From a virus: a stretch of DNA of 61,426 nt. The notes under the pieces were generated by a model. It ran no database searches and was not told the origin of the DNA. It worked only from the letters and a program-made list of their open reading frames with translations. How positions within the stretch are numbered: the first letter of the stretch is position 1; every line of letters begins with the position of its first letter. A program made the position numbers and the translations under genes. Positions 1-61,426 of the stretch are shown in pieces. The stretch spans positions 1-61,426 of the IMG/VR virus record IMGVR_UViG_3300030116_002629; one strand, 5' to 3'.

Positions 1-243
1 GAATCTGTTCTTGCTAGAAGTGCTCAAGGAGACCCAGCAGCTACAATGGCAGTAATTGCTATTTATGAATATCCTGCTGAAATGACAGATATATTAAAAC
101 TGTTTTACACTCCACAAGAGCCACAAATGTCTCCTGAAGAAGAAGCATATATACAACAACAAATGGGTATGCAACAGCAACAAATGATGGGGCCTGGACA
201 ACAAGCTCCTCCAACAGTAGCTGGTGCTTTAGGAGGAATGTAG
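1..243 (+). CDS. Portal protein, C-terminal end (partial)
   Basis: The reading frame is open from base 1 and encodes the last 80 residues of the portal protein. It nearly matches the end of the complete portal gene at 46146-47942: bases 10-117 are identical to the equivalent part of that gene. The tail is rich in Gln, Met and Pro, as in the full copy. The gene is cut by the window edge. Its stop shares a base with the GTG start of the next gene. The portal forms the dodecameric ring through which DNA enters and leaves the capsid. Confidence 0.85.
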   Translation, partial: ESVLARSAQGDPAATMAVIAIYEYPAEMTDILKLFYTPQEPQMSPEEEAYIQQQMGMQQQQMMGPGQQAPPTVAGALGGM

Positions 244-410
244 TGGAAAATCTCGATAACTTATTTTGGGATATTATTGATAATGAATTTGGTGAACAAC
301 CATATGGTGACCCAATGCCACCTATGCCACCAATGCAAATAATTAAACCATTACCGAATATAATAATAATGATTACAGATGAGGAAGGAAATTATGGTAC
401 GGAAATCTAA
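243..410 (+). CDS. Small Pro/Met-rich conserved protein
   Basis: A 55-aa ORF starts with GTG, overlapping the portal stop. It begins MENLDNLFWDII and has a central stretch of Pro-Met repeats. The equivalent slot in copy B (47942-48100) encodes a closely similar 52-aa protein with an ATG start, and this conservation between diverged copies is the main evidence that it is real. No function is recognised. It overlaps the start of the following gene by 17 bases. It could be a small head or neck accessory factor, but that is a guess from position only. Confidence 0.7.
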   Translation: MENLDNLFWDIIDNEFGEQPYGDPMPPMPPMQIIKPLPNIIIMITDEEGNYGTEI

Positions 411-804
411 TAAAGGTGGTTACAGACAACCAACTCCTAGTAGGAAAAATGCTGTAAGTGGACCAGGTGCATTAAGTCAAAGAACTGATGGAAATCAACC
501 AGTTATGAGATTGCCAGATGCAGATTATGGTGAAAGTCAAGCTTTTGTACAACAACAACAAGGAGCTCCATTAGGAGATTCAGGAGGAGCTAATGCTCCA
601 TTTCCTTTGCCTGAAGCAGCAGGCCCAGATGTTTTCGGTGGAACAGATTTTCCAGACCAACCAGTAACGCAAGGAATACCAATGGGAGAAGGGGCAGGAC
701 CATCAAGAGATATAGCTAATAATGTTGATATATTGTTATCTGCTATGTATCAAGTAAATCCTCACCCTGTTATACTTCAATTATTAAATAGTAGAAGTAC
801 ATAA
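394..804 (+). CDS. Small virion-associated protein, unknown
   Basis: This encodes 136 residues. I start at the ATG at 394 because GAGGAAGGA lies just upstream and because the copy B homologue (48084-48494) starts at the same MVRKSNKGGY; an ATG 15 bases earlier is less likely. The N-terminus is basic, the middle is Pro/Gly/Gln-rich and probably disordered, and the C-terminus (DILLSAMY...NPHPVI) is strongly conserved with copy B. It sits between portal and the giant protein genes. No known family is recognised. Confidence 0.75.
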   Translation: MVRKSNKGGYRQPTPSRKNAVSGPGALSQRTDGNQPVMRLPDADYGESQAFVQQQQGAPLGDSGGANAPFPLPEAAGPDVFGGTDFPDQPVTQGIPMGEGAGPSRDIANNVDILLSAMYQVNPHPVILQLLNSRST

Positions 805-3800
805 TGTTTTTAGACCCCTTTCAGGTAGAGAGCTATTACATGGCTCAAAAGATGGAACAGGACTTAGTTAAGTTATATTCTAGTCCTGAGTTTAGGCCTA
901 TTCTTAATCAGCTACAAGCAGGTATGATTAGAGATTCTTTGGCTGCTCCAATTAAAGATAAACAATTAATTTTTGCTGAACAAGTTCTACCTGTATCAGA
1001 AACTCTTTCAAAACAAATGTTAGCTGATGAAGCTCAAGAAGAATGGGTATTACAAGAATCAAAAAACTGGGATGAGTTATCTGCAAAGTTTAGAGATGAA
1101 AAAATAACAGATGACATGCATCTTAGTGTTATGGATATACTTTCTGGTGGTTGGGCTCCAGGTGGTAGAACTCCTAAAGAAGTAGGTGGATGGTCATTGC
1201 CTATATGGGTAGTGGGTACTTTGGATGCAATTAGAGAGACTTGGAATAAATGGAATCCTTTACCAACTTCCGATGTATTACAATTTGGTGGTGGGGGTGT
1301 TCCTTATAGAGCACAAGGTCGTATTTGGAGATATTATCAAGACCTTAGAAGATATGATGAATTATTAGAAAAAGGATATACTCCAGAAGTAGCACAAGCT
1401 AATATAGCTTCTTTAGTAAATATATCTGAAGTTCCTAACTTAGGTAGAGATTTAGGCCCAGGAGAACTTGAACAAAATATTGATTTTATGCAAGAAGCAA
1501 TTAAATTTGCTGGAGAGAATTATATCTGGGCTGCAGCTAAAAAAGTTATGAATGGTGAAGCTGTCAATATGGATAGAAGCAAAGTATTCTTTTTTGAATC
1601 TATACATGCTGAAGAAGACCCAATATATCAAGAACTACTTTTGAAATTTAAAGGAGATGAACAGAAAGCTAAAGATTTATATTATTTAAAGATTGGTTCT
1701 CCTATCAAAGAACTAGATGCAAATGGAAATATTAATTACACAGGTATAGATAATCCTAACAAAATAAAAATATTTGCTGATAGAAGAACTAATTACAATG
1801 ATATGAATATTACTGAATATGCACAAAGAGAGTTTTTAAACGATGCTCAGTTAACTCCTTATTCATGGGGTAGATATGAAGCTGGCCAGATATATCAACC
1901 AGGTACAACTGCTTACAAAGTTACTTCTGGTTTATTAGATTTTGCTTCAGCTTTACCTGCTGAATATTTTACTGGTGGATTATTAAACTTAGGTAGGATT
2001 AAAAAATGGTCAAGAAGTACTGACATCTTAGTAGCTGAAAAAGCTAGAAGATTAAAAGCTGGTGATACTAGATATCTTGCTAACAAAAAAGAAGCTATTG
2101 AATTACACAATACAATTGTTAAAGCTACCAAAGATAGAGGTAAAGCAGGTAAACAAGCTTGGGATAATTTAACTCCAGATGAAAAGAAAATAGCTACTGC
2201 TTTAAATAATAATTCTGAAGATTTAGCTAAGCTACAATTAAACCCTACACAACTAGATGACTTAATACCGGAAGTTAAAAAAGCACTTAAACACGATAGA
2301 AAACTTAGAAGAAAACATGGTTTAATTAACGGTAGAGTTCAATCTGTATTTGCTAAAGATTCTGGTAAATTAATGGCTTTACCAGAATATCAAATAATTA
2401 GAAAACACATTGCTAATAGCGATTATCACACATTAGTAAATGATAATACTTTAAAACAATGGATACCTGATGATGCATTTTGGAAACATATTGTAGGAAA
2501 AGATGAATTAGAAATTGATAATATATTTAAAGAATTATTAAGTGATGGTGTACATTCAGCTTCATTAATACCTACTCAACCAAATACAGTCATACAAGCT
2601 AAAGGTTTACCTAAAGGTTTCTCTTACATGACTAATGCTGGTATTAGAAAAATGACAGGTAGTTCTGATTTTGCAATGAGAAGTTTAGGTTCTGTTTTAG
2701 GTGAACAAACTGCTGCTATTTGGCAAAAGAGTAAATTTGCAATGAGAACATTGAGGCATTATGACGATACTGTTCAACAAGCTAGAAAATATACACAAGC
2801 TTACAAAGTAACTGATGGTGCTGTTGATGGATTGTTTGATACAGTTAGTGCATTAAGGTTTTATTACAAAAATAAAATTGACCCTAGAAGTCAAAGTATT
2901 AAAAAATATTTAGGATTTAGTTCTAACTTTATGGATGGTTCTTCAGCTTGGGTTAAAAGAATGACAGCTTTAAGAACAGCAAACTATATGACTATGACAA
3001 ATGGAGTAGAAGGAACTAGACAGTTAATTGACAATATAAACTTAAATGGTTTTTCACCAGAGTATTTTAATAAAAAAATGGATGAATGGTTTAAAATCTT
3101 AGAAGCACCAATTGAAGAACAATATCGTTTAAAAAATAATTTCTTAATTGATTATATGGAAGATTCTATAAATCAATCTATTAAAGTTGTTAATGAAAGA
3201 GCTGAAGCAGCAGGAACTGTATATCAAGGTGAAAATATTAAGGCATTAAAAAAACATGCTAAAAAACTTATTACTGACTGGAATAGTGATAAAGCATATT
3301 GGAAGAGTTCTGGTTTCGATGGTGAAGATGTTTACAACATGGTATTTCCTGGTTCATCTTCAGGTATTCTTTATGACACTAAGAAAATGTGGTTGCAAGG
3401 AGAAGATTATAATATCATGGTACCTAAAGCTTCTACTTTAGGAGAAATGACTGAAAACTATTTCCCATTTTTAAATCAAGATATTGTAGATAGAGTTAAA
3501 GGAACAGGATTCTTTGCTTTAGATTCAAATGACCTTAAGAAATTTTCAGGATACAAAATGGCTAGACCTCATTATAAAGAATTTGTAAAAAGATTTAAAG
3601 CAAGTGGTAGTAAAGGTGTCAAACAATATGCAGCTGAAATAGGTGGATATATACCTACAAATAAAACAATGGATGATGCAGTTACATTGTTGTTAGATAG
3701 CTATACAAGAAAAATATTTAAACCTTTTGTTCTTATGAGAGCTGCTTTCATTACAAGAATATTCTTAGAGGAACAAGCTAGAGTAGCTTCTGCACAATTA

Positions 3801-6620
3801 GATTCAGCTTACAATCATCCATTTAGATATTTAACTTGGGTATTTTCTCATTCAGAAGACCAACAAAAAGCATTAATGAAAACATATGGAAACAATTTTG
3901 AAAATATTTTAAATAGTCCTGAATATAAACAATTGATGCATGAAAATCATTTTAAGAATTTACTAGCAGACCATAAGTATGATAATCAATATAAACATTC
4001 TTTTAAAGAAGTTACATTTGATGACCCTAACTATGCAGATGCAATTTATGATGGTTTATTTAAATTAAGAAATGATGAAGTAACAAGAAGAGTTGCACAA
4101 GAAGGTTCAGTATCACCAGCTCTTATTGAATGGTTTTTAGGAAGCAAAGAAAGACAATTACTTAGACAAAGAGGTGGGCCAGATTGGATTAAAGTTGCAA
4201 CAGATGATGAACATGCTATTGCTTATTTACATTCTAGAGAAAACCACATTAGACAATTAACTGGCCATACATTAGAAGAAGGTATTGATTATCAAAGATT
4301 TTCTTATAAAGATATGAAAAAGGGAGATGTAAATGCTTTTGAAGCAGCTCAATTAAGCCATAGAACAGATTCACAATATCATGGTCATCAAGTTCTAAGA
4401 GATGCTATTGCAGAAGGAAAATTTGTAACAAACGAAGGAAAGATTCTAGATTTAATGCCTGTAACAGATGATATAGGAACTTTAAAAGCTGTAGGTGTTG
4501 ATGACGAAAAAGCTATTAAAGATGCTATTCAAAGATACATAGACCAGTATGGAGATGATTTTGATTTTGGTACTTTATATCAAAAACAATTTGATAACGA
4601 AGTACAAGGTTTTGCTAAATTAGAAAAACAATGGGATGCTGGAGTAAACTTTTTCTTTGAAAATTTAGTAGAAAAATCTCTTAACTATTTAAATAGAAGC
4701 GTTGTCTTTAAACAGTATTATTGGGAAAAGATTATGGATATGTGGCACTTGTTTGATGCACCATTAAGAAAACAATATGTAGATGAAATCAAAGGTGTAG
4801 GATTAGCAGATATATTCAAAATAAATGAAAAAGGTACTGATTTAAAGAATGCTCCTAAATTAGGAACAAGATATGGTGTAAAAGATGCAAGTATTATAAG
4901 TGACACAGGTAAAGCTTTTGGTTTACAAGCTACAAAAGAATTGCTATATGATGTGACAAAGAGACATAACATATCTCATAAACTTAGAAACCTTGTACCT
5001 TTCCCAGAAGTTTGGTTTGAGTTATTAACTACATGGCCTAAATTACTTGCAGAAAATCCTACAATGGCCAGAAAGGTTCAATTAGGAATTAAAGGTGGAG
5101 CAGGAGCATCAGGCTTAGGATATACTGGTGATGGTTTCTTTGCAGAAGACCCTAATGGTTCAGGTGAACAAATGTTCGTATATCCATTTGGTGGCTATAT
5201 GAGTAACTTGATATTTGGTGAAGATTCAAATATTAAGATGTCACCTAGAGGATATGTTACAGGTGTCAACTTGTTAGGACAGGGTTTTGTTCCTGGACCT
5301 ACTCCTGTAGCTGGATGGGCCTTAGATAGAGTTCTACCTACTGGTGGAGTTGGTCAAGAACTTAGAAGTATGTTATTTGGTGATTTTGGACCTCCTAGAG
5401 GTGATGGTTTCTTGGATGCTATTATTCCTGACCACCCTTCATTTCAAAAGTTATTTACAGCTATAGGTGCTTCTCCATTTGGAAATCAAGCTGAAATAGA
5501 ATCATCAAGAGCAAGTACATCTATTGAATTGTTTAGATTACTTAAAATGGAAGGTGCAGAAAACAGATTACTTAAACAAGGAGAGTTAGATAGATATTTA
5601 AGAGAGATATCATGGAAAGGTACTACAGCTGATAAGTTACCTCCAGCTCAATTAACACCAGATATTTTAGATTCAGCATTAAGAGCATATGCTAAAGATA
5701 AAACAAGTACTACATTTACATTTAGATTTATGGCACAATTTGTGTTACCTACTGGATTTACACCTAGATATTATGCAGAAGATAAAAATGGAAAGATGTG
5801 GGCTACTCAGTTATTAGCTAAAGAGTATCAAAACTTAGTACAAAAACATCAAGGTGACCATGTAGCTGCATATGAATCATTTGTAAGATTGTATGGATAT
5901 GAGCATGGTTGGTTAACAACTTCTAAATCTGTATCTGCTAATAAACAAGCTTATTCTGAAAGAGTACTTGAATGGCAGAAAGAAAATAAAGAAATATTAG
6001 AACAATTACCTAGAAGTGCATTCTACGCTTTACCTGATAATCCAGCAGAACAAAGAAGTTATCAAGAAATAATTAGGCAGTATGAAATAGGAGAAAGAGA
6101 AGTCTTATCCTTAGAAGAGTTTAATTTAGCTGCTAATGATACTATTGGTTACTTTATGTACACATCATTTAAAAAGCAATATGAACGCTCTGGTATGCCT
6201 GAAATTGAAAAAAATAAGTTATTTAGAATTTATAGAACTGCTTTGATACAACAACTACCAGGTTTTGAAGCTACAGGTGGTTTAAGAAAGCCTGCTACTT
6301 CTAAAGAGATACTAGATGAAATGATTCAGAAATGGCCTAATTTACCTGAAATACAAGAAACAGAAGCAGGTGCTGCATTTGTTAATGTATTCTTACCTAG
6401 ATGGCAAGCAATGGAATCTCAATCAGCAAGAGTGTCTCCATCAGGAAATCCAACATGGTGGTTGTCATCTACAGATAATTTGGCTATTATGATGCGTGCA
6501 GATATGGCGAACTTTATAGAAGAAATAATAGTACAATCACCTGACTTTGCACCAATTTGGACTAATATAATTAGTAGAATGTTCAGAGACGACCATGAAA
6601 TGTTTAACGAAGGAATTTAA
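804..6620 (+). CDS. Giant internal virion protein, 1938 aa
   Basis: The start shares TAATG with the previous stop. The 1938-aa product is mostly alpha-helical in character with several Gly-rich and hydrophobic stretches toward the C-terminus, for example around PFPEVWFELLTTWPKLL and the following glycine segment. Copy B (48495-54302, 1935 aa) is homologous over its whole length. Size and position between portal and capsid suggest a protein stored in the capsid and ejected with DNA, like the large inner-core proteins of podoviruses; this is inference. The C-terminal third faintly resembles helper regions of large polyvalent phage proteins, but I could not test that. Confidence 0.7.
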   Translation: MFLDPFQVESYYMAQKMEQDLVKLYSSPEFRPILNQLQAGMIRDSLAAPIKDKQLIFAEQVLPVSETLSKQMLADEAQEEWVLQESKNWDELSAKFRDEKITDDMHLSVMDILSGGWAPGGRTPKEVGGWSLPIWVVGTLDAIRETWNKWNPLPTSDVLQFGGGGVPYRAQGRIWRYYQDLRRYDELLEKGYTPEVAQANIASLVNISEVPNLGRDLGPGELEQNIDFMQEAIKFAGENYIWAAAKKVMNGEAVNMDRSKVFFFESIHAEEDPIYQELLLKFKGDEQKAKDLYYLKIGSPIKELDANGNINYTGIDNPNKIKIFADRRTNYNDMNITEYAQREFLNDAQLTPYSWGRYEAGQIYQPGTTAYKVTSGLLDFASALPAEYFTGGLLNLGRIKKWSRSTDILVAEKARRLKAGDTRYLANKKEAIELHNTIVKATKDRGKAGKQAWDNLTPDEKKIATALNNNSEDLAKLQLNPTQLDDLIPEVKKALKHDRKLRRKHGLINGRVQSVFAKDSGKLMALPEYQIIRKHIANSDYHTLVNDNTLKQWIPDDAFWKHIVGKDELEIDNIFKELLSDGVHSASLIPTQPNTVIQAKGLPKGFSYMTNAGIRKMTGSSDFAMRSLGSVLGEQTAAIWQKSKFAMRTLRHYDDTVQQARKYTQAYKVTDGAVDGLFDTVSALRFYYKNKIDPRSQSIKKYLGFSSNFMDGSSAWVKRMTALRTANYMTMTNGVEGTRQLIDNINLNGFSPEYFNKKMDEWFKILEAPIEEQYRLKNNFLIDYMEDSINQSIKVVNERAEAAGTVYQGENIKALKKHAKKLITDWNSDKAYWKSSGFDGEDVYNMVFPGSSSGILYDTKKMWLQGEDYNIMVPKASTLGEMTENYFPFLNQDIVDRVKGTGFFALDSNDLKKFSGYKMARPHYKEFVKRFKASGSKGVKQYAAEIGGYIPTNKTMDDAVTLLLDSYTRKIFKPFVLMRAAFITRIFLEEQARVASAQLDSAYNHPFRYLTWVFSHSEDQQKALMKTYGNNFENILNSPEYKQLMHENHFKNLLADHKYDNQYKHSFKEVTFDDPNYADAIYDGLFKLRNDEVTRRVAQEGSVSPALIEWFLGSKERQLLRQRGGPDWIKVATDDEHAIAYLHSRENHIRQLTGHTLEEGIDYQRFSYKDMKKGDVNAFEAAQLSHRTDSQYHGHQVLRDAIAEGKFVTNEGKILDLMPVTDDIGTLKAVGVDDEKAIKDAIQRYIDQYGDDFDFGTLYQKQFDNEVQGFAKLEKQWDAGVNFFFENLVEKSLNYLNRSVVFKQYYWEKIMDMWHLFDAPLRKQYVDEIKGVGLADIFKINEKGTDLKNAPKLGTRYGVKDASIISDTGKAFGLQATKELLYDVTKRHNISHKLRNLVPFPEVWFELLTTWPKLLAENPTMARKVQLGIKGGAGASGLGYTGDGFFAEDPNGSGEQMFVYPFGGYMSNLIFGEDSNIKMSPRGYVTGVNLLGQGFVPGPTPVAGWALDRVLPTGGVGQELRSMLFGDFGPPRGDGFLDAIIPDHPSFQKLFTAIGASPFGNQAEIESSRASTSIELFRLLKMEGAENRLLKQGELDRYLREISWKGTTADKLPPAQLTPDILDSALRAYAKDKTSTTFTFRFMAQFVLPTGFTPRYYAEDKNGKMWATQLLAKEYQNLVQKHQGDHVAAYESFVRLYGYEHGWLTTSKSVSANKQAYSERVLEWQKENKEILEQLPRSAFYALPDNPAEQRSYQEIIRQYEIGEREVLSLEEFNLAANDTIGYFMYTSFKKQYERSGMPEIEKNKLFRIYRTALIQQLPGFEATGGLRKPATSKEILDEMIQKWPNLPEIQETEAGAAFVNVFLPRWQAMESQSARVSPSGNPTWWLSSTDNLAIMMRADMANFIEEIIVQSPDFAPIWTNIISRMFRDDHEMFNEGI

Positions 6621-8236
6621 TGTCTGATAATAATAAAGCAAGACAAAGAGGAATAAAGTTTAGGGAGTGGATTCTTAGCCTATTCAAAAACCCAGCAGCT
6701 CAAGATTATTTAGAAAATAAATATGGTATTACACCTGAAGTATTGCCTCAATATGGTATGTGGGATGCCAATATGGAAGATTGGGGATGGAGTTTTAATC
6801 TTGGACCAGATGGATTCTTATCTAGTGTTGTAATATCTGGAGTAGAAATTCCTATTAAAGAACTTCCAGGCTATGAAGAAGGTTTTAAACAACCATTAGG
6901 TGGTACAGGATTTTGGGGTGGTGTATTTAATTTACCTGCAGAATGGGCTGAGTATGATGTAGAAGCTTTACCTGAAGGTACTGTAAATGTTTTACCAGAA
7001 GCATATGGACCAGCTGAAACTCCTGGTGCAGAATTTTATGGTGAAGCTACAGGTGAGATACAAGAAGAGATGGATGCTGAAGAAGCAGCTGACCCTGATT
7101 TTCAAGCTTTAAAAGAAGGAGCAGTAGAAGAAGAAGAAAAAGAACCTTCATTTTTTACAAGGGAAGATTTTGAAAAAAACACATTATCTGAAGAAGAATG
7201 GAATACTTATCTAGCTAATATTAAAGCTGGTAGTACACCACAAGAAGCATGGGCTTATGCTACAAATGGTGACCCAGCTAAGTTTAATTATGTATGGACA
7301 TGGGATGAAGAAGCAAAGAGAAATAAACCAGCTTATTATTATGACCCAGAAATTAGTGAAAGTCCAATTCCAATACCTGTAGCTGCTCAGCCAAGTGAGC
7401 ATATAAATAAAAATCTTTTTATGAGTGGACTTCATAATATGTCTCCAGACGAAATTGAATGGGTAAAAGATTTCTTGATTATGGGTGGTGTAGCAGATGA
7501 AGGTGATTTTGCTGGACATGGTTTTGTTGATAGAAGTTTAGAATTAATTGTAGGAAATATGATTGATATGGCCAATATGAATTATGGACATATTGCACAT
7601 AAAAGCGATGATTATTATAAATTAATAGAATCTGGAAAAGGACTTTTTGGTGATAATCCACCTGCTATTTTTGAAGATTCAAAATGGTTTGAATGGGGAT
7701 TGTTTTCAGTAGTTGCTTCACAATATGGTATGACCATGGATAAAGCTGCTGAAGTTAAAGCAAAAGAAATAGCAGAAGATACATTAGCTGCTAATGCATT
7801 GCCAAGTAAAGAATCAATGGCTCGTGCTATTAATGATTTAGTTAAAGAAGAAATAGGTGTTGATGCTACTCCAGAACAGGTAAGAGAGTATACAGATTAC
7901 TGGATAGCTAGTCAAACTGAATGGGGTAGACAAATAGAATATGCAAATAAAGTTGCAGAAGTCGGAATGGATATAGAACATTATCATATTAAAACTGGTA
8001 GGACTATGACCATGGAAGAAGTTCAAGCAATGAGAGATGATATAGGTGCTGGAGGAGATGTTTTAGAAGGAATAGTAGGTCAAAGAGAAAAAGTTCCAAC
8101 AGTTACAGACCCTTGGACTGCTACTTACAATTTAGTTGTAGGTGATTTAGCAGGTGAAAAAGAAATTATAGAGGCTGGTAGGAAAAAGAGAGCTAAGCAA
8201 TCTGGTATCTTACAAGCAATGGCAGGTAAGTTTTAA
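6620..8236 (+). CDS. Large acidic virion-type protein, 538 aa
   Basis: It is coupled to both neighbours by TAATG overlaps. The N-terminal 100 residues are Trp- and Gly-rich; residues about 140-200 are very acidic; the rest is helical. The copy B counterpart (54302-55852, 516 aa) has a different N-terminus but a similar C-terminal part, including a shared DDI.AGGDVL.GIVG.RE motif near the end. No family is recognised. From its place in the giant-gene operon I infer a structural or ejected protein. Confidence 0.65.
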   Translation: MSDNNKARQRGIKFREWILSLFKNPAAQDYLENKYGITPEVLPQYGMWDANMEDWGWSFNLGPDGFLSSVVISGVEIPIKELPGYEEGFKQPLGGTGFWGGVFNLPAEWAEYDVEALPEGTVNVLPEAYGPAETPGAEFYGEATGEIQEEMDAEEAADPDFQALKEGAVEEEEKEPSFFTREDFEKNTLSEEEWNTYLANIKAGSTPQEAWAYATNGDPAKFNYVWTWDEEAKRNKPAYYYDPEISESPIPIPVAAQPSEHINKNLFMSGLHNMSPDEIEWVKDFLIMGGVADEGDFAGHGFVDRSLELIVGNMIDMANMNYGHIAHKSDDYYKLIESGKGLFGDNPPAIFEDSKWFEWGLFSVVASQYGMTMDKAAEVKAKEIAEDTLAANALPSKESMARAINDLVKEEIGVDATPEQVREYTDYWIASQTEWGRQIEYANKVAEVGMDIEHYHIKTGRTMTMEEVQAMRDDIGAGGDVLEGIVGQREKVPTVTDPWTATYNLVVGDLAGEKEIIEAGRKKRAKQSGILQAMAGKF

Positions 8237-11200
8237 TGGCTGAAGGAATTTCAAAAGAAGAGTTTATAAAGGCGTTAAAAGCTAATACTACAATACCTGA
8301 AGCTGCAAAAGCTACTTTGATAGAAGCATTAGAAAATGCACCAGCTAAACAAAAGTTTGATTCAAGAGTAAAAGATTATCTAGATGGAATAAAGAACGGA
8401 TACTTAGAAGTAGATGAATTAATAGGTTTCTTAGAAGATGAATTTGGATATGATAAATTTTCAGGAACTTTTGGTGACCCAGAAGCAGCCAAAGAAGTAA
8501 CAAAGAAAGCTAAAGAAACTACATCTAAAGAAGCTCAAGCTAAAGCTGATAAAGTTACTGAAGCTCCAGATGTTGCTAAACAAGCTGTATTAGAAGGTAA
8601 AGATAAGAAAGTTACACTTGTTGACGAATGGAAAAGAGCAGATGTTAAAAAAGATGTAGGTTTCTTGTATTTGTTTGGTGACAATCTTGCAGATGCTGAA
8701 AGTGGAGTTATTCCTAAAAGTACACAAGCTGTAATTAGAGGTTTAGAAAATGCTATAGGTATTCCAACAAGAATATCAAAGAGTGAAGATTTTCAACCAG
8801 AAGATTTTGAAAGATGGAAAGAACTAATTGATGAACAATTGGCATTAGCTGAAGCTGATGGTAGGCCAATTAAAATATCTAAAGGTGGTATGGCTACAGA
8901 TAAAGGTAAAAAACTTCCTGCTAATTTTAAAGAACATTTAGCTATAAAAATAAATAATTTAGCTGGAGAAGAATTATTTGGTCCAGATATGAAACAAGGA
9001 ACTTCTAATACATCAAAAAGAATAGTTGCAAGTGGAGGTACAGTACGAGCTATGCGTGGTGGTGAATTAGGTAATCCATTTTATTATAAAGGTAGTGGTA
9101 AATCAGATGAAATAGTAAAAGTAGGTACAGATAAATCTTCCACCGTAGTAATGCCAGAAGGAAGTACTGAAGATGATTTAGTTAAAAAAGTTGTTGAGCT
9201 ACATAAAGACTGGTTAACTTGGACACGATTACCTGATAATTTAGATGATGACCAATTGTTTGAATTACAAGCCCTGAGAGATAAACAATTAAGAATTATG
9301 GCTAATTTACCTGATGATTATACATTAGAATATTACAGACCAGATGCTGAATCTTCGCATGCTAAAACATTAGTAGATTTTATAGATAATGCAAAAAAAG
9401 ATATGGAGGAAGTAGATAGAAGTACTATAGGCCAAAGTGATGACCCTTATTTTGATACATCAAGAGATGTGTTAGACCTAACACTTGAACTATCAAGTAA
9501 AGGAGATGAGTTTGGTCAACAGTTCTCTGCTTTAAATGCTACTTTTAAAGAAGGTGAATATGCAGGAAGAACTATAGAAGATGTATGGCAAAATGAAATT
9601 AAAAAATCTGGTAAAGGTAAACCACCTGCAGAAGGAAGTGTACTATTTGGTAAATCTCTTGAAGATAGTAAACTTGCTTATCAAGAATTGTGGGAAATGT
9701 GGGCTGTTGAGAATCCTAGATTAATAGCTGAGTTACAAGATAAAGTTAATGAAGGATATCAATTAACAGATTGGTATGCAAGAAATAAAGACCCTAATAA
9801 AACAGTAAATCAAGCAGAAGCTTTAACTAACATAATTTATAATTTAAATAATGAAGAAAAAGCTATCAAAGCAGATGATGCTAAAAGTAGACAAGTTCCA
9901 TTTGAAAAGGTAAACGCTAGTGACCCAGGACCTGGAGCATCAAGAGCACAATATGATAACTGGGCCGTAAGAACTGGGGATAATTATTTAGCTGCTGCTA
10001 AAGCAGAAGGGTTTACTCTTGACTTTACTACTGAAGATAAAGGTAGTGGTAGTACTAAGAAGTCAGGTACTTATGAACCAAACTTAAAAATAATGAGAAC
10101 ATTTCCTCATTTAAAAGGATTAACTGATGAAGAAATACTAAATGCAACTTATAAACAAATTAAATTAACAAAAGACCTTAAATTTGCAAACCCAGATGAA
10201 GTAGCAGAAATAGCTGCATTAGTAGCAAAAGCTTTAAACAATGGTAAAACAATTAATGTTGCAGGTAATCAAGTGTATAGGTTTCCAGGTAAAACTCAAA
10301 ATGATGTCGATAGATTGTTTGCAGAATTTATGGATATGGTTCAAGATAATCCAGTTACTGATTGGAGTAATGCTGTTATTAGAAGTGGTGGCCAAAATGG
10401 ATTTGATTTATCTGGTTTAAGATGGGCCAACTTCTTTAAAATACCTTTTAGATTACATACTGGTAAAACTAAGTTATTTAGAAAAATAGGTGGTGGAGAT
10501 GTAGTAGGTGATATAAATGAATTTATTCCTTTATTACAATTTGATGAAAATGGTAAATTTAATAATGAACTATTAAAAGCACCAAAGAAAACTACTTCAG
10601 TTGATAAAGCTACAACTCAACCAAAAACAACTGAGAAGTTACCTCCTGATACTAGTAAAACTCTTAAAAGGTTAAACAGCGAATTTGAAAGTGTTAAAAA
10701 TTCTCCTAAAGCTATTAGAGACCAATGGTGGAAATCATTAACAGATATGGAAAGAGATTATATTAAAACCATTATAGAAAAGAAAAATGTTAAAGCATCA
10801 GCTGCAGGTACACCAGATGTTAAAGCAGTAGCAGAACCAGATATACCTACTAGAAAAACAGGACAAATGGAACTAGAACATTTTTGGTTAGATAAAGCAT
10901 ACAATGAAACGATACCTGTTTCAAGTATTGATGGTGCTTCTAGTTGGAAACGATATGTTGCTTATGGAACTAAAATATACGATTGGGAAACAAATCAAAG
11001 TAATTTAATAAATGGGAAAGCAGCTGGAACAGCATATGAACCTGTACAAATATTAAGAGGTTATCAAAAAGGTATAGTACTTCCTGAGACAATGGCTGAT
11101 ATAACTAAAAATCCTCAAAGTTTTGTTAAGGATGGAGAAGCTACTTGGCAAAGAACAAAACCAGGAGAATACGACCCTAGAACAGTTCAAAGTGTAGATA

Positions 11201-12792
11201 AAAAAACTGGTGAAGTTAAAAAAATACCAGGTGTTGAACCAGTTAAATTAGAAGGAGGTTCAGCAGAAGTTAAAGGTTTAATTCAAGAAGGAGACATTAT
11301 AACTGCAGGATTTGCAAGTGACGGTGAAAAAAATATTCTTAGATATGTTAATCAAATAACAGATGTAGGAGCTAGGCCTGCAGGTGGATTAGGTGTTAAT
11401 TATGGTGTACCAGTTAAAGTAGTAAAAGCTTGGCAATTACCAGAACAAATTACTGAAGAATTTTTTGAAACACCATTAGCTAAAAAAATGGCTGAATCTT
11501 TAAATCTTACCGAAGAGGCATTAAGAGAAAAATTAATGCTTGGTAAAAAGAATAAACAAGGTCAAAATAGTATGCAACCTTTTAATTCAAAGAAATTTTG
11601 GAATGGATGGTTTTATGAAATAGAACCTATTGCATTGAATGATGAAAATTATAAATGGGAAGAAGTACAACAAAAACATTTACAAGCTGATATTGAAACA
11701 GATGTTGCTATAAAGAACTGGATGGGTCATAAATATGGAATAAAAAACTTAGCTGCAGTTGGTGGTTTATTAATGAGACTAGCTCCTATAGTTGATTATG
11801 GTGAGTATGCATATGGTTTTGGTGTTAAAGGTTTTAATGCTTTAGTTAAACAAGCAGAGAGAGGATTTATAGCAGCTCAAGCTAATAAATGGATACCTGG
11901 AAATATGATATATTCTAAATTAGCTAGAGAAGTTGGAGATGTAAGAAAAGGCCTTTTACCTAAAACTAGAGGTTTCTTAGGTGAAATGGGTACTAGAGCT
12001 AAAATTACAGGATTTGGTGGTAGAGAAGCAGCTAAAGGAGCACATACAACAGGAGAACTTTTTCAAAGTAAAATAGGTAAGAGAGTAGTAGCTAGGCCTG
12101 CTACAGGTACAGTTAGAGCTGTAGGTTTGTATGAAAAATATAACTTCCTTTATGGTTTAGCTTCTGGGTTGTTGTTATCTTCAATAGAAGCATTAGGTAT
12201 TATTTCTAGAGATACTATTGGTGAAAATAATATCAGAACTCAACTAGGTGGAGATTATGAAGCATGGGCTGAAAGCAATGGAATCTTAGATAAAATAGGA
12301 CCTTGGCCATTAATATCTAGTTTGGAAAGAGCTGAGTCACTAGGTTATTTAGATGAAGGATTTACAGAAGATTATATTAATCAAACAAATACTAAATGGA
12401 TGGGAGTAGTACACGAATTTCTAGGTACAGAACATTATGACCAAATGGATAAAGTTAATGTTATTTGGCAAGATGGCAAAAGACCTAGAGGTTGGTTTAC
12501 TAGTTTCAATGATATCTTTGGATTAAGTTCTGATGGTGCAATAGCAAATGCTGGTGTTCTTCCTAGAACTGGTTTAGCTCCTGCTATTAAAAGGTCTCCA
12601 ATAGTTTCAGGTATTGAGATACCATTTGAGAATTGGTTCTTACCTAAAGTAGGATTAGAAAGCTGGGTAACAGAAGATAGGCCTGCAACAATTCAAGATG
12701 AAGAAGATTTAGCTAATCAAATAGGACAAATACCTGCTACAGTAGATAATAACGCATGGTTAGGAAACATAGCTGACTTTGGAGATTATTAA
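8236..12792 (+). CDS. 1518-aa virion protein with N-terminal enzyme-like cargo domains
   Basis: The N-terminal half looks like a chain of small domains. Residues ~142-255 contain LYLFGDN, QAVIRG and GIPTR, as in phage FGDN-type (DUF7831-like) proteins. Residues ~268-385 have RGGELGNPF and VVELHKDWL, as in DUF4326. Residues ~430-540 resemble a phage domain with GKGKPP and WAVENPRLI. Residues ~675-755 contain IRSGGQNGFD, as in YpsA/SLOG-type nucleotide-binding folds. These matches are from memory. The C-terminal ~350 residues, with a hydrophobic patch near YNFLYGLASGL, are conserved with copy B (55852-58386), which is only 844 aa and lacks these domains. It is probably a capsid-stored protein delivering enzyme cargo. 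Confidence 0.65.
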   Translation: MAEGISKEEFIKALKANTTIPEAAKATLIEALENAPAKQKFDSRVKDYLDGIKNGYLEVDELIGFLEDEFGYDKFSGTFGDPEAAKEVTKKAKETTSKEAQAKADKVTEAPDVAKQAVLEGKDKKVTLVDEWKRADVKKDVGFLYLFGDNLADAESGVIPKSTQAVIRGLENAIGIPTRISKSEDFQPEDFERWKELIDEQLALAEADGRPIKISKGGMATDKGKKLPANFKEHLAIKINNLAGEELFGPDMKQGTSNTSKRIVASGGTVRAMRGGELGNPFYYKGSGKSDEIVKVGTDKSSTVVMPEGSTEDDLVKKVVELHKDWLTWTRLPDNLDDDQLFELQALRDKQLRIMANLPDDYTLEYYRPDAESSHAKTLVDFIDNAKKDMEEVDRSTIGQSDDPYFDTSRDVLDLTLELSSKGDEFGQQFSALNATFKEGEYAGRTIEDVWQNEIKKSGKGKPPAEGSVLFGKSLEDSKLAYQELWEMWAVENPRLIAELQDKVNEGYQLTDWYARNKDPNKTVNQAEALTNIIYNLNNEEKAIKADDAKSRQVPFEKVNASDPGPGASRAQYDNWAVRTGDNYLAAAKAEGFTLDFTTEDKGSGSTKKSGTYEPNLKIMRTFPHLKGLTDEEILNATYKQIKLTKDLKFANPDEVAEIAALVAKALNNGKTINVAGNQVYRFPGKTQNDVDRLFAEFMDMVQDNPVTDWSNAVIRSGGQNGFDLSGLRWANFFKIPFRLHTGKTKLFRKIGGGDVVGDINEFIPLLQFDENGKFNNELLKAPKKTTSVDKATTQPKTTEKLPPDTSKTLKRLNSEFESVKNSPKAIRDQWWKSLTDMERDYIKTIIEKKNVKASAAGTPDVKAVAEPDIPTRKTGQMELEHFWLDKAYNETIPVSSIDGASSWKRYVAYGTKIYDWETNQSNLINGKAAGTAYEPVQILRGYQKGIVLPETMADITKNPQSFVKDGEATWQRTKPGEYDPRTVQSVDKKTGEVKKIPGVEPVKLEGGSAEVKGLIQEGDIITAGFASDGEKNILRYVNQITDVGARPAGGLGVNYGVPVKVVKAWQLPEQITEEFFETPLAKKMAESLNLTEEALREKLMLGKKNKQGQNSMQPFNSKKFWNGWFYEIEPIALNDENYKWEEVQQKHLQADIETDVAIKNWMGHKYGIKNLAAVGGLLMRLAPIVDYGEYAYGFGVKGFNALVKQAERGFIAAQANKWIPGNMIYSKLAREVGDVRKGLLPKTRGFLGEMGTRAKITGFGGREAAKGAHTTGELFQSKIGKRVVARPATGTVRAVGLYEKYNFLYGLASGLLLSSIEALGIISRDTIGENNIRTQLGGDYEAWAESNGILDKIGPWPLISSLERAESLGYLDEGFTEDYINQTNTKWMGVVHEFLGTEHYDQMDKVNVIWQDGKRPRGWFTSFNDIFGLSSDGAIANAGVLPRTGLAPAIKRSPIVSGIEIPFENWFLPKVGLESWVTEDRPATIQDEEDLANQIGQIPATVDNNAWLGNIADFGDY

Positions 12793-14033
12793 TGGAAGAA
12801 AATAAAGCACAAATACTTAAAGTTGTAGATGCAGATGGAAATGAAACTGGTGATTTTTATGTCATTGTAGATACAGGTGGAGTTAAATTTGTATTTAAAC
12901 CTACTCAAACATATGAAGAAACATTAGAAATATATAAAGATGTTATAGAAGTAGAAGAAACAGATTCAACAGAACTAGATTTTGAAAAAAGATTTATTGA
13001 TGATGATTTAATGGTGTATTGGGGAGACATAGACCAGTACACAGATACTACTGAAGATGTTATTAACAGTATTAAAACAGCTAGTGCTAATGAATCATGG
13101 TGGAAAAATGAGAACTTTAGAAATGCTTATGTAGATATCTGGGAAAATAACTATGATGATGTTACAGATGTATTTAATTCTGACCAATTCCTTGCTGATT
13201 TAAGAAACTCTAGTGCTATAGGTGCTGCATTTGGTGAAGATGGAATAACTAAAGCAACTTGGAATAGGTCTATTGATGAAAGATTAAATCCAGAACAATT
13301 TATATTGGATGATGATTTTGCAAAAACAATGGTATATGAAACAGCTATTGCAGGTTTAGGTCCTGATGGTGCTGATATTGTTAATGACAATAAAGATTTA
13401 AAACGAACTTTAGATTTGTTAGCCTTTAAATACAACAATGGACATTTTGGTGAAGTAGGTAGTGATAATGCTAAAGCACATTTGAGTGTTCAAATTACAG
13501 CTTTGATTGACCCTTCATCTAGATTAGAAAATGGTGGTTATTATGAATTAGAATCAGATGTAGCTAATTCTATTGATGGTATAGAAATACCAACTACTAC
13601 TAGAAAAGAAAGTGAAATACAAGAAATACTTGACCAATGGGTACCAGAAAATCAACATAGTACATTTAATGTAGCTGATGAAGCTGCAAAGTTAAGAAGA
13701 AATCCTTTGTATAAAACAGAATTCGTTGAAAAAGCTAAGGATGCTAAATTTGCACAATACCCTATGTATGATAGAAATGTAGATTGGACTACTGTTTTAA
13801 ATAGAGGTATAGCTTTAATTGAAAATGCTTGGGGAACTACTCCAAAAGATGGTGACCCTATCTTACATGAAGTATTAACATTAAACGATACTAATAAAGC
13901 AAATGCATATTTGAAAGCTGAAGGTTTGAAAATAGGTAATGAAAAGGTTAGTAACGATTATGCTAAAGCTGTAGCTCAAGCTTACGGTGATGATATAATC
14001 AGAACACCTGGATATGTGGAAGGAAGGCCATAA
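12792..14033 (+). CDS. Virion-type protein, 413 aa
   Basis: It starts by TAATG overlap. The sequence is acidic and rich in Asn/Asp, with a repeated W-containing helical pattern. It is homologous over its full length to copy B 58388-59608; shared features include D.GGV.F.FKP near the start, FIDDD.LVY.GD, and a C-terminal HEV..LND motif. No enzyme motif is visible. I infer a structural or ejected protein from the operon context. Confidence 0.65.
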   Translation: MEENKAQILKVVDADGNETGDFYVIVDTGGVKFVFKPTQTYEETLEIYKDVIEVEETDSTELDFEKRFIDDDLMVYWGDIDQYTDTTEDVINSIKTASANESWWKNENFRNAYVDIWENNYDDVTDVFNSDQFLADLRNSSAIGAAFGEDGITKATWNRSIDERLNPEQFILDDDFAKTMVYETAIAGLGPDGADIVNDNKDLKRTLDLLAFKYNNGHFGEVGSDNAKAHLSVQITALIDPSSRLENGGYYELESDVANSIDGIEIPTTTRKESEIQEILDQWVPENQHSTFNVADEAAKLRRNPLYKTEFVEKAKDAKFAQYPMYDRNVDWTTVLNRGIALIENAWGTTPKDGDPILHEVLTLNDTNKANAYLKAEGLKIGNEKVSNDYAKAVAQAYGDDIIRTPGYVEGRP

Positions 14034-15010
14034 TGGCACAACCATTTGTTGAAGGCGAAAATTTACAGATATGGTTATATTCTCCTGATGGACAAAGAGT
14101 AAAAAAGCAATCGGGTAGAAGAAAAGGTGAAAACCAATCTGAAGCTGATTATTTTATTAATGAGTTAGGTTATACAACTTATAATCCTAAAGCTGGAAAA
14201 ATAGAAGATATAAGAGACATAGAAGAAGGCACACAGCGTGCTAATCTCTTATTTAGTTTTATGCCTGAATCAGTTAAGAATGAATTTGCTAAATCATGGG
14301 TAGAATTAGGAGATGTTGAATTAGCTAAAGCTAAAGCTAGAACTACACCTGCATGGGAAAAAGAGTTTGGTTTTTTAAGAAGAAAAGATGGTTCTTTAGT
14401 TATGTCTGAAATAGAAGCTGTAGCTACTAAAGCAGCTTATAGAGAAACATTAGGAGAAGTAGGTATTGTAGATACTTCAGGATTTGAACAACAGTTTGAA
14501 CAGATGATTACTGGTGAAGTATCAGCACAAGAGTTCCAACAAAGAATAGATACTGTATGGAATACTGTTAAAAACAATATACCTCAAGTAGAGTCAATGT
14601 TTAGAAATCAATACAATATAGATTCAGATACTCCTACTATATTTGCTGCTTTAATTAATCCAGAGATACAAGATAAATTATTAAAAGGTGATTTAGTATC
14701 ATTAAGCATAGGAGCAGAAGCTAAAGCTGGTGGCTTTAATAGAAGTTTTGCAAGATTTGATGCACTTAGAAAAGCTGGTTTAGACCAGAAAGGAGCTAGA
14801 CAACTATATCAAACAGCTGAACCATTACTTGAAAGAGCTGGTTCAATAGGTAATGCATTAGGTATAGAGACATTAGAAGCTGCTGCTGTAGGTGACATGA
14901 AAGCACAACAACAAGTATCAAGAGCACAGTCAGAGATACTATCCGAAAGTAGTACTGTGGTAGGAGCTGCTAAAAATAATAAACAAGTTAGTGGACTTTT
15001 AGAACAATAA
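14033..15010 (+). CDS. Virion-type helical protein, 325 aa
   Basis: It begins with a TAATG overlap and is the last gene before the structured leader. It is well conserved with copy B 59608-60582 from about residue 65 onward (FMPESVKNEFAKSWVE, REQYNIDSDTPTIFAALINP-type segments), while the first 60 residues differ. It is helical, with an Ala/Gln/Ser-rich C-terminus ending VSGLLEQ. No function is recognised. The bases encoding its last residues also hold the -35-like element of the capsid-operon promoter. Confidence 0.65.
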   Translation: MAQPFVEGENLQIWLYSPDGQRVKKQSGRRKGENQSEADYFINELGYTTYNPKAGKIEDIRDIEEGTQRANLLFSFMPESVKNEFAKSWVELGDVELAKAKARTTPAWEKEFGFLRRKDGSLVMSEIEAVATKAAYRETLGEVGIVDTSGFEQQFEQMITGEVSAQEFQQRIDTVWNTVKNNIPQVESMFRNQYNIDSDTPTIFAALINPEIQDKLLKGDLVSLSIGAEAKAGGFNRSFARFDALRKAGLDQKGARQLYQTAEPLLERAGSIGNALGIETLEAAAVGDMKAQQQVSRAQSEILSESSTVVGAAKNNKQVSGLLEQ

Positions 15011-15019
15011 GTGTATAAT
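14992..15019 (+). promoter_or_regulatory. Putative promoter of scaffold-capsid operon
   Basis: A TATAAT at 15014-15019 lies 16 bases downstream of TGGACT at 14992-14997. The same pair with the same spacing is present in copy B (60564-60591), although the transcribed bases just after it differ. Transcription would start near 15026, just before the first predicted stem of the leader. Confidence 0.55.
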
Positions 15020-15217
15020 AAAGTTTAAGCGTTGCAAGGTCCGCTTTAAATGACCGCAAACCAGCTTTCAGGGCCTGCGTAGAAAGCTTGTACTAAAACC
15101 GCAGAGTAAGGACTTAGGATTAAAACCCTACCAGATTCTAAGTCAAGTGTGAAGGTAGGGCCGCAACTAATAGCCACGGGATTAGTTTGTAAGGTAAAAC
15201 CGTGTGGAGGTACGATT
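15020..15217 (+). ncRNA. Tandem four-pseudoknot leader RNA, copy A
   Basis: Four pairs of interleaved complementary segments lie in a row. A: AAGCG 15027-15031 with CGCTT 15042-15046, crossed by GGTC 15038-15041 with GACC 15052-15055. B: AGCTTTC 15063-15069 with GAAAGCT 15082-15088, crossed by CTGCG 15075-15079 with CGCAG 15100-15104. C: GACTTAG 15111-15117 with CTAAGTC 15138-15144, crossed by CCCTACC 15126-15132 with GGTAGGG 15154-15160. D: AACTAAT 15165-15171 with ATTAGTT 15181-15187, crossed by CACGG 15175-15179 with CCGTG 15200-15204. The ribosome-binding site follows directly. Function is unknown; control of scaffold/capsid translation is the obvious guess. Confidence 0.75.
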
Positions 15218-15682
15218 ATGAGTGAATTTGACGGTATAGAAAATACTGGCGTAAAAGCAATGCGAGATACTATTGACCGCAAAAATGAAGAGATAGCTAA
15301 ATTACAAGCTGAACTTCATGAGCATAAGGATGCAAAACTAAATACTGTTGTAAAACAGATAGGTTTAAATCCAGACAATGGTTTCGGTAAAGCATTAAAA
15401 CAAGTGTATGACGGTGACGCAACAGTCGAAGCTGTCAGTGAGTTTGCTAAAACTGAGTATAGTTATGAGCCAACAGGAGGATTTCAGGAAGTCACACAGA
15501 CTGAACTCCCACCAGTAGTTCAAGACGATGCAAGGGCTAGAGTAGCTTCACTTGATGATTATTCACAAAGTGATGTGCCAAGAGATGTTCTGAACGACCT
15601 TCAGGAAATCATTGCAAAGGGTACTCCGAAAGATAGTATCCGTGCAAAACTTACTCTGATGGAAGACGAAAAGAACAAATAA
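15218..15682 (+). CDS. Scaffold-like capsid assembly protein
   Basis: This encodes 154 residues. The ATG at 15218 is chosen because GGAGG lies at 15206-15210 and the copy B start (60788) is equivalent; longer versions would run into the structured leader. Residues ~10-45 form a charged coiled coil (IDRKNEEIAKLQAELHEHKD), followed by an acidic middle and a basic C-terminus. A coiled-coil acidic protein immediately before the major capsid gene is the usual place and style of a scaffold, but no family signature proves it. Confidence 0.65.
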   Translation: MSEFDGIENTGVKAMRDTIDRKNEEIAKLQAELHEHKDAKLNTVVKQIGLNPDNGFGKALKQVYDGDATVEAVSEFAKTEYSYEPTGGFQEVTQTELPPVVQDDARARVASLDDYSQSDVPRDVLNDLQEIIAKGTPKDSIRAKLTLMEDEKNK

Positions 15683-15717
15683 GTATAAGTACAAGATAGA
15701 GTTTACGGAGGTAAATT

Positions 15718-16842
15718 ATGGCAGCAATTACGCTGACTAATAACGCTATTTACTCACAGAAGATTAATAACTTTTCTGGTGAGTTATTCCGTGTAGGTGG
15801 TCAAAGAACTCCTTTCTTATCTGCAACTGGTGGATTAAACGGAGGTAAGGTTTTACAATCTACTTTCTGGCAAATCCAAGCAGCTGACAGTCACACAGTT
15901 TCTTCTGAGCCAACAAAAGGCCAAGAAGGAGCACAACCAACTGAATATCTCGGAAGAGATAGAGTTGCGTACACAGGTGTGACTCAGGTATTCCATAAAG
16001 GTGTCAAGATGACCTATACTGCAATGGCGACTTTTCAACATCAAAATCCATTTGACTTGAGTGCAAATATTATTAACTCATCAGATGGTGACGGAACAGT
16101 TACAGCAGCTGATAAATTATCATTATCAGGTGGTAACCCAATTGTTGATGAGTTCTCAGAACAACTAACTCTTGCTCTTGAAAAAGTAGCTCGTGAGGTT
16201 GAATGGTTCGCATTCAATGGTACTTTTGCCGATGGTGCTAATACAACACCAGGTTCAGGTACTCGTGAAATGAGAGGTATTTCAGAATATATTGCATTAA
16301 ATGCTAATGCTAATAACTCAACAGCTCCAGTCGCAACTGGCGGAAACATTTATTATAATGACTCTTCTGGTGACGGTTCTGGTGCTGCTAGAGTTCTTTC
16401 ATGGGATGCAATCGCAGGTGCTATGAAGCGTCTATATGATGCTCACGCACCAATGATTCAACCAGTGCTTTGTGTAAATCCAAAGCAACTACTTGACCTT
16501 AACAAGGAATTGTTAACTGGTACAGTAGGTATTACTGGAACTATCCTACCAAGAGATAGAAGTATCGCTGGTATCGACATTGATACTATCGTTACTCCTT
16601 TCGGTGCAATTGGTCTTATGGTCATCGACCCTAACATCATGCCTGCCGATTGTGCATTTATCCTTGACTTTGCTTTCATACAACCAGTATTCACAAATAT
16701 CCCAGGATATGGTACTGTGTTCGTGAGAGACTTAGACCAAGACGATTATGCAAGAGTTGGAAAAGCAGTTTACATGGAAATGGGATATGACTTTGGTCCG
16801 CCAAGTTATCATCTCAAATTCGTTGATGCTGATTCAGCATAA
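15718..16842 (+). CDS. Major capsid protein, HK97-fold (SU10/DUF5309-like)
   Basis: It is 374 aa, preceded by CGGAGGT. The N-terminal part has RTPFLSATGG, the middle has RDRVAYTGVTQVFHKGV, and there is a later TREMRGISEYI segment; this series resembles the DUF5309/SU10-type major head proteins, which have the HK97 fold. Codon use here contains more C and G at third positions than in neighbours, as often seen for the most highly expressed virion gene. A terminator hairpin follows the stop. Its first ~45 codons are repeated at the right end of the window. Confidence 0.8.
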   Translation: MAAITLTNNAIYSQKINNFSGELFRVGGQRTPFLSATGGLNGGKVLQSTFWQIQAADSHTVSSEPTKGQEGAQPTEYLGRDRVAYTGVTQVFHKGVKMTYTAMATFQHQNPFDLSANIINSSDGDGTVTAADKLSLSGGNPIVDEFSEQLTLALEKVAREVEWFAFNGTFADGANTTPGSGTREMRGISEYIALNANANNSTAPVATGGNIYYNDSSGDGSGAARVLSWDAIAGAMKRLYDAHAPMIQPVLCVNPKQLLDLNKELLTGTVGITGTILPRDRSIAGIDIDTIVTPFGAIGLMVIDPNIMPADCAFILDFAFIQPVFTNIPGYGTVFVRDLDQDDYARVGKAVYMEMGYDFGPPSYHLKFVDADSA

Positions 16843-16859
16843 ATAAAAAATTGAAGATT

Positions 16860-16888
16860 AGGGTGGGAATCCACCTCCTGCCCTTTTC
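16860..16888 (+). terminator. Terminator after the capsid gene
   Basis: GGTGG 16862-16866 and CCACC 16871-16875 form a stem with loop GAAT; AGGG at 16860 can also pair with CCCT at 16881-16884, and TTTTCTT follows. It lies 18 bases after the capsid stop and just before a new promoter, so it probably separates capsid expression from the tail genes. Confidence 0.6.
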
Positions 16889-16891
16889 TTC

Positions 16892-16900
16892 TGCTATAGT
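16892..16900 (+). promoter_or_regulatory. Extended -10 promoter before the connector genes
   Basis: TGCTATAGT is an extended -10 element. The ATG of the next gene is at 16910, so a start point about seven bases after the -10 gives a leader of only two or three bases, in effect leaderless. No good ribosome-binding site is present between the two. Confidence 0.5.
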
Positions 16901-16909
16901 AAGTGAGAT

Positions 16910-17242
16910 ATGATTAAAGTAAAAACAGTATTAATAGATGTATCAGCAGATGCAAGTAATTCAGTTAGTTTTAAAACTGATGGATTGTTATTATCAGGAA
17001 TTAAATTTCCTGCAGCAATGACAGGTTCTGCAATTACATTTGACCACTCAATGGATAACTCCACATGGTCTGATGTAAAAGAAACAGATGGAACAGAAGT
17101 AAGCTACACTGTATCAGCTGGAGATGTTATAAGACTTGACCCTAGTGGTTGGGCTTTTGCAGCAGAAGGTTGGTTAAGAATTACATCTGGAGGTACAGAA
17201 GCTGCAGATAGAAGTTTAGAAGTATATCTTAGACATAGTTAG
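16910..17242 (+). CDS. Small beta-rich head or neck protein
   Basis: It encodes 110 residues, beginning MIKVKTVLIDVSADASNS. Its spacing of alternating hydrophobic residues and small polar turns indicates a beta-sandwich. It ends nine bases before the next start, with AGGAGG between. Position directly after the major capsid gene suggests a decoration or head-completion protein. No family is recognised with confidence. Confidence 0.6.
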   Translation: MIKVKTVLIDVSADASNSVSFKTDGLLLSGIKFPAAMTGSAITFDHSMDNSTWSDVKETDGTEVSYTVSAGDVIRLDPSGWAFAAEGWLRITSGGTEAADRSLEVYLRHS

Positions 17243-17250
17243 GAGGTTTT

Positions 17251-18258
17251 GTGAGTAGTACAATAGCCGACCTAATTAATAGGACATACAGAGAATATTT
17301 AGAACCAGTAGATTCTGTAGAGAGTTATTCCTACATTACTTCTGGTATATCTGATTCAGCTACAAGTATTACCTATGACGGTAATTTATTTTCAGTTGAA
17401 GAAGAAGACGCATTAGATGCTGGTGCAATTATAGAAATTGGCCAAGAGTTAATGTACACAACAGCTCTTAATGCACCTACTAATACAATTACAGTTAAAA
17501 GAGGCCAAAGAGGTACAACAGCTGCTGCACATTCATCAGGAGATTTAATTAAAATAGCTCCTGCATTTCCTCGTAAAAATATTTATGATGCAATTGTTGA
17601 CCAAATTAAAAACTTATACCCTACATTATTTGCTGTAGAAACACTAGATGTTACAAGTGGTACAGGTTATAGAATATTAGGTAACTATGGTTCTGACCAA
17701 GATAGTTATAATTATTTAGTTACTCCAATTAAAGCTATATCTCAATATACAGATTGGAGTGCAGGTTCAGACCAAACAGGATTAACTTATAAACCTGTAG
17801 GAATTGAATTAATAGATTTACCTAATCCATTTACTTGGACAGATGATACAAGTACATCAAGAACTAAAACATATACAACAGGACCTGATGTAGTACATGC
17901 AATACAGTTTTCAGGTATAGCTTCAGGCCATACAACTTATGTAACTTTTAAAAAGAAATTTGTAATACCAACAGCTGAAACTACTACATTAACAGCAGTA
18001 GGTTTAGAAACAGAATATGAACCAATAGTTATGGCAGGTGTAGCTGCACAGTTGCTTGCTGGAAAAGATATCAATATGGTGGATGCTCCTTATATAACTG
18101 AACAATTAGAAGCTGCAGTTTATCCTGTAGGTAGTTCAAGTTCTATTAGAAATTCATTATTACAATATCAACAAGTATTAATCCAACAAGCTAGAAGTAA
18201 TTTGAGGTCTAAATATCCGGAGGCTGTCCTATTACAAGGCGTTAATTATCCTTCCTAA
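17251..18258 (+). CDS. Putative head-tail connector / neck protein
   Basis: It is 335 aa with a GTG start preceded by AGGAGGTTTT. The N-terminus (SSTIADLINRTYREYLEP) is helical, followed by an Ig-like region with ITVKRGQRGTTAAAH, then a helical IYDAIVDQIKNLYP segment. Gene order, between capsid and the beta-propeller tail protein, matches an adaptor joining portal to tail. The function is inferred from position. Its stop overlaps the next ATG. Confidence 0.55.
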   Translation: MSSTIADLINRTYREYLEPVDSVESYSYITSGISDSATSITYDGNLFSVEEEDALDAGAIIEIGQELMYTTALNAPTNTITVKRGQRGTTAAAHSSGDLIKIAPAFPRKNIYDAIVDQIKNLYPTLFAVETLDVTSGTGYRILGNYGSDQDSYNYLVTPIKAISQYTDWSAGSDQTGLTYKPVGIELIDLPNPFTWTDDTSTSRTKTYTTGPDVVHAIQFSGIASGHTTYVTFKKKFVIPTAETTTLTAVGLETEYEPIVMAGVAAQLLAGKDINMVDAPYITEQLEAAVYPVGSSSSIRNSLLQYQQVLIQQARSNLRSKYPEAVLLQGVNYPS

Positions 18259-20225
18259 TGCCTAGAGTAGCAACTACTGATTTAATAAATAACCCAAAGA
18301 GATATGGGTATGACTTTAGAGTTGACAGATTATTACTTCGTGCTGCTATAAGTCCTGAAAGGCCTATGACTATACAGTCATCAGATGTTAATGCTAATGA
18401 TAATGTAAATGTTAAACAAAATCCTGAAGACTTTACATCTAACTTAGGCCGTGTATTTTCAAGAAATAACTTTAGTGCAGGCCAAGGATTAGATACAGCA
18501 CATAGAGCTAATGGACAACCTGATGATGTTAATAGATTTTGGGATAGTAAAGGTGTCGATGTATTTCATAGTGATGATGAAACATCATACAATGTACATT
18601 TATTAAACACAACACAAGACGAAGGAATTAACTTTAGTGGTAGCAATAACTACTTGACACAAACAACAGATGGAAAATTATGGGTAACTGATGCTAATAA
18701 AATATATAAATCAACAGACAATGGAGATAACTGGTCTCAAGAAACTACAGGTAATACACATAACTTTACAGGTATAACTTCTGTTGGTAATAGAGTATTT
18801 GCTACTACTGCTAATAGTACAACTGCATCAGAACTTATTGAGTGGAATGGTTCTAGTTGGAATGCAAGAACAACTGCACAAACATCAGCTGGTGGTTTAA
18901 ATGGTATATGGTTTTACAAAGGCGTATTAATTATTGCTGGAGATGATGGCACTGTAGAAAGAGTATGGATTATATCTCCTTTTAATCAAACATGGGATAG
19001 TTCAGATTTAACAGATGGTGGTGCTTTATTTAGTTTTGAAAGTACACATCATGTTTCACAAGTTGTAGATGCTGGTGCTGTAATACTTGTAGCTTCAACT
19101 AATGGTGATATATATTCTGTCAAAGATAATGCAGGTACTTGGGCATTAAGAGGCCAAACTAATATACCTTTTGAAGAAGTACACTCCATAGCTGCTGCTG
19201 AAGGTATAGTATTTTTTGGTACAAAAGATAAATCAAAAGATGTAGGAAGATTTTATAAAGCACAATTAGTAGTTGCTGATGATTTGTATGTATTAAATGA
19301 AAGACAATTAATTAAAGAATGGAGTATATCAGGACAAGACACAACACCTAAACATATGTTTGTATCTAGAGATAGTGTTTATTGTGGTATTAAAGAAAGC
19401 GGTAGTGAATCATATTTGTGGCGATATTACTTACCAACAGGTGGTATAGCCAGAGATTTGAAAGCAGGTGCTGGTGGTTTCGTTACTGGAATTACTAACT
19501 CAAATGATAAATTTGTAATATGTGTAGCTGGTGCAGACATATGGAGACAAACTTCTACATATGAAAGTACAGGTTATCTTATAACATCTGCTGCAGATTT
19601 CTTTACTGCTGAACAAAAACAATTTGTAGGTGCAGAAATATCTACTAAAAACTTAGCTGCTGATACAAGTGTATCATTGAATTTTAGTACTTCATTTGAA
19701 GATTTAGACAATCCAGATAGCAGTAATTATGTACAAGCTTTATCTCAGATAACAGGTACTGGTGATATTGAATCACAAATTTCTCCTGTTTCTAGATATA
19801 TTATAGGAAAATTAGTATTAAATTCTGATACTGGTGTTAATACACCTTATGTTAAATCTATACAATTTAGAGCACTAGCTAGGCCTGAACTTGTAGTTGC
19901 ACAAATACCTGTAAATATATCAGATAGAGTAGAAAGGCCTGGTAGAAAACCAATTAAAGTTAAAAACTTAGGAGATGCTATATACGAAGAATTAAGAACA
20001 TTAGAAGGTGATTCTGTTACATTAGAAATATTTAATCCTAATGAAGTTATTAGAGGTGTAGTAGAGCAAATAAGTTATCCTGTTACAACTAATTCTGAAG
20101 TAGGTTCTGTTACAACATATGCTACTATTACTATAAGAGGTACTAGACAGCCTACTGTTTCACAAGTATCATCTACAGTTGTACTTGGTATAGGAAAATT
20201 AGGAGAGATAAGGTTTGGTGGATAA
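18258..20225 (+). CDS. Beta-propeller tail protein (nozzle-like)
   Basis: It is 655 aa with a TAATG start. An Asp-box (BNR) motif STDNGDNW is at residues 152-159, and repeated W/G blade-like segments run from about 120 to 430, typical of a beta-propeller; the C-terminal ~200 residues are beta-rich. In short-tailed phages the distal tail tube or nozzle protein is a beta-propeller, which suits this position between the neck and fibre genes. A carbohydrate-binding or sialidase-like role is the alternative, but no catalytic set is visible. Confidence 0.6.
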   Translation: MPRVATTDLINNPKRYGYDFRVDRLLLRAAISPERPMTIQSSDVNANDNVNVKQNPEDFTSNLGRVFSRNNFSAGQGLDTAHRANGQPDDVNRFWDSKGVDVFHSDDETSYNVHLLNTTQDEGINFSGSNNYLTQTTDGKLWVTDANKIYKSTDNGDNWSQETTGNTHNFTGITSVGNRVFATTANSTTASELIEWNGSSWNARTTAQTSAGGLNGIWFYKGVLIIAGDDGTVERVWIISPFNQTWDSSDLTDGGALFSFESTHHVSQVVDAGAVILVASTNGDIYSVKDNAGTWALRGQTNIPFEEVHSIAAAEGIVFFGTKDKSKDVGRFYKAQLVVADDLYVLNERQLIKEWSISGQDTTPKHMFVSRDSVYCGIKESGSESYLWRYYLPTGGIARDLKAGAGGFVTGITNSNDKFVICVAGADIWRQTSTYESTGYLITSAADFFTAEQKQFVGAEISTKNLAADTSVSLNFSTSFEDLDNPDSSNYVQALSQITGTGDIESQISPVSRYIIGKLVLNSDTGVNTPYVKSIQFRALARPELVVAQIPVNISDRVERPGRKPIKVKNLGDAIYEELRTLEGDSVTLEIFNPNEVIRGVVEQISYPVTTNSEVGSVTTYATITIRGTRQPTVSQVSSTVVLGIGKLGEIRFGG

Positions 20226-20251
20226 TAAATGTATGGTAAGATAGGACAATA

Positions 20252-20803
20252 ATGACAGCTCAAAACTTAAATTATAGCAACTTTTTTGAAACTACTTTAG
20301 ATGGTGCAGTAGGTGCTTCAGATGGAAACTTTACACTTACAGCAGCACCTACAAGTAATGGTACCGCTGTTATATCTGCACCTTTTTATTTAGTAATAGA
20401 CCCTGATAGTGCAACTAAAAGAGAAGTAGTATTAGTAACAGCATCATCAACTACAACTATGTCAACTGTTACTAGAGATGTAGAAGGCAGACATTCACCA
20501 GACCCATCACATGATGATGGAACTGTTGTTCGTATGTCAGTAGTTGGAGAAATGTTTAAAGATTTACATGACCAATTAACAGCAGGTACATTAACTTTAA
20601 CAAATAAAACTTTAACAACTCCTACATTAACAAGTCCTGTATTAAATACAGGTGCTAGTGGTACTGCAATTAAAGATGAAGATAATATGGCATCTAACTC
20701 AGCTACACATTTGGCAACACAACAATCAATTAAACAATATGTAGATACACAAGTATCTGCTAATTCAGGTGCAAGTCTTGGACTTGTAATAGCTTTATCA
20801 TAA
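20252..20803 (+). CDS. Tail fibre / fibre-attachment protein
   Basis: It is 183 aa. The N-terminal ~90 residues are beta-rich (NFFETTLDGAVGASDGNFTL), as in fibre attachment domains. Residues ~110-135 are a repeating TLTNKTLTTPTLTSP-type segment, very common in shafts of marine phage fibres. The C-terminus contains ATQQSIKQYVDTQV, a typical trimeric fibre signature. It opens the fibre cluster and overlaps the next start. Confidence 0.65.
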   Translation: MTAQNLNYSNFFETTLDGAVGASDGNFTLTAAPTSNGTAVISAPFYLVIDPDSATKREVVLVTASSTTTMSTVTRDVEGRHSPDPSHDDGTVVRMSVVGEMFKDLHDQLTAGTLTLTNKTLTTPTLTSPVLNTGASGTAIKDEDNMASNSATHLATQQSIKQYVDTQVSANSGASLGLVIALS

Positions 20804-20997
20804 TGGGTATTATAATTATGCTCAAAGAAGGTGGAAGTCTAGCAATAGACACTATTGGTAATTTACCGATAGATGAAGATATAGATTTATTACCTGATGC
20901 TGGTGGTGTATCATTAGCATTTAGGTTAATAATGGAAGCAATTTCTGTTACTAACACGACAAGTTCAACTAGTCGTGCTATAGTAATGGGAGTATAG
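20803..20997 (+). CDS. Small fibre-cluster protein, unknown
   Basis: A 64-aa ORF begins in a TAATG overlap with the fibre gene. The sequence is hydrophobic and beta-prone, with an acidic patch around residue 25. It may be a small tail or fibre partner; nothing more specific can be seen. Confidence 0.5.
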   Translation: MGIIIMLKEGGSLAIDTIGNLPIDEDIDLLPDAGGVSLAFRLIMEAISVTNTTSSTSRAIVMGV

Positions 20998-21018
20998 AAA
21001 TATATGGAGAAAAAATAA

Positions 21019-21360
21019 ATGGCAACAGAAGTATTTAAAAATGGTTATCTAAATGTAACTAGCTCTGCCCAAACAATATATACAGCACCTACAGATGCAG
21101 GTGATGTTACTATTGTATTGTCACTAAGAGTAACAAATGTTGATGGTTCTGCAGATGATACAATCATTGCAGAAGTTAAAGATGTTTCTTCAGGGGATGC
21201 TAAAATAGCACACACTATGACAGTTCCTGCTGATAGCTCTTTAGAATTAGCAGGTACATCAAAACTTGTACTAATGGCAGGAGATTACATACAGCTTACT
21301 GGTGGTGCGGCATCAGGTGACTTAGAAGCGTTTATATCGGTTTTAGAAATACAAGCATAA
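21019..21360 (+). CDS. Small beta-sandwich tail protein
   Basis: It is 113 aa, preceded by a purine-rich GGAGAAAAA. The pattern NGYLNVTSSAQTIYTAP, then VLSLRVTNVDG, SSLELAG and GDYIQL is familiar from small phage virion proteins that decorate tails or heads. A clear AAGGAG site for the next gene follows 13 bases later. The exact role is not known. Confidence 0.55.
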   Translation: MATEVFKNGYLNVTSSAQTIYTAPTDAGDVTIVLSLRVTNVDGSADDTIIAEVKDVSSGDAKIAHTMTVPADSSLELAGTSKLVLMAGDYIQLTGGAASGDLEAFISVLEIQA

Positions 21361-21372
21361 CAAGGAGTAACT

Positions 21373-22296
21373 ATGGCTAAATATGGTTACACAGGTGCTA
21401 AACCAACACAATCTAGTTCTGCCAATACTGGCGTATTTGGTGTTAATGATGTCGTGGGATTATTACAAAATGGTAATTACAAATTACAAGCTATCGATGT
21501 CGAATACCTTGTAGTAGCTGGTGGAGGTAGCGGTACTACATCAGGTGGAGGTGGAGCAGGTGGTTTAAGAAATTCATATGCTTCTGAAAATACAGGAGGC
21601 GGTGTATCAGGTGAAACACCAATAAGTCTTATACCAGATGGTTCAACTACATATACAGTTACTGTTGGTGCTGCACAAAATAATTCAGTTTTTTCAACAA
21701 TTACATCTACATCAGGTGGTAATGGTGGTGTTAATAATGGTAGCAACGGTGCATCCGGTGGTTCTGGAGGTGGCGGTGGTTACAATGGTGGTGATGGTGG
21801 TTCTGGTACTTCTGGACAAGGTCATGATGGTGGTGATGCTAATACTAGTGCTGAACCTAACCAAGGTGGTGGAGGTGGTGGAGCTTCTGCAGCTGGTACA
21901 ACACGACATGGTGGCGATGGTTTACAATCTTCAATAACAGGTTCTGCTACTTATTATGCTGGTGGTGGCGGTGGTGGTTCATATCGTGCTGACCCATGGA
22001 GTTCTGGCAACAAAGGTGTTGGTGGACAAGGTGGTGGAGGAAATGGTGGTATTCGTTCATCTCCTTATACTGTTATAGCACCTACTGCAGGAACAGCTAA
22101 TACTGGTGGTGGCGGTGGAGGCTCAGGACATAATGGTGATGGTGGTACATCAGGAGGTTCAGGAGTTGTAATATTGCGTTATCCTGCAGGTAATACAATT
22201 ACAGTAGGTTCAGGTTTGACATCATCTACTGCAACTGATGGTAGTAGTAAAGTAACAACATTTACTGCAGGAACAGATACAATAACATTTAGTTAG
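21373..22296 (+). CDS. Glycine-rich tail adhesin
   Basis: It is 307 aa with an AAGGAG site. After a short helical start, a domain beginning YLVVAGGGSG carries long Gly-rich runs from about residue 45 to 260, ending with SGVVILRYPAG and a short beta tail. This is the typical layout of phage glycine-rich adhesin domains, related in style to the tip adhesins of T-even phages, in which polyglycine helices form the receptor-contacting surface. Likely a host-range determinant. Confidence 0.7.
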   Translation: MAKYGYTGAKPTQSSSANTGVFGVNDVVGLLQNGNYKLQAIDVEYLVVAGGGSGTTSGGGGAGGLRNSYASENTGGGVSGETPISLIPDGSTTYTVTVGAAQNNSVFSTITSTSGGNGGVNNGSNGASGGSGGGGGYNGGDGGSGTSGQGHDGGDANTSAEPNQGGGGGGASAAGTTRHGGDGLQSSITGSATYYAGGGGGGSYRADPWSSGNKGVGGQGGGGNGGIRSSPYTVIAPTAGTANTGGGGGGSGHNGDGGTSGGSGVVILRYPAGNTITVGSGLTSSTATDGSSKVTTFTAGTDTITFS

Positions 22297-22302
22297 GAAA
22301 TT

Positions 22303-22641
22303 ATGGCACATTACGCATTTATAAAAGATAACATAGTAACTGAAGTAATTACTGGAAAAGATGAAACCGAAACAGCACCTGATGGATTTTCTGATTGGGA
22401 AGAATATTATTTAACTAAAAGACCAGGACAAGATGCATGCAAAAGAACATCTTATAATACTTATGGTAATGAACATTTGTTAGGAGGAACACCATATAGA
22501 GGCAACTTTGCTTTTAAAGGTTTTACATACAATGAAGATAATGATGTATTTGTTCCACCTGAACCACCTACATATGAAGGTTGGACATTCACATTTAATA
22601 ATGATAAATGGATATGGGAAGGAGTAGAAGACAGTGAGTAA
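22303..22641 (+). CDS. Conserved marine-phage small protein
   Basis: It is 112 aa, starting MAHYAFIKDNIVTEVI and containing DACKRTSYNT and a Trp-rich C-terminus. This arrangement is well known from cyanophages and other marine phages, where the gene lies near tail genes. Its function is not established there. The stop overlaps the GTG start of the next gene. Confidence 0.65.
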   Translation: MAHYAFIKDNIVTEVITGKDETETAPDGFSDWEEYYLTKRPGQDACKRTSYNTYGNEHLLGGTPYRGNFAFKGFTYNEDNDVFVPPEPPTYEGWTFTFNNDKWIWEGVEDSE

Positions 22642-23260
22642 CGAATATGGATATATTGGTGGTGGTAATAATATTAACCAAAAAGTAAAGAACGATGGCG
22701 TATTATCAATTAATGATGCACATGATTTGCGTAGTAAAAAACAACTTGGTGGAAGTTTAGAATTTATTAAACAAGTTGATGTTTCAGGTGCAAGTACTTT
22801 GGAAGTTACTGGTATAATGGAAGATATTTATGATGTTCATTATTTTACTTACACAATGACAGGTGCTCATCAAGACCATACTCTTTTTATAGTTTTTTCA
22901 GAAGATGGCGGTACTTCTTGGGTTAGTTCTAATTATTCGTATTCAAAAGCGTATGGACAAACAGATGGAACTTTTAATCAAGCTACAAATGCTTCTACAT
23001 CATATATGCAATTAGCTCAAAGTGTTGATAGCAACAATGGTTGTTACAATTATGGCTATTTTTATTTTCTTGGTAATTCAGGAAGAAGGAGTCAATTTTC
23101 AAGCTTTTCAATTTTTGAAAGAAGTGGAGATAGTGGAGTAAAAAGATTTGAATACGGTGGTGGTAATCAGTTTGACGATAAAACAATAGATGCAATAAAA
23201 ATATATCCTAATGTTGGTACAATGACAGGAACATTTAAATTATATGGAGTTAAAGAATGA
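22634..23260 (+). CDS. Tail protein paralogue 1
   Basis: It is 208 aa with a GTG start overlapping the previous gene. The first ~45 residues (GYIGGGNNINQKVKNDGVLS) resemble the attachment part also seen in the glycine-rich adhesin. The rest is a beta-sandwich with a pattern shared by the next two genes: a D.Y.V strand, a SNYSYSK segment and a closing GTFKLYGV strand. It is probably a receptor-binding or fibre-head protein. Confidence 0.6.
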   Translation: MSNEYGYIGGGNNINQKVKNDGVLSINDAHDLRSKKQLGGSLEFIKQVDVSGASTLEVTGIMEDIYDVHYFTYTMTGAHQDHTLFIVFSEDGGTSWVSSNYSYSKAYGQTDGTFNQATNASTSYMQLAQSVDSNNGCYNYGYFYFLGNSGRRSQFSSFSIFERSGDSGVKRFEYGGGNQFDDKTIDAIKIYPNVGTMTGTFKLYGVKE

Positions 23261-23766
23261 GTAGTTTAAGATTATTAGATGAATCTACTGCAAGTGGAGT
23301 AACAACAATGAACATTACAGATGTATTTTCTGCTGATTTTGATGTTTATGTTATTACATGTCTTCGTAATGATAGTACTAATGGTCAAGGTAATTTAAAA
23401 TATATAGCTTCAGATGGAAGTGTTATATCAGACAGTAACTATGACTTTGCATCTTTATATATGTACACACATACAACTCATACTGAAAGTAGATTAACAG
23501 GCCAAAATCAAATACAAGACGCTTTTGCAAATTATGCAGAAGGTGGAAGTGTTACATATATTTTTAATCCTTTTGCATCTGATAAATATTCATATAATAT
23601 AACTCAATCAATTAATTATGCAGGTACTACTACTCCTTCAACACCTATGAGATGTATTGGTGTTTTAGAACAAACTGCAAGCATGACAGGTTTTCAAATA
23701 CTTGAGGGAACTGGAGGAACTATGACTAATTTAGTTAGGACTTATGGATTGAGAGTTGATAGCTAA
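23257..23766 (+). CDS. Tail protein paralogue 2
   Basis: It is 169 aa and overlaps the previous stop in ATGA. It lacks the N-terminal attachment part of paralogue 1 but shares the beta-sandwich pattern: an FDVYVITC strand, NYDFASLYM, and a C-terminal YGLRVDS strand. It is probably an additional head of the fibre complex. Assignment rests on the shared pattern and the position. Confidence 0.55.
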   Translation: MSSLRLLDESTASGVTTMNITDVFSADFDVYVITCLRNDSTNGQGNLKYIASDGSVISDSNYDFASLYMYTHTTHTESRLTGQNQIQDAFANYAEGGSVTYIFNPFASDKYSYNITQSINYAGTTTPSTPMRCIGVLEQTASMTGFQILEGTGGTMTNLVRTYGLRVDS

Positions 23767-24335
23767 TGATAGGTAAATTAATACAAGTAGATTCATTTAC
23801 TATTTCAAGTCCTGTTGCTTCAGTAACTATTGGTGGTGGAACTAGTGGTAGTTCATCTATAAATTTTGAAATAAATACTGATGATGTGTATATGGTAATT
23901 TTAAACGATATACAGGGAGCTACTGATTCAGAAAGTTTAAAAGTTAGAGTAACTAAAACTGATGGTTCAGGTGGTGCAACTGCACAATCTACTTCTAATT
24001 ATGATTATTCAAAAAAAACATTTAGAACAGATAACACTTATTCTAATAATACTAATACTGACCAAAGTGAAGTTTTTGTAAATACACAATTAGCTATGGG
24101 AACAGGAACAGAAGAAACTTTACAAGGAATACAATATTTATATAGTTTTAATAATGCAAGTGAAAACAGTTTTGTTACTGATGAACTTATATTTAGAAAT
24201 TATAATAGTGGTGTTTTAATGGGTGGACAAGGTGGTTGGGTTTATACTGTTGCGGAAGCACACAATGGATTAAATTATTTTATGTCAAGTGGAAATTTAA
24301 CAAGTGGAACTTTTACATTATATAAGGTAGCATAA
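23766..24335 (+). CDS. Tail protein paralogue 3
   Basis: It is 189 aa with a TAATG start. It shows the same fold pattern as its two left neighbours: a DDVYMVILND strand, SNYDYSKKTF, and a closing GTFTLYKVA. Three related beta-sandwich proteins in a row point to tandem duplication of a receptor-binding domain. This copy also lacks the N-terminal attachment part. Confidence 0.55.
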   Translation: MIGKLIQVDSFTISSPVASVTIGGGTSGSSSINFEINTDDVYMVILNDIQGATDSESLKVRVTKTDGSGGATAQSTSNYDYSKKTFRTDNTYSNNTNTDQSEVFVNTQLAMGTGTEETLQGIQYLYSFNNASENSFVTDELIFRNYNSGVLMGGQGGWVYTVAEAHNGLNYFMSSGNLTSGTFTLYKVA

Positions 24336-24364
24336 ATAAATATATGCTAATATAGGAGGATATT

Positions 24365-24667
24365 ATGGCAACAAAAGAAGAACTACAAACGCAAGCTGAT
24401 ACTGAAATAGAGGCAGCAAAACCTTTATATGCACAAGTTAACAACGAGCGTAGAGAGTTTACTGATGCTGAGTATGCACAAGCTAAAGTTGATTTAGGAA
24501 ATAAAAAGTGGAATGACCAACAGTTTGGTTATGTACAAGATAGGCAAGAAGCCTACGGTTCTATAGCTGACCAACTTGATATGCAGTACTGGGATGAAGT
24601 AAATGGCACTACAACTTGGAAAGACTTTGTAGCTAAAGTAAAATCAGATAATCCTAAACCTGAATAA
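24365..24667 (+). CDS. Tail fibre accessory protein
   Basis: It is 100 aa with a strong TAGGAGG site. The C-terminal half (AYGSIADQLDMQYWD, GTTTWKDFVAKVK) is a sequence type frequent at the ends of fibre gene clusters in marine phages, similar in style to XkdW-like proteins. The N-terminal half is helical. It is probably a fibre assembly or tip component. Confidence 0.6.
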   Translation: MATKEELQTQADTEIEAAKPLYAQVNNERREFTDAEYAQAKVDLGNKKWNDQQFGYVQDRQEAYGSIADQLDMQYWDEVNGTTTWKDFVAKVKSDNPKPE

Positions 24668-24674
24668 AATTATA

Positions 24675-24683
24675 TGTTATAAT
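24675..24683 (+). promoter_or_regulatory. Extended -10 promoter before the membrane-gene operon
   Basis: TGTTATAAT is a full extended -10 element, eight bases after the previous stop. The next ATG is at 24691, where transcription would be expected to begin, so the mRNA would be leaderless. It could drive the lysis and membrane genes to the right. Confidence 0.55.
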
Positions 24684-24690
24684 GTCCTCT

Positions 24691-24843
24691 ATGGATTTTA
24701 TAACTGGTTTTGTTTTTGGATATGTATGTAAAGAAGTTGTAGCTTATCTTAAAAGATTAAGTGGATATGACTGGGACAATCGTAATTATTATGATGGTGC
24801 TTACGATTGGGATACAGGATTAAATGAAGATGACCTCCCCTAA
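24691..24843 (+). CDS. 50-aa single-span membrane protein
   Basis: A short ORF begins MDFITGFVFGYVCK, a hydrophobic N-terminal segment followed by a charged and aromatic tail (YDWDNRNYYDGAYDW). The start coincides with the predicted transcription start of the promoter just upstream, and it overlaps the next gene by 20 bases. It is possibly a small lysis-region membrane protein; function unknown. Confidence 0.5.
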   Translation: MDFITGFVFGYVCKEVVAYLKRLSGYDWDNRNYYDGAYDWDTGLNEDDLP

Positions 24844-25021
24844 CGGTAACGGATTTACTCAAAAAGAAATGCTTACTTTAATTTTAGAAGGACAACAAGA
24901 CATAAACAAACGCATAGACGAATTGCACGAAAAAGTTAATCAAAAATTATCAAGACAAGAATTAACTGGGTGGTTAGTTGCTATATCTGCATTAGTAGTA
25001 CTAATCAACAGTGTTATATAG
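24824..25021 (+). CDS. Coiled-coil membrane-anchored protein
   Basis: It is 65 aa. Residues ~12-48 form a helical, charged segment (QQDINKRIDELHEKVNQKL) and residues ~49-65 a single C-terminal membrane span. An ATG at 24830 is an equally good start. This layout occurs in phage haemolysin-XhlA-like and holin-accessory proteins, and the location before the holin candidates fits, but there is no decisive motif. Confidence 0.5.
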   Translation: MKMTSPNGNGFTQKEMLTLILEGQQDINKRIDELHEKVNQKLSRQELTGWLVAISALVVLINSVI

Positions 25022-26819
25022 AATAGGCCTAGCCCTTTTACTGCTGTTATTTTCTATACCAGCATACGCAGAAGATGTACCTGGTGAAGTTACAGTTAAT
25101 GAAGATTTTAGTGATAGCACTTATCAATCAGGTTTAACTATTAGTGGTGGTAATCAAGCTGCATATATTTATTGTAATGAACAAGGTAGATATGGAACTA
25201 CAGGTTGTTCATTAGCTATACAAAGTGGTACTTATGTTTTTGAATTTTCAGAAGATGTATATGAGATAGGATTTCTAGTAGGTGCAGTAAATAATTCCTA
25301 CTCTGTTAAATATTATTATTCAGATAGTACAGATGAAACAGAAAACAAATCTGCACAATCTTGGGGTAGTGATGGTAATGATATGTATGATGATTTTTAC
25401 AAATCATTTACTGATTACAACAATGATGAAGCTAACACAGATAAGTTTATTACAAAGTTTGAAGTTACATTATCTGATATATCTGTATTAGATACATTGT
25501 ATTGGCAGTATGTAGATGAAAGTACTATTCCTACTACAACTACGACTACAACTACGACTACAACTACTGTTCCACCTCCTCCACCTCCTCCTACTGAAGA
25601 GGAAATAGCAGCTCAAAAAGCAGAGGAAGAAGAGCAATCTAATGATAATTATGAGGAAACTGGTTTCTATGAAACTGATGCAGAGCGTAAACATAGAGAA
25701 GATAATCCTGAACAGTTTCAACATATATATAAAGAACAAGAAGAAACTGCTATTCGTGATGAACAGCGTGAAGCTAATGAAGAACTATATGGTTGTTATA
25801 TGACTGATGCTCAGATAGAGCGTGGTGATTGTGATATTCCTGAAGAAGAGGTTATGATTCCGGAAGAAGAGGTTATAATAGAAGTTGAGGATATTGAGGA
25901 GGAGGTTACTGATGCAGTGGTCGAAGAGTTACTTGAAGATGTCAAAGTCCCAGAAGAACCAATTGAAGAAGAAGTTGTTGTACCTACCAAAGAAGAAATA
26001 ATTGAAGATTTTGAATTTGAAGAAGAGGTTATAGTAATTGATATTCCTGAAGATATCGTTATAGTTATTGAAGATGAGTTATATGAAGAGACTGAACGAA
26101 GAGATACCGAAGGAGAACTTCCTGATGATGATATTGTGGTACCAATTGTGGAAGATGAACCAGTTAAAGAAGAAATTGAAGAGGAAGTTGAAGTCATTAA
26201 AGATACTATTGTTGAGGAAGTATCTGAAGTTGTCGAAGTAATTGATTTAGAAATAGAGGAGGATTTATCTGATGCAGAAGTTGAAGAGGCCATTGAAGTA
26301 TATGTGCAAGAACTCCCACCAGAAGAAATTGTAGAAGTCCTTGAAGAAGTCAATGACATTGGTGTACAAAATTTAGACCAAGTTACTGAAGAAGTACAGG
26401 AAGTTATACAAGCTGTTGTAGAGGAGGCCATAGAAGATGTTGAAGACCTTACACCAGAACAAGTTGAAGTTGTTGCTGAGGTATTACAAGTTGAAACTGA
26501 AGATGTTGAAATCATTGCAGAAGCAGTTAAACAAGACGAATCAGTAGCTACTGCTGTAGAAGAGTATGTTGAAAGAGCTGTAGAAAATTCAGATGTTGAG
26601 AACTATACATTAGCTGATGTTGTTACTGAAGTGCAATTTGAAGAGTTCATAGATAATCCAATTGAAGTATTAACAGATATCAACATACAAGATATCAACA
26701 TAGCAACCATTGGTAATGACATGACTAATGACCAAAAAGAAAAAGCACAAGAAGTTGTAGTTCCAGTTATTTTGACTAGAATAGCTACAATGGCAGCTTT
26801 CGTATTTAGGAGAAGTTAA
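25011..26819 (+). CDS. Long acidic secreted protein with Thr/Pro linker
   Basis: It is 602 aa with a GTG start inside the previous gene. Residues 1-20 are a classic signal peptide ending AYA. Residues ~25-170 form a beta-rich domain with two Cys (CNEQGRYGTTGC). Residues 175-186 are a Thr run, followed by VPPPPPP, then a very long Glu/Val-rich region (~195-560). The C-terminus is hydrophobic and ends FVFRRS, like a membrane anchor. Such Thr-then-Pro linkers are typical of cell-surface proteins. The role is unknown: surface display, exclusion of other phages or help in lysis are possible. Confidence 0.6.
   Translation: MLYRIGLALLLLLFSIPAYAEDVPGEVTVNEDFSDSTYQSGLTISGGNQAAYIYCNEQGRYGTTGCSLAIQSGTYVFEFSEDVYEIGFLVGAVNNSYSVKYYYSDSTDETENKSAQSWGSDGNDMYDDFYKSFTDYNNDEANTDKFITKFEVTLSDISVLDTLYWQYVDESTIPTTTTTTTTTTTTVPPPPPPPTEEEIAAQKAEEEEQSNDNYEETGFYETDAERKHREDNPEQFQHIYKEQEETAIRDEQREANEELYGCYMTDAQIERGDCDIPEEEVMIPEEEVIIEVEDIEEEVTDAVVEELLEDVKVPEEPIEEEVVVPTKEEIIEDFEFEEEVIVIDIPEDIVIVIEDELYEETERRDTEGELPDDDIVVPIVEDEPVKEEIEEEVEVIKDTIVEEVSEVVEVIDLEIEEDLSDAEVEEAIEVYVQELPPEEIVEVLEEVNDIGVQNLDQVTEEVQEVIQAVVEEAIEDVEDLTPEQVEVVAEVLQVETEDVEIIAEAVKQDESVATAVEEYVERAVENSDVENYTLADVVTEVQFEEFIDNPIEVLTDINIQDINIATIGNDMTNDQKEKAQEVVVPVILTRIATMAAFVFRRS
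25533..25568 (+). repeat. 12-bp tandem repeat, three units
   Basis: The unit actacaactacg occurs three times, the last with one change. It encodes the Thr run of the acidic secreted protein. Because the unit is a multiple of three, gain or loss of a copy changes linker length but not frame. Confidence 0.8.
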
Positions 26820-27040
26820 TGCTAAAAAAAATTTGGAATTGGTTTATAACCATAATTAAAGAGACTTTGAATTTGTCGTGGACACTTGTTGGTTTAGTTA
26901 TTGCAACTTTAACTTTAACTGGTAGTGCTCAACAAATTACAGGTCTTGCTACTGTAATTACATTAGTTGTATGGTTATTAACAATAGGGTTTAGAAGTGA
27001 TAAACCTAAAGGTAATAAGAAACAAGGGGTGAGTAGATAA
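26819..27040 (+). CDS. Putative holin, two membrane spans
   Basis: It is 73 aa and starts in a TAATG overlap. Two hydrophobic segments (about residues 20-36 and 41-57) with a short turn between and a basic C-terminal tail (KPKGNKKQGVSR) match a class II holin layout. It lies upstream of the cell-wall protein DUF5675. Other small membrane proteins nearby could fill the same role. Confidence 0.5.
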   Translation: MLKKIWNWFITIIKETLNLSWTLVGLVIATLTLTGSAQQITGLATVITLVVWLLTIGFRSDKPKGNKKQGVSR

Positions 27041-27078
27041 TGGATTGCTGTGGTAGCGGTTGTTGCGGAGGTAAATAA
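27040..27078 (+). CDS. 12-aa Cys-rich micro-protein
   Basis: The ORF encodes MDCCGSGCCGGK. It is linked by TAATG overlaps to both the preceding holin-like gene and the following gene, so ribosomes could pass through it without reinitiating far away. Four of 12 residues are Cys, in a CC-x3-CC pattern that could bind a metal or be lipidated. It may instead serve only as a translational bridge. Confidence 0.45.
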   Translation: MDCCGSGCCGGK

Positions 27079-27290
27079 TGGAAGCAAAAATTAATCTAAG
27101 TCAAATATTGCAAGGTGGTTTAGCTGCTTTAGTTGGCTGGTTATTTAAAACTGTTAACGATTTACAACAAGAAGTAGCAACACTTAAAGCACAAGTACAA
27201 GCTTATCAAGAATCTATTGCAGGATTTAATCAAAACTTAATAGTTATTGAAGAAGTTATTAGAGAAATATTATTTAAGGTAGGAGGATAA
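27078..27290 (+). CDS. Small amphipathic/coiled-coil protein
   Basis: It is 70 aa. The N-terminal residues ~10-27 (LQGGLAALVGWLFKTV) are hydrophobic enough for a membrane segment, and residues ~28-66 form a heptad-like helix. It is coupled by overlap to the micro-protein before it and the DUF5675 gene after it. It is probably part of the lysis cassette, for example a holin partner. Confidence 0.5.
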   Translation: MEAKINLSQILQGGLAALVGWLFKTVNDLQQEVATLKAQVQAYQESIAGFNQNLIVIEEVIREILFKVGG

Positions 27291-27874
27291 TGGAATTAGA
27301 AGTATTAAGAATAAGTTCACAAAAGGATTCTACATCTGGAATGTTGTTCGATATCGTTAATGGTAAAAGGAATTTTCTTTGCTATACACTTGAAGATGAA
27401 CAAAGAGATGTAAAAGTCTGGGGTGAAACACGAATACCTGCTGGTAAATATAAACTATCTTTAAGAAAAGAAGGTGGTTTCCATAGTAGATATCAAGCTA
27501 AGTATGGTGATATGCACAAAGGTATGATACATGTGAATGATGTACCTGGATTTGAGTATATCTTATGGCATACTGGTAATACTGATGAAAACACTGCTGG
27601 TTGTTTATTACTAGGTAATTCACAAACTAGCAACCTTGTGCAAAAGGATGGGTTTGTTGGGTCAAGTGTTAATGCATATAAGGATGTTTATCCCTATGTT
27701 GCTGCTGCTATATCACAAGGTGATGTATGGGTGACATACATAGACTACGATGGTATTATCAATAGTAATGACAGTACAACTGTAAATAGTGATGACATAA
27801 CAGAAAAGCTGCAAGAAATATCTGGAGAGATAAAGATATTATCTGCTAAATTGGATAACCAAGTAATACTCTAA
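27290..27874 (+). CDS. DUF5675-family cell-wall protein (endolysin candidate)
   Basis: It is 194 aa. The DUF5675 pattern is clear: TRIPAGKYKL (~47-56), FHSRYQ, and ILWHTGNTDENTAGCLLLG (~91-109) with His94 and Cys105, similar to L,D-transpeptidase-like active sites. The family is common in phage lysis regions and is thought to act on peptidoglycan. The C-terminal ~45 residues form a separate helix. Neighbouring holin-like genes support a lysis role, which is inferred. Confidence 0.65.
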   Translation: MELEVLRISSQKDSTSGMLFDIVNGKRNFLCYTLEDEQRDVKVWGETRIPAGKYKLSLRKEGGFHSRYQAKYGDMHKGMIHVNDVPGFEYILWHTGNTDENTAGCLLLGNSQTSNLVQKDGFVGSSVNAYKDVYPYVAAAISQGDVWVTYIDYDGIINSNDSTTVNSDDITEKLQEISGEIKILSAKLDNQVIL

Positions 27875-30800
27875 TGGCTAAGAAAAAAGATAAACTAACT
27901 TTATTAAAAGAAGAGTTAGAAGAACTTTTAAATAAACCTAATAAAACTCCTGCTGATATATCTAGAACAAAAGATTTAGTAAATGAAATAAAATTTCAAG
28001 AACGAGCTTTAATTACTGAATCTAAAACTTTAGAACAAGGACAGCTATTGTTTGGTGATGCTTACGGTGATGCATTCAAAAAATCTTCTAGTAAAGAGCC
28101 TAAGAAAGTTATACCTACTTTTAAAGGTTCAACAGCTGCTGAAAAATTATCGAGAAGTGATTTTCGTTCTATAGGTTGGCGTGAAAGAAATTTTCCTACT
28201 GGTATTCCTGGTTTGCCTATTGAAGGTAATGAAGCTGCTATGAAAAGAGCTAGAGAAACTAAAGCAAAAATTAAAAAAGAATTAGATTTAGGTAAAAGTA
28301 GTGAGTTACTTAGTGCATCAGATAGAATAGGTATAGAACTTCCACCTTCTATACAAGAACAAATACAAACAACAGCAAGAGGTTTAGTAGAATCAAATCC
28401 TGCAGGTATTGACCCAGCTAAACAAGAACAATTTATTCAAGATGTAGCAGATGAAATGGCTGCACAAGTTGAAGAAGCAGCTAGGTCAGATGCAGGTAAG
28501 ATAAACATTATGGATTTTTCTGAAGGTAACCCTATGATTATTGAATCAAGACAAGGTACTGTAAAAGATTTGACAGAAGCAGTTGACCCTAAATCAAAAG
28601 CTGCTTCAGCTTATGCTAAAGAATTTGGTATAGAAACTAAATCAGCAACAGATAGTGGATTTAACATATCTATTAGAACATTAGAAGGTCAGCTAGATAT
28701 GATTAATGACACAATAGAAAATACTAAAGGTGAAAGATTAAATGTTGAAGAAAATCTAACTCCTAGAATATTAGATATTGAAAGAGTTAATAAGCGTAAT
28801 GCACAAGTTGATAAAACAGTAGCTGAATTAGAAAAACAAAAAAATATTATTTCTAATTTATTACAAGAACAAGTACAAACACTTAACAAAGAAACAGCTT
28901 ATGTATATTTACAAGGTAGAGATGTTATTACAAAATCTGGTAGTAAAACAAATAGAGAAAAAGCAGACAAAATAATTAATAAATTAAATATAACTGGAGA
29001 TAGGATAATAGAAGTAGAAGATTTAGATATTATGTATAAATCAAAATTTGAAAATAAAATGCCAAAACAAGATTCTCCTGTAACTAAAGAACAATTAATT
29101 ATGACTGAATCAGAAAGGCTTATTTCTAGCTGGCAAAAACAAATAAGTCCTGGTGCTCACAATTTAAAGACACAAGAGCTGGCTGACCCAGATGCAGTTG
29201 ACCCTGATGCTGCAAAATATCAAACTAAATCAGAAGCTGAAGGAAGTATTAAGTTTAAAAAATCCCAGTCTCCCATGACTAACCTTCTTAAGAACGCACT
29301 ACAAGATGCTGGTACTTTGCCAGGTGAAGCAGGTATGATTTCAGAAAGAATGGAATATACTGAAGGAGTTAATGAACCTAGAGGTAGAGATTGGTGGTCA
29401 GAGGGATATATTGTTGAAAAACAAGAACCTTCAGTTACTAAAGGTGAACAACACATAGGTCATTTTGGAGATGAAGGCTTTGATATTAAAGGAGTTGCTG
29501 GTCAACAAATTGCTAAATCAGAAGAAGGCAAATTTATAAGAGACGCTTTAAGCAAACCTGCAGTATTAGAAACAAATGTAGTCTTTGGTTGGAAACCACA
29601 ACCTTGGTTAAGTGGAACATTAGAAGCAGATGCAAAAGGAAATATAAAACCTTACAGTCCTAAAAGAGACCCACAATCTGGACAAATATTAAATCAACCA
29701 TTACCAGTAAAATCTTTTATAGATGATAAAGGAAATCTTACCAAAGCAGGACAAAAATATAGAATTGATGTACCTAAAAAACCTGACCCAAAAAATTATG
29801 CAGCTAAAGATGATTATAAAAAAGCAGAACAAATATATAAAAGTAATTTAGAAAGTCCTGCAAAAGCTACTGTATATAAAAAAGATTTACCAGGACATGA
29901 AGGACCTGAAATAGAATTAAAAGCAGAAGTTACAAAAGGATATGTTGGAGTTGCTGAATCTAAAGATGTAGATGTTACTATTACAGGTAAACAGGGACCA
30001 GGAAAGTTTGGTTCTAAATATGATTATGGATTAAAAGATATAGCTGCAAAAGGTATTGAAGTACCAGGTAAAGTTCGTGTTACTGATTATGGTAAAGGAG
30101 CTCAAGCTACTTTTGAAGTTAGCGATAGTGATTTTAGAAGACATCTTGAAACATTAGGTAGAGTTAAAGATACTAAGTATGGTAAAGCAGAAATAACAGG
30201 ATTAGCAAAAGGATTAAAAGGTGGAGAAGCAGCAACATTTGGAGGCCTAAAAGATTTCAATGTAGGTAGCCAAGATGTATTTAATATTCTTTATGGTGAA
30301 GCTAGAGAAGTTAGAAATATAAAAGTAGGTATTGGAGAGGAATTAATATCTGCTTCTAAAGAACAGTATGCTGCAGAAATAAAAGCAAATCCAGATGCAA
30401 CTGTTCCTAATAGACCATATGGTTCAGTTACTGAATCAGCTGTTAGAAGTTTTGCTGTTGATAAAGGTTTAATGGTAACAAATAAACAAGGCAAAGAAGT
30501 TATGCCTGGAAATATAAAAGGTAGAACAGCTAAAGATGTAGTTGCTTCACTAACTCCTTCTCAGTTACAACAAGTTGCACCTAAAGAACAGAAGTATTTA
30601 TTTCAATCAGAAGCTCAGCGTGCTCCAAAACAAACATTCTCATATAAAGCAACAGGTATTGTAGATAGCAAAAATAAATTTACTCACCTGTTTAAACAAG
30701 AAGATTACACTACTCTTAGAAAGAGTTATGAAAAAGATTTAGCATGGAAAGCTTATAGTGCAGCTGTAAAAAATAGAGGTGGCGTTAAAAAATATAGTAG

Positions 30801-31077
30801 TAAAGCACCTACTGCTACATTATTAAAAGCTGCTGGACCTGAAGAAGTTAATAAGTTTTTAAGTCAGGCCTCATCAGCAATGTCAGGACAAAACATATCA
30901 CAAAACTTTTATAAAAAAGATGGTTCATTTAATACTAAAGCTTTAACTAAATTAGCTCAACAACGAATATATCATGATGCACAAACTTATGCTGATAAAA
31001 GTCTCAAGCCAGAAGCTAGTAAAAAATTCCTTACAGAATTAAAAAAAGGAATTAAAATGGTAATTGGAAAAGGATAG
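27874..31077 (+). CDS. 1067-aa protein of unknown function
   Basis: It starts in a TAATG overlap. The N-terminus is helical and Lys/Glu-rich; the middle has coiled-coil segments around residues 270-345; residues ~690-800 are Gly/Lys-rich and beta-prone; the C-terminus is basic and helical. No catalytic motif or known family is recognised. Its length and composition resemble the giant internal virion proteins in the left part of the window, so a second ejected or tail-associated protein is plausible. Confidence 0.6.
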   Translation: MAKKKDKLTLLKEELEELLNKPNKTPADISRTKDLVNEIKFQERALITESKTLEQGQLLFGDAYGDAFKKSSSKEPKKVIPTFKGSTAAEKLSRSDFRSIGWRERNFPTGIPGLPIEGNEAAMKRARETKAKIKKELDLGKSSELLSASDRIGIELPPSIQEQIQTTARGLVESNPAGIDPAKQEQFIQDVADEMAAQVEEAARSDAGKINIMDFSEGNPMIIESRQGTVKDLTEAVDPKSKAASAYAKEFGIETKSATDSGFNISIRTLEGQLDMINDTIENTKGERLNVEENLTPRILDIERVNKRNAQVDKTVAELEKQKNIISNLLQEQVQTLNKETAYVYLQGRDVITKSGSKTNREKADKIINKLNITGDRIIEVEDLDIMYKSKFENKMPKQDSPVTKEQLIMTESERLISSWQKQISPGAHNLKTQELADPDAVDPDAAKYQTKSEAEGSIKFKKSQSPMTNLLKNALQDAGTLPGEAGMISERMEYTEGVNEPRGRDWWSEGYIVEKQEPSVTKGEQHIGHFGDEGFDIKGVAGQQIAKSEEGKFIRDALSKPAVLETNVVFGWKPQPWLSGTLEADAKGNIKPYSPKRDPQSGQILNQPLPVKSFIDDKGNLTKAGQKYRIDVPKKPDPKNYAAKDDYKKAEQIYKSNLESPAKATVYKKDLPGHEGPEIELKAEVTKGYVGVAESKDVDVTITGKQGPGKFGSKYDYGLKDIAAKGIEVPGKVRVTDYGKGAQATFEVSDSDFRRHLETLGRVKDTKYGKAEITGLAKGLKGGEAATFGGLKDFNVGSQDVFNILYGEAREVRNIKVGIGEELISASKEQYAAEIKANPDATVPNRPYGSVTESAVRSFAVDKGLMVTNKQGKEVMPGNIKGRTAKDVVASLTPSQLQQVAPKEQKYLFQSEAQRAPKQTFSYKATGIVDSKNKFTHLFKQEDYTTLRKSYEKDLAWKAYSAAVKNRGGVKKYSSKAPTATLLKAAGPEEVNKFLSQASSAMSGQNISQNFYKKDGSFNTKALTKLAQQRIYHDAQTYADKSLKPEASKKFLTELKKGIKMVIGKG

Positions 31078-31083
31078 TGTATA

Positions 31084-31365
31084 ATGTTTAATAAGTTAAA
31101 AAGAAAAAGAAACTCTGATGGGACATTTAAAAAGGATGTTGCGTGGACCCCTTGGAACGAAGCATGGAGTTATAAAATGAGTGAAGAACTTAAAGATATG
31201 TTAAGTAAAACTCTTTGGACATTTGTTGAAGCATTTATTGGTGCATTAACAGTTGCTCCACTTGTGGGCGTTGACGCATCAGCTGTACAGTTAGCTGCTA
31301 TGTCAGGTGCAGGTGCAGCATTAGTTGTCGTTAAAGAGTTCGCTAAAAAACAAGTAAGCAAATAA
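31084..31365 (+). CDS. Holin-like protein (r1t type)
   Basis: It is 93 aa. After a basic start, residues ~45-85 carry a hydrophobic stretch TLWTFVEAFIGALTVAPLVG and a second AAMSGAGAALVVVKEF segment, the usual pattern of r1t-type holins (T-x2-F-x2-A start, small residues in span two). It lies at the end of the rightward lysis region and overlaps the next ATG. Confidence 0.6.
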   Translation: MFNKLKRKRNSDGTFKKDVAWTPWNEAWSYKMSEELKDMLSKTLWTFVEAFIGALTVAPLVGVDASAVQLAAMSGAGAALVVVKEFAKKQVSK

Positions 31366-31727
31366 TGTCAGCACAAGAACCTAAGCACGATTGGACTACT
31401 CATGGTATGACTGAGCGTGAAATGAAATCAAGAATTAAAGCACATAGAGCTATGACTATTAAACATGCTACTACTGCTAAAGAATGGGAAGTTCCTAAAG
31501 CATTTTTACAACCAGAGTTTAGAACATGGGTTAAAAATAATCCACAATCTCCTTGGGTTACAGGTGGAGGAATGAATGCTTTACAAAACCAAGCCCTTAA
31601 ATCAATTGGGCATAGTTATGCAGCAGGAAAACATTACAATACTCAAAAGAAATTAACTAATGCTCTTGCTAAAAAACAGCAAGAAAAATTTAAGAAACAG
31701 TTAAATAAAATAATTGGGGGATACTAA
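31365..31727 (+). CDS. Basic protein, unknown
   Basis: It is 120 aa and strongly basic, with a helical C-terminus rich in Lys and Gln (KKLTNALAKKQQEKFKKQLNK). It begins in a TAATG overlap with the holin-like gene. Possible DNA or membrane binding is suggested by charge only. Confidence 0.55.
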   Translation: MSAQEPKHDWTTHGMTEREMKSRIKAHRAMTIKHATTAKEWEVPKAFLQPEFRTWVKNNPQSPWVTGGGMNALQNQALKSIGHSYAAGKHYNTQKKLTNALAKKQQEKFKKQLNKIIGGY

Positions 31728-31783
31728 TGCCAATAACTAAATCTGGTAAAAAGAAATCATACGGTAAAAAGAAAAGATACTAA
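31727..31783 (+). CDS. 18-aa basic micro-protein
   Basis: The ORF encodes MPITKSGKKKSYGKKKRY, coupled by TAATG to the previous gene. Ten of 18 residues are Lys, Arg or Tyr. Short Lys-Gly-rich proteins beginning MP.TK.GKK are frequent in phage genomes, which supports translation. It is the last rightward gene before the strand switch. Confidence 0.5.
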   Translation: MPITKSGKKKSYGKKKRY

Positions 31784-31879
31784 TACCTCTAAGAGACGCA
31801 TAGAGCCGTTTTAAGACATATTAATTGCTCGTCTGCCATTGTGTACCGTTAATTATGTATTTAAAAAAAAAGGTGGAAG
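31784..31879. other. Convergent intergenic gap
   Basis: Rightward and leftward genes meet here. The only pairing I see is AGACG at 31794-31798 with CGTCT at 31830-31834, too far apart for a normal terminator. A run of nine A at 31862-31870 would give a U tract on the leftward transcript just after the SET gene, but without a convincing stem. Confidence 0.4.
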
Positions 31880-32185
31880 TTAATCGTCACTAATATTATA
31901 CATTTGGTATTTTAAAGTAAGTTCTTCTCCAGTAATAATGAGTTTTTTAGTAATTAAATAATATTCATCGCCTCTTATTTCTAGTACACAATTAGGGTAA
32001 TCAGAATGATTAATGAAACCACCTAAAGGAGTTCTTATCACACCATTATCAGTCTGTTTTTCTGTCCGATAATGTGTTATTCCTAGTTCTGTATCTTTCT
32101 CTATAGGCATAGTTGAAAAGAGGCCAAGGCCTTCTACTTTTGACCTCTTAACAGTTACTTGTTTAGGAAGGGGCCTATAACTCAT
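31880..32185 (-). CDS. SET-domain protein
   Basis: It is 101 aa from the ATG at 32185, chosen because the domain starts immediately after; it overlaps the upstream stop by 11 bases. The SET signature is complete in outline: VEGLGLF (17-23), GFINHSDYPNC (56-66, the NHS motif) and GEELTLKY (86-93). SET enzymes transfer a methyl group from S-adenosylmethionine to protein lysines. Minimal SET proteins occur in marine phages, but their target is not known. Confidence 0.75.
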   Translation of the reverse strand: MSYRPLPKQVTVKRSKVEGLGLFSTMPIEKDTELGITHYRTEKQTDNGVIRTPLGGFINHSDYPNCVLEIRGDEYYLITKKLIITGEELTLKYQMYNISDD

Positions 32186-32759
32186 CAGGGTATTTCCATG
32201 TTTGTTCAGGCACAAAGTATATACTTTCTGGAAGATTCCAGTATTGCATTATATCGTATTGACTTACATCAGTATCTACATGAATAGAGTCAGCTACATA
32301 TTTGAACATTAACTTTGTTGGTTTGTTTTTGACAAAGCCTTTTATAAAATTAATGTCAACTAGTTCGTATAGTCTTTGTAAATGATTAAGAGTTTTGATG
32401 GTCACCTCTCCACCTCTTCTCTTTTTTAACTTTCTTGTCATTGATTCATAGTTCATAATAGGTTTGGTTCCGATTTTAAATGTATATCTATCGTTTGCCA
32501 TTACACTCCCTGGTACTGTAAGTACAGAAAGTTTATGTGTAAAGGACATCTTTAATTTTAAATCGGACAGATTAATTTGATAAGAAACAAATACAGGTTT
32601 ACCTGCTTTAGTTAATCCTAAAAATCTTTTACCACCATAAGTTTTAAGCGATAAAGTATTCTCTTTATTTGCATGCTTGTCAATTTTCTCTGTATATACC
32701 ATGTCATTTAAATTCTTTTGTTCTCTTGTCATGAACTGTGTATTTATGTTATTAGACAT
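32175..32759 (-). CDS. Leftward-operon protein, 194 aa, unknown
   Basis: The ATG at 32759 is chosen because AAGGAGGA lies just before it. The protein is basic with a central KLKKRRGGEV patch and aromatic C-terminal part (YDIMQYWNLPESIYFVPEQ). Nothing identifies a family. It lies between small zinc-finger-like and SET genes at the end of the leftward operon. Confidence 0.6.
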   Translation of the reverse strand: MSNNINTQFMTREQKNLNDMVYTEKIDKHANKENTLSLKTYGGKRFLGLTKAGKPVFVSYQINLSDLKLKMSFTHKLSVLTVPGSVMANDRYTFKIGTKPIMNYESMTRKLKKRRGGEVTIKTLNHLQRLYELVDINFIKGFVKNKPTKLMFKYVADSIHVDTDVSQYDIMQYWNLPESIYFVPEQTWKYPDEL

Positions 32760-32833
32760 ATGTGTCCTCCTTCTTCTAAATCTTGTAAACAATCTTCACA
32801 ATAATATTCATACCCCGGAACAGGATGAGACAT
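32744..32833 (-). CDS. 29-aa zinc-finger-like micro-protein
   Basis: The ORF begins in a TAATG overlap with the upstream stop and contains YYCEDCLQDLEEGGHIC, a C-x2-C and H-x-C arrangement able to bind zinc. Its end overlaps the next gene, whose ribosome-binding site lies inside it. This tight packing suggests it is real. Confidence 0.5.
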   Translation of the reverse strand: MSHPVPGYEYYCEDCLQDLEEGGHICLIT

Positions 32834-33078
32834 TATTCTTCCTCTTGCTTTTCTTCTTCTGCTAGTTGTTCTTGTAATTGGTTGTAATAAAAATTATAGT
32901 CGCTAACAAATTGACCTATTAATCCATCTACTTTTTCTGTATTTGGTAATATGTTTCTTTTGCTATCTCCTAAGTATCCTATTAATGTCACTGCCCAATC
33001 TCTTAAATCCATAGGACTATTAAATATATTCACTTTCTCTTTCTTTTTTGGTGTGAATTTTTTTCTACTTTTTGCCAT
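32833..33078 (-). CDS. Small charged protein, unknown
   Basis: It is 81 aa from the ATG at 33078 (MAKSRKKFTPKKKEK), which overlaps the stop of the lysozyme-like gene by 14 bases. It has a very basic start, a middle with LRDWAVTLIGYLGD, and an acidic Glu-rich tail. Function is unknown. Confidence 0.55.
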   Translation of the reverse strand: MAKSRKKFTPKKKEKVNIFNSPMDLRDWAVTLIGYLGDSKRNILPNTEKVDGLIGQFVSDYNFYYNQLQEQLAEEEKQEEE

Positions 33079-33487
33079 AACTATCAACCTTTCCCCAGCA
33101 GCGTTTGCTACTGTTCCAATGATGCCAACCATCATTATATACTAACCATGATGCAACAGCAGTTGTTACTTCAGGGTTATATCTATTACTACTTATGTTT
33201 AATTTATTTGTCAACCATGTCCATGTATTGTCATTAAATTGCCATAGTCCTATGTCTCTTGTGCCATTAGTATTAACACCAACTGCGTCATCTCTACCTG
33301 AAGACTCACAATATATAATTGTTAATGCTTTAGGTATGTCTTCTTGTTTAAAGTATTCAGACACTAATGGTTCCCATTCAAGTACATGTTCTATTTTTCT
33401 ATTAATGTTTCTACATTGGATATACTCAGTTATGCTCTCCACGCTCACAGGCAATGTAACTGCACAACTGAGTAGTATCCCAGCCAT
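33065..33487 (-). CDS. Lysozyme-like (SLT) transglycosylase
   Basis: It is 140 aa. A hydrophobic N-terminus (MAGILLSCAVTLPVSV) may be an export signal. The catalytic Glu is probably Glu61 in IYCESSGR, followed by GLWQFNDNTW (80-89) and a Trp-rich C-terminus, the arrangement of goose-type/SLT lysozyme folds. It should cleave peptidoglycan glycan strands. It sits in the early leftward operon, not with the lysis genes, so cell-wall work at another stage is possible. Confidence 0.7.
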   Translation of the reverse strand: MAGILLSCAVTLPVSVESITEYIQCRNINRKIEHVLEWEPLVSEYFKQEDIPKALTIIYCESSGRDDAVGVNTNGTRDIGLWQFNDNTWTWLTNKLNISSNRYNPEVTTAVASWLVYNDGWHHWNSSKRCWGKVDSYGKK

Positions 33488-33488
33488 G

Positions 33489-33839
33489 TTAGGTTAAAGC
33501 CTTTTTCATTTTCTTTAAAAAGCTTTTACCTCTGCGTTTCATACTTACACTATCGGTAGGACTACTTACTAAATAATAAAGGTAATGTCCTCTCTGTTTA
33601 GCAGGTAATGTTACAATATCATAACCTTCTTTTCTAAGGTCATGTATAACTCCACCGAATCTAGTGCATCGTAATTCAAAAACGAACTCACCATTACTTA
33701 TAGGGTCTTTTTCACGATTAGCTTCTAAGGCCCATAAGATAAGCTGAGATTTGCTTTTAATATAATTAGGTACTTTTCTACCTCTGAATGATGATACTAT
33801 CAATTCAATCTCCGTTTCTCCACCATATAGCTCGTACAT
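33489..33839 (-). CDS. Winged-helix DNA-binding protein (HTH_39-like)
   Basis: It is 116 aa from the ATG at 33839. The core KSQLILWALEANREKDPISNG followed by TRFGGVIHDLRKEGYDIVTL and a short wing (YLYYLVS) is the usual pattern of the phage HTH_39 family. The C-terminus is basic. It is likely a regulator or a recombination accessory factor in the leftward operon. Confidence 0.65.
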   Translation of the reverse strand: MYELYGGETEIELIVSSFRGRKVPNYIKSKSQLILWALEANREKDPISNGEFVFELRCTRFGGVIHDLRKEGYDIVTLPAKQRGHYLYYLVSSPTDSVSMKRRGKSFLKKMKKALT

Positions 33840-33937
33840 CCTAAGTTCGTACAAGCTATAATTTGGTGATTATTTTTTGTAGTTTCTTGTAACTCTTTGT
33901 TACAAAGACTACATTTATTGTTGGCTTTCCTTGCCAT
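33800..33937 (-). CDS. 45-aa zinc-ribbon protein
   Basis: The ATG at 33937 lies inside the end of the upstream gene. It contains CSLC near residue 9 and ACTNLGC near 28, a four-Cys zinc ribbon. It overlaps both neighbours. It is a plausible small nucleic-acid- or protein-binding factor of unknown role. Confidence 0.5.
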   Translation of the reverse strand: MARKANNKCSLCNKELQETTKNNHQIIACTNLGCTSYMVEKRRLN

Positions 33938-34478
33938 CAAGATTCCATTCTTGAGGAATATCGGAATTATCCAACCACCAAGATTTACGCCACTTGCCTG
34001 TATGCTGCGGGCATTCCTCAGGTGTTTTGCCTGAACAAACAAAGTCAGGACTTCTATCAGACTTCTTATTGCGTCTATTATCCCAAACCATTAACTTGTT
34101 AGGACATGGACATTTTAAGTCGTCTCGATATTTATTTTGGTTAGCCATTTGAGTAACTAACTTATCAGTTATTTCAGACACTTCTGTATCTGGTTCTGGT
34201 GTTATGTCTTTCACATCTCCCATTATACTAGATACTTTATCTATGATATCCATTTGTTCAAATTGTTCTTGTGTATAGACTTCAGGCATATCAGCTATCT
34301 TTTCTATAAACTCAAAATATTTGTTCAATTGTTCATCATTATAGTCTGTTAACTTAGGTGGGAACTTACGCAGTTTAGCGTAATCAGCAGCAGACTTTAA
34401 TATCTTTTGCTTAGTCCCCATCTCTTTGCCTTCTAACATAGCATTAATAGTAGTTTGTATAAACTCTATGTCTTGCAT
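33915..34478 (-). CDS. Zinc-binding partner of the annealing protein
   Basis: It is 187 aa. The N-terminal two thirds are helical and acidic. The C-terminus has CPCPN, then VWDNRRNKKSD, FVCSG and ECPQHTG, a Cys/His zinc-binding module with a DNR motif seen in phage proteins encoded beside Rad52-type annealases. It starts one base after the stop of the annealing gene, so the two are probably co-translated and may work together. Confidence 0.6.
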   Translation of the reverse strand: MQDIEFIQTTINAMLEGKEMGTKQKILKSAADYAKLRKFPPKLTDYNDEQLNKYFEFIEKIADMPEVYTQEQFEQMDIIDKVSSIMGDVKDITPEPDTEVSEITDKLVTQMANQNKYRDDLKCPCPNKLMVWDNRRNKKSDRSPDFVCSGKTPEECPQHTGKWRKSWWLDNSDIPQEWNLDGKESQQ

Positions 34479-35020
34479 TAGAAAGGTGCCTCAGCTATGG
34501 TTCCATCATCATTTAATTTGATTTCATCCATAGATTTAGCTTCTGGCTTAGCTATTTTGTTTTCTTTTAAACGCCTATCAACTTTAGTAACTTCTACTTT
34601 AGCTTCTCTTGCAGCTTCAGCAGAGGCCTCCTCTTCAGTCTGTGTAGAACCACTCCATAGTTCAACACCTAAACCAAACCTCATACAAGCTCTCTTGAAT
34701 GCGTCTGATTCTGCGTCCTTAAGATTAGTGCCATCATTAAACTTTTCACTATTTAATTTAAAGGTATCTATATCTCCAAAGCCATCATAACTTCCCATAC
34801 CTTCTATAGTTATAGTTCCTTTAGCACCAACAATACGCTTCTCGCCATTGTGTGTACCATACACTGGTTCACATGTCCAACTATATGAGACGCCACTGTC
34901 TCTTAGTCTTTCAACATAATTAGCGTGTGGTACATAATCCCCAAACTTTCCCGCAGGTGCTGAACGCACCAAATGTTGTGGAAAAGGGGACAATAATTTC
35001 TTGGTATCTATTTCTACCAT
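34478..35020 (-). CDS. Rad52-type single-strand annealing protein
   Basis: It is 180 aa from the ATG at 35020, with AGGAAGGA just before. It shows the Rad52/Rad22 pattern: GDYVPHANYVERL (~27-39), a GTITIEGMG strand, and ESDAFKRACMRFGLGVELW (~104-122), the signature helix of the family. Such proteins anneal complementary single strands during phage replication and packaging. The neighbouring metallophosphoesterase and the SSB-like protein make a simple recombination set. Confidence 0.8.
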   Translation of the reverse strand: MVEIDTKKLLSPFPQHLVRSAPAGKFGDYVPHANYVERLRDSGVSYSWTCEPVYGTHNGEKRIVGAKGTITIEGMGSYDGFGDIDTFKLNSEKFNDGTNLKDAESDAFKRACMRFGLGVELWSGSTQTEEEASAEAAREAKVEVTKVDRRLKENKIAKPEAKSMDEIKLNDDGTIAEAPF

Positions 35021-35060
35021 ATTATCCTTCCTATTATTCATAATAGAGAAAAGAAATATA

Positions 35061-35076
35061 GGGACCGTTAGGTCCC
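35061..35076 (-). terminator. GGGACC hairpin with UAAC loop
   Basis: Read leftward, GGGACC-TAAC-GGTCCC is followed by a T-rich stretch ending TCTATTATG. It lies between a 44-aa ORF and the annealing gene. The same hairpin sequence occurs at 43319-43334, and with one more pair at 42805-42822. Confidence 0.65.
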
Positions 35077-35084
35077 GATAAGAC

Positions 35085-35219
35085 TTAACCTACTAATTCT
35101 TTATTTAGTTTTGTAATACCTCTTTCAACAGGTACAAACTCTACTTCTCCTTGTTCATTTCGAACAATAAAGAAAGGTTCGCTACCGATTCCAGCGTATT
35201 CTATTCCAACTATCTTCAT
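35085..35219 (-). CDS. 44-aa conserved-looking small protein
   Basis: The ORF begins MKIVGIEYAGIGSEPFFIVR and ends KLNKELVG. It fills the space between the metallophosphoesterase gene and a terminator hairpin that starts eight bases after its stop. AGAGGT lies upstream of the start. The alternating hydrophobic pattern suggests a small beta-sheet protein. Function unknown. Confidence 0.5.
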   Translation of the reverse strand: MKIVGIEYAGIGSEPFFIVRNEQGEVEFVPVERGITKLNKELVG

Positions 35220-35246
35220 GTCTTGACATACCTCTATCCATATGTA

Positions 35247-36302
35247 CTATACATCTTCTAATTTTACTAGATATTCTGCAGTTACGCCAGTACCATCCTT
35301 ACAAAATAGTAACCATTGGCATGGCCTACCCATACTAGCTAGTTGTTCTAGTGCAAATGTATTGTAACTTTCAGTACTTCCATTAACCCATAACCTTATA
35401 TCATTAAGATACATTGTTGTAGGTGTATGAAAGTGACCTGCAATAGCGTTGTCAAAGTCTGGCATAAGACCATTAGCTGCTAATGTTTTCCAACCTTGTA
35501 GCTTTTTACCAAAGCCATACCATGGAAATCCACTAAAACCTCTCACATTGTCACCGTGCCAGAGTAAAAACTTACATTCTTTACCTAAATCAGCTATATC
35601 GAACCAATGGTTGTCACCTGTACTGTCAGGTATTGTGAATGTAATACGCTTTTCTTCTCTAAATATCATCTTCATGATGTTACCTAGCATCCTATCAGCG
35701 TTAGAATCTGGATGATAATCTTTACGACTTCGGCCTCCTAAATGGCCATGATTACCTATAACCCAATGAACATCTACTTCATTAAAGTTAGCAAGTAATA
35801 TGTCAAAGAACTGTGTCATTATTCTTGGGCCATCAACTGTTACTTGTTTGTACAAGCTGCTGTCAATCAAGTGTGATTGGCCTGGAAATATTAACTCACC
35901 TTCTACTATGTCTCCTACTGCAAACACTGCAACTTTATTAACAGGATGAGATTGTCTTTGGACATTAGTAATGTCAACTATCTTATTTGCATAAGCTATT
36001 ACTCTTTCTTCAGCTATCTCTGAATTATATTCAGGTGTTACTTTAGCTAATTGAATGTCACTAAGTACTGCTATTGCAGTTTCTTCATCCTTAGTTTTCT
36101 TTAAGTTGCGTGGTTTAGGTATAGAAGGTTTGTCCCATGTTCGAAGATTGGCTGATACTGCCTCATAAACTGCATCAACCATATCTTCTTTCTTCTTTTT
36201 GGCCTTCTCAAGCTGTTTCATAATATTTAAATTATCTTTTTTTAAATCTTGAACAACTTTAGACTCAACTTCTGCCATTAATCTTTCAACATCTTTAGGC
36301 AT
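35247..36302 (-). CDS. Calcineurin-type metallophosphoesterase
   Basis: It is 351 aa. A helical N-terminal region (1-60) precedes the metallophosphoesterase core with motifs LSDIQ (80-84), GDIVEGE (130-136), GNHGH (183-187), HGDN (249-252) and GHFHT (289-293). These are the metal-binding residues of the Mre11/SbcD-like nuclease superfamily. Beside the annealing gene it may act as the DNA-end-processing nuclease, though the sequence cannot tell nuclease from phosphatase. Confidence 0.75.
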   Translation of the reverse strand: MPKDVERLMAEVESKVVQDLKKDNLNIMKQLEKAKKKKEDMVDAVYEAVSANLRTWDKPSIPKPRNLKKTKDEETAIAVLSDIQLAKVTPEYNSEIAEERVIAYANKIVDITNVQRQSHPVNKVAVFAVGDIVEGELIFPGQSHLIDSSLYKQVTVDGPRIMTQFFDILLANFNEVDVHWVIGNHGHLGGRSRKDYHPDSNADRMLGNIMKMIFREEKRITFTIPDSTGDNHWFDIADLGKECKFLLWHGDNVRGFSGFPWYGFGKKLQGWKTLAANGLMPDFDNAIAGHFHTPTTMYLNDIRLWVNGSTESYNTFALEQLASMGRPCQWLLFCKDGTGVTAEYLVKLEDV

Positions 36303-36540
36303 TAGATTCTTTCTCCAATCTTTGTAAGTATCTTCTCATTGCTGATTCAGATATTACAATACCAAAGTTATCTTCAAGTAATCTTGATACAACATAAGGT
36401 CTCATCTTTATCTTATCTTTTATTACCCTGTTTTTTAAAGCAATCCAAAAAGGTTCTGCTTCTGGTGTAATTTTACCTTCAACATAGTTACCTTTTTTTC
36501 CATGCTCTGCTTCATCTAGCATTTCATTTATATCAGTCAT
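36295..36540 (-). CDS. Small HTH-like DNA-binding protein
   Basis: It is 81 aa; it overlaps the start of the phosphoesterase gene by eight bases. The C-terminal half (YVVSRLLEDNFGIVISESAMRRYLQRL) looks like a helix-turn-helix with a recognition helix at SESAMRRYLQ. It is a likely DNA-binding regulator or packaging accessory. It is the first gene after the structured RNA region. Confidence 0.55.
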   Translation of the reverse strand: MTDINEMLDEAEHGKKGNYVEGKITPEAEPFWIALKNRVIKDKIKMRPYVVSRLLEDNFGIVISESAMRRYLQRLEKESNA

Positions 36541-36594
36541 ACTGACTACTATAGCAGGATATAGATATAAGTAGATGATTTAAGAAGAAAGTAG

Positions 36595-36667
36595 TGGAGG
36601 TGGCCGGAATCGAACCGGCATTAGTCTAATACAGTTGCCTGTATTAGCTACTAACCTGGACACCCCC
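36595..36667 (-). ncRNA. 73-nt tRNA-like element without a normal anticodon arm
   Basis: Read leftward, the 5' GGGGGTG pairs with CACCTCC at the 3' end (seven pairs, one G.U), leaving A as discriminator base. The T arm is textbook: stem GCCGG/CCGGC (36603-36619) with loop TTCGATT. No D arm or seven-base anticodon loop can be drawn. Instead 36621-36654 forms a 14-bp hairpin (nine plus five pairs, with a two-base bulge) capped by GCAA. The layout resembles the tRNA-like domain of tmRNA or viral tRNA mimics. No CCA is encoded. Confidence 0.6.
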
Positions 36668-36674
36668 AACTGAT

Positions 36675-36736
36675 GGAATACCGTGCTTAAGGTCGGAAAG
36701 GAGTACAACCCACTGTTGCCAGTTGCACGGTACTCC
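36675..36736 (-). ncRNA. Structured RNA upstream of the tRNA-like element
   Basis: Segments 36725-36736 and 36675-36686 pair over 12 bp with one G.U. Inside lie a hairpin ACTG-GCAA-CAGT (36712-36723) and a second stem GGTTG/CGACC (36706-36710 with 36691-36695), giving a three-way junction. A competing seven-bp pairing, 36730-36736 with 36700-36706, would open it or form a pseudoknot. It lies just after the VWA gene and directly before the tRNA-like element, so the two may be one RNA. Confidence 0.5.
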
Positions 36737-36751
36737 TTAATTTCCTTCCTT

Positions 36752-38263
36752 TTATCCTAGCTGATTTAATGCTAAAGCAAACTTCTTTACTTCATCAATA
36801 TTAGCTAGTCTGGTTATTCCTGAACGCTTGCATATTTCTATACAATCTTTCAATAAGTTTTCACTATTCTGATTATGTAAACCAAAGACATACATATCAC
36901 TCACCCATATTCTTTTAGGTGGTTGTTTAGATAACCATTTCAAAGCAGGGCCATCAACTAAGTTACCTCCGCCTGTATATTTATTTAAGTATTCTTGATT
37001 TACTCTTTTACCATTCTGTCCTATTATTCTTAACGAACCTGTATCCCATGCACCTGCATAGTTATCGTTATACATAGCAATAGTAACAGCTGGTAGTAAT
37101 TGCATTATATCTAGGATATCTTGTCCTGAAAAATGCATTGAACCTGATGCGTCAATTAATATTGTTCCACCATATACTCTTTGTTTTTGTTTGAATACTT
37201 TTTTATCCACACACCAACGATTCATATACTTAGGATTAACACCATAGTCCATTGGCCTATATTCTCTACCACCTTTTATTTTTGATTGCATATTCACATC
37301 AAGATATGGTTTAAATATCTCCATCTTTCCCCACTTACCCATATCATTTGGTTGTGGTTTGTAGTTCATATTACCATCATTGGTAGCATTAAATATCTGC
37401 TCTTTGTTACGCTGCATTAACTCATCTAATGTTTCCATTCCTTCCATATCGCCTTCACCATCTTGTTCAGTAGATGAACTGTTAGCTTTACGATTGGCAT
37501 TCATGGCTTGTTCTTTAGCTTGTTTAGCTTTTCTAGCTTTTTCAAGAACTTCATGTTCTTTAGGCTTGTCATTGAACTCATCCATTAATTTGTTGAGTAT
37601 TATTGCAGCTTGTCTAGTTTTATTGTATTTAGTTGGTTTTCTATAATAACCTCTACTATAAGTTATCTTTTGATATAACTTATTAGCTTGTCTCATAGCC
37701 CATTGCAATTGACCTAATCTTAATTTAGTCATTTGGTTTGGACTACCTGGTTCTATATTATGAACAGATTCCATTGCTTGTTTAATAGATTCAAATTCTG
37801 GTCCAGCAACACTGTGACTATAATAACTGCCACCTTGTCCTGGTCTCATGTTCATTAATATCCATGCAGTGATATCAAATACTGAACCGTTATACAATAT
37901 GTCTAAAGTTTTTTCTTCAAACTTTGGTTGACATATAGTCCATTCATCTAACCATAAATCTTTAACAGATAAATTATAATTAACACGAACTTCTTCGCAT
38001 ATTTCTATACAAATTTCACTTTCATAATCTTTTAATTTACCTACAGTTTTAGGACTCCACTTAGCATGGCCAAGTTCATGTCTTCTAATCATTTTGTTAT
38101 GGTCAGCACCACATAAATCACATACATCACCATTTGTAGGGACATACATTTCTTTAGACAATACAGATGTTCTAGGCTGTTTTTCGTCCTCAAATATTTT
38201 CCAAGGTCCCTCTCCAGAAGCTATTTCTGGAAAGGGTATCTTGTTATTCTTCTTCTTGTACAT
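36752..38263 (-). CDS. CobT-like VWA protein with HELGH motif
   Basis: It is 503 aa. Residues 48-51 are CDLC, and 62-66 HELGH, a zinc-protease-like motif. A charged linker runs ~240-300, followed by a VWA domain with MIDAS motif DASGSM (371-376) and later GGGNLVDGPAL and VSDMY. This layout resembles CobT/CoxE-type partners of MoxR AAA+ ATPases. It overlaps the AAA+ gene by 20 bases, which supports a pair acting as a metal-linked remodelling machine. Its target in the phage is not known. Confidence 0.7.
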   Translation of the reverse strand: MYKKKNNKIPFPEIASGEGPWKIFEDEKQPRTSVLSKEMYVPTNGDVCDLCGADHNKMIRRHELGHAKWSPKTVGKLKDYESEICIEICEEVRVNYNLSVKDLWLDEWTICQPKFEEKTLDILYNGSVFDITAWILMNMRPGQGGSYYSHSVAGPEFESIKQAMESVHNIEPGSPNQMTKLRLGQLQWAMRQANKLYQKITYSRGYYRKPTKYNKTRQAAIILNKLMDEFNDKPKEHEVLEKARKAKQAKEQAMNANRKANSSSTEQDGEGDMEGMETLDELMQRNKEQIFNATNDGNMNYKPQPNDMGKWGKMEIFKPYLDVNMQSKIKGGREYRPMDYGVNPKYMNRWCVDKKVFKQKQRVYGGTILIDASGSMHFSGQDILDIMQLLPAVTIAMYNDNYAGAWDTGSLRIIGQNGKRVNQEYLNKYTGGGNLVDGPALKWLSKQPPKRIWVSDMYVFGLHNQNSENLLKDCIEICKRSGITRLANIDEVKKFALALNQLG

Positions 38264-39017
38264 CTTTTAATTCATTGTCATGTACATTAACATCGGATAG
38301 TTTAATAGCGTCAAGTAACTCTTCACCTCTATCACCGAATATCAATTCAGCTGCCATTTTCATTGGCGTACCTTTTTGTTGAAGTTCAAAGTATTCTCTC
38401 CAACTTCTAACTGATATTCTTTCTTCCATATCCTCTGATAATGAAGTATCTTGTATCACTTGATGCCATGTTTTAGGAAACATCCTTAATGCACTAGGAT
38501 GAATCTCATCAACATGTATTTTAACTGGGAACCTATCTTTAAGTGCCATTGGTAGGCTTTCAGGTAGGCTGTTAGTTGTAGCAATAACATTAAAACCTGA
38601 TTTAGGCCTTACTGTTTCTTTGTCGTCATTATTTAATGTCAACTGTGCTATATCTTTATCATCAAGGATAGCATGTAAGAATGTCATGGCGTCTGGACTA
38701 GCGTGGTCAATCTCATTGACTACCAATCTTCCACCATTTCTCCATGCTTGAATTGCTATACCATCATGCCATTCAAATCCACCGTCAGAGTTTGGCTTGT
38801 AAAAGCCTTCTAAGTTTGCACTAGCAGTATCCTCTGTCATTGTGATTTGATATACATTTGGGTCGCCATTCATATTCAATCCAACCTTATTGGTTGCAGC
38901 AGCATATGTTTTACCAGTCCCTGGTGGACCGTACAACAATATTCTATCGGAGTTTCCGATTGCTGATTTTACTTTATCCCAACAAGTAACTACTTTCGTA
39001 GTCTCTTTCTCACTCAT
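38244..39017 (-). CDS. CobS/MoxR-like AAA+ ATPase
   Basis: It is 257 aa. It has Walker A GPPGTGKT (30-37), Walker B LVVNEIDHA (98-106), sensor 1 VIATTNS (144-150) and an arginine finger candidate in LKDRFPVK. This matches the CobS/MoxR class, which remodels partners together with a VWA protein; that partner is the next gene. CobS-like genes are common in marine phages. An AAGAAAGGA site precedes the start. Confidence 0.8.
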   Translation of the reverse strand: MSEKETTKVVTCWDKVKSAIGNSDRILLYGPPGTGKTYAAATNKVGLNMNGDPNVYQITMTEDTASANLEGFYKPNSDGGFEWHDGIAIQAWRNGGRLVVNEIDHASPDAMTFLHAILDDKDIAQLTLNNDDKETVRPKSGFNVIATTNSLPESLPMALKDRFPVKIHVDEIHPSALRMFPKTWHQVIQDTSLSEDMEERISVRSWREYFELQQKGTPMKMAAELIFGDRGEELLDAIKLSDVNVHDNELKDVQEEE

Positions 39018-39029
39018 TAGTATCCTTTC

Positions 39030-39353
39030 TTAGAATGGTTTTTCTTCCATTCCATCTATTTTTACAAAACGACAATATATTTCTATAAAGCCGTGTTCTG
39101 GGTTTCTTCGTTGCCTTACTTCAAACAAACCTTTACCTCTAAGGTGTCTGATATTTGTTTGGTTCATGCTTTCGATATTTTGTTTCACACCTGATATCCA
39201 ATTATCAGATTCAGCTATTACATACCATTCATTAGGTGTAGATAATAGTGTTTCTACTTTTTCATCAGTCAATATCGTAGGTGATTTACCTTTACGATTT
39301 GCGTGTGCAACTGGTGGCTTTTTTCTTTCTAACTTACTATTCTGAATCGCCAT
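39030..39353 (-). CDS. Small protein, unknown (possible winged helix)
   Basis: It is 107 aa. The N-terminus is basic and disordered; the remainder (WYVIAESDNWISGVKQNIESM, HLRGKGLFEVRQR) has the rhythm of a winged-helix fold. It overlaps the upstream gene by 17 bases. No family is certain. Confidence 0.5.
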   Translation of the reverse strand: MAIQNSKLERKKPPVAHANRKGKSPTILTDEKVETLLSTPNEWYVIAESDNWISGVKQNIESMNQTNIRHLRGKGLFEVRQRRNPEHGFIEIYCRFVKIDGMEEKPF

Positions 39354-39894
39354 CTTTATCCTCTGTCATATCTTTTAGCCATTGTTCTGTTATGTTACCT
39401 GTATTTTCACTATGTTCCATAACTTCAGCAATTGATTTGTCAATCATAGCTTCTTCATTGGCCTCTAATACGCACTGAATAGTAGTTGGTTCCGTAAAGA
39501 AAAACCTATTGAATAAACCTCTATTTCCCATATCATTTAAACACAACATCTGTTCTTCTTGTGTTGCTTTAGGGTCTATAGTTTTAATCCAACCTGTCAT
39601 CATAGCTGCTTTACGGTAAGCGTCTAATCTCATCGCAGCATCTATTGCTTCTTTTGGTCCAACTGCTGGAACTTTATATCTAGTAGCTAGTTCTGTATGT
39701 TCATCAAAGTTAACAAACTTATCACTCCATAAGTATCCATGTTCATCTTCTCTTTGATAAACAATTATAACTACATACATATGAACTTTTTGTTCACCGA
39801 ATGCTACAACATCCCTGTCACTTAACATATTCATTCCTATAAATGAGTCATCATTACAATCATTACAATCGCAACTATCATTTTCTTCAGTCAT
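39337..39894 (-). CDS. Acidic protein, unknown
   Basis: It is 185 aa and acidic at both ends, starting with a Cys/Asp pair repeat (SCDCNDCNDD) that could hold a metal. The middle is beta-strand-like (VHMYVVIIVYQRED), then helical. It overlaps both neighbours. Nothing identifies its role. Confidence 0.55.
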   Translation of the reverse strand: MTEENDSCDCNDCNDDSFIGMNMLSDRDVVAFGEQKVHMYVVIIVYQREDEHGYLWSDKFVNFDEHTELATRYKVPAVGPKEAIDAAMRLDAYRKAAMMTGWIKTIDPKATQEEQMLCLNDMGNRGLFNRFFFTEPTTIQCVLEANEEAMIDKSIAEVMEHSENTGNITEQWLKDMTEDKDGDSE

Positions 39895-40189
39895 ATATCA
39901 TTCCTTTCTCTACTTCCCATGTCTCAAAGTTAGCGTGACATCTATCACACCACCATAATTCTGAATGTTCATCGTCAAAATTTAATTCTCCTTCACATAA
40001 TGAACAATAAAATCCTGGTTGTATCTCATTATCAGTTACTAGTTGTAGCATATCTTCAATAATACGCTGCTCAATAAGCAGCTGTTTCTTGTTATACTTC
40101 CACCATCTAATAATGTCATAATTGAAATCACGCAGTCTTATATAGACTTGTTTGTAGAATCTCTTATAATCATTAAATGTCATCCTCAT
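39887..40189 (-). CDS. Zinc-ribbon protein, 100 aa
   Basis: The ATG at 40189 is used because AAGG lies six bases before it; 40183 is possible. The N-terminus is basic and aromatic, and the C-terminal part has CSLC and CDRC about 20 residues apart, a zinc ribbon. It overlaps the upstream gene. It may bind nucleic acid. Confidence 0.55.
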   Translation of the reverse strand: MRMTFNDYKRFYKQVYIRLRDFNYDIIRWWKYNKKQLLIEQRIIEDMLQLVTDNEIQPGFYCSLCEGELNFDDEHSELWWCDRCHANFETWEVEKGMIYD

Positions 40190-40388
40190 TGTCAACCTTA
40201 ATCTCTACTAAGTCAATCTGATGACTCTCGAATGTAAACAATTTATTGTTATCAGCTAGTTTTACAAGGTTATCAACTTGTTCATCTATCTGGTCAACAG
40301 TTGTTTCTTCTGGGAATGTAAATGTAACCACTACATCTTTGTCCCAGGTTTTCTTTGCTGGGTTTTCATAAACATATGGTTCACTCAT
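40173..40388 (-). CDS. Small acidic protein, 71 aa
   Basis: It begins MSEPYVYENPAKKTWDKD and continues with a strand-helix pattern (VVVTFTFPEETTVDQIDEQVDNLV). It is coupled to its upstream neighbour by ATGA overlap. Function unknown. Confidence 0.5.
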   Translation of the reverse strand: MSEPYVYENPAKKTWDKDVVVTFTFPEETTVDQIDEQVDNLVKLADNNKLFTFESHQIDLVEIKVDNEDDI

Positions 40389-40588
40389 TGTTCTTCCCTT
40401 CTTGCGACATAATCAAGCTCTTTTACAATGCTTAACTTTAATCTCGCATGTTTAATTTGATTGTGTATTTTTATTTCTTCAACAATACCTTCGCTACTAA
40501 ACTGTTCAAGGTCATTATTAATATCTTTAATAATTTTAATCAATGAACCTTTGGGTAACGATTCTAATTGGTCGTCTAAAACATCCAT
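40385..40588 (-). CDS. Small helical protein, 67 aa
   Basis: It has an AAAGGAG site and follows the structured region at 40617-40766. It is predicted to be mainly coiled helix (LIKIIKDINNDLEQF, then KHARLKLSIVKEL). Function unknown. Confidence 0.5.
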   Translation of the reverse strand: MDVLDDQLESLPKGSLIKIIKDINNDLEQFSSEGIVEEIKIHNQIKHARLKLSIVKELDYVARREEQ

Positions 40589-40606
40589 ACATCTCCTTTC
40601 TCTATC

Positions 40607-40612
40607 ATTATA
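40607..40612 (-). promoter_or_regulatory. Possible -10 element
   Basis: TATAAT on the leftward strand lies 18 bases before the next ATG, with a ribosome-binding site between. No good -35 is visible. It sits at the edge of the inverted-repeat region. Confidence 0.35.
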
Positions 40613-40616
40613 TAGA

Positions 40617-40766
40617 TAGCTTGTAGCGTACAGTTTCAGTCATTATGCAAACAGGGGAGTCACACACTCTTACTTCCATACACTACAAGCTACCTACAAC
40701 AATTACTTCCGGGTATACTGTTTATCAAGAGACCTTGAAAAACTCTTGATATTCAATATGTTGTAG
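40617..40766 (-). ncRNA. Nested inverted repeats in a 195-bp gap
   Basis: TAGCTTGTAG at 40617-40626 is the exact inverse of CTACAAGCTA at 40683-40692. CTACAACA at 40694-40701 pairs with TGTTGTAG at 40759-40766 and encloses a nine-bp hairpin, TATCAAGAG 40723-40731 with CTCTTGATA 40743-40751. A smaller GAGT/ACTC hairpin (40657-40669) lies inside the first. There is no ORF. It could be a leader RNA or a replication origin; the strand is uncertain. Confidence 0.5.
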
Positions 40767-40783
40767 AATAGCTTTACTAACTG

Positions 40784-41383
40784 CTAGTTAGCACTTGTTT
40801 CTTCTGTAGGGTCTATTACTAAATTAGCTACTCTGTCAAACATCATAGCATGTTCAGCATATATCTGTTTAGTTTCTTCTTCAGATAATGGGTATTTACT
40901 TTGTACTGGTTCTCTTTCAAATTCGTGCAAAGCAGAATTACTTATCTTTAAATTATATTTTCTAGCAATATCGTTTAATAATTTAAATGGTTCTCCCCAA
41001 GCTGAGTCAAATGTCAAAACAATTTTATTTTCATCCATAAATAATAACTCTGTTTGACAGTCTCCCCATTTGGTTCCCCAGTTTTTGTATTCCCAGTCAA
41101 CTGGTTTATATGTACCATATTTGTCAACTAATTCTTGCTTTGTAATGTCAAGCATTGGCCTAGCACCGTCATCATCCTCAAACCATACATCACATCTAAC
41201 ATCATCAAATGTTCTAGCTCCTTGATGTATAGTTTTGAATATTTTAGGTCTGGGCATACAATTAGTTAAATGATATGCTATTTCACCGTCAGTTGGTTCT
41301 ATATCAGTGATTTTTAGCATAAACTTTTCTAAATCATCACCTTTACCTGTGATTACTATATTGTTATTTGTCCAATTCGGCAT
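40784..41383 (-). CDS. Api92-like ferredoxin-fold protein
   Basis: It is 199 aa from the ATG at 41383 (MPNWTNNNIVITG). The start MPNW, the central YKNWGTKWGDC and the later FDSAWGEPF match the Api92-like phage family (DUF1281 type), which has a ferredoxin-like fold and often lies in early regions. Its biochemical role is not known. The start overlaps the previous gene. Confidence 0.7.
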   Translation of the reverse strand: MPNWTNNNIVITGKGDDLEKFMLKITDIEPTDGEIAYHLTNCMPRPKIFKTIHQGARTFDDVRCDVWFEDDDGARPMLDITKQELVDKYGTYKPVDWEYKNWGTKWGDCQTELLFMDENKIVLTFDSAWGEPFKLLNDIARKYNLKISNSALHEFEREPVQSKYPLSEEETKQIYAEHAMMFDRVANLVIDPTEETSAN

Positions 41384-41669
41384 TATCATCTCCCATCATT
41401 TTCTTAGCTTCTTCAATTAATTCATTAATACGAATCATTTCTAATTTTACTTCGTCAGGCACATCTTTATTTTCTTGAGTGAATTTAGTATATTCTTCTC
41501 TAAAATCATCTCTTGATAATACTGTTGCCATAAATTCATTTCTAAATTTATGTGATTTCTTGCCTAAATGCTCAACAATAGCAATTTGAACTGTAGTTAG
41601 TATGTCTATTTGTCTAGTAGCAGTTTCAACGAACTTTTCTAGCTCTTTTAACTCTTTTGGTTTAGCCAT
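41364..41669 (-). CDS. Coiled-coil protein, 101 aa
   Basis: The whole sequence is helical with heptad spacing and a charged composition (LKELEKFVETATRQIDIL, ELIEEAKKMMGDDN). A good AAAGGAG site precedes it, inside the end of the 47-aa gene. Function unknown. Confidence 0.5.
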   Translation of the reverse strand: MAKPKELKELEKFVETATRQIDILTTVQIAIVEHLGKKSHKFRNEFMATVLSRDDFREEYTKFTQENKDVPDEVKLEMIRINELIEEAKKMMGDDNAELDK

Positions 41670-41805
41670 CTCTCTCCTTTACAACAACTTTTTTGATTGT
41701 ATCTTTACCTTCACCATATGCTTTCATATGGATTTGTGCTTCGTTATAGGAGTAACCTCGTCTAAGGCACTCCCATAACTGCATAATAATTTCTTCCTGA
41801 GACAT
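41662..41805 (-). CDS. 47-aa small protein
   Basis: The ORF starts in a TAATG overlap with the upstream gene and begins MSQEEIIMQLWECLRRGYSYNEAQIH, which looks like a short helix-turn-helix. It ends in a basic tail and overlaps the next start by eight bases. It exactly fills what would be an empty gap. Confidence 0.5.
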   Translation of the reverse strand: MSQEEIIMQLWECLRRGYSYNEAQIHMKAYGEGKDTIKKVVVKERDG

Positions 41806-42203
41806 TATTCTTCCTCGTTAATTAAAGTAGCAAGAAAGTCTTTTTGTCCCTTTGCCATATGAAAATCAATATAATCTTTCCATAAAGTATCGAATACATT
41901 TTTTAAGTCTCCGTTACCAATATCATTCTCTGATTGTCCTTGATTTGTATTTAATTTACCAAATCTATCCTTTGGATAAAGTTCTAAATCAAAGAAGTCA
42001 TTGAAATTATGTATAACTTTCCAATGTAATGTTCTATTGTTTATAGTAATGTCAAATTCTATTCCCCCGTGAAATTCTTGAAGTCTTTCGCCTGTTGGAT
42101 TGTTAGTTAGAATTACAACATCTTCTATAAGTTCTTCATACATACCTTCGGGCATTAAATCAATAATACTACCGGCACTATATGATGTAACCATATTTTT
42201 CAT
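41805..42203 (-). CDS. Early protein, 132 aa, unknown
   Basis: The ATG at 42203 is chosen for its AAAGGA site; 42194 is possible. The protein has a beta-rich middle (LTNNPTGERLQEFHGGIEFDITI) and a helical C-terminus with WKDYIDFHMAKGQKDFLATL. No family is recognised. A terminator lies upstream at 42261-42278, so it begins a new transcript or depends on readthrough. Confidence 0.55.
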   Translation of the reverse strand: MKNMVTSYSAGSIIDLMPEGMYEELIEDVVILTNNPTGERLQEFHGGIEFDITINNRTLHWKVIHNFNDFFDLELYPKDRFGKLNTNQGQSENDIGNGDLKNVFDTLWKDYIDFHMAKGQKDFLATLINEEE

Positions 42204-42260
42204 CTTTTCCTTTCTCATCTCGCATTTGAACTACTGCGTGACAATTACTACTGAAATAAA

Positions 42261-42278
42261 GGGGGATTTTACTCCCCC
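42261..42278 (-). terminator. Terminator after the SSB-like gene
   Basis: Read leftward, GGGGGA-GTAAAA-TCCCCC is followed by TTTATTT. It lies 16 bases after the stop of the SSB-like gene and is a standard rho-independent terminator in form. Confidence 0.7.
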
Positions 42279-42294
42279 TCTATTAACTAATTTT

Positions 42295-42747
42295 TTATTC
42301 TTGTTCTTCACTAGCATTAGTTTGAACAACTGGATTATCATATCCAAATGTTTCATTTTTAACTGGTGCTTCCCAAATATCTGTAACAACCATTTCGGTC
42401 TTATAGTGCATAACACCTTTATCATCCTCATAGTTATTATTCTGTAATTTTCCAGTAACACCAACTCTTATAAAAGGTTTATTAGTTACTGTACTAACTG
42501 GTGCATTTTGAAGAGTATTAACTATTTTACTAATTAATTTATCTCCATAAGCAACTGCTAGTAGGTTAGCTTGTTTATTTCCTCCATCTAATACGAACTT
42601 AATCCCATTAGCATAAGAGTTTCCTGTTTTGGCTGAACTACCAACTCGTGGCATTCCATCCTCTGTTATTGTTGTCATTAAACCGGTATAATTAATAGTA
42701 TTAATTGTACCTAGGTCTCCTGCAAATTGTTCGAGTCTATCTGTCAT
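42295..42747 (-). CDS. SSB-like single-stranded DNA-binding protein
   Basis: It is 150 aa from the ATG at 42747. The beta-rich core includes PFIRVGVTGKLQNNNYED followed by YKTEMVVTDIWE, the strand-loop-strand of an OB fold, and the C-terminus is acidic and disordered, ending EEQE, as in SSB proteins. It lies among early genes between two terminators, as expected for a highly expressed SSB. Sequence similarity to classical SSB is weak, so this is inference. Confidence 0.55.
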   Translation of the reverse strand: MTDRLEQFAGDLGTINTINYTGLMTTITEDGMPRVGSSAKTGNSYANGIKFVLDGGNKQANLLAVAYGDKLISKIVNTLQNAPVSTVTNKPFIRVGVTGKLQNNNYEDDKGVMHYKTEMVVTDIWEAPVKNETFGYDNPVVQTNASEEQE

Positions 42748-42804
42748 TATTACTTCATCTCCTTTCAAACAATATACAATATTCAAAATAGAAAAAAGAT
42801 AAAA

Positions 42805-42822
42805 GGGGACCGTTAGGTCCCC
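42805..42822 (-). terminator. GGGGACC hairpin with UAAC loop
   Basis: Read leftward, GGGGACC-TAAC-GGTCCCC is followed by TTTTATCTTTTTTCTATTTTG. It starts seven bases after the stop of a 34-aa ORF. It is a member of the repeated hairpin family of the leftward operon. Confidence 0.7.
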
Positions 42823-42828
42823 ATTCTA

Positions 42829-42933
42829 TCATTTATTTTTCAACACATCACTTAGTGTTAACCACCAAGGTTTATTTCTGTGCCATTTATAATATGTTAT
42901 CCAACTAATTATTATCCATAGTTTCTTTAACAT
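42829..42933 (-). CDS. 34-aa hydrophobic micro-protein
   Basis: The ORF begins MLKKLWIIISWITYY, a possible membrane-inserting helix, followed by a basic Trp-rich part. It starts two bases before the end of the 47-aa zinc ribbon ORF's stop region and ends just before the terminator, filling the interval neatly. Confidence 0.45.
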   Translation of the reverse strand: MLKKLWIIISWITYYKWHRNKPWWLTLSDVLKNK

Positions 42934-42934
42934 A

Positions 42935-43078
42935 TTACTTATTGCCTTTCCATTTTGTATTGAACTTCCAATTAACATTCTCGTTAAGTGGTTGCTCAAA
43001 GCTTATATCCCAACAATCATTACATAACATACCGTCAAGTAATAAATGTTTGGTTTTTGTTTTACAATTAGGACACAT
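42935..43078 (-). CDS. 47-aa zinc-ribbon protein
   Basis: The ORF contains MCPNCKTKTKHLLLDGMLCNDCW, a C-x2-C pair repeated after 13 residues, so a zinc ribbon. It overlaps the upstream gene by 11 bases. The C-terminus is Trp/Asn/Lys-rich. A likely small nucleic-acid-binding protein. Confidence 0.55.
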   Translation of the reverse strand: MCPNCKTKTKHLLLDGMLCNDCWDISFEQPLNENVNWKFNTKWKGNK

Positions 43079-43274
43079 TATCGTCACTAATTTCTTGGTG
43101 ATAAGAATAAACTATATCTTCTACAATATGTTTACTTCTATCACTTATTTCTTTTAATCCCTTAGCCTCTAATTCTTCAATTTCTTGGGCTGGGAATATA
43201 TTAATTTTTCTTAACAAATTCATACTTTTTGTAAGTGTTAAGACTTCATTGCGTATTTGTTCAAATTCATTCAT
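43068..43274 (-). CDS. Small helical protein, 68 aa
   Basis: It begins MNEFEQIRNEVLTLTKSMNLLRKI and is helical and acidic throughout. AAAGGAG lies upstream. It is the first gene after a UAAC hairpin. Function unknown. Confidence 0.5.
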   Translation of the reverse strand: MNEFEQIRNEVLTLTKSMNLLRKINIFPAQEIEELEAKGLKEISDRSKHIVEDIVYSYHQEISDDNVS

Positions 43275-43318
43275 CTGAATTTAACTCCTTTCAATACATA
43301 ATAGAAAGAAGAAGTAAA

Positions 43319-43334
43319 GGGACCGTTAGGTCCC
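43319..43334 (-). terminator. GGGACC hairpin with UAAC loop (2)
   Basis: Read leftward, GGGACC-TAAC-GGTCCC precedes TTTACTTCTTCTTTCTATT. The stem and loop are identical to 35061-35076. It lies between two early genes, so it may attenuate rather than fully stop transcription. Confidence 0.65.
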
Positions 43335-43388
43335 GTTATTCATCTCTCTTTTCTTGTGCGAAAGCTACTAAGTTTAAAAAAATACTAA

Positions 43389-43412
43389 GGGGGGAAAAAG
43401 GGCTATCCCCCC
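43389..43412 (-). terminator. G6/C6 hairpin terminator
   Basis: Read leftward, six G, a 12-base loop and six C are followed by TTAGTATTTTTTT. It begins 15 bases after the stop of the 95-aa gene. With the next hairpin it forms a double terminator. Confidence 0.7.
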
Positions 43413-43426
43413 AAAGTATCAGCTCC

Positions 43427-43714
43427 CTAGTATCTTTCGTAGGTGTCTTTGAAAGCTTTATGGCTAACTTTAAACCATTCTACAAACTCAACAAAGATTG
43501 TATCCGAATAATCATCAGAAGCTGGAACATACTTAAAAGTTCGCTTATCATCTAAGCCATTTAAGTAATCTGTAGCGTCCTCTAAGTTCTCAAACTTAGC
43601 ACGCATTTCTAATAGTAATGTGGAATCAATAGGTTTAGAACTAACCAATTTAGCATTAGTGCCAACTGGAAGCTCTTGGCCTGATATCTCACAAGTATAA
43701 GTTTTCGTAGTCAT
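43427..43714 (-). CDS. First leftward gene, 95 aa, unknown
   Basis: The ATG at 43714 has AAAGGAG before it; a start 24 bases earlier would include that site. The protein has a beta-like start (KTYTCEISGQELPVGTNAKLV) and a C-terminal helical part with WFKVSHKAFKDTYERY. It lies first after the noncoding control region, so it is likely the first gene expressed. No family is recognised. Confidence 0.55.
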   Translation of the reverse strand: MTTKTYTCEISGQELPVGTNAKLVSSKPIDSTLLLEMRAKFENLEDATDYLNGLDDKRTFKYVPASDDYSDTIFVEFVEWFKVSHKAFKDTYERY

Positions 43715-43764
43715 TTTAACTCCTTTTTTAACTAACATTAACTTGTAATAGAGAGAAGAAGTAA

Positions 43765-43782
43765 AGAATGCGTTAGCATTCT
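43765..43782 (-). terminator. AGAATGC hairpin with UAAC loop
   Basis: Read leftward, AGAATGC-TAAC-GCATTCT precedes TTTACTTCTTCTCTCTATTA. Loop and downstream tract match the GGGACC hairpins, but the whole stem sequence differs while remaining perfectly paired, which shows that the structure is what is kept. It lies in the leader of the first leftward gene. Confidence 0.65.
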
Positions 43783-43870
43783 AAAGTCCTACTATCTCTT
43801 ATTTAATTTAGAATGTATATGAACAAAAGGGAACATATTAGTCTAAATCAAGTTAGAAAGAGTGTAGAAA

Positions 43871-43948
43871 GTAAGCGTTAGCTTACATACTGTTAAGTAG
43901 CGTTAGCAGAAGTCGTTAGACCTGCAGATGTTAATCTGGCGTTAGCTG
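43871..43948. repeat. Array of hairpins sharing a GTTA (UAAC) loop
   Basis: In order: GTAAGC-GTTA-GCTTAC 43871-43886; TACT-GTTA-AGTA 43888-43899; GC-GTTA-GC 43900-43907; GTC-GTTA-GAC 43912-43921; CAGAT-GTTA-ATCTG 43925-43938; and GC-GTTA-GC 43939-43946. Stems differ, loop is constant. There is no ORF. On the leftward RNA the loop is UAAC, a known stable tetraloop class. Confidence 0.65.
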
Positions 43949-43949
43949 T

Positions 43950-44173
43950 TTTTATATGTATGTGATAAAAAATATGATGGTAATTCTGTATTACTGTATA
44001 GGGGGAGAGCCTGTTTAGGCATGAGCGGGCCTTATATAGTAGTGTTTTAATGATTCAGCTATCTTTTTAATCCTTGAGTACTAGGTTTGTGTTTCTACTT
44101 TATCGTCCTACCGATTCCTAGCTTTCTGCCTCCCGATGGCACCTTTACTTGTAATTAATTTCCTTCTGAATGT
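43950..44173. other. Noncoding control region
   Basis: No ORF of note. Possible structure includes GCCT-GTTT-AGGC at 44009-44020, and a nested stem with CTAGG 44081-44085 pairing CCTAG 44117-44121 around ATCG/CGAT (44102-44115). GCC 44128-44130 can pair with GGC 44138-44140, whose loop contains another CGAT able to compete for 44102-44105. The leftward promoter is probably somewhere in 43783-44170 but I cannot place it. Confidence 0.4.
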
Positions 44174-44202
44174 TTGTAATTGTTTTTAATATAGCATATA
44201 AT
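44174..44202 (+). promoter_or_regulatory. Promoter of terminase-portal operon
   Basis: TTGTAA at 44174-44179, a 17-base spacer and TATAAT at 44197-44202 make a good sigma-70-type promoter. Transcription would begin near 44209, leaving a 30-base leader with AAAAGGA before the ATG at 44239. Confidence 0.65.
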
Positions 44203-44238
44203 AATATCTAAGCAAGTATCTAAAAAGGATTAGTTTAA

Positions 44239-46155
44239 ATGTCTAACAAGCCCCATAAAGTTTGTGAAGGAACTGGGTGTAAAAAATGGTTAAAAGGAAA
44301 GCAAAGACGCTTTTGTTCTACTACTTGTAATAAAAGAACCTGGGCTCAAGAGAAAGCATCAGGTAAAGAAAACATTACCAAAGCTATTAATAGAGAATTA
44401 AAGTCAGATACTGGTGATTATGCTTCTGTAAGGAGGGGTACTTACTATTCAGAGTTTAAAGCAACCTACGCAGACGACTTAGCAGGGGGCCTAATCACAA
44501 CACTAGAGGTAGCAGAGGCCATTGGGACCAGCTCCGCTACTGTTTCACGCATGCTCGCTGCCTACAAGATAGATAAACAGAATGAAATAAATGCCGAAGG
44601 TTGGGAATTAGATGAAACCCAGACTGAAATTTTAAAAAATTTTTCTAGCTTTCGCTCAAAGTACTTTGCTACTGAAACCGGGGAAAAATTCGAGACAGCA
44701 GACTTTCATGAAAACTGGATATTAAACATAGAAGACTCTATAGAGAACGGTAAAGAGTTATTAATACTGTCACCCCCAAGACATGGAAAGACAGAACTAC
44801 TTATACACTTTGCTATATACCAAATAATGAAAAATCCTAACATAAGAATCATGTGGGTTGGAGGTAACGAGGACATTGCAAAGAATGCATTAAGTTCTGT
44901 ATTAGAACACCTTGATGATAATGAAAGATTGATAGAAGACTTTTGTCCACCAGGTACAAACTTTAAACCTGATAACCGTTCAGGAAAGAACTGGTCACAG
45001 AATCAATTTACTGTAGGTACTAGAACAGTACCAGGTATTAAATCACCAACTATGGTTGCTATAGGTAAGGGTGGAAAGATTCTTTCTCGTGACTGTGACT
45101 TGATTATTGCAGACGACATTGAAGACCACCAGACCACTATGCAACCTGGTGCAAGAGAGAACACTAGACAATGGTGGACCACTACTCTTTCATCAAGAAA
45201 AGAGGAACACACTGCTGTTGTAGTTATTGGTTCAAGGCAACACTCTGATGATTTATACCATCACTTGCTAGGCAATGAAAGTTTTACAACAATAGTTGAA
45301 ACAGCACATGATATGGCCTGTACTATTCCTGACCACTTTGTAGAAGAACATACTGACTGTATGTTATGGCCAGGTAAAAGAACATTCAAATGGTTAATGT
45401 CTCGTATGCAAGCTGCAGAGACAACAGGTGGTAGGAAAATTTATGAAATGGTTTATTACAATCAGGCCTATGTAGAAGGTACACAAATCTTTACTATGGA
45501 TATGATTGATAGTTGTATGCGTAATGATTTAATTATTGGGCAGGTACCAGGCAATTTACATTTAGTTGCCGGACTTGACCCTGCTTCTTCTGGATATCAA
45601 GCAGCTGTACTATGGGGTATAAACTCCTATAGAGGCGAGCTATTTCTTATTGATATAGAGAATAGACAAGGTGGGGGAGTGAAACATGCTTTGCAAATTA
45701 TGTCTGATTGGTATAGCAGGTATGATTTACAACATTGGATTATTGAAGAAAATGGTTTTCAAACTGCTATTAGACAGGATGATAAAATAAAAGAATTTGT
45801 TTTAAGGTCAGGTATAATGATGCAAGGACATGTTACTGGAAAAAATAAACATGACCCTATGTATGGTGTAGGTTCTATGGCTGGTTTATTTGAAAATCAA
45901 AAAATCCACCTACCAGTTGGAAATTCTGAAAGTATTGCTAAAGTTAATGCTTATAAACAACAATTGTTATACTTTGACGGGAAACCAGTGAATCAAAGAA
46001 ACAAAGAAAAGACTGATATAGTCATGGCTGGTTGGTTTCCAATGAAAGTATTCAGAAGAATGAACAAAGAGCAACTTGCTACTATGGGATTAGATTATAA
46101 TGCAAGTTACACAAACTTTGAAGGAAGCGACTATAATGAGGCACCATGGGGATAG
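44239..46155 (+). CDS. Terminase large subunit with N-terminal zinc finger and HTH
   Basis: It is 638 aa. Residues 9-30 carry four Cys (C9, C14, C26, C30) as a zinc finger; residues ~88-108 (TLEVAEAIGTSSATVSRMLAA) form a helix-turn-helix. The ATPase has Walker A SPPRHGKT (178-185) and Walker B LIIADDIED (288-296). The nuclease part has GLDPASSG and later HWIIEENG. It pumps DNA into proheads and cuts concatemers. The DNA-binding N-terminus may stand in for a separate small subunit, as none is seen nearby. Confidence 0.85.
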   Translation: MSNKPHKVCEGTGCKKWLKGKQRRFCSTTCNKRTWAQEKASGKENITKAINRELKSDTGDYASVRRGTYYSEFKATYADDLAGGLITTLEVAEAIGTSSATVSRMLAAYKIDKQNEINAEGWELDETQTEILKNFSSFRSKYFATETGEKFETADFHENWILNIEDSIENGKELLILSPPRHGKTELLIHFAIYQIMKNPNIRIMWVGGNEDIAKNALSSVLEHLDDNERLIEDFCPPGTNFKPDNRSGKNWSQNQFTVGTRTVPGIKSPTMVAIGKGGKILSRDCDLIIADDIEDHQTTMQPGARENTRQWWTTTLSSRKEEHTAVVVIGSRQHSDDLYHHLLGNESFTTIVETAHDMACTIPDHFVEEHTDCMLWPGKRTFKWLMSRMQAAETTGGRKIYEMVYYNQAYVEGTQIFTMDMIDSCMRNDLIIGQVPGNLHLVAGLDPASSGYQAAVLWGINSYRGELFLIDIENRQGGGVKHALQIMSDWYSRYDLQHWIIEENGFQTAIRQDDKIKEFVLRSGIMMQGHVTGKNKHDPMYGVGSMAGLFENQKIHLPVGNSESIAKVNAYKQQLLYFDGKPVNQRNKEKTDIVMAGWFPMKVFRRMNKEQLATMGLDYNASYTNFEGSDYNEAPWG

Positions 46156-47942
46156 AAAATTTAGATATTAAGAATTATCAAGAAATAGTAGATAATGCTA
46201 CTCAACTTGTTAGTGGAAGGCCTACTAAACATAGGCAAGTACAAAAAGCTAGAATAAAAGCAATTTTAAATGGTGGAGCTGAAGGAATGAAAGCTCTACT
46301 AGGAAACTCGATGGAGACATCAGATGCAGATTTATTACCTGCACCTAACATGCTTCAATCTGGTATAGATAGACTTGCTCAAAAAATAGCTGGAGTTCCA
46401 GATGTAAGAGTAGATATATTAAATCACAATACTTCTGATAGAGCTAAAAGAAGAGCTGAGAAACTAGAAAGAATTGTTACATCATATGATGAAAGTCAGA
46501 ATTTAAATTTACAGTTAGCTCAGGCAGCTAGATGGTTGCCGGGTTACGGATATGCTGCTTGGATAATAACAACAAGAACAGATAAAAACGGTTATCTATA
46601 CCCAACAGCAGAACTTCGTGACCCTTATGATACATTCCCTGGGAACTTTGGTCCTAACCAAGAACCTAGAGAATTAGCTGTATTAAGACGAATACCTAGA
46701 TATAAGCTTGCTCAACTCTATCCTGAGTTTGCTAAAGAAATCTTAAACCCTGCCGAAGAAGAAAGCACTGATACTGCTATCGGAAGAGGTGGGGTAGGTA
46801 CTCAATATCAAAGTGATAAAGATAATAATTGGGAAGATAATACGGGGCAAGGTGTTCGGATTATTGAATACTACGATGTAGGTGGAACTTATGTTGTATT
46901 CCCTGAAAAGAAAATGATTCTTGACTTTGTTCCGAATTATCTCTCAAGTCCTCCTTTTGTGTTTATGAAGAGAACTTCTTTTGATGAATTAAAAGGACAA
47001 TATGACCACATTATTGGTTTGATGGGTATGATGGCCAAAATTAATATCATGTCAGCAATAGCTATGGAAGACTCTGTATTTACAGAAACAAACATATCTG
47101 GTGAATTAGAGTCAGGCCAATATCGTAAAGGTAGATTTGCTGTTAACTATTTGGCACCTGGTACTCAAGTTTCTAAACCACAAAATAATATACCTTATCA
47201 ATTATTTCAACAAGTAGATAGGTTAGAAAGACAACTCAGATTAGTTGGTGGATATCCAGTTACTGACGATGCACAATCACCTAACTCATTTGTTACTGGT
47301 GCAGGACTACAGGAACTTAACGGAACTATGTCATTAATGATTAATGAATATAGAGAAATTATTAAACATGGCCTTGAAGCTATGGATGAAAAAAGATTAG
47401 AACTTGATAGTTTGTTATCTGCACAATTTGAAGAATTAAGAAAGAAACCAATACAAGGTTTTTATGCTGGAACTGCATTCTCAGAAAACTATTCTCCTAT
47501 AGCAGATATTGGAGGAGATTATAGAACTAGAAGAGTTTATGGAGTTATGGCCGGATTTGATGAGCCACAAAAAATTGTTACTGGTTTGCAATTGTTACAA
47601 GCAGGTGTTATAGACATAGAAACATTGCAAGACAATATTGATGGCCTTGATAACATTGCTAAAGTGCAAGAGCGTATTAGAAAAAATAAAGCAGAAAATG
47701 TTTTATTTGAATCTGTACTTGCTAGAAGTGCTCAAGGAGACCCAGCAGCTACAATGGCAGTAATTGCTATTTATGAATATCCTGCTGAAATGACAGATAT
47801 ATTAAAACTGTTTTATACTCCACAAGAGCCACAAATGACTCCTGAAGAAGAAGCATACATCCAACAACAAATGGGTATGCAACAGCAAATGATGGGGCCT
47901 CAACAGCCTCCAACAGTAGCTGGAGCTTTAGGTGGTGTGTAA
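46146..47942 (+). CDS. Portal protein
   Basis: It is 598 aa and begins inside the terminase stop (ATGGGGATAG). The central part has WLPGYGYAAWII, ELRDPYDTFPG and PFVFMKRTSFDELKGQYDHI, a portal-type core, followed by a long helical segment and a Gln/Met/Pro-rich tail. Position directly after the terminase supports this. Its last 230 bases nearly match bases 1-243 of the window. Confidence 0.75.
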   Translation: MGIENLDIKNYQEIVDNATQLVSGRPTKHRQVQKARIKAILNGGAEGMKALLGNSMETSDADLLPAPNMLQSGIDRLAQKIAGVPDVRVDILNHNTSDRAKRRAEKLERIVTSYDESQNLNLQLAQAARWLPGYGYAAWIITTRTDKNGYLYPTAELRDPYDTFPGNFGPNQEPRELAVLRRIPRYKLAQLYPEFAKEILNPAEEESTDTAIGRGGVGTQYQSDKDNNWEDNTGQGVRIIEYYDVGGTYVVFPEKKMILDFVPNYLSSPPFVFMKRTSFDELKGQYDHIIGLMGMMAKINIMSAIAMEDSVFTETNISGELESGQYRKGRFAVNYLAPGTQVSKPQNNIPYQLFQQVDRLERQLRLVGGYPVTDDAQSPNSFVTGAGLQELNGTMSLMINEYREIIKHGLEAMDEKRLELDSLLSAQFEELRKKPIQGFYAGTAFSENYSPIADIGGDYRTRRVYGVMAGFDEPQKIVTGLQLLQAGVIDIETLQDNIDGLDNIAKVQERIRKNKAENVLFESVLARSAQGDPAATMAVIAIYEYPAEMTDILKLFYTPQEPQMTPEEEAYIQQQMGMQQQMMGPQQPPTVAGALGGV

Positions 47943-48100
47943 TGGAGAATTTAGATAATTTGTTTTGGGACATTATTGATAATGAATTTGGTGAAAATCC
48001 ATATGACCCAATGATGCCTCCTATGCAAATAATAAGACCATTACCTAATATAATAATAATGATACAAGGAGAGGAAGGTTATTATGGTACGGAAGAGTAA
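47942..48100 (+). CDS. Small Pro/Met-rich conserved protein (copy B)
   Basis: It is 52 aa with an ATG in a TAATG overlap with the portal stop. MENLDNLFWDIIDNEFGE is shared exactly with 243-410; the Pro-Met part is shorter by one repeat. It overlaps the next gene by 17 bases, as in copy A. Function unknown. Confidence 0.7.
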   Translation: MENLDNLFWDIIDNEFGENPYDPMMPPMQIIRPLPNIIIMIQGEEGYYGTEE

Positions 48101-48494
48101 TAAAGGTGGGTATAGAAAACCTACTCCTAATAGAAAAAACGCAGTCAGTGGACCAGGAGCTTTAAGTCAAAGAACTGACGGAACTCAGCCAATTATGCGT
48201 GGACAAGATATGGGTTACGGTGAAAGTACAGAATATCAAAATTTACAAAGGAGTGCTCCTATGGGAGATTCTGGTGGAGCTAATATGGGGTTACCTCAAC
48301 AAGCTGCTCCGGGGCCAGATGTTTTTGCACCTACAGAAATACCAGGAGAACCAATAACAGCAGGAGTACCTGTCGGAGAAGGAATGGGGCCACAACGACA
48401 AATAGCTGAAGATGTAGATATATTATTATCTGCAATGTATTCAGTTAACCCTCATCCTGTAATAGCCGATTTAATAAATAACAGAAGTCAATAA
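48084..48494 (+). CDS. Small virion-associated protein, unknown (copy B)
   Basis: It is 136 aa, the same length as 394-804. The first 35 residues and the C-terminal DILLSAMY.VNPHPVI are almost the same; the Pro/Gln-rich middle is diverged. GAGGAAGG precedes the ATG. The pattern of conserved ends and variable middle suggests two binding points joined by a flexible linker. Confidence 0.75.
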   Translation: MVRKSNKGGYRKPTPNRKNAVSGPGALSQRTDGTQPIMRGQDMGYGESTEYQNLQRSAPMGDSGGANMGLPQQAAPGPDVFAPTEIPGEPITAGVPVGEGMGPQRQIAEDVDILLSAMYSVNPHPVIADLINNRSQ

Positions 48495-51400
48495 ATGTGG
48501 ATTGACCCAATACAAGAAGCTGAATTTCATAAAGTTGTTGCTATTGACAAACAGAGATTCTTAACAGCACAAGAATATGTTAAAGCAAACCCTATAGTAG
48601 CAGATTTAACAATTGCTCACACAAAAGCAAATCCTATTTTATCAAAAAGTATTGTTACAACATTAGCTATGATGAATGTTCCAGTTGAAGACCCTTCAGT
48701 TCAAATGTTAGCAGATGAAGCTCAAGCAAACTGGGTTATGCAAGAAACTGAAAAGTGGAATGAGATTAATGAAAAATATAGAGATGATAAAATAACAGAT
48801 GATATGCATCTTAGTATTATTGATATTCTTACTGGTGGATATGCACCTGGAGGTAGAACTCCTAAAGAAGTAGGAGGTTGGTCACCAGCTATATGGCTTA
48901 TTGGAACATTAGACGCAATTAGAGAAACTTGGAATAAATGGAATCCATTACCAACTTCTGATGTATTACAATTTGGTGGTGGAGGTGTTCCTTATAGAGC
49001 ACAAGGTCGTATATGGAGATATTATCAAGACCTTAATAGATATGATGAATTATTAGAAAAAGGATATACTCCTAAACAAGCTCAAGCTAATATAGCTTCG
49101 CTAGTAAATATATCTGAAGTACCTAACTTAGGTAAAGATATGGGAGCTGGAGAATTTGCACAGAATTTAGATTTCTTAGAAGAAGCAATTAAATTTGCAG
49201 GAGAAAATTATATTTGGGCAGCAGCTAAAAAAGTATTTAGAGGCGAAGCTGTAAATATGGATAGAAGTAAAAAATTCTTTTTTGAATCTGTACATCATGA
49301 TAAAGACCCTAAATATCATGAATTATTACAAAAGATGAATGGAGATGAAGAAAAAGCTAAACAATTATATTATTTACAAATTGGTACTCCAATTAAAAAA
49401 CTAGATGGAAATGGTGAAATAAATTATTTAAGTATTGAAAATCCAAATAAAATTCAAATCTTTGCTGATAGAAGAACTAACTACAATGATATGAATGTTA
49501 CTGAATATGCTGCAAGAGAATTAATGAAAGATGCTCAGTTAACAGATTATTCTTGGGGAAGATATGAAACTGGACAGTTATTTACACCTGGAACTACATC
49601 ATACAAAGTAATGTCTGGTTTGTTAGATTTTGCATCTGCTTTACCAGCAGAATATGCAACAGGTGGTTTATTAAATTTATATAAAATAAAAGCTGCTTCT
49701 AGAAGTGTTGATGTAGTTAATCAAGCTAAAAAGATTAGAAAAGATACAGGAGATATCAGATGGCTTGATACTAAATTGGAAGCCAAAGAATTAACTGAAT
49801 TAATTAATACAGCTAAAGATAGAACTACTGCAGCAGGAAAACAAGCTTTTGATAAATTAACTAAGAAAGAAAAAGCTTTTATATTAGATGAAGCTGAAGC
49901 AGCAAACTGGGCTATCAATATGGCTAAAGCTGATAAATACAATGGAGTAAATCCAATATTACAAAAAGTAATGAAAGCTGATAAAACCATGAAAAGAAAA
50001 CATGGAATGTTTAATGGAAGATTACAAGGTGTATTTTCTTCAACAGCTGAAAAATTAGTAAATACTGCTGAAGCAAGAATATTAATTAAACATTTTGCAA
50101 ATTCTAGGTCAGCTGATTTAATGTCAGACCCTACATTAAGAAATTGGATTAACAATGATGATTATTGGGAATGGGTAGGAAGACAAACTGATGAAGGAGT
50201 TATTTCAGATTCATTATTGCAAATGATGCGAGATGGTTTTTCTATGCAAAAATTATCACGAAAAGGTGCAGTCGTATCTGATGAATTAATATCAATACCA
50301 GGTTTACCTAAAGGTTTTTCATATTTAACAAACAAAGCAGTGCGTTCAGTAACAGGAAATCAAGATTTTGCAATGAGAAGTCTTGGAGGTGTATTAGGAA
50401 AAAATATTAAAACTCCATATCAAATTACAAGAGGAACTTTAAGATTATTAACACACAGAGCTCAAAGAAAAGATGCTATAAAAACTGCTACAAAAAAAGT
50501 AGAAGGATTAGTAGATGGCCAAGCAGACAGTTGGGATATATTAAAACAAATATACAAAGCTGAAATAAATCCAAACACAGTACCATTTAAAAAATATTTA
50601 GGTTTTAGTGCTAACTTTAGTGATGGTGTATCTCCAAGAATGAAAGCTTTAGTAGCTGAATTACCTGGAAGTTCTATGAACTTAAGTAATCCTAAAGTTG
50701 CAGCTAGGCAATTAGTTAATCATATGAAAGTTAATCAATATACTCCTGATGAATTTGAAACAACTTACAGATTATTTCAAACAGCAATGGAGGGTGGATA
50801 TCAAAAACAAGTTCAATTTACTATGGATTTAATGGAGAATGATTATAACAGAATCAGAAGAACTCTTGAAGAAAAGAAAGCTGCAGGTTTAATAAATGAT
50901 GCACAAGCTAGAGGCCATGAAGTTATTGCTGCTCATATTAAAAAAGTAACAGCTGAATGGAATAAAAAAGAAAGAGCTTACTGGAAAAGTAATGGAGTAG
51001 ATACTAATGGTGTATCAAACAATATACATGCACCAGGTGGAAACACTCCTGAGCAAACATTTAAAATGCTTATTGATGGAGAAGAAATAGAAATTGTTGT
51101 ACCTCACGCACATGTGTTAGCAGAAATGAGTGAAAACTTTATGCCGTTTATCAATCAAGATATGGTAGATAGAGTTAATAGCAAATTGTTTTATCATGTA
51201 GATGTAGATGATGTACAAGCTTGGGAAGTATCAGGTGCTGCTAAACAAAATCTTAAAAACTTCTTTAATAACTGGAAATCTGATGGGTTACAGTTTGCTA
51301 AAAAAGAATACCCAGGTTGGATACCTACAAACAATACAATGGATGATGCAATGACTAAGTTGTTAGATTTCTATACAAGAAAAGTTTTTAAACCAATTGT

Positions 51401-54302
51401 GTTAATGAGGCCTGCATTCTTTACAAGAATATTTATGGAAGAACAGTTCAGAGTATATGCAGCTGGTTTAGATAGTGCTTGGAATAATCCATTCCAATAT
51501 ATGAAATGGGTGTTTTCTCATTCGGATAAACATCAAGCAGAAGCATTTAAAACTTTAAGTACTTGGGATAACATTGTAAGAAGTCCTGAACATAGAGCAT
51601 TAACACATGAACAATGGACTGTTAATCTTTTAGCTGGTGGAGTAAGTAAAAATAAATATTTAGCTAATTATGAACAAGTTTCATTTGGACAATCTACTTA
51701 TAACAAAGGATTAAGAGAGACATTGTTTAAATTAAGAAATGACCCTGTAGCTAGACATTTAGCTAGAGAAGGAGGAGTTACTGAAGATACTATTAAATGG
51801 TTTGTTGAAGGTAAAGGAAATAGATTTAGACAAGAATTAGCTGATAAAAGTGATAACTTTTTAGATGTTGCTACAAAAGATGAATACGCTATAGCTTATC
51901 TACATTCTGTAGAAAATAGAATTAGACAAGCAACTGGCCATAACTTAAAAGCTGGTAGAGATTATTTACCATTTGACCCTAAATCAGTGGACAACCCTAA
52001 TTTTACTAGCGACTTAGTAGTTGCACAATTAAGTCATACTAGTGACGGTATAACAGATACAGGATTTAAAGTATTAAGAGATATTATTGCAAATGGTCAA
52101 ATAAAGCGTGTAAAAGGAAGTGGAGATGACATACCTTTTTTAAGTTTATTAGATGATGATAAATTAAGACCTATTAGTAAATCAGAACAAAAAGAAATAG
52201 ATAGAGCTTTAAATGACATGATTGATTTTTATGGTCCTGAAAAAATGGATGTAGGTAATTTATTTTATGATAATCCTAAAAGAATTGCAGAAGGTAGTGC
52301 ATGGAAAGGTGAAGAGATATACGATAAAGCTGTTAATTATTTATTTGATGCTTTAATGGAAAAACCTTTAAATTATTTAAACAGAAGTTCTACATTTAAA
52401 CAATATCGTTGGGCTTACATAACTAATAACTTTCATAAATATAATGCTGCTTTACAACAAAAATTTATAGATGAAGCTGTAGCAATGGGTGTGCCTAAAA
52501 AAGTTAGAAAACAATTAGAAAATATGCAATCACAAACAGGAGGAAAATATGGTGTAGATGCTTACCAAACTATAAGTGATGCTAGTAAAGCTTTCGGATT
52601 ACAATCTACACAAGACTTGCTATATGACATAACTAAGCGACATTCTATATCTCATAAAACTAGAAACATATTCCCATTCCCTGAAGTATGGTTTGAAATG
52701 CTTACTACATGGCCAAAATTGTTAGCACAAAATCCTAAAGTATTAAGAAGAGTACAATTAGGACTTAAAGGTGGTAGGGGTGCATCAGGCCTAGGATTTA
52801 CAGGAGATGGGTTTTTTGCAGAAGACCCTAATGGTTCCGGAGAAACAATGTTTGTATATCCATTCGGTGGTTATATGGGTAACTTAATATTTGGTGAAGA
52901 TTCAAATATAGAAATGTCACCTAGAGCATATGTAACAGGAGTTAACTTATTAGGCCAAGGTTTTGTACCTGGCCCTACACCATTAGCAGGATTTGCTTTA
53001 GATAAAGTTTTACCTGCAAGTTCTACAGGAGATGAAGTTAGAAGTGTATTCTTTGGAGACTTTGGACCTCCAACAGGTAGAGGTTTTTGGGATGCAATAA
53101 TTCCTACATCACCATCATTTCAAAAGTTTATGGCTGCATCAAATTGGAACCCTGTAGGTAGTCAAAGTGAAGTTGAGTCTATGAGAGCTAGTACTTCTAT
53201 TGAAATATACAAATTATTAAAGATGGAAGGTGGAGAACAAAGATTATTAGCACAAGGAGCACTTGACCCATATTTGTCAAAAATGGAATGGAAAGGTGTA
53301 ACTGCTGATAAATTAGCACCTGAAGATTTAACTCCAGATTTAATTGATTCAGCTTTAATTAGTTATGCTAATGATAAAGCTAAAACTACTTTCTTGTTTA
53401 GAGCTGTAGCTCAGTTTATAGCACCTACTGGATTTACACCTAGATATTATGTTGAAGATGTAAATGGAAAAATGTGGGGTACACAATTGTTAGCTAAAGA
53501 ATATCAAAACATGGTACAAGAACATAACAATGACCACATAGCTGCATATGAAACATTTGTAAGAGAATATGGTTATGAACATGGTTGGTTAACTACTGCT
53601 AAAAGTGCTAGTAAATCAGGTAAAAAAGCATATACAGATAGAGTATTAAGTTGGCAAAGAGATAACAAAGAAGTATTAGAACAATTACCATTATCATCTT
53701 TTTATCTGCTACCTGATTCAGTTTATGAAGAAAGAAGCTATCAAGAAATAATTCAACAATATAACATTGGAGAAAGAGAAACATTATCTACTGAGGAATT
53801 TGCTAAAGCTGCAAATGATACTGTAGGTTACTTTAGATATACAGCTTATAAAAGAAAATTAGAAGTTACTCGTTTACCGGAAAACCAAAAAAATATGATG
53901 TTAAGAATATATAGAACTGCATTAATACAGGAATTACCAGGATTTGAAGCAACTGGTGGTTTAAGACAACCTGCAACATCTAAAGAGATATTAAATGAAA
54001 TGATAAACAAATGGCCTGAGTTATCTGTAGCTTATGAAACAGAAGCAGGTAAAGCTTTTGTAGAAGAGTTCTTACCTAAATGGAAACAAAATCAATTAGC
54101 TTCTACTTATCGTTCTCCTTCACAAAATCCTGACTGGTGGTTAAGTAGTACAAGTCCTACAGCTGTATGGATGAGAGCTGATTTTCAAGCGTGGGCAAAT
54201 GAATTAATAAGAATATCCCCTGATTTTGCACCAATATGGACTAATATAGTTAGCAGGATGTTTAGAAACGACTTAGAATATTATAATGTACAGGATGTGT
54301 AA
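48495..54302 (+). CDS. Giant internal virion protein, 1935 aa (copy B)
   Basis: It is homologous along its full length to 804-6620 with no large gap. The region ~115-200 (PLPTSDVLQFGGGGVPYRAQGR) and the Gly-rich region ~1455-1560 (PFPEVWFEMLTTWPKLL, then FVYPFGGYM) are the most conserved, the first ~60 residues and the middle the least. The presumed role is an ejected protein, as for copy A. Confidence 0.7.
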   Translation: MWIDPIQEAEFHKVVAIDKQRFLTAQEYVKANPIVADLTIAHTKANPILSKSIVTTLAMMNVPVEDPSVQMLADEAQANWVMQETEKWNEINEKYRDDKITDDMHLSIIDILTGGYAPGGRTPKEVGGWSPAIWLIGTLDAIRETWNKWNPLPTSDVLQFGGGGVPYRAQGRIWRYYQDLNRYDELLEKGYTPKQAQANIASLVNISEVPNLGKDMGAGEFAQNLDFLEEAIKFAGENYIWAAAKKVFRGEAVNMDRSKKFFFESVHHDKDPKYHELLQKMNGDEEKAKQLYYLQIGTPIKKLDGNGEINYLSIENPNKIQIFADRRTNYNDMNVTEYAARELMKDAQLTDYSWGRYETGQLFTPGTTSYKVMSGLLDFASALPAEYATGGLLNLYKIKAASRSVDVVNQAKKIRKDTGDIRWLDTKLEAKELTELINTAKDRTTAAGKQAFDKLTKKEKAFILDEAEAANWAINMAKADKYNGVNPILQKVMKADKTMKRKHGMFNGRLQGVFSSTAEKLVNTAEARILIKHFANSRSADLMSDPTLRNWINNDDYWEWVGRQTDEGVISDSLLQMMRDGFSMQKLSRKGAVVSDELISIPGLPKGFSYLTNKAVRSVTGNQDFAMRSLGGVLGKNIKTPYQITRGTLRLLTHRAQRKDAIKTATKKVEGLVDGQADSWDILKQIYKAEINPNTVPFKKYLGFSANFSDGVSPRMKALVAELPGSSMNLSNPKVAARQLVNHMKVNQYTPDEFETTYRLFQTAMEGGYQKQVQFTMDLMENDYNRIRRTLEEKKAAGLINDAQARGHEVIAAHIKKVTAEWNKKERAYWKSNGVDTNGVSNNIHAPGGNTPEQTFKMLIDGEEIEIVVPHAHVLAEMSENFMPFINQDMVDRVNSKLFYHVDVDDVQAWEVSGAAKQNLKNFFNNWKSDGLQFAKKEYPGWIPTNNTMDDAMTKLLDFYTRKVFKPIVLMRPAFFTRIFMEEQFRVYAAGLDSAWNNPFQYMKWVFSHSDKHQAEAFKTLSTWDNIVRSPEHRALTHEQWTVNLLAGGVSKNKYLANYEQVSFGQSTYNKGLRETLFKLRNDPVARHLAREGGVTEDTIKWFVEGKGNRFRQELADKSDNFLDVATKDEYAIAYLHSVENRIRQATGHNLKAGRDYLPFDPKSVDNPNFTSDLVVAQLSHTSDGITDTGFKVLRDIIANGQIKRVKGSGDDIPFLSLLDDDKLRPISKSEQKEIDRALNDMIDFYGPEKMDVGNLFYDNPKRIAEGSAWKGEEIYDKAVNYLFDALMEKPLNYLNRSSTFKQYRWAYITNNFHKYNAALQQKFIDEAVAMGVPKKVRKQLENMQSQTGGKYGVDAYQTISDASKAFGLQSTQDLLYDITKRHSISHKTRNIFPFPEVWFEMLTTWPKLLAQNPKVLRRVQLGLKGGRGASGLGFTGDGFFAEDPNGSGETMFVYPFGGYMGNLIFGEDSNIEMSPRAYVTGVNLLGQGFVPGPTPLAGFALDKVLPASSTGDEVRSVFFGDFGPPTGRGFWDAIIPTSPSFQKFMAASNWNPVGSQSEVESMRASTSIEIYKLLKMEGGEQRLLAQGALDPYLSKMEWKGVTADKLAPEDLTPDLIDSALISYANDKAKTTFLFRAVAQFIAPTGFTPRYYVEDVNGKMWGTQLLAKEYQNMVQEHNNDHIAAYETFVREYGYEHGWLTTAKSASKSGKKAYTDRVLSWQRDNKEVLEQLPLSSFYLLPDSVYEERSYQEIIQQYNIGERETLSTEEFAKAANDTVGYFRYTAYKRKLEVTRLPENQKNMMLRIYRTALIQELPGFEATGGLRQPATSKEILNEMINKWPELSVAYETEAGKAFVEEFLPKWKQNQLASTYRSPSQNPDWWLSSTSPTAVWMRADFQAWANELIRISPDFAPIWTNIVSRMFRNDLEYYNVQDV

Positions 54303-55852
54303 TGGCTGAAAAGAAAAGTTTAGCACAAAGAATTGGTGAATGGTGGTATAACTACACTCTAGCTCAAGGCGAAGCAGCAATGATACAATCAGAAGCTCAA
54401 TTAGCTACAGGTGAAGCACTTTTAGGAGTTCTTGAACAAATTGAAATAGATGGAGATATTACTGATGAAGAAAGAGAAGTTATAAGTGAACTTCATAAAT
54501 ATGAATCAGGTGCAGTACTCGGTGAAGCTTTAAAAATATTTTTTACAAATTTTAGTAACGATTTTTCAAAAGGTTACAATAGTGCAGAATGGGATAATTT
54601 ATCTCCAGATGAAAAAGATGCAGTTAGAGAAACTCAATCAAAAGAATCATTTATAAATAAACCAACAGTAGCAGAAGAAGTAGTAGATACAGGAGCATCT
54701 GCTTATGAAATTCAATCTCAAATGGGTGCAGCTTTTGATGCAGATGGAACTATACAAGATGCTATTGGAGCACCAGAGGTAACAAATCAAGATATATTAA
54801 AGCGTACTCCTATTGGTGGATTAGGTGGACAACAATTAGAAATGTACCTTAATGCAGTAGCAGAAGGTAATTTAACTCCAGAACAAGCATACTTACAAAC
54901 TACTGGTACTAACTTAGCTGCATTTGTTACTGATGATGATGGAAAAATTCAATTTGAAGAAGTAACTAAACAAGATGGAACTAAAGTATTTGTACCTGTT
55001 CCAGTAACAGTACAACCTGAATCTTTATTTATGGGTGGTTTTATAAATCATATTAGAAGACAAAATCCAGCAGCTATTGAAGAATTAAAACAATTCTTAG
55101 TATTAAACGGTATAGCTGAAGCAGATGATTTTGATGATAGTGGTGAAATGGACCCAGCATTAGAAGGAATTATTCAAACATTAATGGCTGATGCTAATTA
55201 CAAATATGCACATGTAACTTATGGTAGTCACGAATGGAATGAGTTAGTTAATTCAGTACCTAGAAACTTTGGTTGGGTTCTTGATAGTGATATGGATAGA
55301 GAGAAAGCATCGTGGGCCTTACTTGGTAGAGCTATTATAGATTTCAAAGATGACAGGGCTTTTATTGAAAAAGCGGATATAAAAGCAAAAGAAAAAGAAT
55401 ATGAAGCAAATATAGATATTCCAGGTGTTGGTGAAATGTCATATAGAATAGATAACTTCTTTTCAGATGCATTAGGAAGACCTCCAACTGCAGAAGAAAG
55501 AAATAGATTTCTTAATGAATGGAATACAGGATATGATACTTATGTTCAAAAGAATATCGCTGCATATAAAGCAGCTACTTACGGTGCTGATATGGAGAGA
55601 TATTTAATTGAAAATGGTGAGTCAATTACTGCTGAAGAAGAACAAGCTTTAAAAGATGACATACAAGCTGGTGGTGATGTATTAGCTGGTATTGTTGGTG
55701 AAAGAGAAGTTGAAACAGATTTCGTTACTGATGAAGATATATTTTATGATACATATTGGAATATGACTCAATATACTGATAAAGTAAAAGCTGGTAAAGA
55801 TAAAAGAGAACATCAAGCAAATCTTATGAAATTAATAACAGGTAAAATATAA
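54302..55852 (+). CDS. Acidic virion-type protein, 516 aa (copy B)
   Basis: It is the positional homologue of 6620-8236. The N-terminal ~130 residues are unrelated in appearance (here helical, starting MAEKKSLAQRIGEWWYNYT; there Trp/Gly-rich), while the part after residue ~180 aligns (SLFMGGF, the DDIQAGGDVLAGIVGERE motif). Start and stop are both in TAATG overlaps. Confidence 0.65.
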   Translation: MAEKKSLAQRIGEWWYNYTLAQGEAAMIQSEAQLATGEALLGVLEQIEIDGDITDEEREVISELHKYESGAVLGEALKIFFTNFSNDFSKGYNSAEWDNLSPDEKDAVRETQSKESFINKPTVAEEVVDTGASAYEIQSQMGAAFDADGTIQDAIGAPEVTNQDILKRTPIGGLGGQQLEMYLNAVAEGNLTPEQAYLQTTGTNLAAFVTDDDGKIQFEEVTKQDGTKVFVPVPVTVQPESLFMGGFINHIRRQNPAAIEELKQFLVLNGIAEADDFDDSGEMDPALEGIIQTLMADANYKYAHVTYGSHEWNELVNSVPRNFGWVLDSDMDREKASWALLGRAIIDFKDDRAFIEKADIKAKEKEYEANIDIPGVGEMSYRIDNFFSDALGRPPTAEERNRFLNEWNTGYDTYVQKNIAAYKAATYGADMERYLIENGESITAEEEQALKDDIQAGGDVLAGIVGEREVETDFVTDEDIFYDTYWNMTQYTDKVKAGKDKREHQANLMKLITGKI

Positions 55853-58386
55853 TGAACAAAGAATTATTAGATAAACTTTGGGAAGCTATTAAAAAAACAA
55901 ATATACCTGCAGGACAAAGAAAACAAATATTTGAACAATTTCAACAATCTTTTGATACATTAGATGCAGATACATTAAAAAAATTAGACGCTGAAGTTGT
56001 TATTGAGATTCTTATTGACCAAATGAAAACTTCTGGAGTAAAATCTGCAGATATAAAAGCTTTCCAAGCAGAACTTAAAGCAGAAGCTAAACCTCAAACT
56101 AAACCTGAAGTTGAAACTAAAACACCTGCACCAACTGAAGATATAGACCCTAGAGTAGTTGCAGCAGAAGCTGCAGAAATAGAAGCAGCACAAAAAGGCG
56201 AACCTATTGTTCCTAAAACAAGAGGCCCAAAAATACATAAATACGAAGAATCAATACTTAGAAATATTATTGCAGATATTAAAGCTCAAGGTGGAAGCAA
56301 AGAAGCAGCACAAAGTGTTGTATCTAATTTACCAGGAGACTTACAAAATATTTGGAATAAAAATATAGAAATTGCTAAAACAATGTGGAAGGATAAACCT
56401 AAAACAACAGAAACTCCTAAATCACCTGTAGAACCTAAGCCTAAAGAAAAAGTAATATCTGCTAAAAATGGTTATACTTTTAATAGAAAAGTACAAGGTG
56501 ACCCAACAAGAAACATGCCAGATTACAAAGGTTTGTTACCACCGGGAGGAGACCCTGGTAGTGGAAACTATGTTAGGCCTATTACATTATCTAAATTTAT
56601 TAATCAATCTGAATTAGATACAACTAAAATAATAGACGGTAAATTTGCAGCTGCAGGATTTGAAGCTAATTTAATTGCTGAAGGATTCCAAACTGCATAT
56701 CTTACTAAATATAGTTGGATAAATGATACACCTTATCAAGTAGTTGATAAAGAAAGAGTAGAAATACCAGGAGCATCTGATAAACCTCCAGCAAAAGGTG
56801 ACATTGTTTTAATTGGCCATAATCAAGGAGATTTAGATAAACTTAATATTGACCGTGATAAATTACCAGGTGTATTTGTAGAATTAGAAGATGTTATAGA
56901 ATTAGGAGATAACTGGTGGTCAGAAGGTAATATTCCTAATTATGCAAAGCTAGATGAAATGGCTAAACAATTAGGATGGACAACAGATAAATTAGTTAAA
57001 GTAATATACGGTGCTAAAACTAATCCAGCATCTATGACTACAGAACAAACAGATAAATTACTTGAATGGAATGGTGCTACTTTTTGGAAATTAAAAGTTT
57101 TAGAACCTAGCAAGATGGATGAATCTTGGGTTAAAGGGCAATCAGCTTCAAGTAAACAACCATTTGGTGCAAATGCTTGGGGAAGACAAGGACCTTCTTT
57201 CAGACATGGTCCTGGTGGTATGGCTCCTTTAGATTATGTTGACCCAGCTGAAGGTGTAACTAAAGCAGGAGACGCTAGAGATGATTATGTACAATGGTGG
57301 GATGAAAATGAATCTTATCAAGAGTGGTGGGATAGACAACCTATTGAAGGTGATTATGGTTGGGAAAAACAAACTCCACATGCAGTTGCTGAATCTTGGG
57401 GATTTAATTTTAATAAGATAAATGAATTAGCTGATATGCTACCTAAGTTAATTACACAAATAGGGCCTGCTGCAATGTTAGCTGGAGGTAAAGCATTAAG
57501 GTTATTAGATTATGGTGAAATGATTTATGGTTCTTTAGCTACTGGTATTAATCCTTTACTTAAAAAATTAGGAAAACCTGGACAAAAAATGGCTGAAATT
57601 GTAGGCCAGAGTAGTAAAATTGGTAAAGGTCCTGCATTAGCTGGTCCTCAAGTTAAAGGAGCTCCTGGAAAAGTATTAAGAGCAGGACAAAGAGCATCAA
57701 CTGGTTCTGTAGCTGTAATGGCTAACTATGAAAAATATAATTTCTTATATGGGTTAGCTTCTGGTTTGATACTTTCAGCAATAGAAACAATGGGAATTAT
57801 TGCAAAAGATTCATATGGTGAAAATTCAATTAGAAAAGCATTAGGTCCTGAATATTTTGATTGGGCTGCTGACAATGGAATTATTGATATGATAGGGCCT
57901 TATCCTTTGATGGATAGTTTAGAATTAGCTGAAGAACAAGGTATATTATCAGATGGTTTTGTTGAAGAATATGTAGATTGGACTAATGATAAATGGGTAA
58001 ATGTTTTATATGAGTTTTTAGGTACTGAAGGATACCAAGATATGGAATCAGTTAATGTTGTATGGAGAGATAAAAGATTACCTAAGAATTGGTTAGGTAG
58101 TATGAATGATGTCTTTGGATTACAAAATAATAGTGTAGCTATGAATGCTAGTTTTATACCAGAAACTGGATTAATGCCAGCTATTAAAAGGTCTCCAATA
58201 ATTTCTGGTATTGAAATACCATTTGAAAACTGGTTCTTACCTAAAGTAGGATTAGATGAATGGGTTACACCTATGGAAGAATACATTTACGGAAGTGATG
58301 TATATAATGAAATGCAAGAATATAGTAATATGCCAAGTGTAGATAATACTGCTTGGTTAGGTAATGCTATGAGTGCGGGAGATTAG
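55852..58386 (+). CDS. 844-aa virion protein, shorter form without the cargo domains (copy B)
   Basis: It is the homologue of the 1518-aa protein in the C-terminal ~300 residues (NYEKYNFLYGLASGL, SPIISGIEIPFENWFLPKVG). The N-terminal ~200 residues are helical with a Lys/Pro/Glu linker and have none of the FGDN, GNPF or SGGQ motifs of copy A. Residues ~310-360 (GDIVLIGHNQGD, VFVELEDVIEL) recall a PUA/EVE-type beta barrel, with a similar GDIITAGF element in copy A; this is tentative. Confidence 0.65.
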   Translation: MNKELLDKLWEAIKKTNIPAGQRKQIFEQFQQSFDTLDADTLKKLDAEVVIEILIDQMKTSGVKSADIKAFQAELKAEAKPQTKPEVETKTPAPTEDIDPRVVAAEAAEIEAAQKGEPIVPKTRGPKIHKYEESILRNIIADIKAQGGSKEAAQSVVSNLPGDLQNIWNKNIEIAKTMWKDKPKTTETPKSPVEPKPKEKVISAKNGYTFNRKVQGDPTRNMPDYKGLLPPGGDPGSGNYVRPITLSKFINQSELDTTKIIDGKFAAAGFEANLIAEGFQTAYLTKYSWINDTPYQVVDKERVEIPGASDKPPAKGDIVLIGHNQGDLDKLNIDRDKLPGVFVELEDVIELGDNWWSEGNIPNYAKLDEMAKQLGWTTDKLVKVIYGAKTNPASMTTEQTDKLLEWNGATFWKLKVLEPSKMDESWVKGQSASSKQPFGANAWGRQGPSFRHGPGGMAPLDYVDPAEGVTKAGDARDDYVQWWDENESYQEWWDRQPIEGDYGWEKQTPHAVAESWGFNFNKINELADMLPKLITQIGPAAMLAGGKALRLLDYGEMIYGSLATGINPLLKKLGKPGQKMAEIVGQSSKIGKGPALAGPQVKGAPGKVLRAGQRASTGSVAVMANYEKYNFLYGLASGLILSAIETMGIIAKDSYGENSIRKALGPEYFDWAADNGIIDMIGPYPLMDSLELAEEQGILSDGFVEEYVDWTNDKWVNVLYEFLGTEGYQDMESVNVVWRDKRLPKNWLGSMNDVFGLQNNSVAMNASFIPETGLMPAIKRSPIISGIEIPFENWFLPKVGLDEWVTPMEEYIYGSDVYNEMQEYSNMPSVDNTAWLGNAMSAGD

Positions 58387-58387
58387 A

Positions 58388-59608
58388 ATGGCTTTTCCAG
58401 ATAATGCAACTATTGTACAAGTAGAAGGTACAAATGAATTTTATATAAGAGTAGATAAAGGTGGAGTAAGTTTCTTTTTTAAACCAGATGAACAAAATAT
58501 AAATAGTTTAATAAAGAATTTAGGTGGTGAAGACCCAGCACAAATTAAAAAATCAGTTGAAACTGTTAGTGAAGAAGACTTTGAAGGTTCTTTTATTGAT
58601 GATGATTACCTTGTTTACATGGGTGATTACGATACTCTTACTGAAGATTTTGAAACTATATTAAATAACTTAAGCGATATATCTGCTACTGAAACTTGGT
58701 GGGGTAATCCAGAATTTAGAAGGATATACGAAAAAGAATACATGCTTAACTTAAGTGCTAATGATGGTGTGTTTGACTCAGACGAATTTTTTGCTTCGTT
58801 AAAAGAAAATCCTGATATTGATAATGCTTTAGGGCCTGGTGTTAGAAGAAGTCAATTTAACAGAGCTGTTGATTATCGTTTAGATGGAGTTGCTTATGAA
58901 GAAAGTTTAGAAGTAAAGATAGGTACTATATTATCTACAGCTGCAAAAGCTGGTTTAAATCCAGATACACTTAAAGATAATCCTCAACTAGATAACTCTT
59001 TAAAATTAATTGCTAAGAACTTTAATGATGGTGTTTACGGTGACCCTGGGTTACAAGGTACTATGACTAAAGTTGTACAGCAAATAAATGCTTTAATTGA
59101 CCCTGAAGGTGCAGGTCAGTTTTATAATTTAGATGAAGATATTAAAGCTGCTTCTAAAGGTATGTCTGACTTTACTATAACTACTAAACAAGACGATGTT
59201 AGAGAGTTATTAAATACCTGGGTACCACAAACAAAATGGGGTAATTTTGATATAGGAAAAGAAGCAGGTAAATTAAGAGCTAATCCTGAATATGAAACAG
59301 AATTAATTGAAAAAATGAAAGATGCTAGATTTGCAGAATATTCTATGTATGATAGAGAAACAAGTTGGTCAACTATATTAGCTAATAAGAAAGCATCTAT
59401 TATGAATGCTTGGGGTATAGATGTTGGATATGATAGTCCAGTATTACATGAAGTTATTAAATTAAATGATTCTGCTGCAGAGGGTAAATATCTAAGAGGT
59501 AAAGGTTTAGAATTAGGAATACAAAAAGTAATGAATGACCAAACACTAAGTGAAATGCAAGCATACGGTGAAGGTGTTATTGCATCAGCAGGATACACGG
59601 AGGGATAA
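58388..59608 (+). CDS. Virion-type protein, 406 aa (copy B)
   Basis: I use the ATG at 58388 (MAFPDNATIVQVEG), preceded by GGGAG; a GTG at 58373 overlapping the previous gene would add five residues. It is homologous over its length to 12792-14033 with the same GGV.F.FKP and FIDDD motifs. The role is inferred to be structural. Confidence 0.65.
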   Translation: MAFPDNATIVQVEGTNEFYIRVDKGGVSFFFKPDEQNINSLIKNLGGEDPAQIKKSVETVSEEDFEGSFIDDDYLVYMGDYDTLTEDFETILNNLSDISATETWWGNPEFRRIYEKEYMLNLSANDGVFDSDEFFASLKENPDIDNALGPGVRRSQFNRAVDYRLDGVAYEESLEVKIGTILSTAAKAGLNPDTLKDNPQLDNSLKLIAKNFNDGVYGDPGLQGTMTKVVQQINALIDPEGAGQFYNLDEDIKAASKGMSDFTITTKQDDVRELLNTWVPQTKWGNFDIGKEAGKLRANPEYETELIEKMKDARFAEYSMYDRETSWSTILANKKASIMNAWGIDVGYDSPVLHEVIKLNDSAAEGKYLRGKGLELGIQKVMNDQTLSEMQAYGEGVIASAGYTEG

Positions 59609-60582
59609 TGGTAGAAGTTTTTAGAAAAGATTTAGATAGTTCTTATACAGTAGAAAATGATACAGTAATTGAAAATGGTAAAGAAGTAACTAGAGATTTA
59701 CAATATTATTTAGATAGAGGATATACAACTAATTCTTCTGTACAAGGTACAGGTTCTGGTGGTAGTTCTGAACCTGTTGAAACTAGAAATTTAAATCAAG
59801 GAATGGCTCAAGCAAAAGCTTTACTACAACATATGCCAGAATCAATACGAAATGAGTTTTCTAAATCATGGGTTGAATTTGGAGATGTTAACATAGCTAA
59901 ATCAGCAGTAAGAACTACAGCTGCATGGGAAGCTGAATTTGGTTATTTAAAAAGAGATGATGGTAGTTTAATAATGGATGAGTTAAGTGCATTAGCTACA
60001 AAAGCTACATACAGAGAATCTTTAGCTGAAGTTGGTATTGCTGATACTTCTGCATTTGAAGAACAATTTGAACAATTAATAAAAGGTGAAGTATCTGGTG
60101 CAGAGTTTCAACAAAGAATAGATACTGTATGGGGTTCTGTTAAAGACAATATACCTCAAGTAGAAGCAATGTTTAGAGAACAATATAACATAGATTCAGA
60201 TACTCCTACTATATTTGCTGCTTTAATTAATCCAGATATACAAGATAAATTATTAAGAGGTGAACTACAAAGCTTGAAGATTGGTGCAGAAGCTAGAGCT
60301 GCTGGATTTAATAGAAGTTTCTCTAGATTTGAATCGTTAAGAAAAGCTGGTATGACACAAGAGAAAGCTAGAGATGTATATCAATCAGCTCAACCATTAC
60401 TTGAAAGAGCTGGCTCAGTAAGTAGTGGATTAGATATAGGAACATTAGAAGCTGCTGCTATAGGTGACATGAAAGCACAACAGACAGTAGCCAGAACACA
60501 ATCTCAAATACAATCTGAAAGTAGTACTGTACTTGGAGCTGCTAAAAAAGGTAAACAAGTTAGTGGACTTTTAGAAGGATAA
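59608..60582 (+). CDS. Virion-type helical protein, 324 aa (copy B)
   Basis: It matches 14033-15010 closely from residue ~65 to the end, including PQVEAMFREQYNIDSDTPT and the closing VSGLLEG. The N-terminal 60 residues differ and include a short Gly/Ser linker. Its last codons again contain the -35-like TGGACT of the leader promoter. Confidence 0.65.
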   Translation: MVEVFRKDLDSSYTVENDTVIENGKEVTRDLQYYLDRGYTTNSSVQGTGSGGSSEPVETRNLNQGMAQAKALLQHMPESIRNEFSKSWVEFGDVNIAKSAVRTTAAWEAEFGYLKRDDGSLIMDELSALATKATYRESLAEVGIADTSAFEEQFEQLIKGEVSGAEFQQRIDTVWGSVKDNIPQVEAMFREQYNIDSDTPTIFAALINPDIQDKLLRGELQSLKIGAEARAAGFNRSFSRFESLRKAGMTQEKARDVYQSAQPLLERAGSVSSGLDIGTLEAAAIGDMKAQQTVARTQSQIQSESSTVLGAAKKGKQVSGLLEG

Positions 60583-60591
60583 GTGTATAAT
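60564..60591 (+). promoter_or_regulatory. Putative promoter of scaffold-capsid operon (copy B)
   Basis: TGGACT at 60564-60569 and TATAAT at 60586-60591 have the same 16-base spacing as in copy A. The bases right after the -10 are not conserved, whereas the structured leader starting at 60599 is. Confidence 0.55.
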
Positions 60592-60787
60592 AGACATTAA
60601 GCGTTGCAAGGTCCGCTTTAAATGACCGCAAATCGGCTTTCAAGCCTGCGTAGAAAGCTTGTACTAAAACCGCAGAGTAAGGACTTAGGATTAAAAACCC
60701 TACCAGATTCTAAGTCAAGTGTGAAGGTAGGGCCGCAGCTAATTGCCACGGGATTAGTTTGTAAGGTAAAACCGTGTGGAGGTACGA
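60592..60787 (+). ncRNA. Tandem four-pseudoknot leader RNA, copy B
   Basis: All eight stems of copy A can form: 60599-60603/60614-60618 and 60610-60613/60624-60627; 60635-60641/60653-60659 and 60646-60650/60671-60675; 60682-60688/60710-60716 and 60698-60704/60726-60732; 60737-60743/60753-60759 and 60747-60751/60772-60776. Only two paired bases differ from copy A, both A to G opposite U, so pairing is kept. Two single-base length changes fall in loops. GGAGG at 60778-60782 follows. Confidence 0.75.
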
Positions 60788-61249
60788 ATGAGTGAATTTG
60801 ACGGTATTGAAAATACTGGCGTAAAAGCAATGCGTGAAACCATTGATAGAAAGAATGAAGAGATAGCTAAATTGCAATCTGAACTTCATGAACACAAGGA
60901 TGCAAAGCTTAATTCTGTTGTAAAACAGATAGGTTTAAATCCAGACAGTGGTTTTGGTAAAGCATTAAAACAAGTGTATAACGGTGATGCAACAGTTGAA
61001 GCCGTTAGTGAGTTTGCTAAGACTGAGTATAGTTATGAGCCAACAGGAGCAATTCAGGAAGTCACACAGACTGAAGAGCCACCAGTAGTTCAGGACGATG
61101 CAAGGGCTAGAGTAGCTTCACTTGATGCAAATTCTACAAGTGATGTACCAGGAGATGTTCTGAGTGAACTTCAGGATATAATTAGCAAGGGTACTCCTAA
61201 AGATAGTATCCGAGCAAAACTTACTCTGATGGAGAACGAAAAGAACTAA
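60788..61249 (+). CDS. Scaffold-like capsid assembly protein (copy B)
   Basis: It is 153 aa and very similar to 15218-15682 along its whole length, with the coiled coil at residues ~10-45 and an acidic middle. Differences cluster around residues 80-90 and 110-125. The start is fixed by the GGAGG site and by agreement with copy A. Confidence 0.65.
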   Translation: MSEFDGIENTGVKAMRETIDRKNEEIAKLQSELHEHKDAKLNSVVKQIGLNPDSGFGKALKQVYNGDATVEAVSEFAKTEYSYEPTGAIQEVTQTEEPPVVQDDARARVASLDANSTSDVPGDVLSELQDIISKGTPKDSIRAKLTLMENEKN

Positions 61250-61289
61250 ATAAGTATAAGTACAAGTTAAGAGTTTACGGAGGTAAATT

Positions 61290-61426
61290 ATGGCAAGCAT
61301 AAGCTTGACAAATAACGCTATTTACTCACAGGCAATTAATAATTTTTCCGGTGAGTTATTCCGTGTAGGTGGTCAAAGAACTCCTTTCTTATCTGCAACT
61401 GGTGGATTAAACGGAGGTAAGGTTTT
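61290..61426 (+). CDS. Major capsid protein, N-terminal part (partial, copy B)
   Basis: The ATG at 61290 follows CGGAGGT. The first codons differ from copy A (MASISLTNNAIYSQ against MAAITLTNNAIYSQ), then the last 77 bases are identical to it. The gene runs off the window after 45 codons. The same HK97-fold capsid protein is expected. Confidence 0.75.
   Translation, partial: MASISLTNNAIYSQAINNFSGELFRVGGQRTPFLSATGGLNGGKV

Follow-up and report, generated by a model that had tools for sequence, protein, structure and literature searches.

The window analysed here is the whole 61,426-nucleotide stretch of virus record IMGVR_UViG_3300030116_002629. At 15027-15204 its sequence holds eight perfect complementary segments, arranged as four consecutive H-type pseudoknots (PK1 to PK4, each with helices S1 and S2). 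This leader has a sigma-70-like -10 box before it and the Shine-Dalgarno sequence of a scaffold-like gene after it, with the capsid gene next, and it lies between the end of a 325-aa gene (15010) and the ATG of the scaffold-like gene (15218). The features of the locus, and of a second copy of the leader, are as follows.

14033-15010: upstream 325-aa gene, its end overlapped by the predicted promoter
14992..15019, plus strand: predicted sigma-70-like promoter (TGGACT, 16 nt, TATAAT), 10/12 in a consensus scan
15014-15019, plus strand: TATAAT box of the predicted promoter
15027..15055, plus strand: PK1, from the sequence; S1 AAGCG 15027-15031 with CGCTT 15042-15046, S2 GGTC 15038-15041 with GACC 15052-15055
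15063..15104, plus strand: PK2, from sequence and covariation; S1 AGCTTTC 15063-15069 with GAAAGCT 15082-15088, S2 CTGCG 15075-15079 with CGCAG 15100-15104
15111..15160, plus strand: PK3, from covariation of both helices; S1 GACTTAG 15111-15117 with CTAAGTC 15138-15144, S2 CCCTACC 15127-15133 with GGTAGGG 15154-15160
15165..15204, plus strand: PK4, from covariation of both helices; S1 AACTAAT 15165-15171 with ATTAGTT 15181-15187, S2 CACGG 15175-15179 with CCGTG 15200-15204
15206..15210, plus strand: Shine-Dalgarno GGAGG, from the sequence, one base past PK4
15218..15682, plus strand: gene for a scaffold-like protein of 154 aa (phrog_7813, E 7.6e-9, function unannotated)
15718..16842, plus strand: gene for the major capsid protein, 374 aa (phrog_1328 major head protein, E 1.7e-25)
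16853..16891, plus strand: terminator-like hairpin behind the capsid gene (core 16860-16884), from a terminator scan
16892-16900, plus strand: TGCTATAGT, directly past the hairpin
60599..60776, plus strand: second four-pseudoknot leader, upstream of a second scaffold gene, with -10 box 60586-60591, Shine-Dalgarno 60778-60782 and ATG 60788

The label scaffold-like is suggested by the position of the gene directly before the capsid gene, as for the head scaffolding gene in phage Bernal13. The terminator-like hairpin behind the capsid gene was found in 89/94 distinct relatives, with TGCTATAGT next in most, and because this conserved hairpin ends it, the scaffold and capsid pair looks like a transcription unit of its own. 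The loop of the hairpin is a conserved TCCACC; in the window it reads CCACCTCC, which is similar to the 16S rRNA anti-Shine-Dalgarno.

The second leader copy is 94% identical to the first over 60583-60795. The ends of the window (1-15854 and 47709-61426) are diverged copies of one late-gene arm, 66-86% identical where alignable, so that the contig holds about 1.3 genomes; it is probably two strains joined in assembly. Two such loci also occur on the relatives' contigs 3300025769_000167, 3300020468_000009 and 3300030106_001776.

Two overlapping sets of related stretches, 218 and 217 in number, came from searches of the virus collection with the capsid protein, and 80 of each were taken for reading; two loci in one Actinomycetota metagenome-assembled genome (MAG) were also matched. 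This gave 154 capsid-bearing loci with readable upstream DNA, some sharing a contig, which carry 115 distinct leaders. All 154 have a pseudoknot leader. Three types account for nearly all of them: type A with four pseudoknots (60 loci), type B with three (45) and type C with three (47). One further leader is an A/C mosaic, and another (L070) shows the type A design in PK1 and PK2 at least. A reading of the window made from its sequence alone had described eight perfect segments in four crossed pairs, spanning promoter to ribosome-binding site before the scaffold and capsid genes. The segments are exact in position, and both the pairing and the placement recur in the relatives. Four is the number in type A; as a general number it does not hold, three being the count in two of the three main clades.

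The leader stays with these genes when it is searched for by its own core patterns, which for types B, A and C match 78, 97 and 89 stretches. Among 158 checked matches to the B and A patterns, a capsid gene lies 700-900 nt downstream in 127, and most others either show a scaffold gene before the contig ends or sit on contigs that are too short; six matches away from scaffold and capsid are chance matches in GC-rich DNA. For the C pattern, scaffold or capsid was seen in 76/80 checked and the remaining four end too soon. The units PK1-PK4 are mutually dissimilar (pairwise similarity z -1.8 to 2.7 vs shuffles). Variants of the basic types were also seen. Leaders L157 and L264 are mosaics in which PK1 and PK2 of type A design are joined to a type C PK3, whose inner stem reads CAATCA/TGATTG in place of TAAT/ATTA, and in a subset of type B (L193, L090, L173 and others) a short GAAA- or GTAA-loop hairpin is inserted between PK2 and PK3 (GAGTG-GAAA-CACTC, columns 124-138 of alignment A3).

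By DNA, no relatives were found among sequenced phages, and plasmids yielded none. Capsid relatives among sequenced phages share 24-29% identity and belong to phages of actinobacteria and to unplaced phages. In the three of these that were examined for gap length, 68 nt (Bernal13), 101 nt (Dulem virus 32) and 267 nt (Propionibacterium phage G4) precede the gene in the scaffold position. The two MAG loci, L167 and L168, are on contigs of one Actinomycetota MAG (RS345, ~1.1 Mb), and these contigs may be just co-binned phages. Other genomes of the MAG's order were searched and none had a capsid match; an actinobacterial host is therefore merely a hint.

How far the window sequence itself supports the fold was assessed with a tandem-pseudoknot chain score, built from stacking energies under liberal rules and compared with 300 dinucleotide shuffles. 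The leader scores 56.0 vs 27.8 +/- 5.4 for the shuffles (max 48.3; z 5.3). However, the shuffled leaders average 3.7 weak pseudoknots under the same rules, so that it is the strength of the stems and not the count of pseudoknots that is remarkable; the earlier argument that four crossed pairings are very unlikely by chance does not survive this comparison. In a sliding scan of both strands of the whole window the two leaders supply 9/10 top windows, the sole other being a minus-strand window in a coding region (20307-20506). Perfect stems must score alike on both strands, and those of the leader do. The nested minimum-energy fold of the leader is no better than that of shuffles (z 0.0). The single-sequence evidence for the chain is thus only moderately convincing.

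The comparative evidence is far stronger. In the type A alignment (51 distinct sequences, 46 pairs) 95.5% of the proposed cells are paired, while slid structures pair 30-43%, and two-sided changes occupy 115 cells vs 23.6 in shuffles. The corresponding figures are 96.7% paired and 200 vs 62.4 two-sided cells for type B (57 sequences, 35 pairs), and 97.3% and 94 vs 26.2 for type C (31 sequences, 31 pairs). On capsid trees, parsimony puts the two-sided canonical changes at 39, 76 and 51 in types A, B and C, set beside 32, 41 and 16 steps into or out of an unpaired state, counts that recombination between leader and capsid would inflate. An all-column-pairs test similar to R-scape found 0/46, 3/35 and 3/31 pairs significant, with almost no power. 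For this reason, and because kinship among sequences misleads simple shuffles, two extra tests were used. The first compares column pairs within the structure with all others. Canonically co-varying pairs make up 11/46 of the structure in type A, 9/35 in type B and 9/31 in type C, against 85/21945, 45/18528 and 39/13695 among all other column pairs; they are 62-106 times commoner in the structure (Fisher p 7e-17, 5e-16 and 7e-16, respectively). The second keeps the change count of each column and moves the changes to random branches (200 runs). The two-sided scores were 3.56 v 0.50+/-0.21 (A), 4.24 v 0.58+/-0.28 (B) and 3.81 v 0.67+/-0.29 (C), and in each clade 0/200 runs of this null reached the observed score.

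Helix by helix, the support is unevenly distributed. In type A both helices of PK4 covary (0/200 null runs attain the observed score of either one), as do both helices of PK3 (1 and 2 of 200), and PK2 S2 shows A-U/G-C exchange (1/200). PK1 S2 is invariant in this type, PK1 S1 has few compensations and PK2 S1 has only wobbles. In the per-helix test, PK2-S2, PK3 and PK4 thus stand out in this type. Both PK1 helices covary in type B, where both helices of PK3 also stand out in the per-helix test; in type C, PK1 S2 and PK2 S1 covary and PK3-S2 is weaker (8/200). PK2 S1 is replaced with compensation in L157/L264, and PK1 of L174 has wholly different letters with the design kept (CACTGA/TCAGTG with AGGATAG/CTATCTT). 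Helices with too little variation or none within a clade (PK1 and PK2-S1 in type A, PK2-S1 in type B, PK2-S2 in type C) are therefore predicted from the other clades and from such replacements. Taken as a whole, we regard this comparison of sequences as decisive for the predicted pseudoknot chain.

The structured form is the sense RNA, since G-U cells exceed A-C cells by 233 vs 21 in total (81 vs 8 in type A, 108 vs 8 in B, 44 vs 5 in C) and the other strand would reverse the ratio. A structure in single-stranded DNA or in antisense RNA is ruled out by the same excess. As to coding constraint, the closed ORFs that the leaders contain are short, with medians of 21-27 aa. Loop lengths suit compact H-type folds except in PK3 of type C, which is less compact and has a U-rich L3, and the L3 loops of types A and B are A-rich (A 0.38-0.61 vs 0.35 genome-wide). 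Near-invariant stretches include the PK2 stem of type B, the type C loop TTAATTACCT[A/G]GCG and segments between the knots. A switch in which PK3 exchanges Shine-Dalgarno and anti-Shine-Dalgarno pairing (TACC with GGTA) was also considered, and was dropped because L022 breaks the pairing without compensation.

Spacing at either end of the chain is narrow. Measured from the end of the -10-like box to the first base of PK1, the distance is 7-9 nt in type A, 8-11 nt in type B with few exceptions, and 7 nt in 29/31 of type C, so that 7-11 nt covers nearly every leader. From the last pseudoknot base to the ATG there are 11-13 nt in type A, 18-20 in type B and mostly 17-18 in type C. In type C, four values of 7 trace to an ATG that lies within AAAAGATGG, and these start codons are probably misread.

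No Rfam family matched the window at its gathering score, nor the leader at E up to 5, and ARAGORN found neither tRNA nor tmRNA in the window. The leader shares with tmRNA the presence of four pseudoknots in one RNA but is without a tRNA-like domain or tag ORF, and the sequence-only reading was right to set tmRNA aside. The nearest described design is STAXI (RF01728; Weinberg et al. 2010), a pseudoknot unit of bacterial and mobile DNA that forms tandem arrays of two or more, usually three, often with UUCG loops; genes for SSB, integrases, topoisomerases and antirestriction proteins lie nearby (PMC2864571). STAXI repeats one unit, whereas the phage units are non-identical, stand in an mRNA leader and always precede scaffold and capsid; a search of the phage's own genome for STAXI gave 0 matches, though the control genomes gave none either. 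ToxI-type RNAs of type III toxin-antitoxin systems are tandem pseudoknot units upstream of a gene that are processed. Their repeats are identical and are cut by the toxin, while the phage leader has non-identical units before scaffold and capsid, and no toxin.

Among phage mRNA leaders, that of T4 gene 32 also carries an H-type pseudoknot close to its 5' end and ahead of the ribosome site. It lies 67 nt upstream of the start codon, with an RNase E cut at 71 nt, and the gene 32 mRNA is the most stable T4 mRNA (PMC3014915). Covariation and position place pseudoknots of the phage leader likewise upstream of the ribosome site. However, gene 32 has one pseudoknot, bound by its own single-stranded DNA-binding product, and is another gene with no similarity recognised. 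The E. coli rpsO (S15) translational operator, likened here by description, contains a pseudoknot (PMC3014915), but only one, and the gene under its control encodes a ribosomal protein. The upstream pseudoknot domain of tobacco mosaic virus has three pseudoknots in a row within an untranslated region, and they affect replication and translation (PMC4683447); that domain, however, is in the 3' UTR of a eukaryotic RNA virus and adjoins a tRNA-like structure. No paper combining tandem pseudoknots with phage came up in a literature search, subscription journals being mostly beyond its reach. Pseudoknotted leaders and tandem pseudoknots are both known; their combination and this leader family are, on these searches of Rfam and the literature, not.

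As to function, we tentatively favour, at slightly below even odds (about 0.45), a cis-acting 5' leader that shields the 5' end of the scaffold-capsid mRNA and keeps its ribosome site open. Transcription would start ~7 nt past the -10 box, so that the RNA would begin inside PK1 or a few bases before it, and a 5' end placed there would deny a free end to 5'-end-dependent nucleases. With such a start the chain spans about +1 to the Shine-Dalgarno and leaves almost no single-stranded RNA up to that point; since it stops at the edge of the ribosome footprint, the ribosome-binding site would stay open. 5'-terminal stem-loops stabilise bacterial mRNA, and the T4 gene 32 mRNA offers a precedent (PMC3014915, PMC3997798); the leader together with the conserved 3' hairpin could thus yield an mRNA that lasts long and is translated well, for the virion protein made in greatest amount. 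A single simple hairpin could serve as a 5' stabiliser, however, and a chain of three or four pseudoknots points to a more specific role. The near-invariant parts (the type B PK2 stem, the type C loop) exceed the needs of a pure shield, and loops that hardly vary in some pseudoknots suggest additional recognition of the RNA by a protein or by the ribosome.

The main rival takes up this last point, although we consider it rather unlikely: a translational operator, in which a phage or host protein (the scaffold, the capsid, a ribosomal protein or a single-stranded DNA-binding protein) binds the pseudoknots and sets scaffold and capsid output through the last one, by the Shine-Dalgarno. The near-invariant stretches in PK2 and between the knots, the exclusive link to scaffold-capsid and the end of the last pseudoknot 11-20 nt before the ATG would suit it, and there is precedent in gp32, which binds its own leader pseudoknot, and in S15, which acts on rpsO mRNA (PMC3014915). 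Against this, no regulator candidate is singled out, the best known phage operator uses one pseudoknot and not three or four, and the Shine-Dalgarno is unpaired in the structure model. We think it improbable that S1 and S2 are instead alternative hairpins of each unit, chosen by ligand, temperature or ribosome. Covariation fits simultaneous and alternating helices alike, but most units have classical H-type loop lengths, and an A-rich L3 is expected of a loop lying in the S1 groove, as types A and B have it and type C PK3 does not.

The position of the leader right at the predicted transcript start, with its narrow spacing, and the conserved hairpin downstream would also be compatible with processive antitermination of the put type (phage HK022), polymerase reading through the post-capsid hairpin into the tail genes. 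Put RNAs are two simple stem-loops that need not end at a ribosome site, and past the hairpin TGCTATAGT is a promoter-like box from which the tail genes may start on their own; such a role seems to us unlikely. Least credible, at long odds, is a stable RNA processed off the message, whether trans-acting, packaged or working as a decoy against host nucleases or defence. The compact fold is probably nuclease-resistant and type III toxin-antitoxin systems do have processed tandem pseudoknots, but the terminator scan gave no terminator-like site at the leader, no processing signal was seen, the chain continues into the ribosome site of the gene, and the leader is always in cis before scaffold-capsid with no toxin gene adjoining. 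The earlier suggestion of a packaged RNA finds no support here; effects on translation or mRNA decay are plausible. As a speculative further idea, which we rate as a long shot, the leader could correspond, in bacteria, to a viral IRES: a modular rod of already folded pseudoknots that docks on the mRNA exit side of the 30S subunit and lends scaffold-capsid translation priority, its modules interchangeable as in the A/C mosaics L157 and L264.

The leaders make up an RNA family absent from Rfam 15 and present in every readable relative of this uncultured marine phage group, on well over a hundred contigs, and an mRNA leader consisting almost wholly of non-identical tandem pseudoknots before virion genes was not found in the literature searched. 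Because nested folding gives z 0, pipelines without pseudoknots would miss such leaders. The natural series of modular pseudoknots with compensatory variants offers a test bed for the control of mRNA decay and ribosome loading by leaders. Lastly, elsewhere in the window, a MoxR-like AAA ATPase gene (38244-39017, Pfam AAA_5) lies on the minus strand within 36752-39017, where it adjoins a 503-aa gene of the unknown family phrog_33218.
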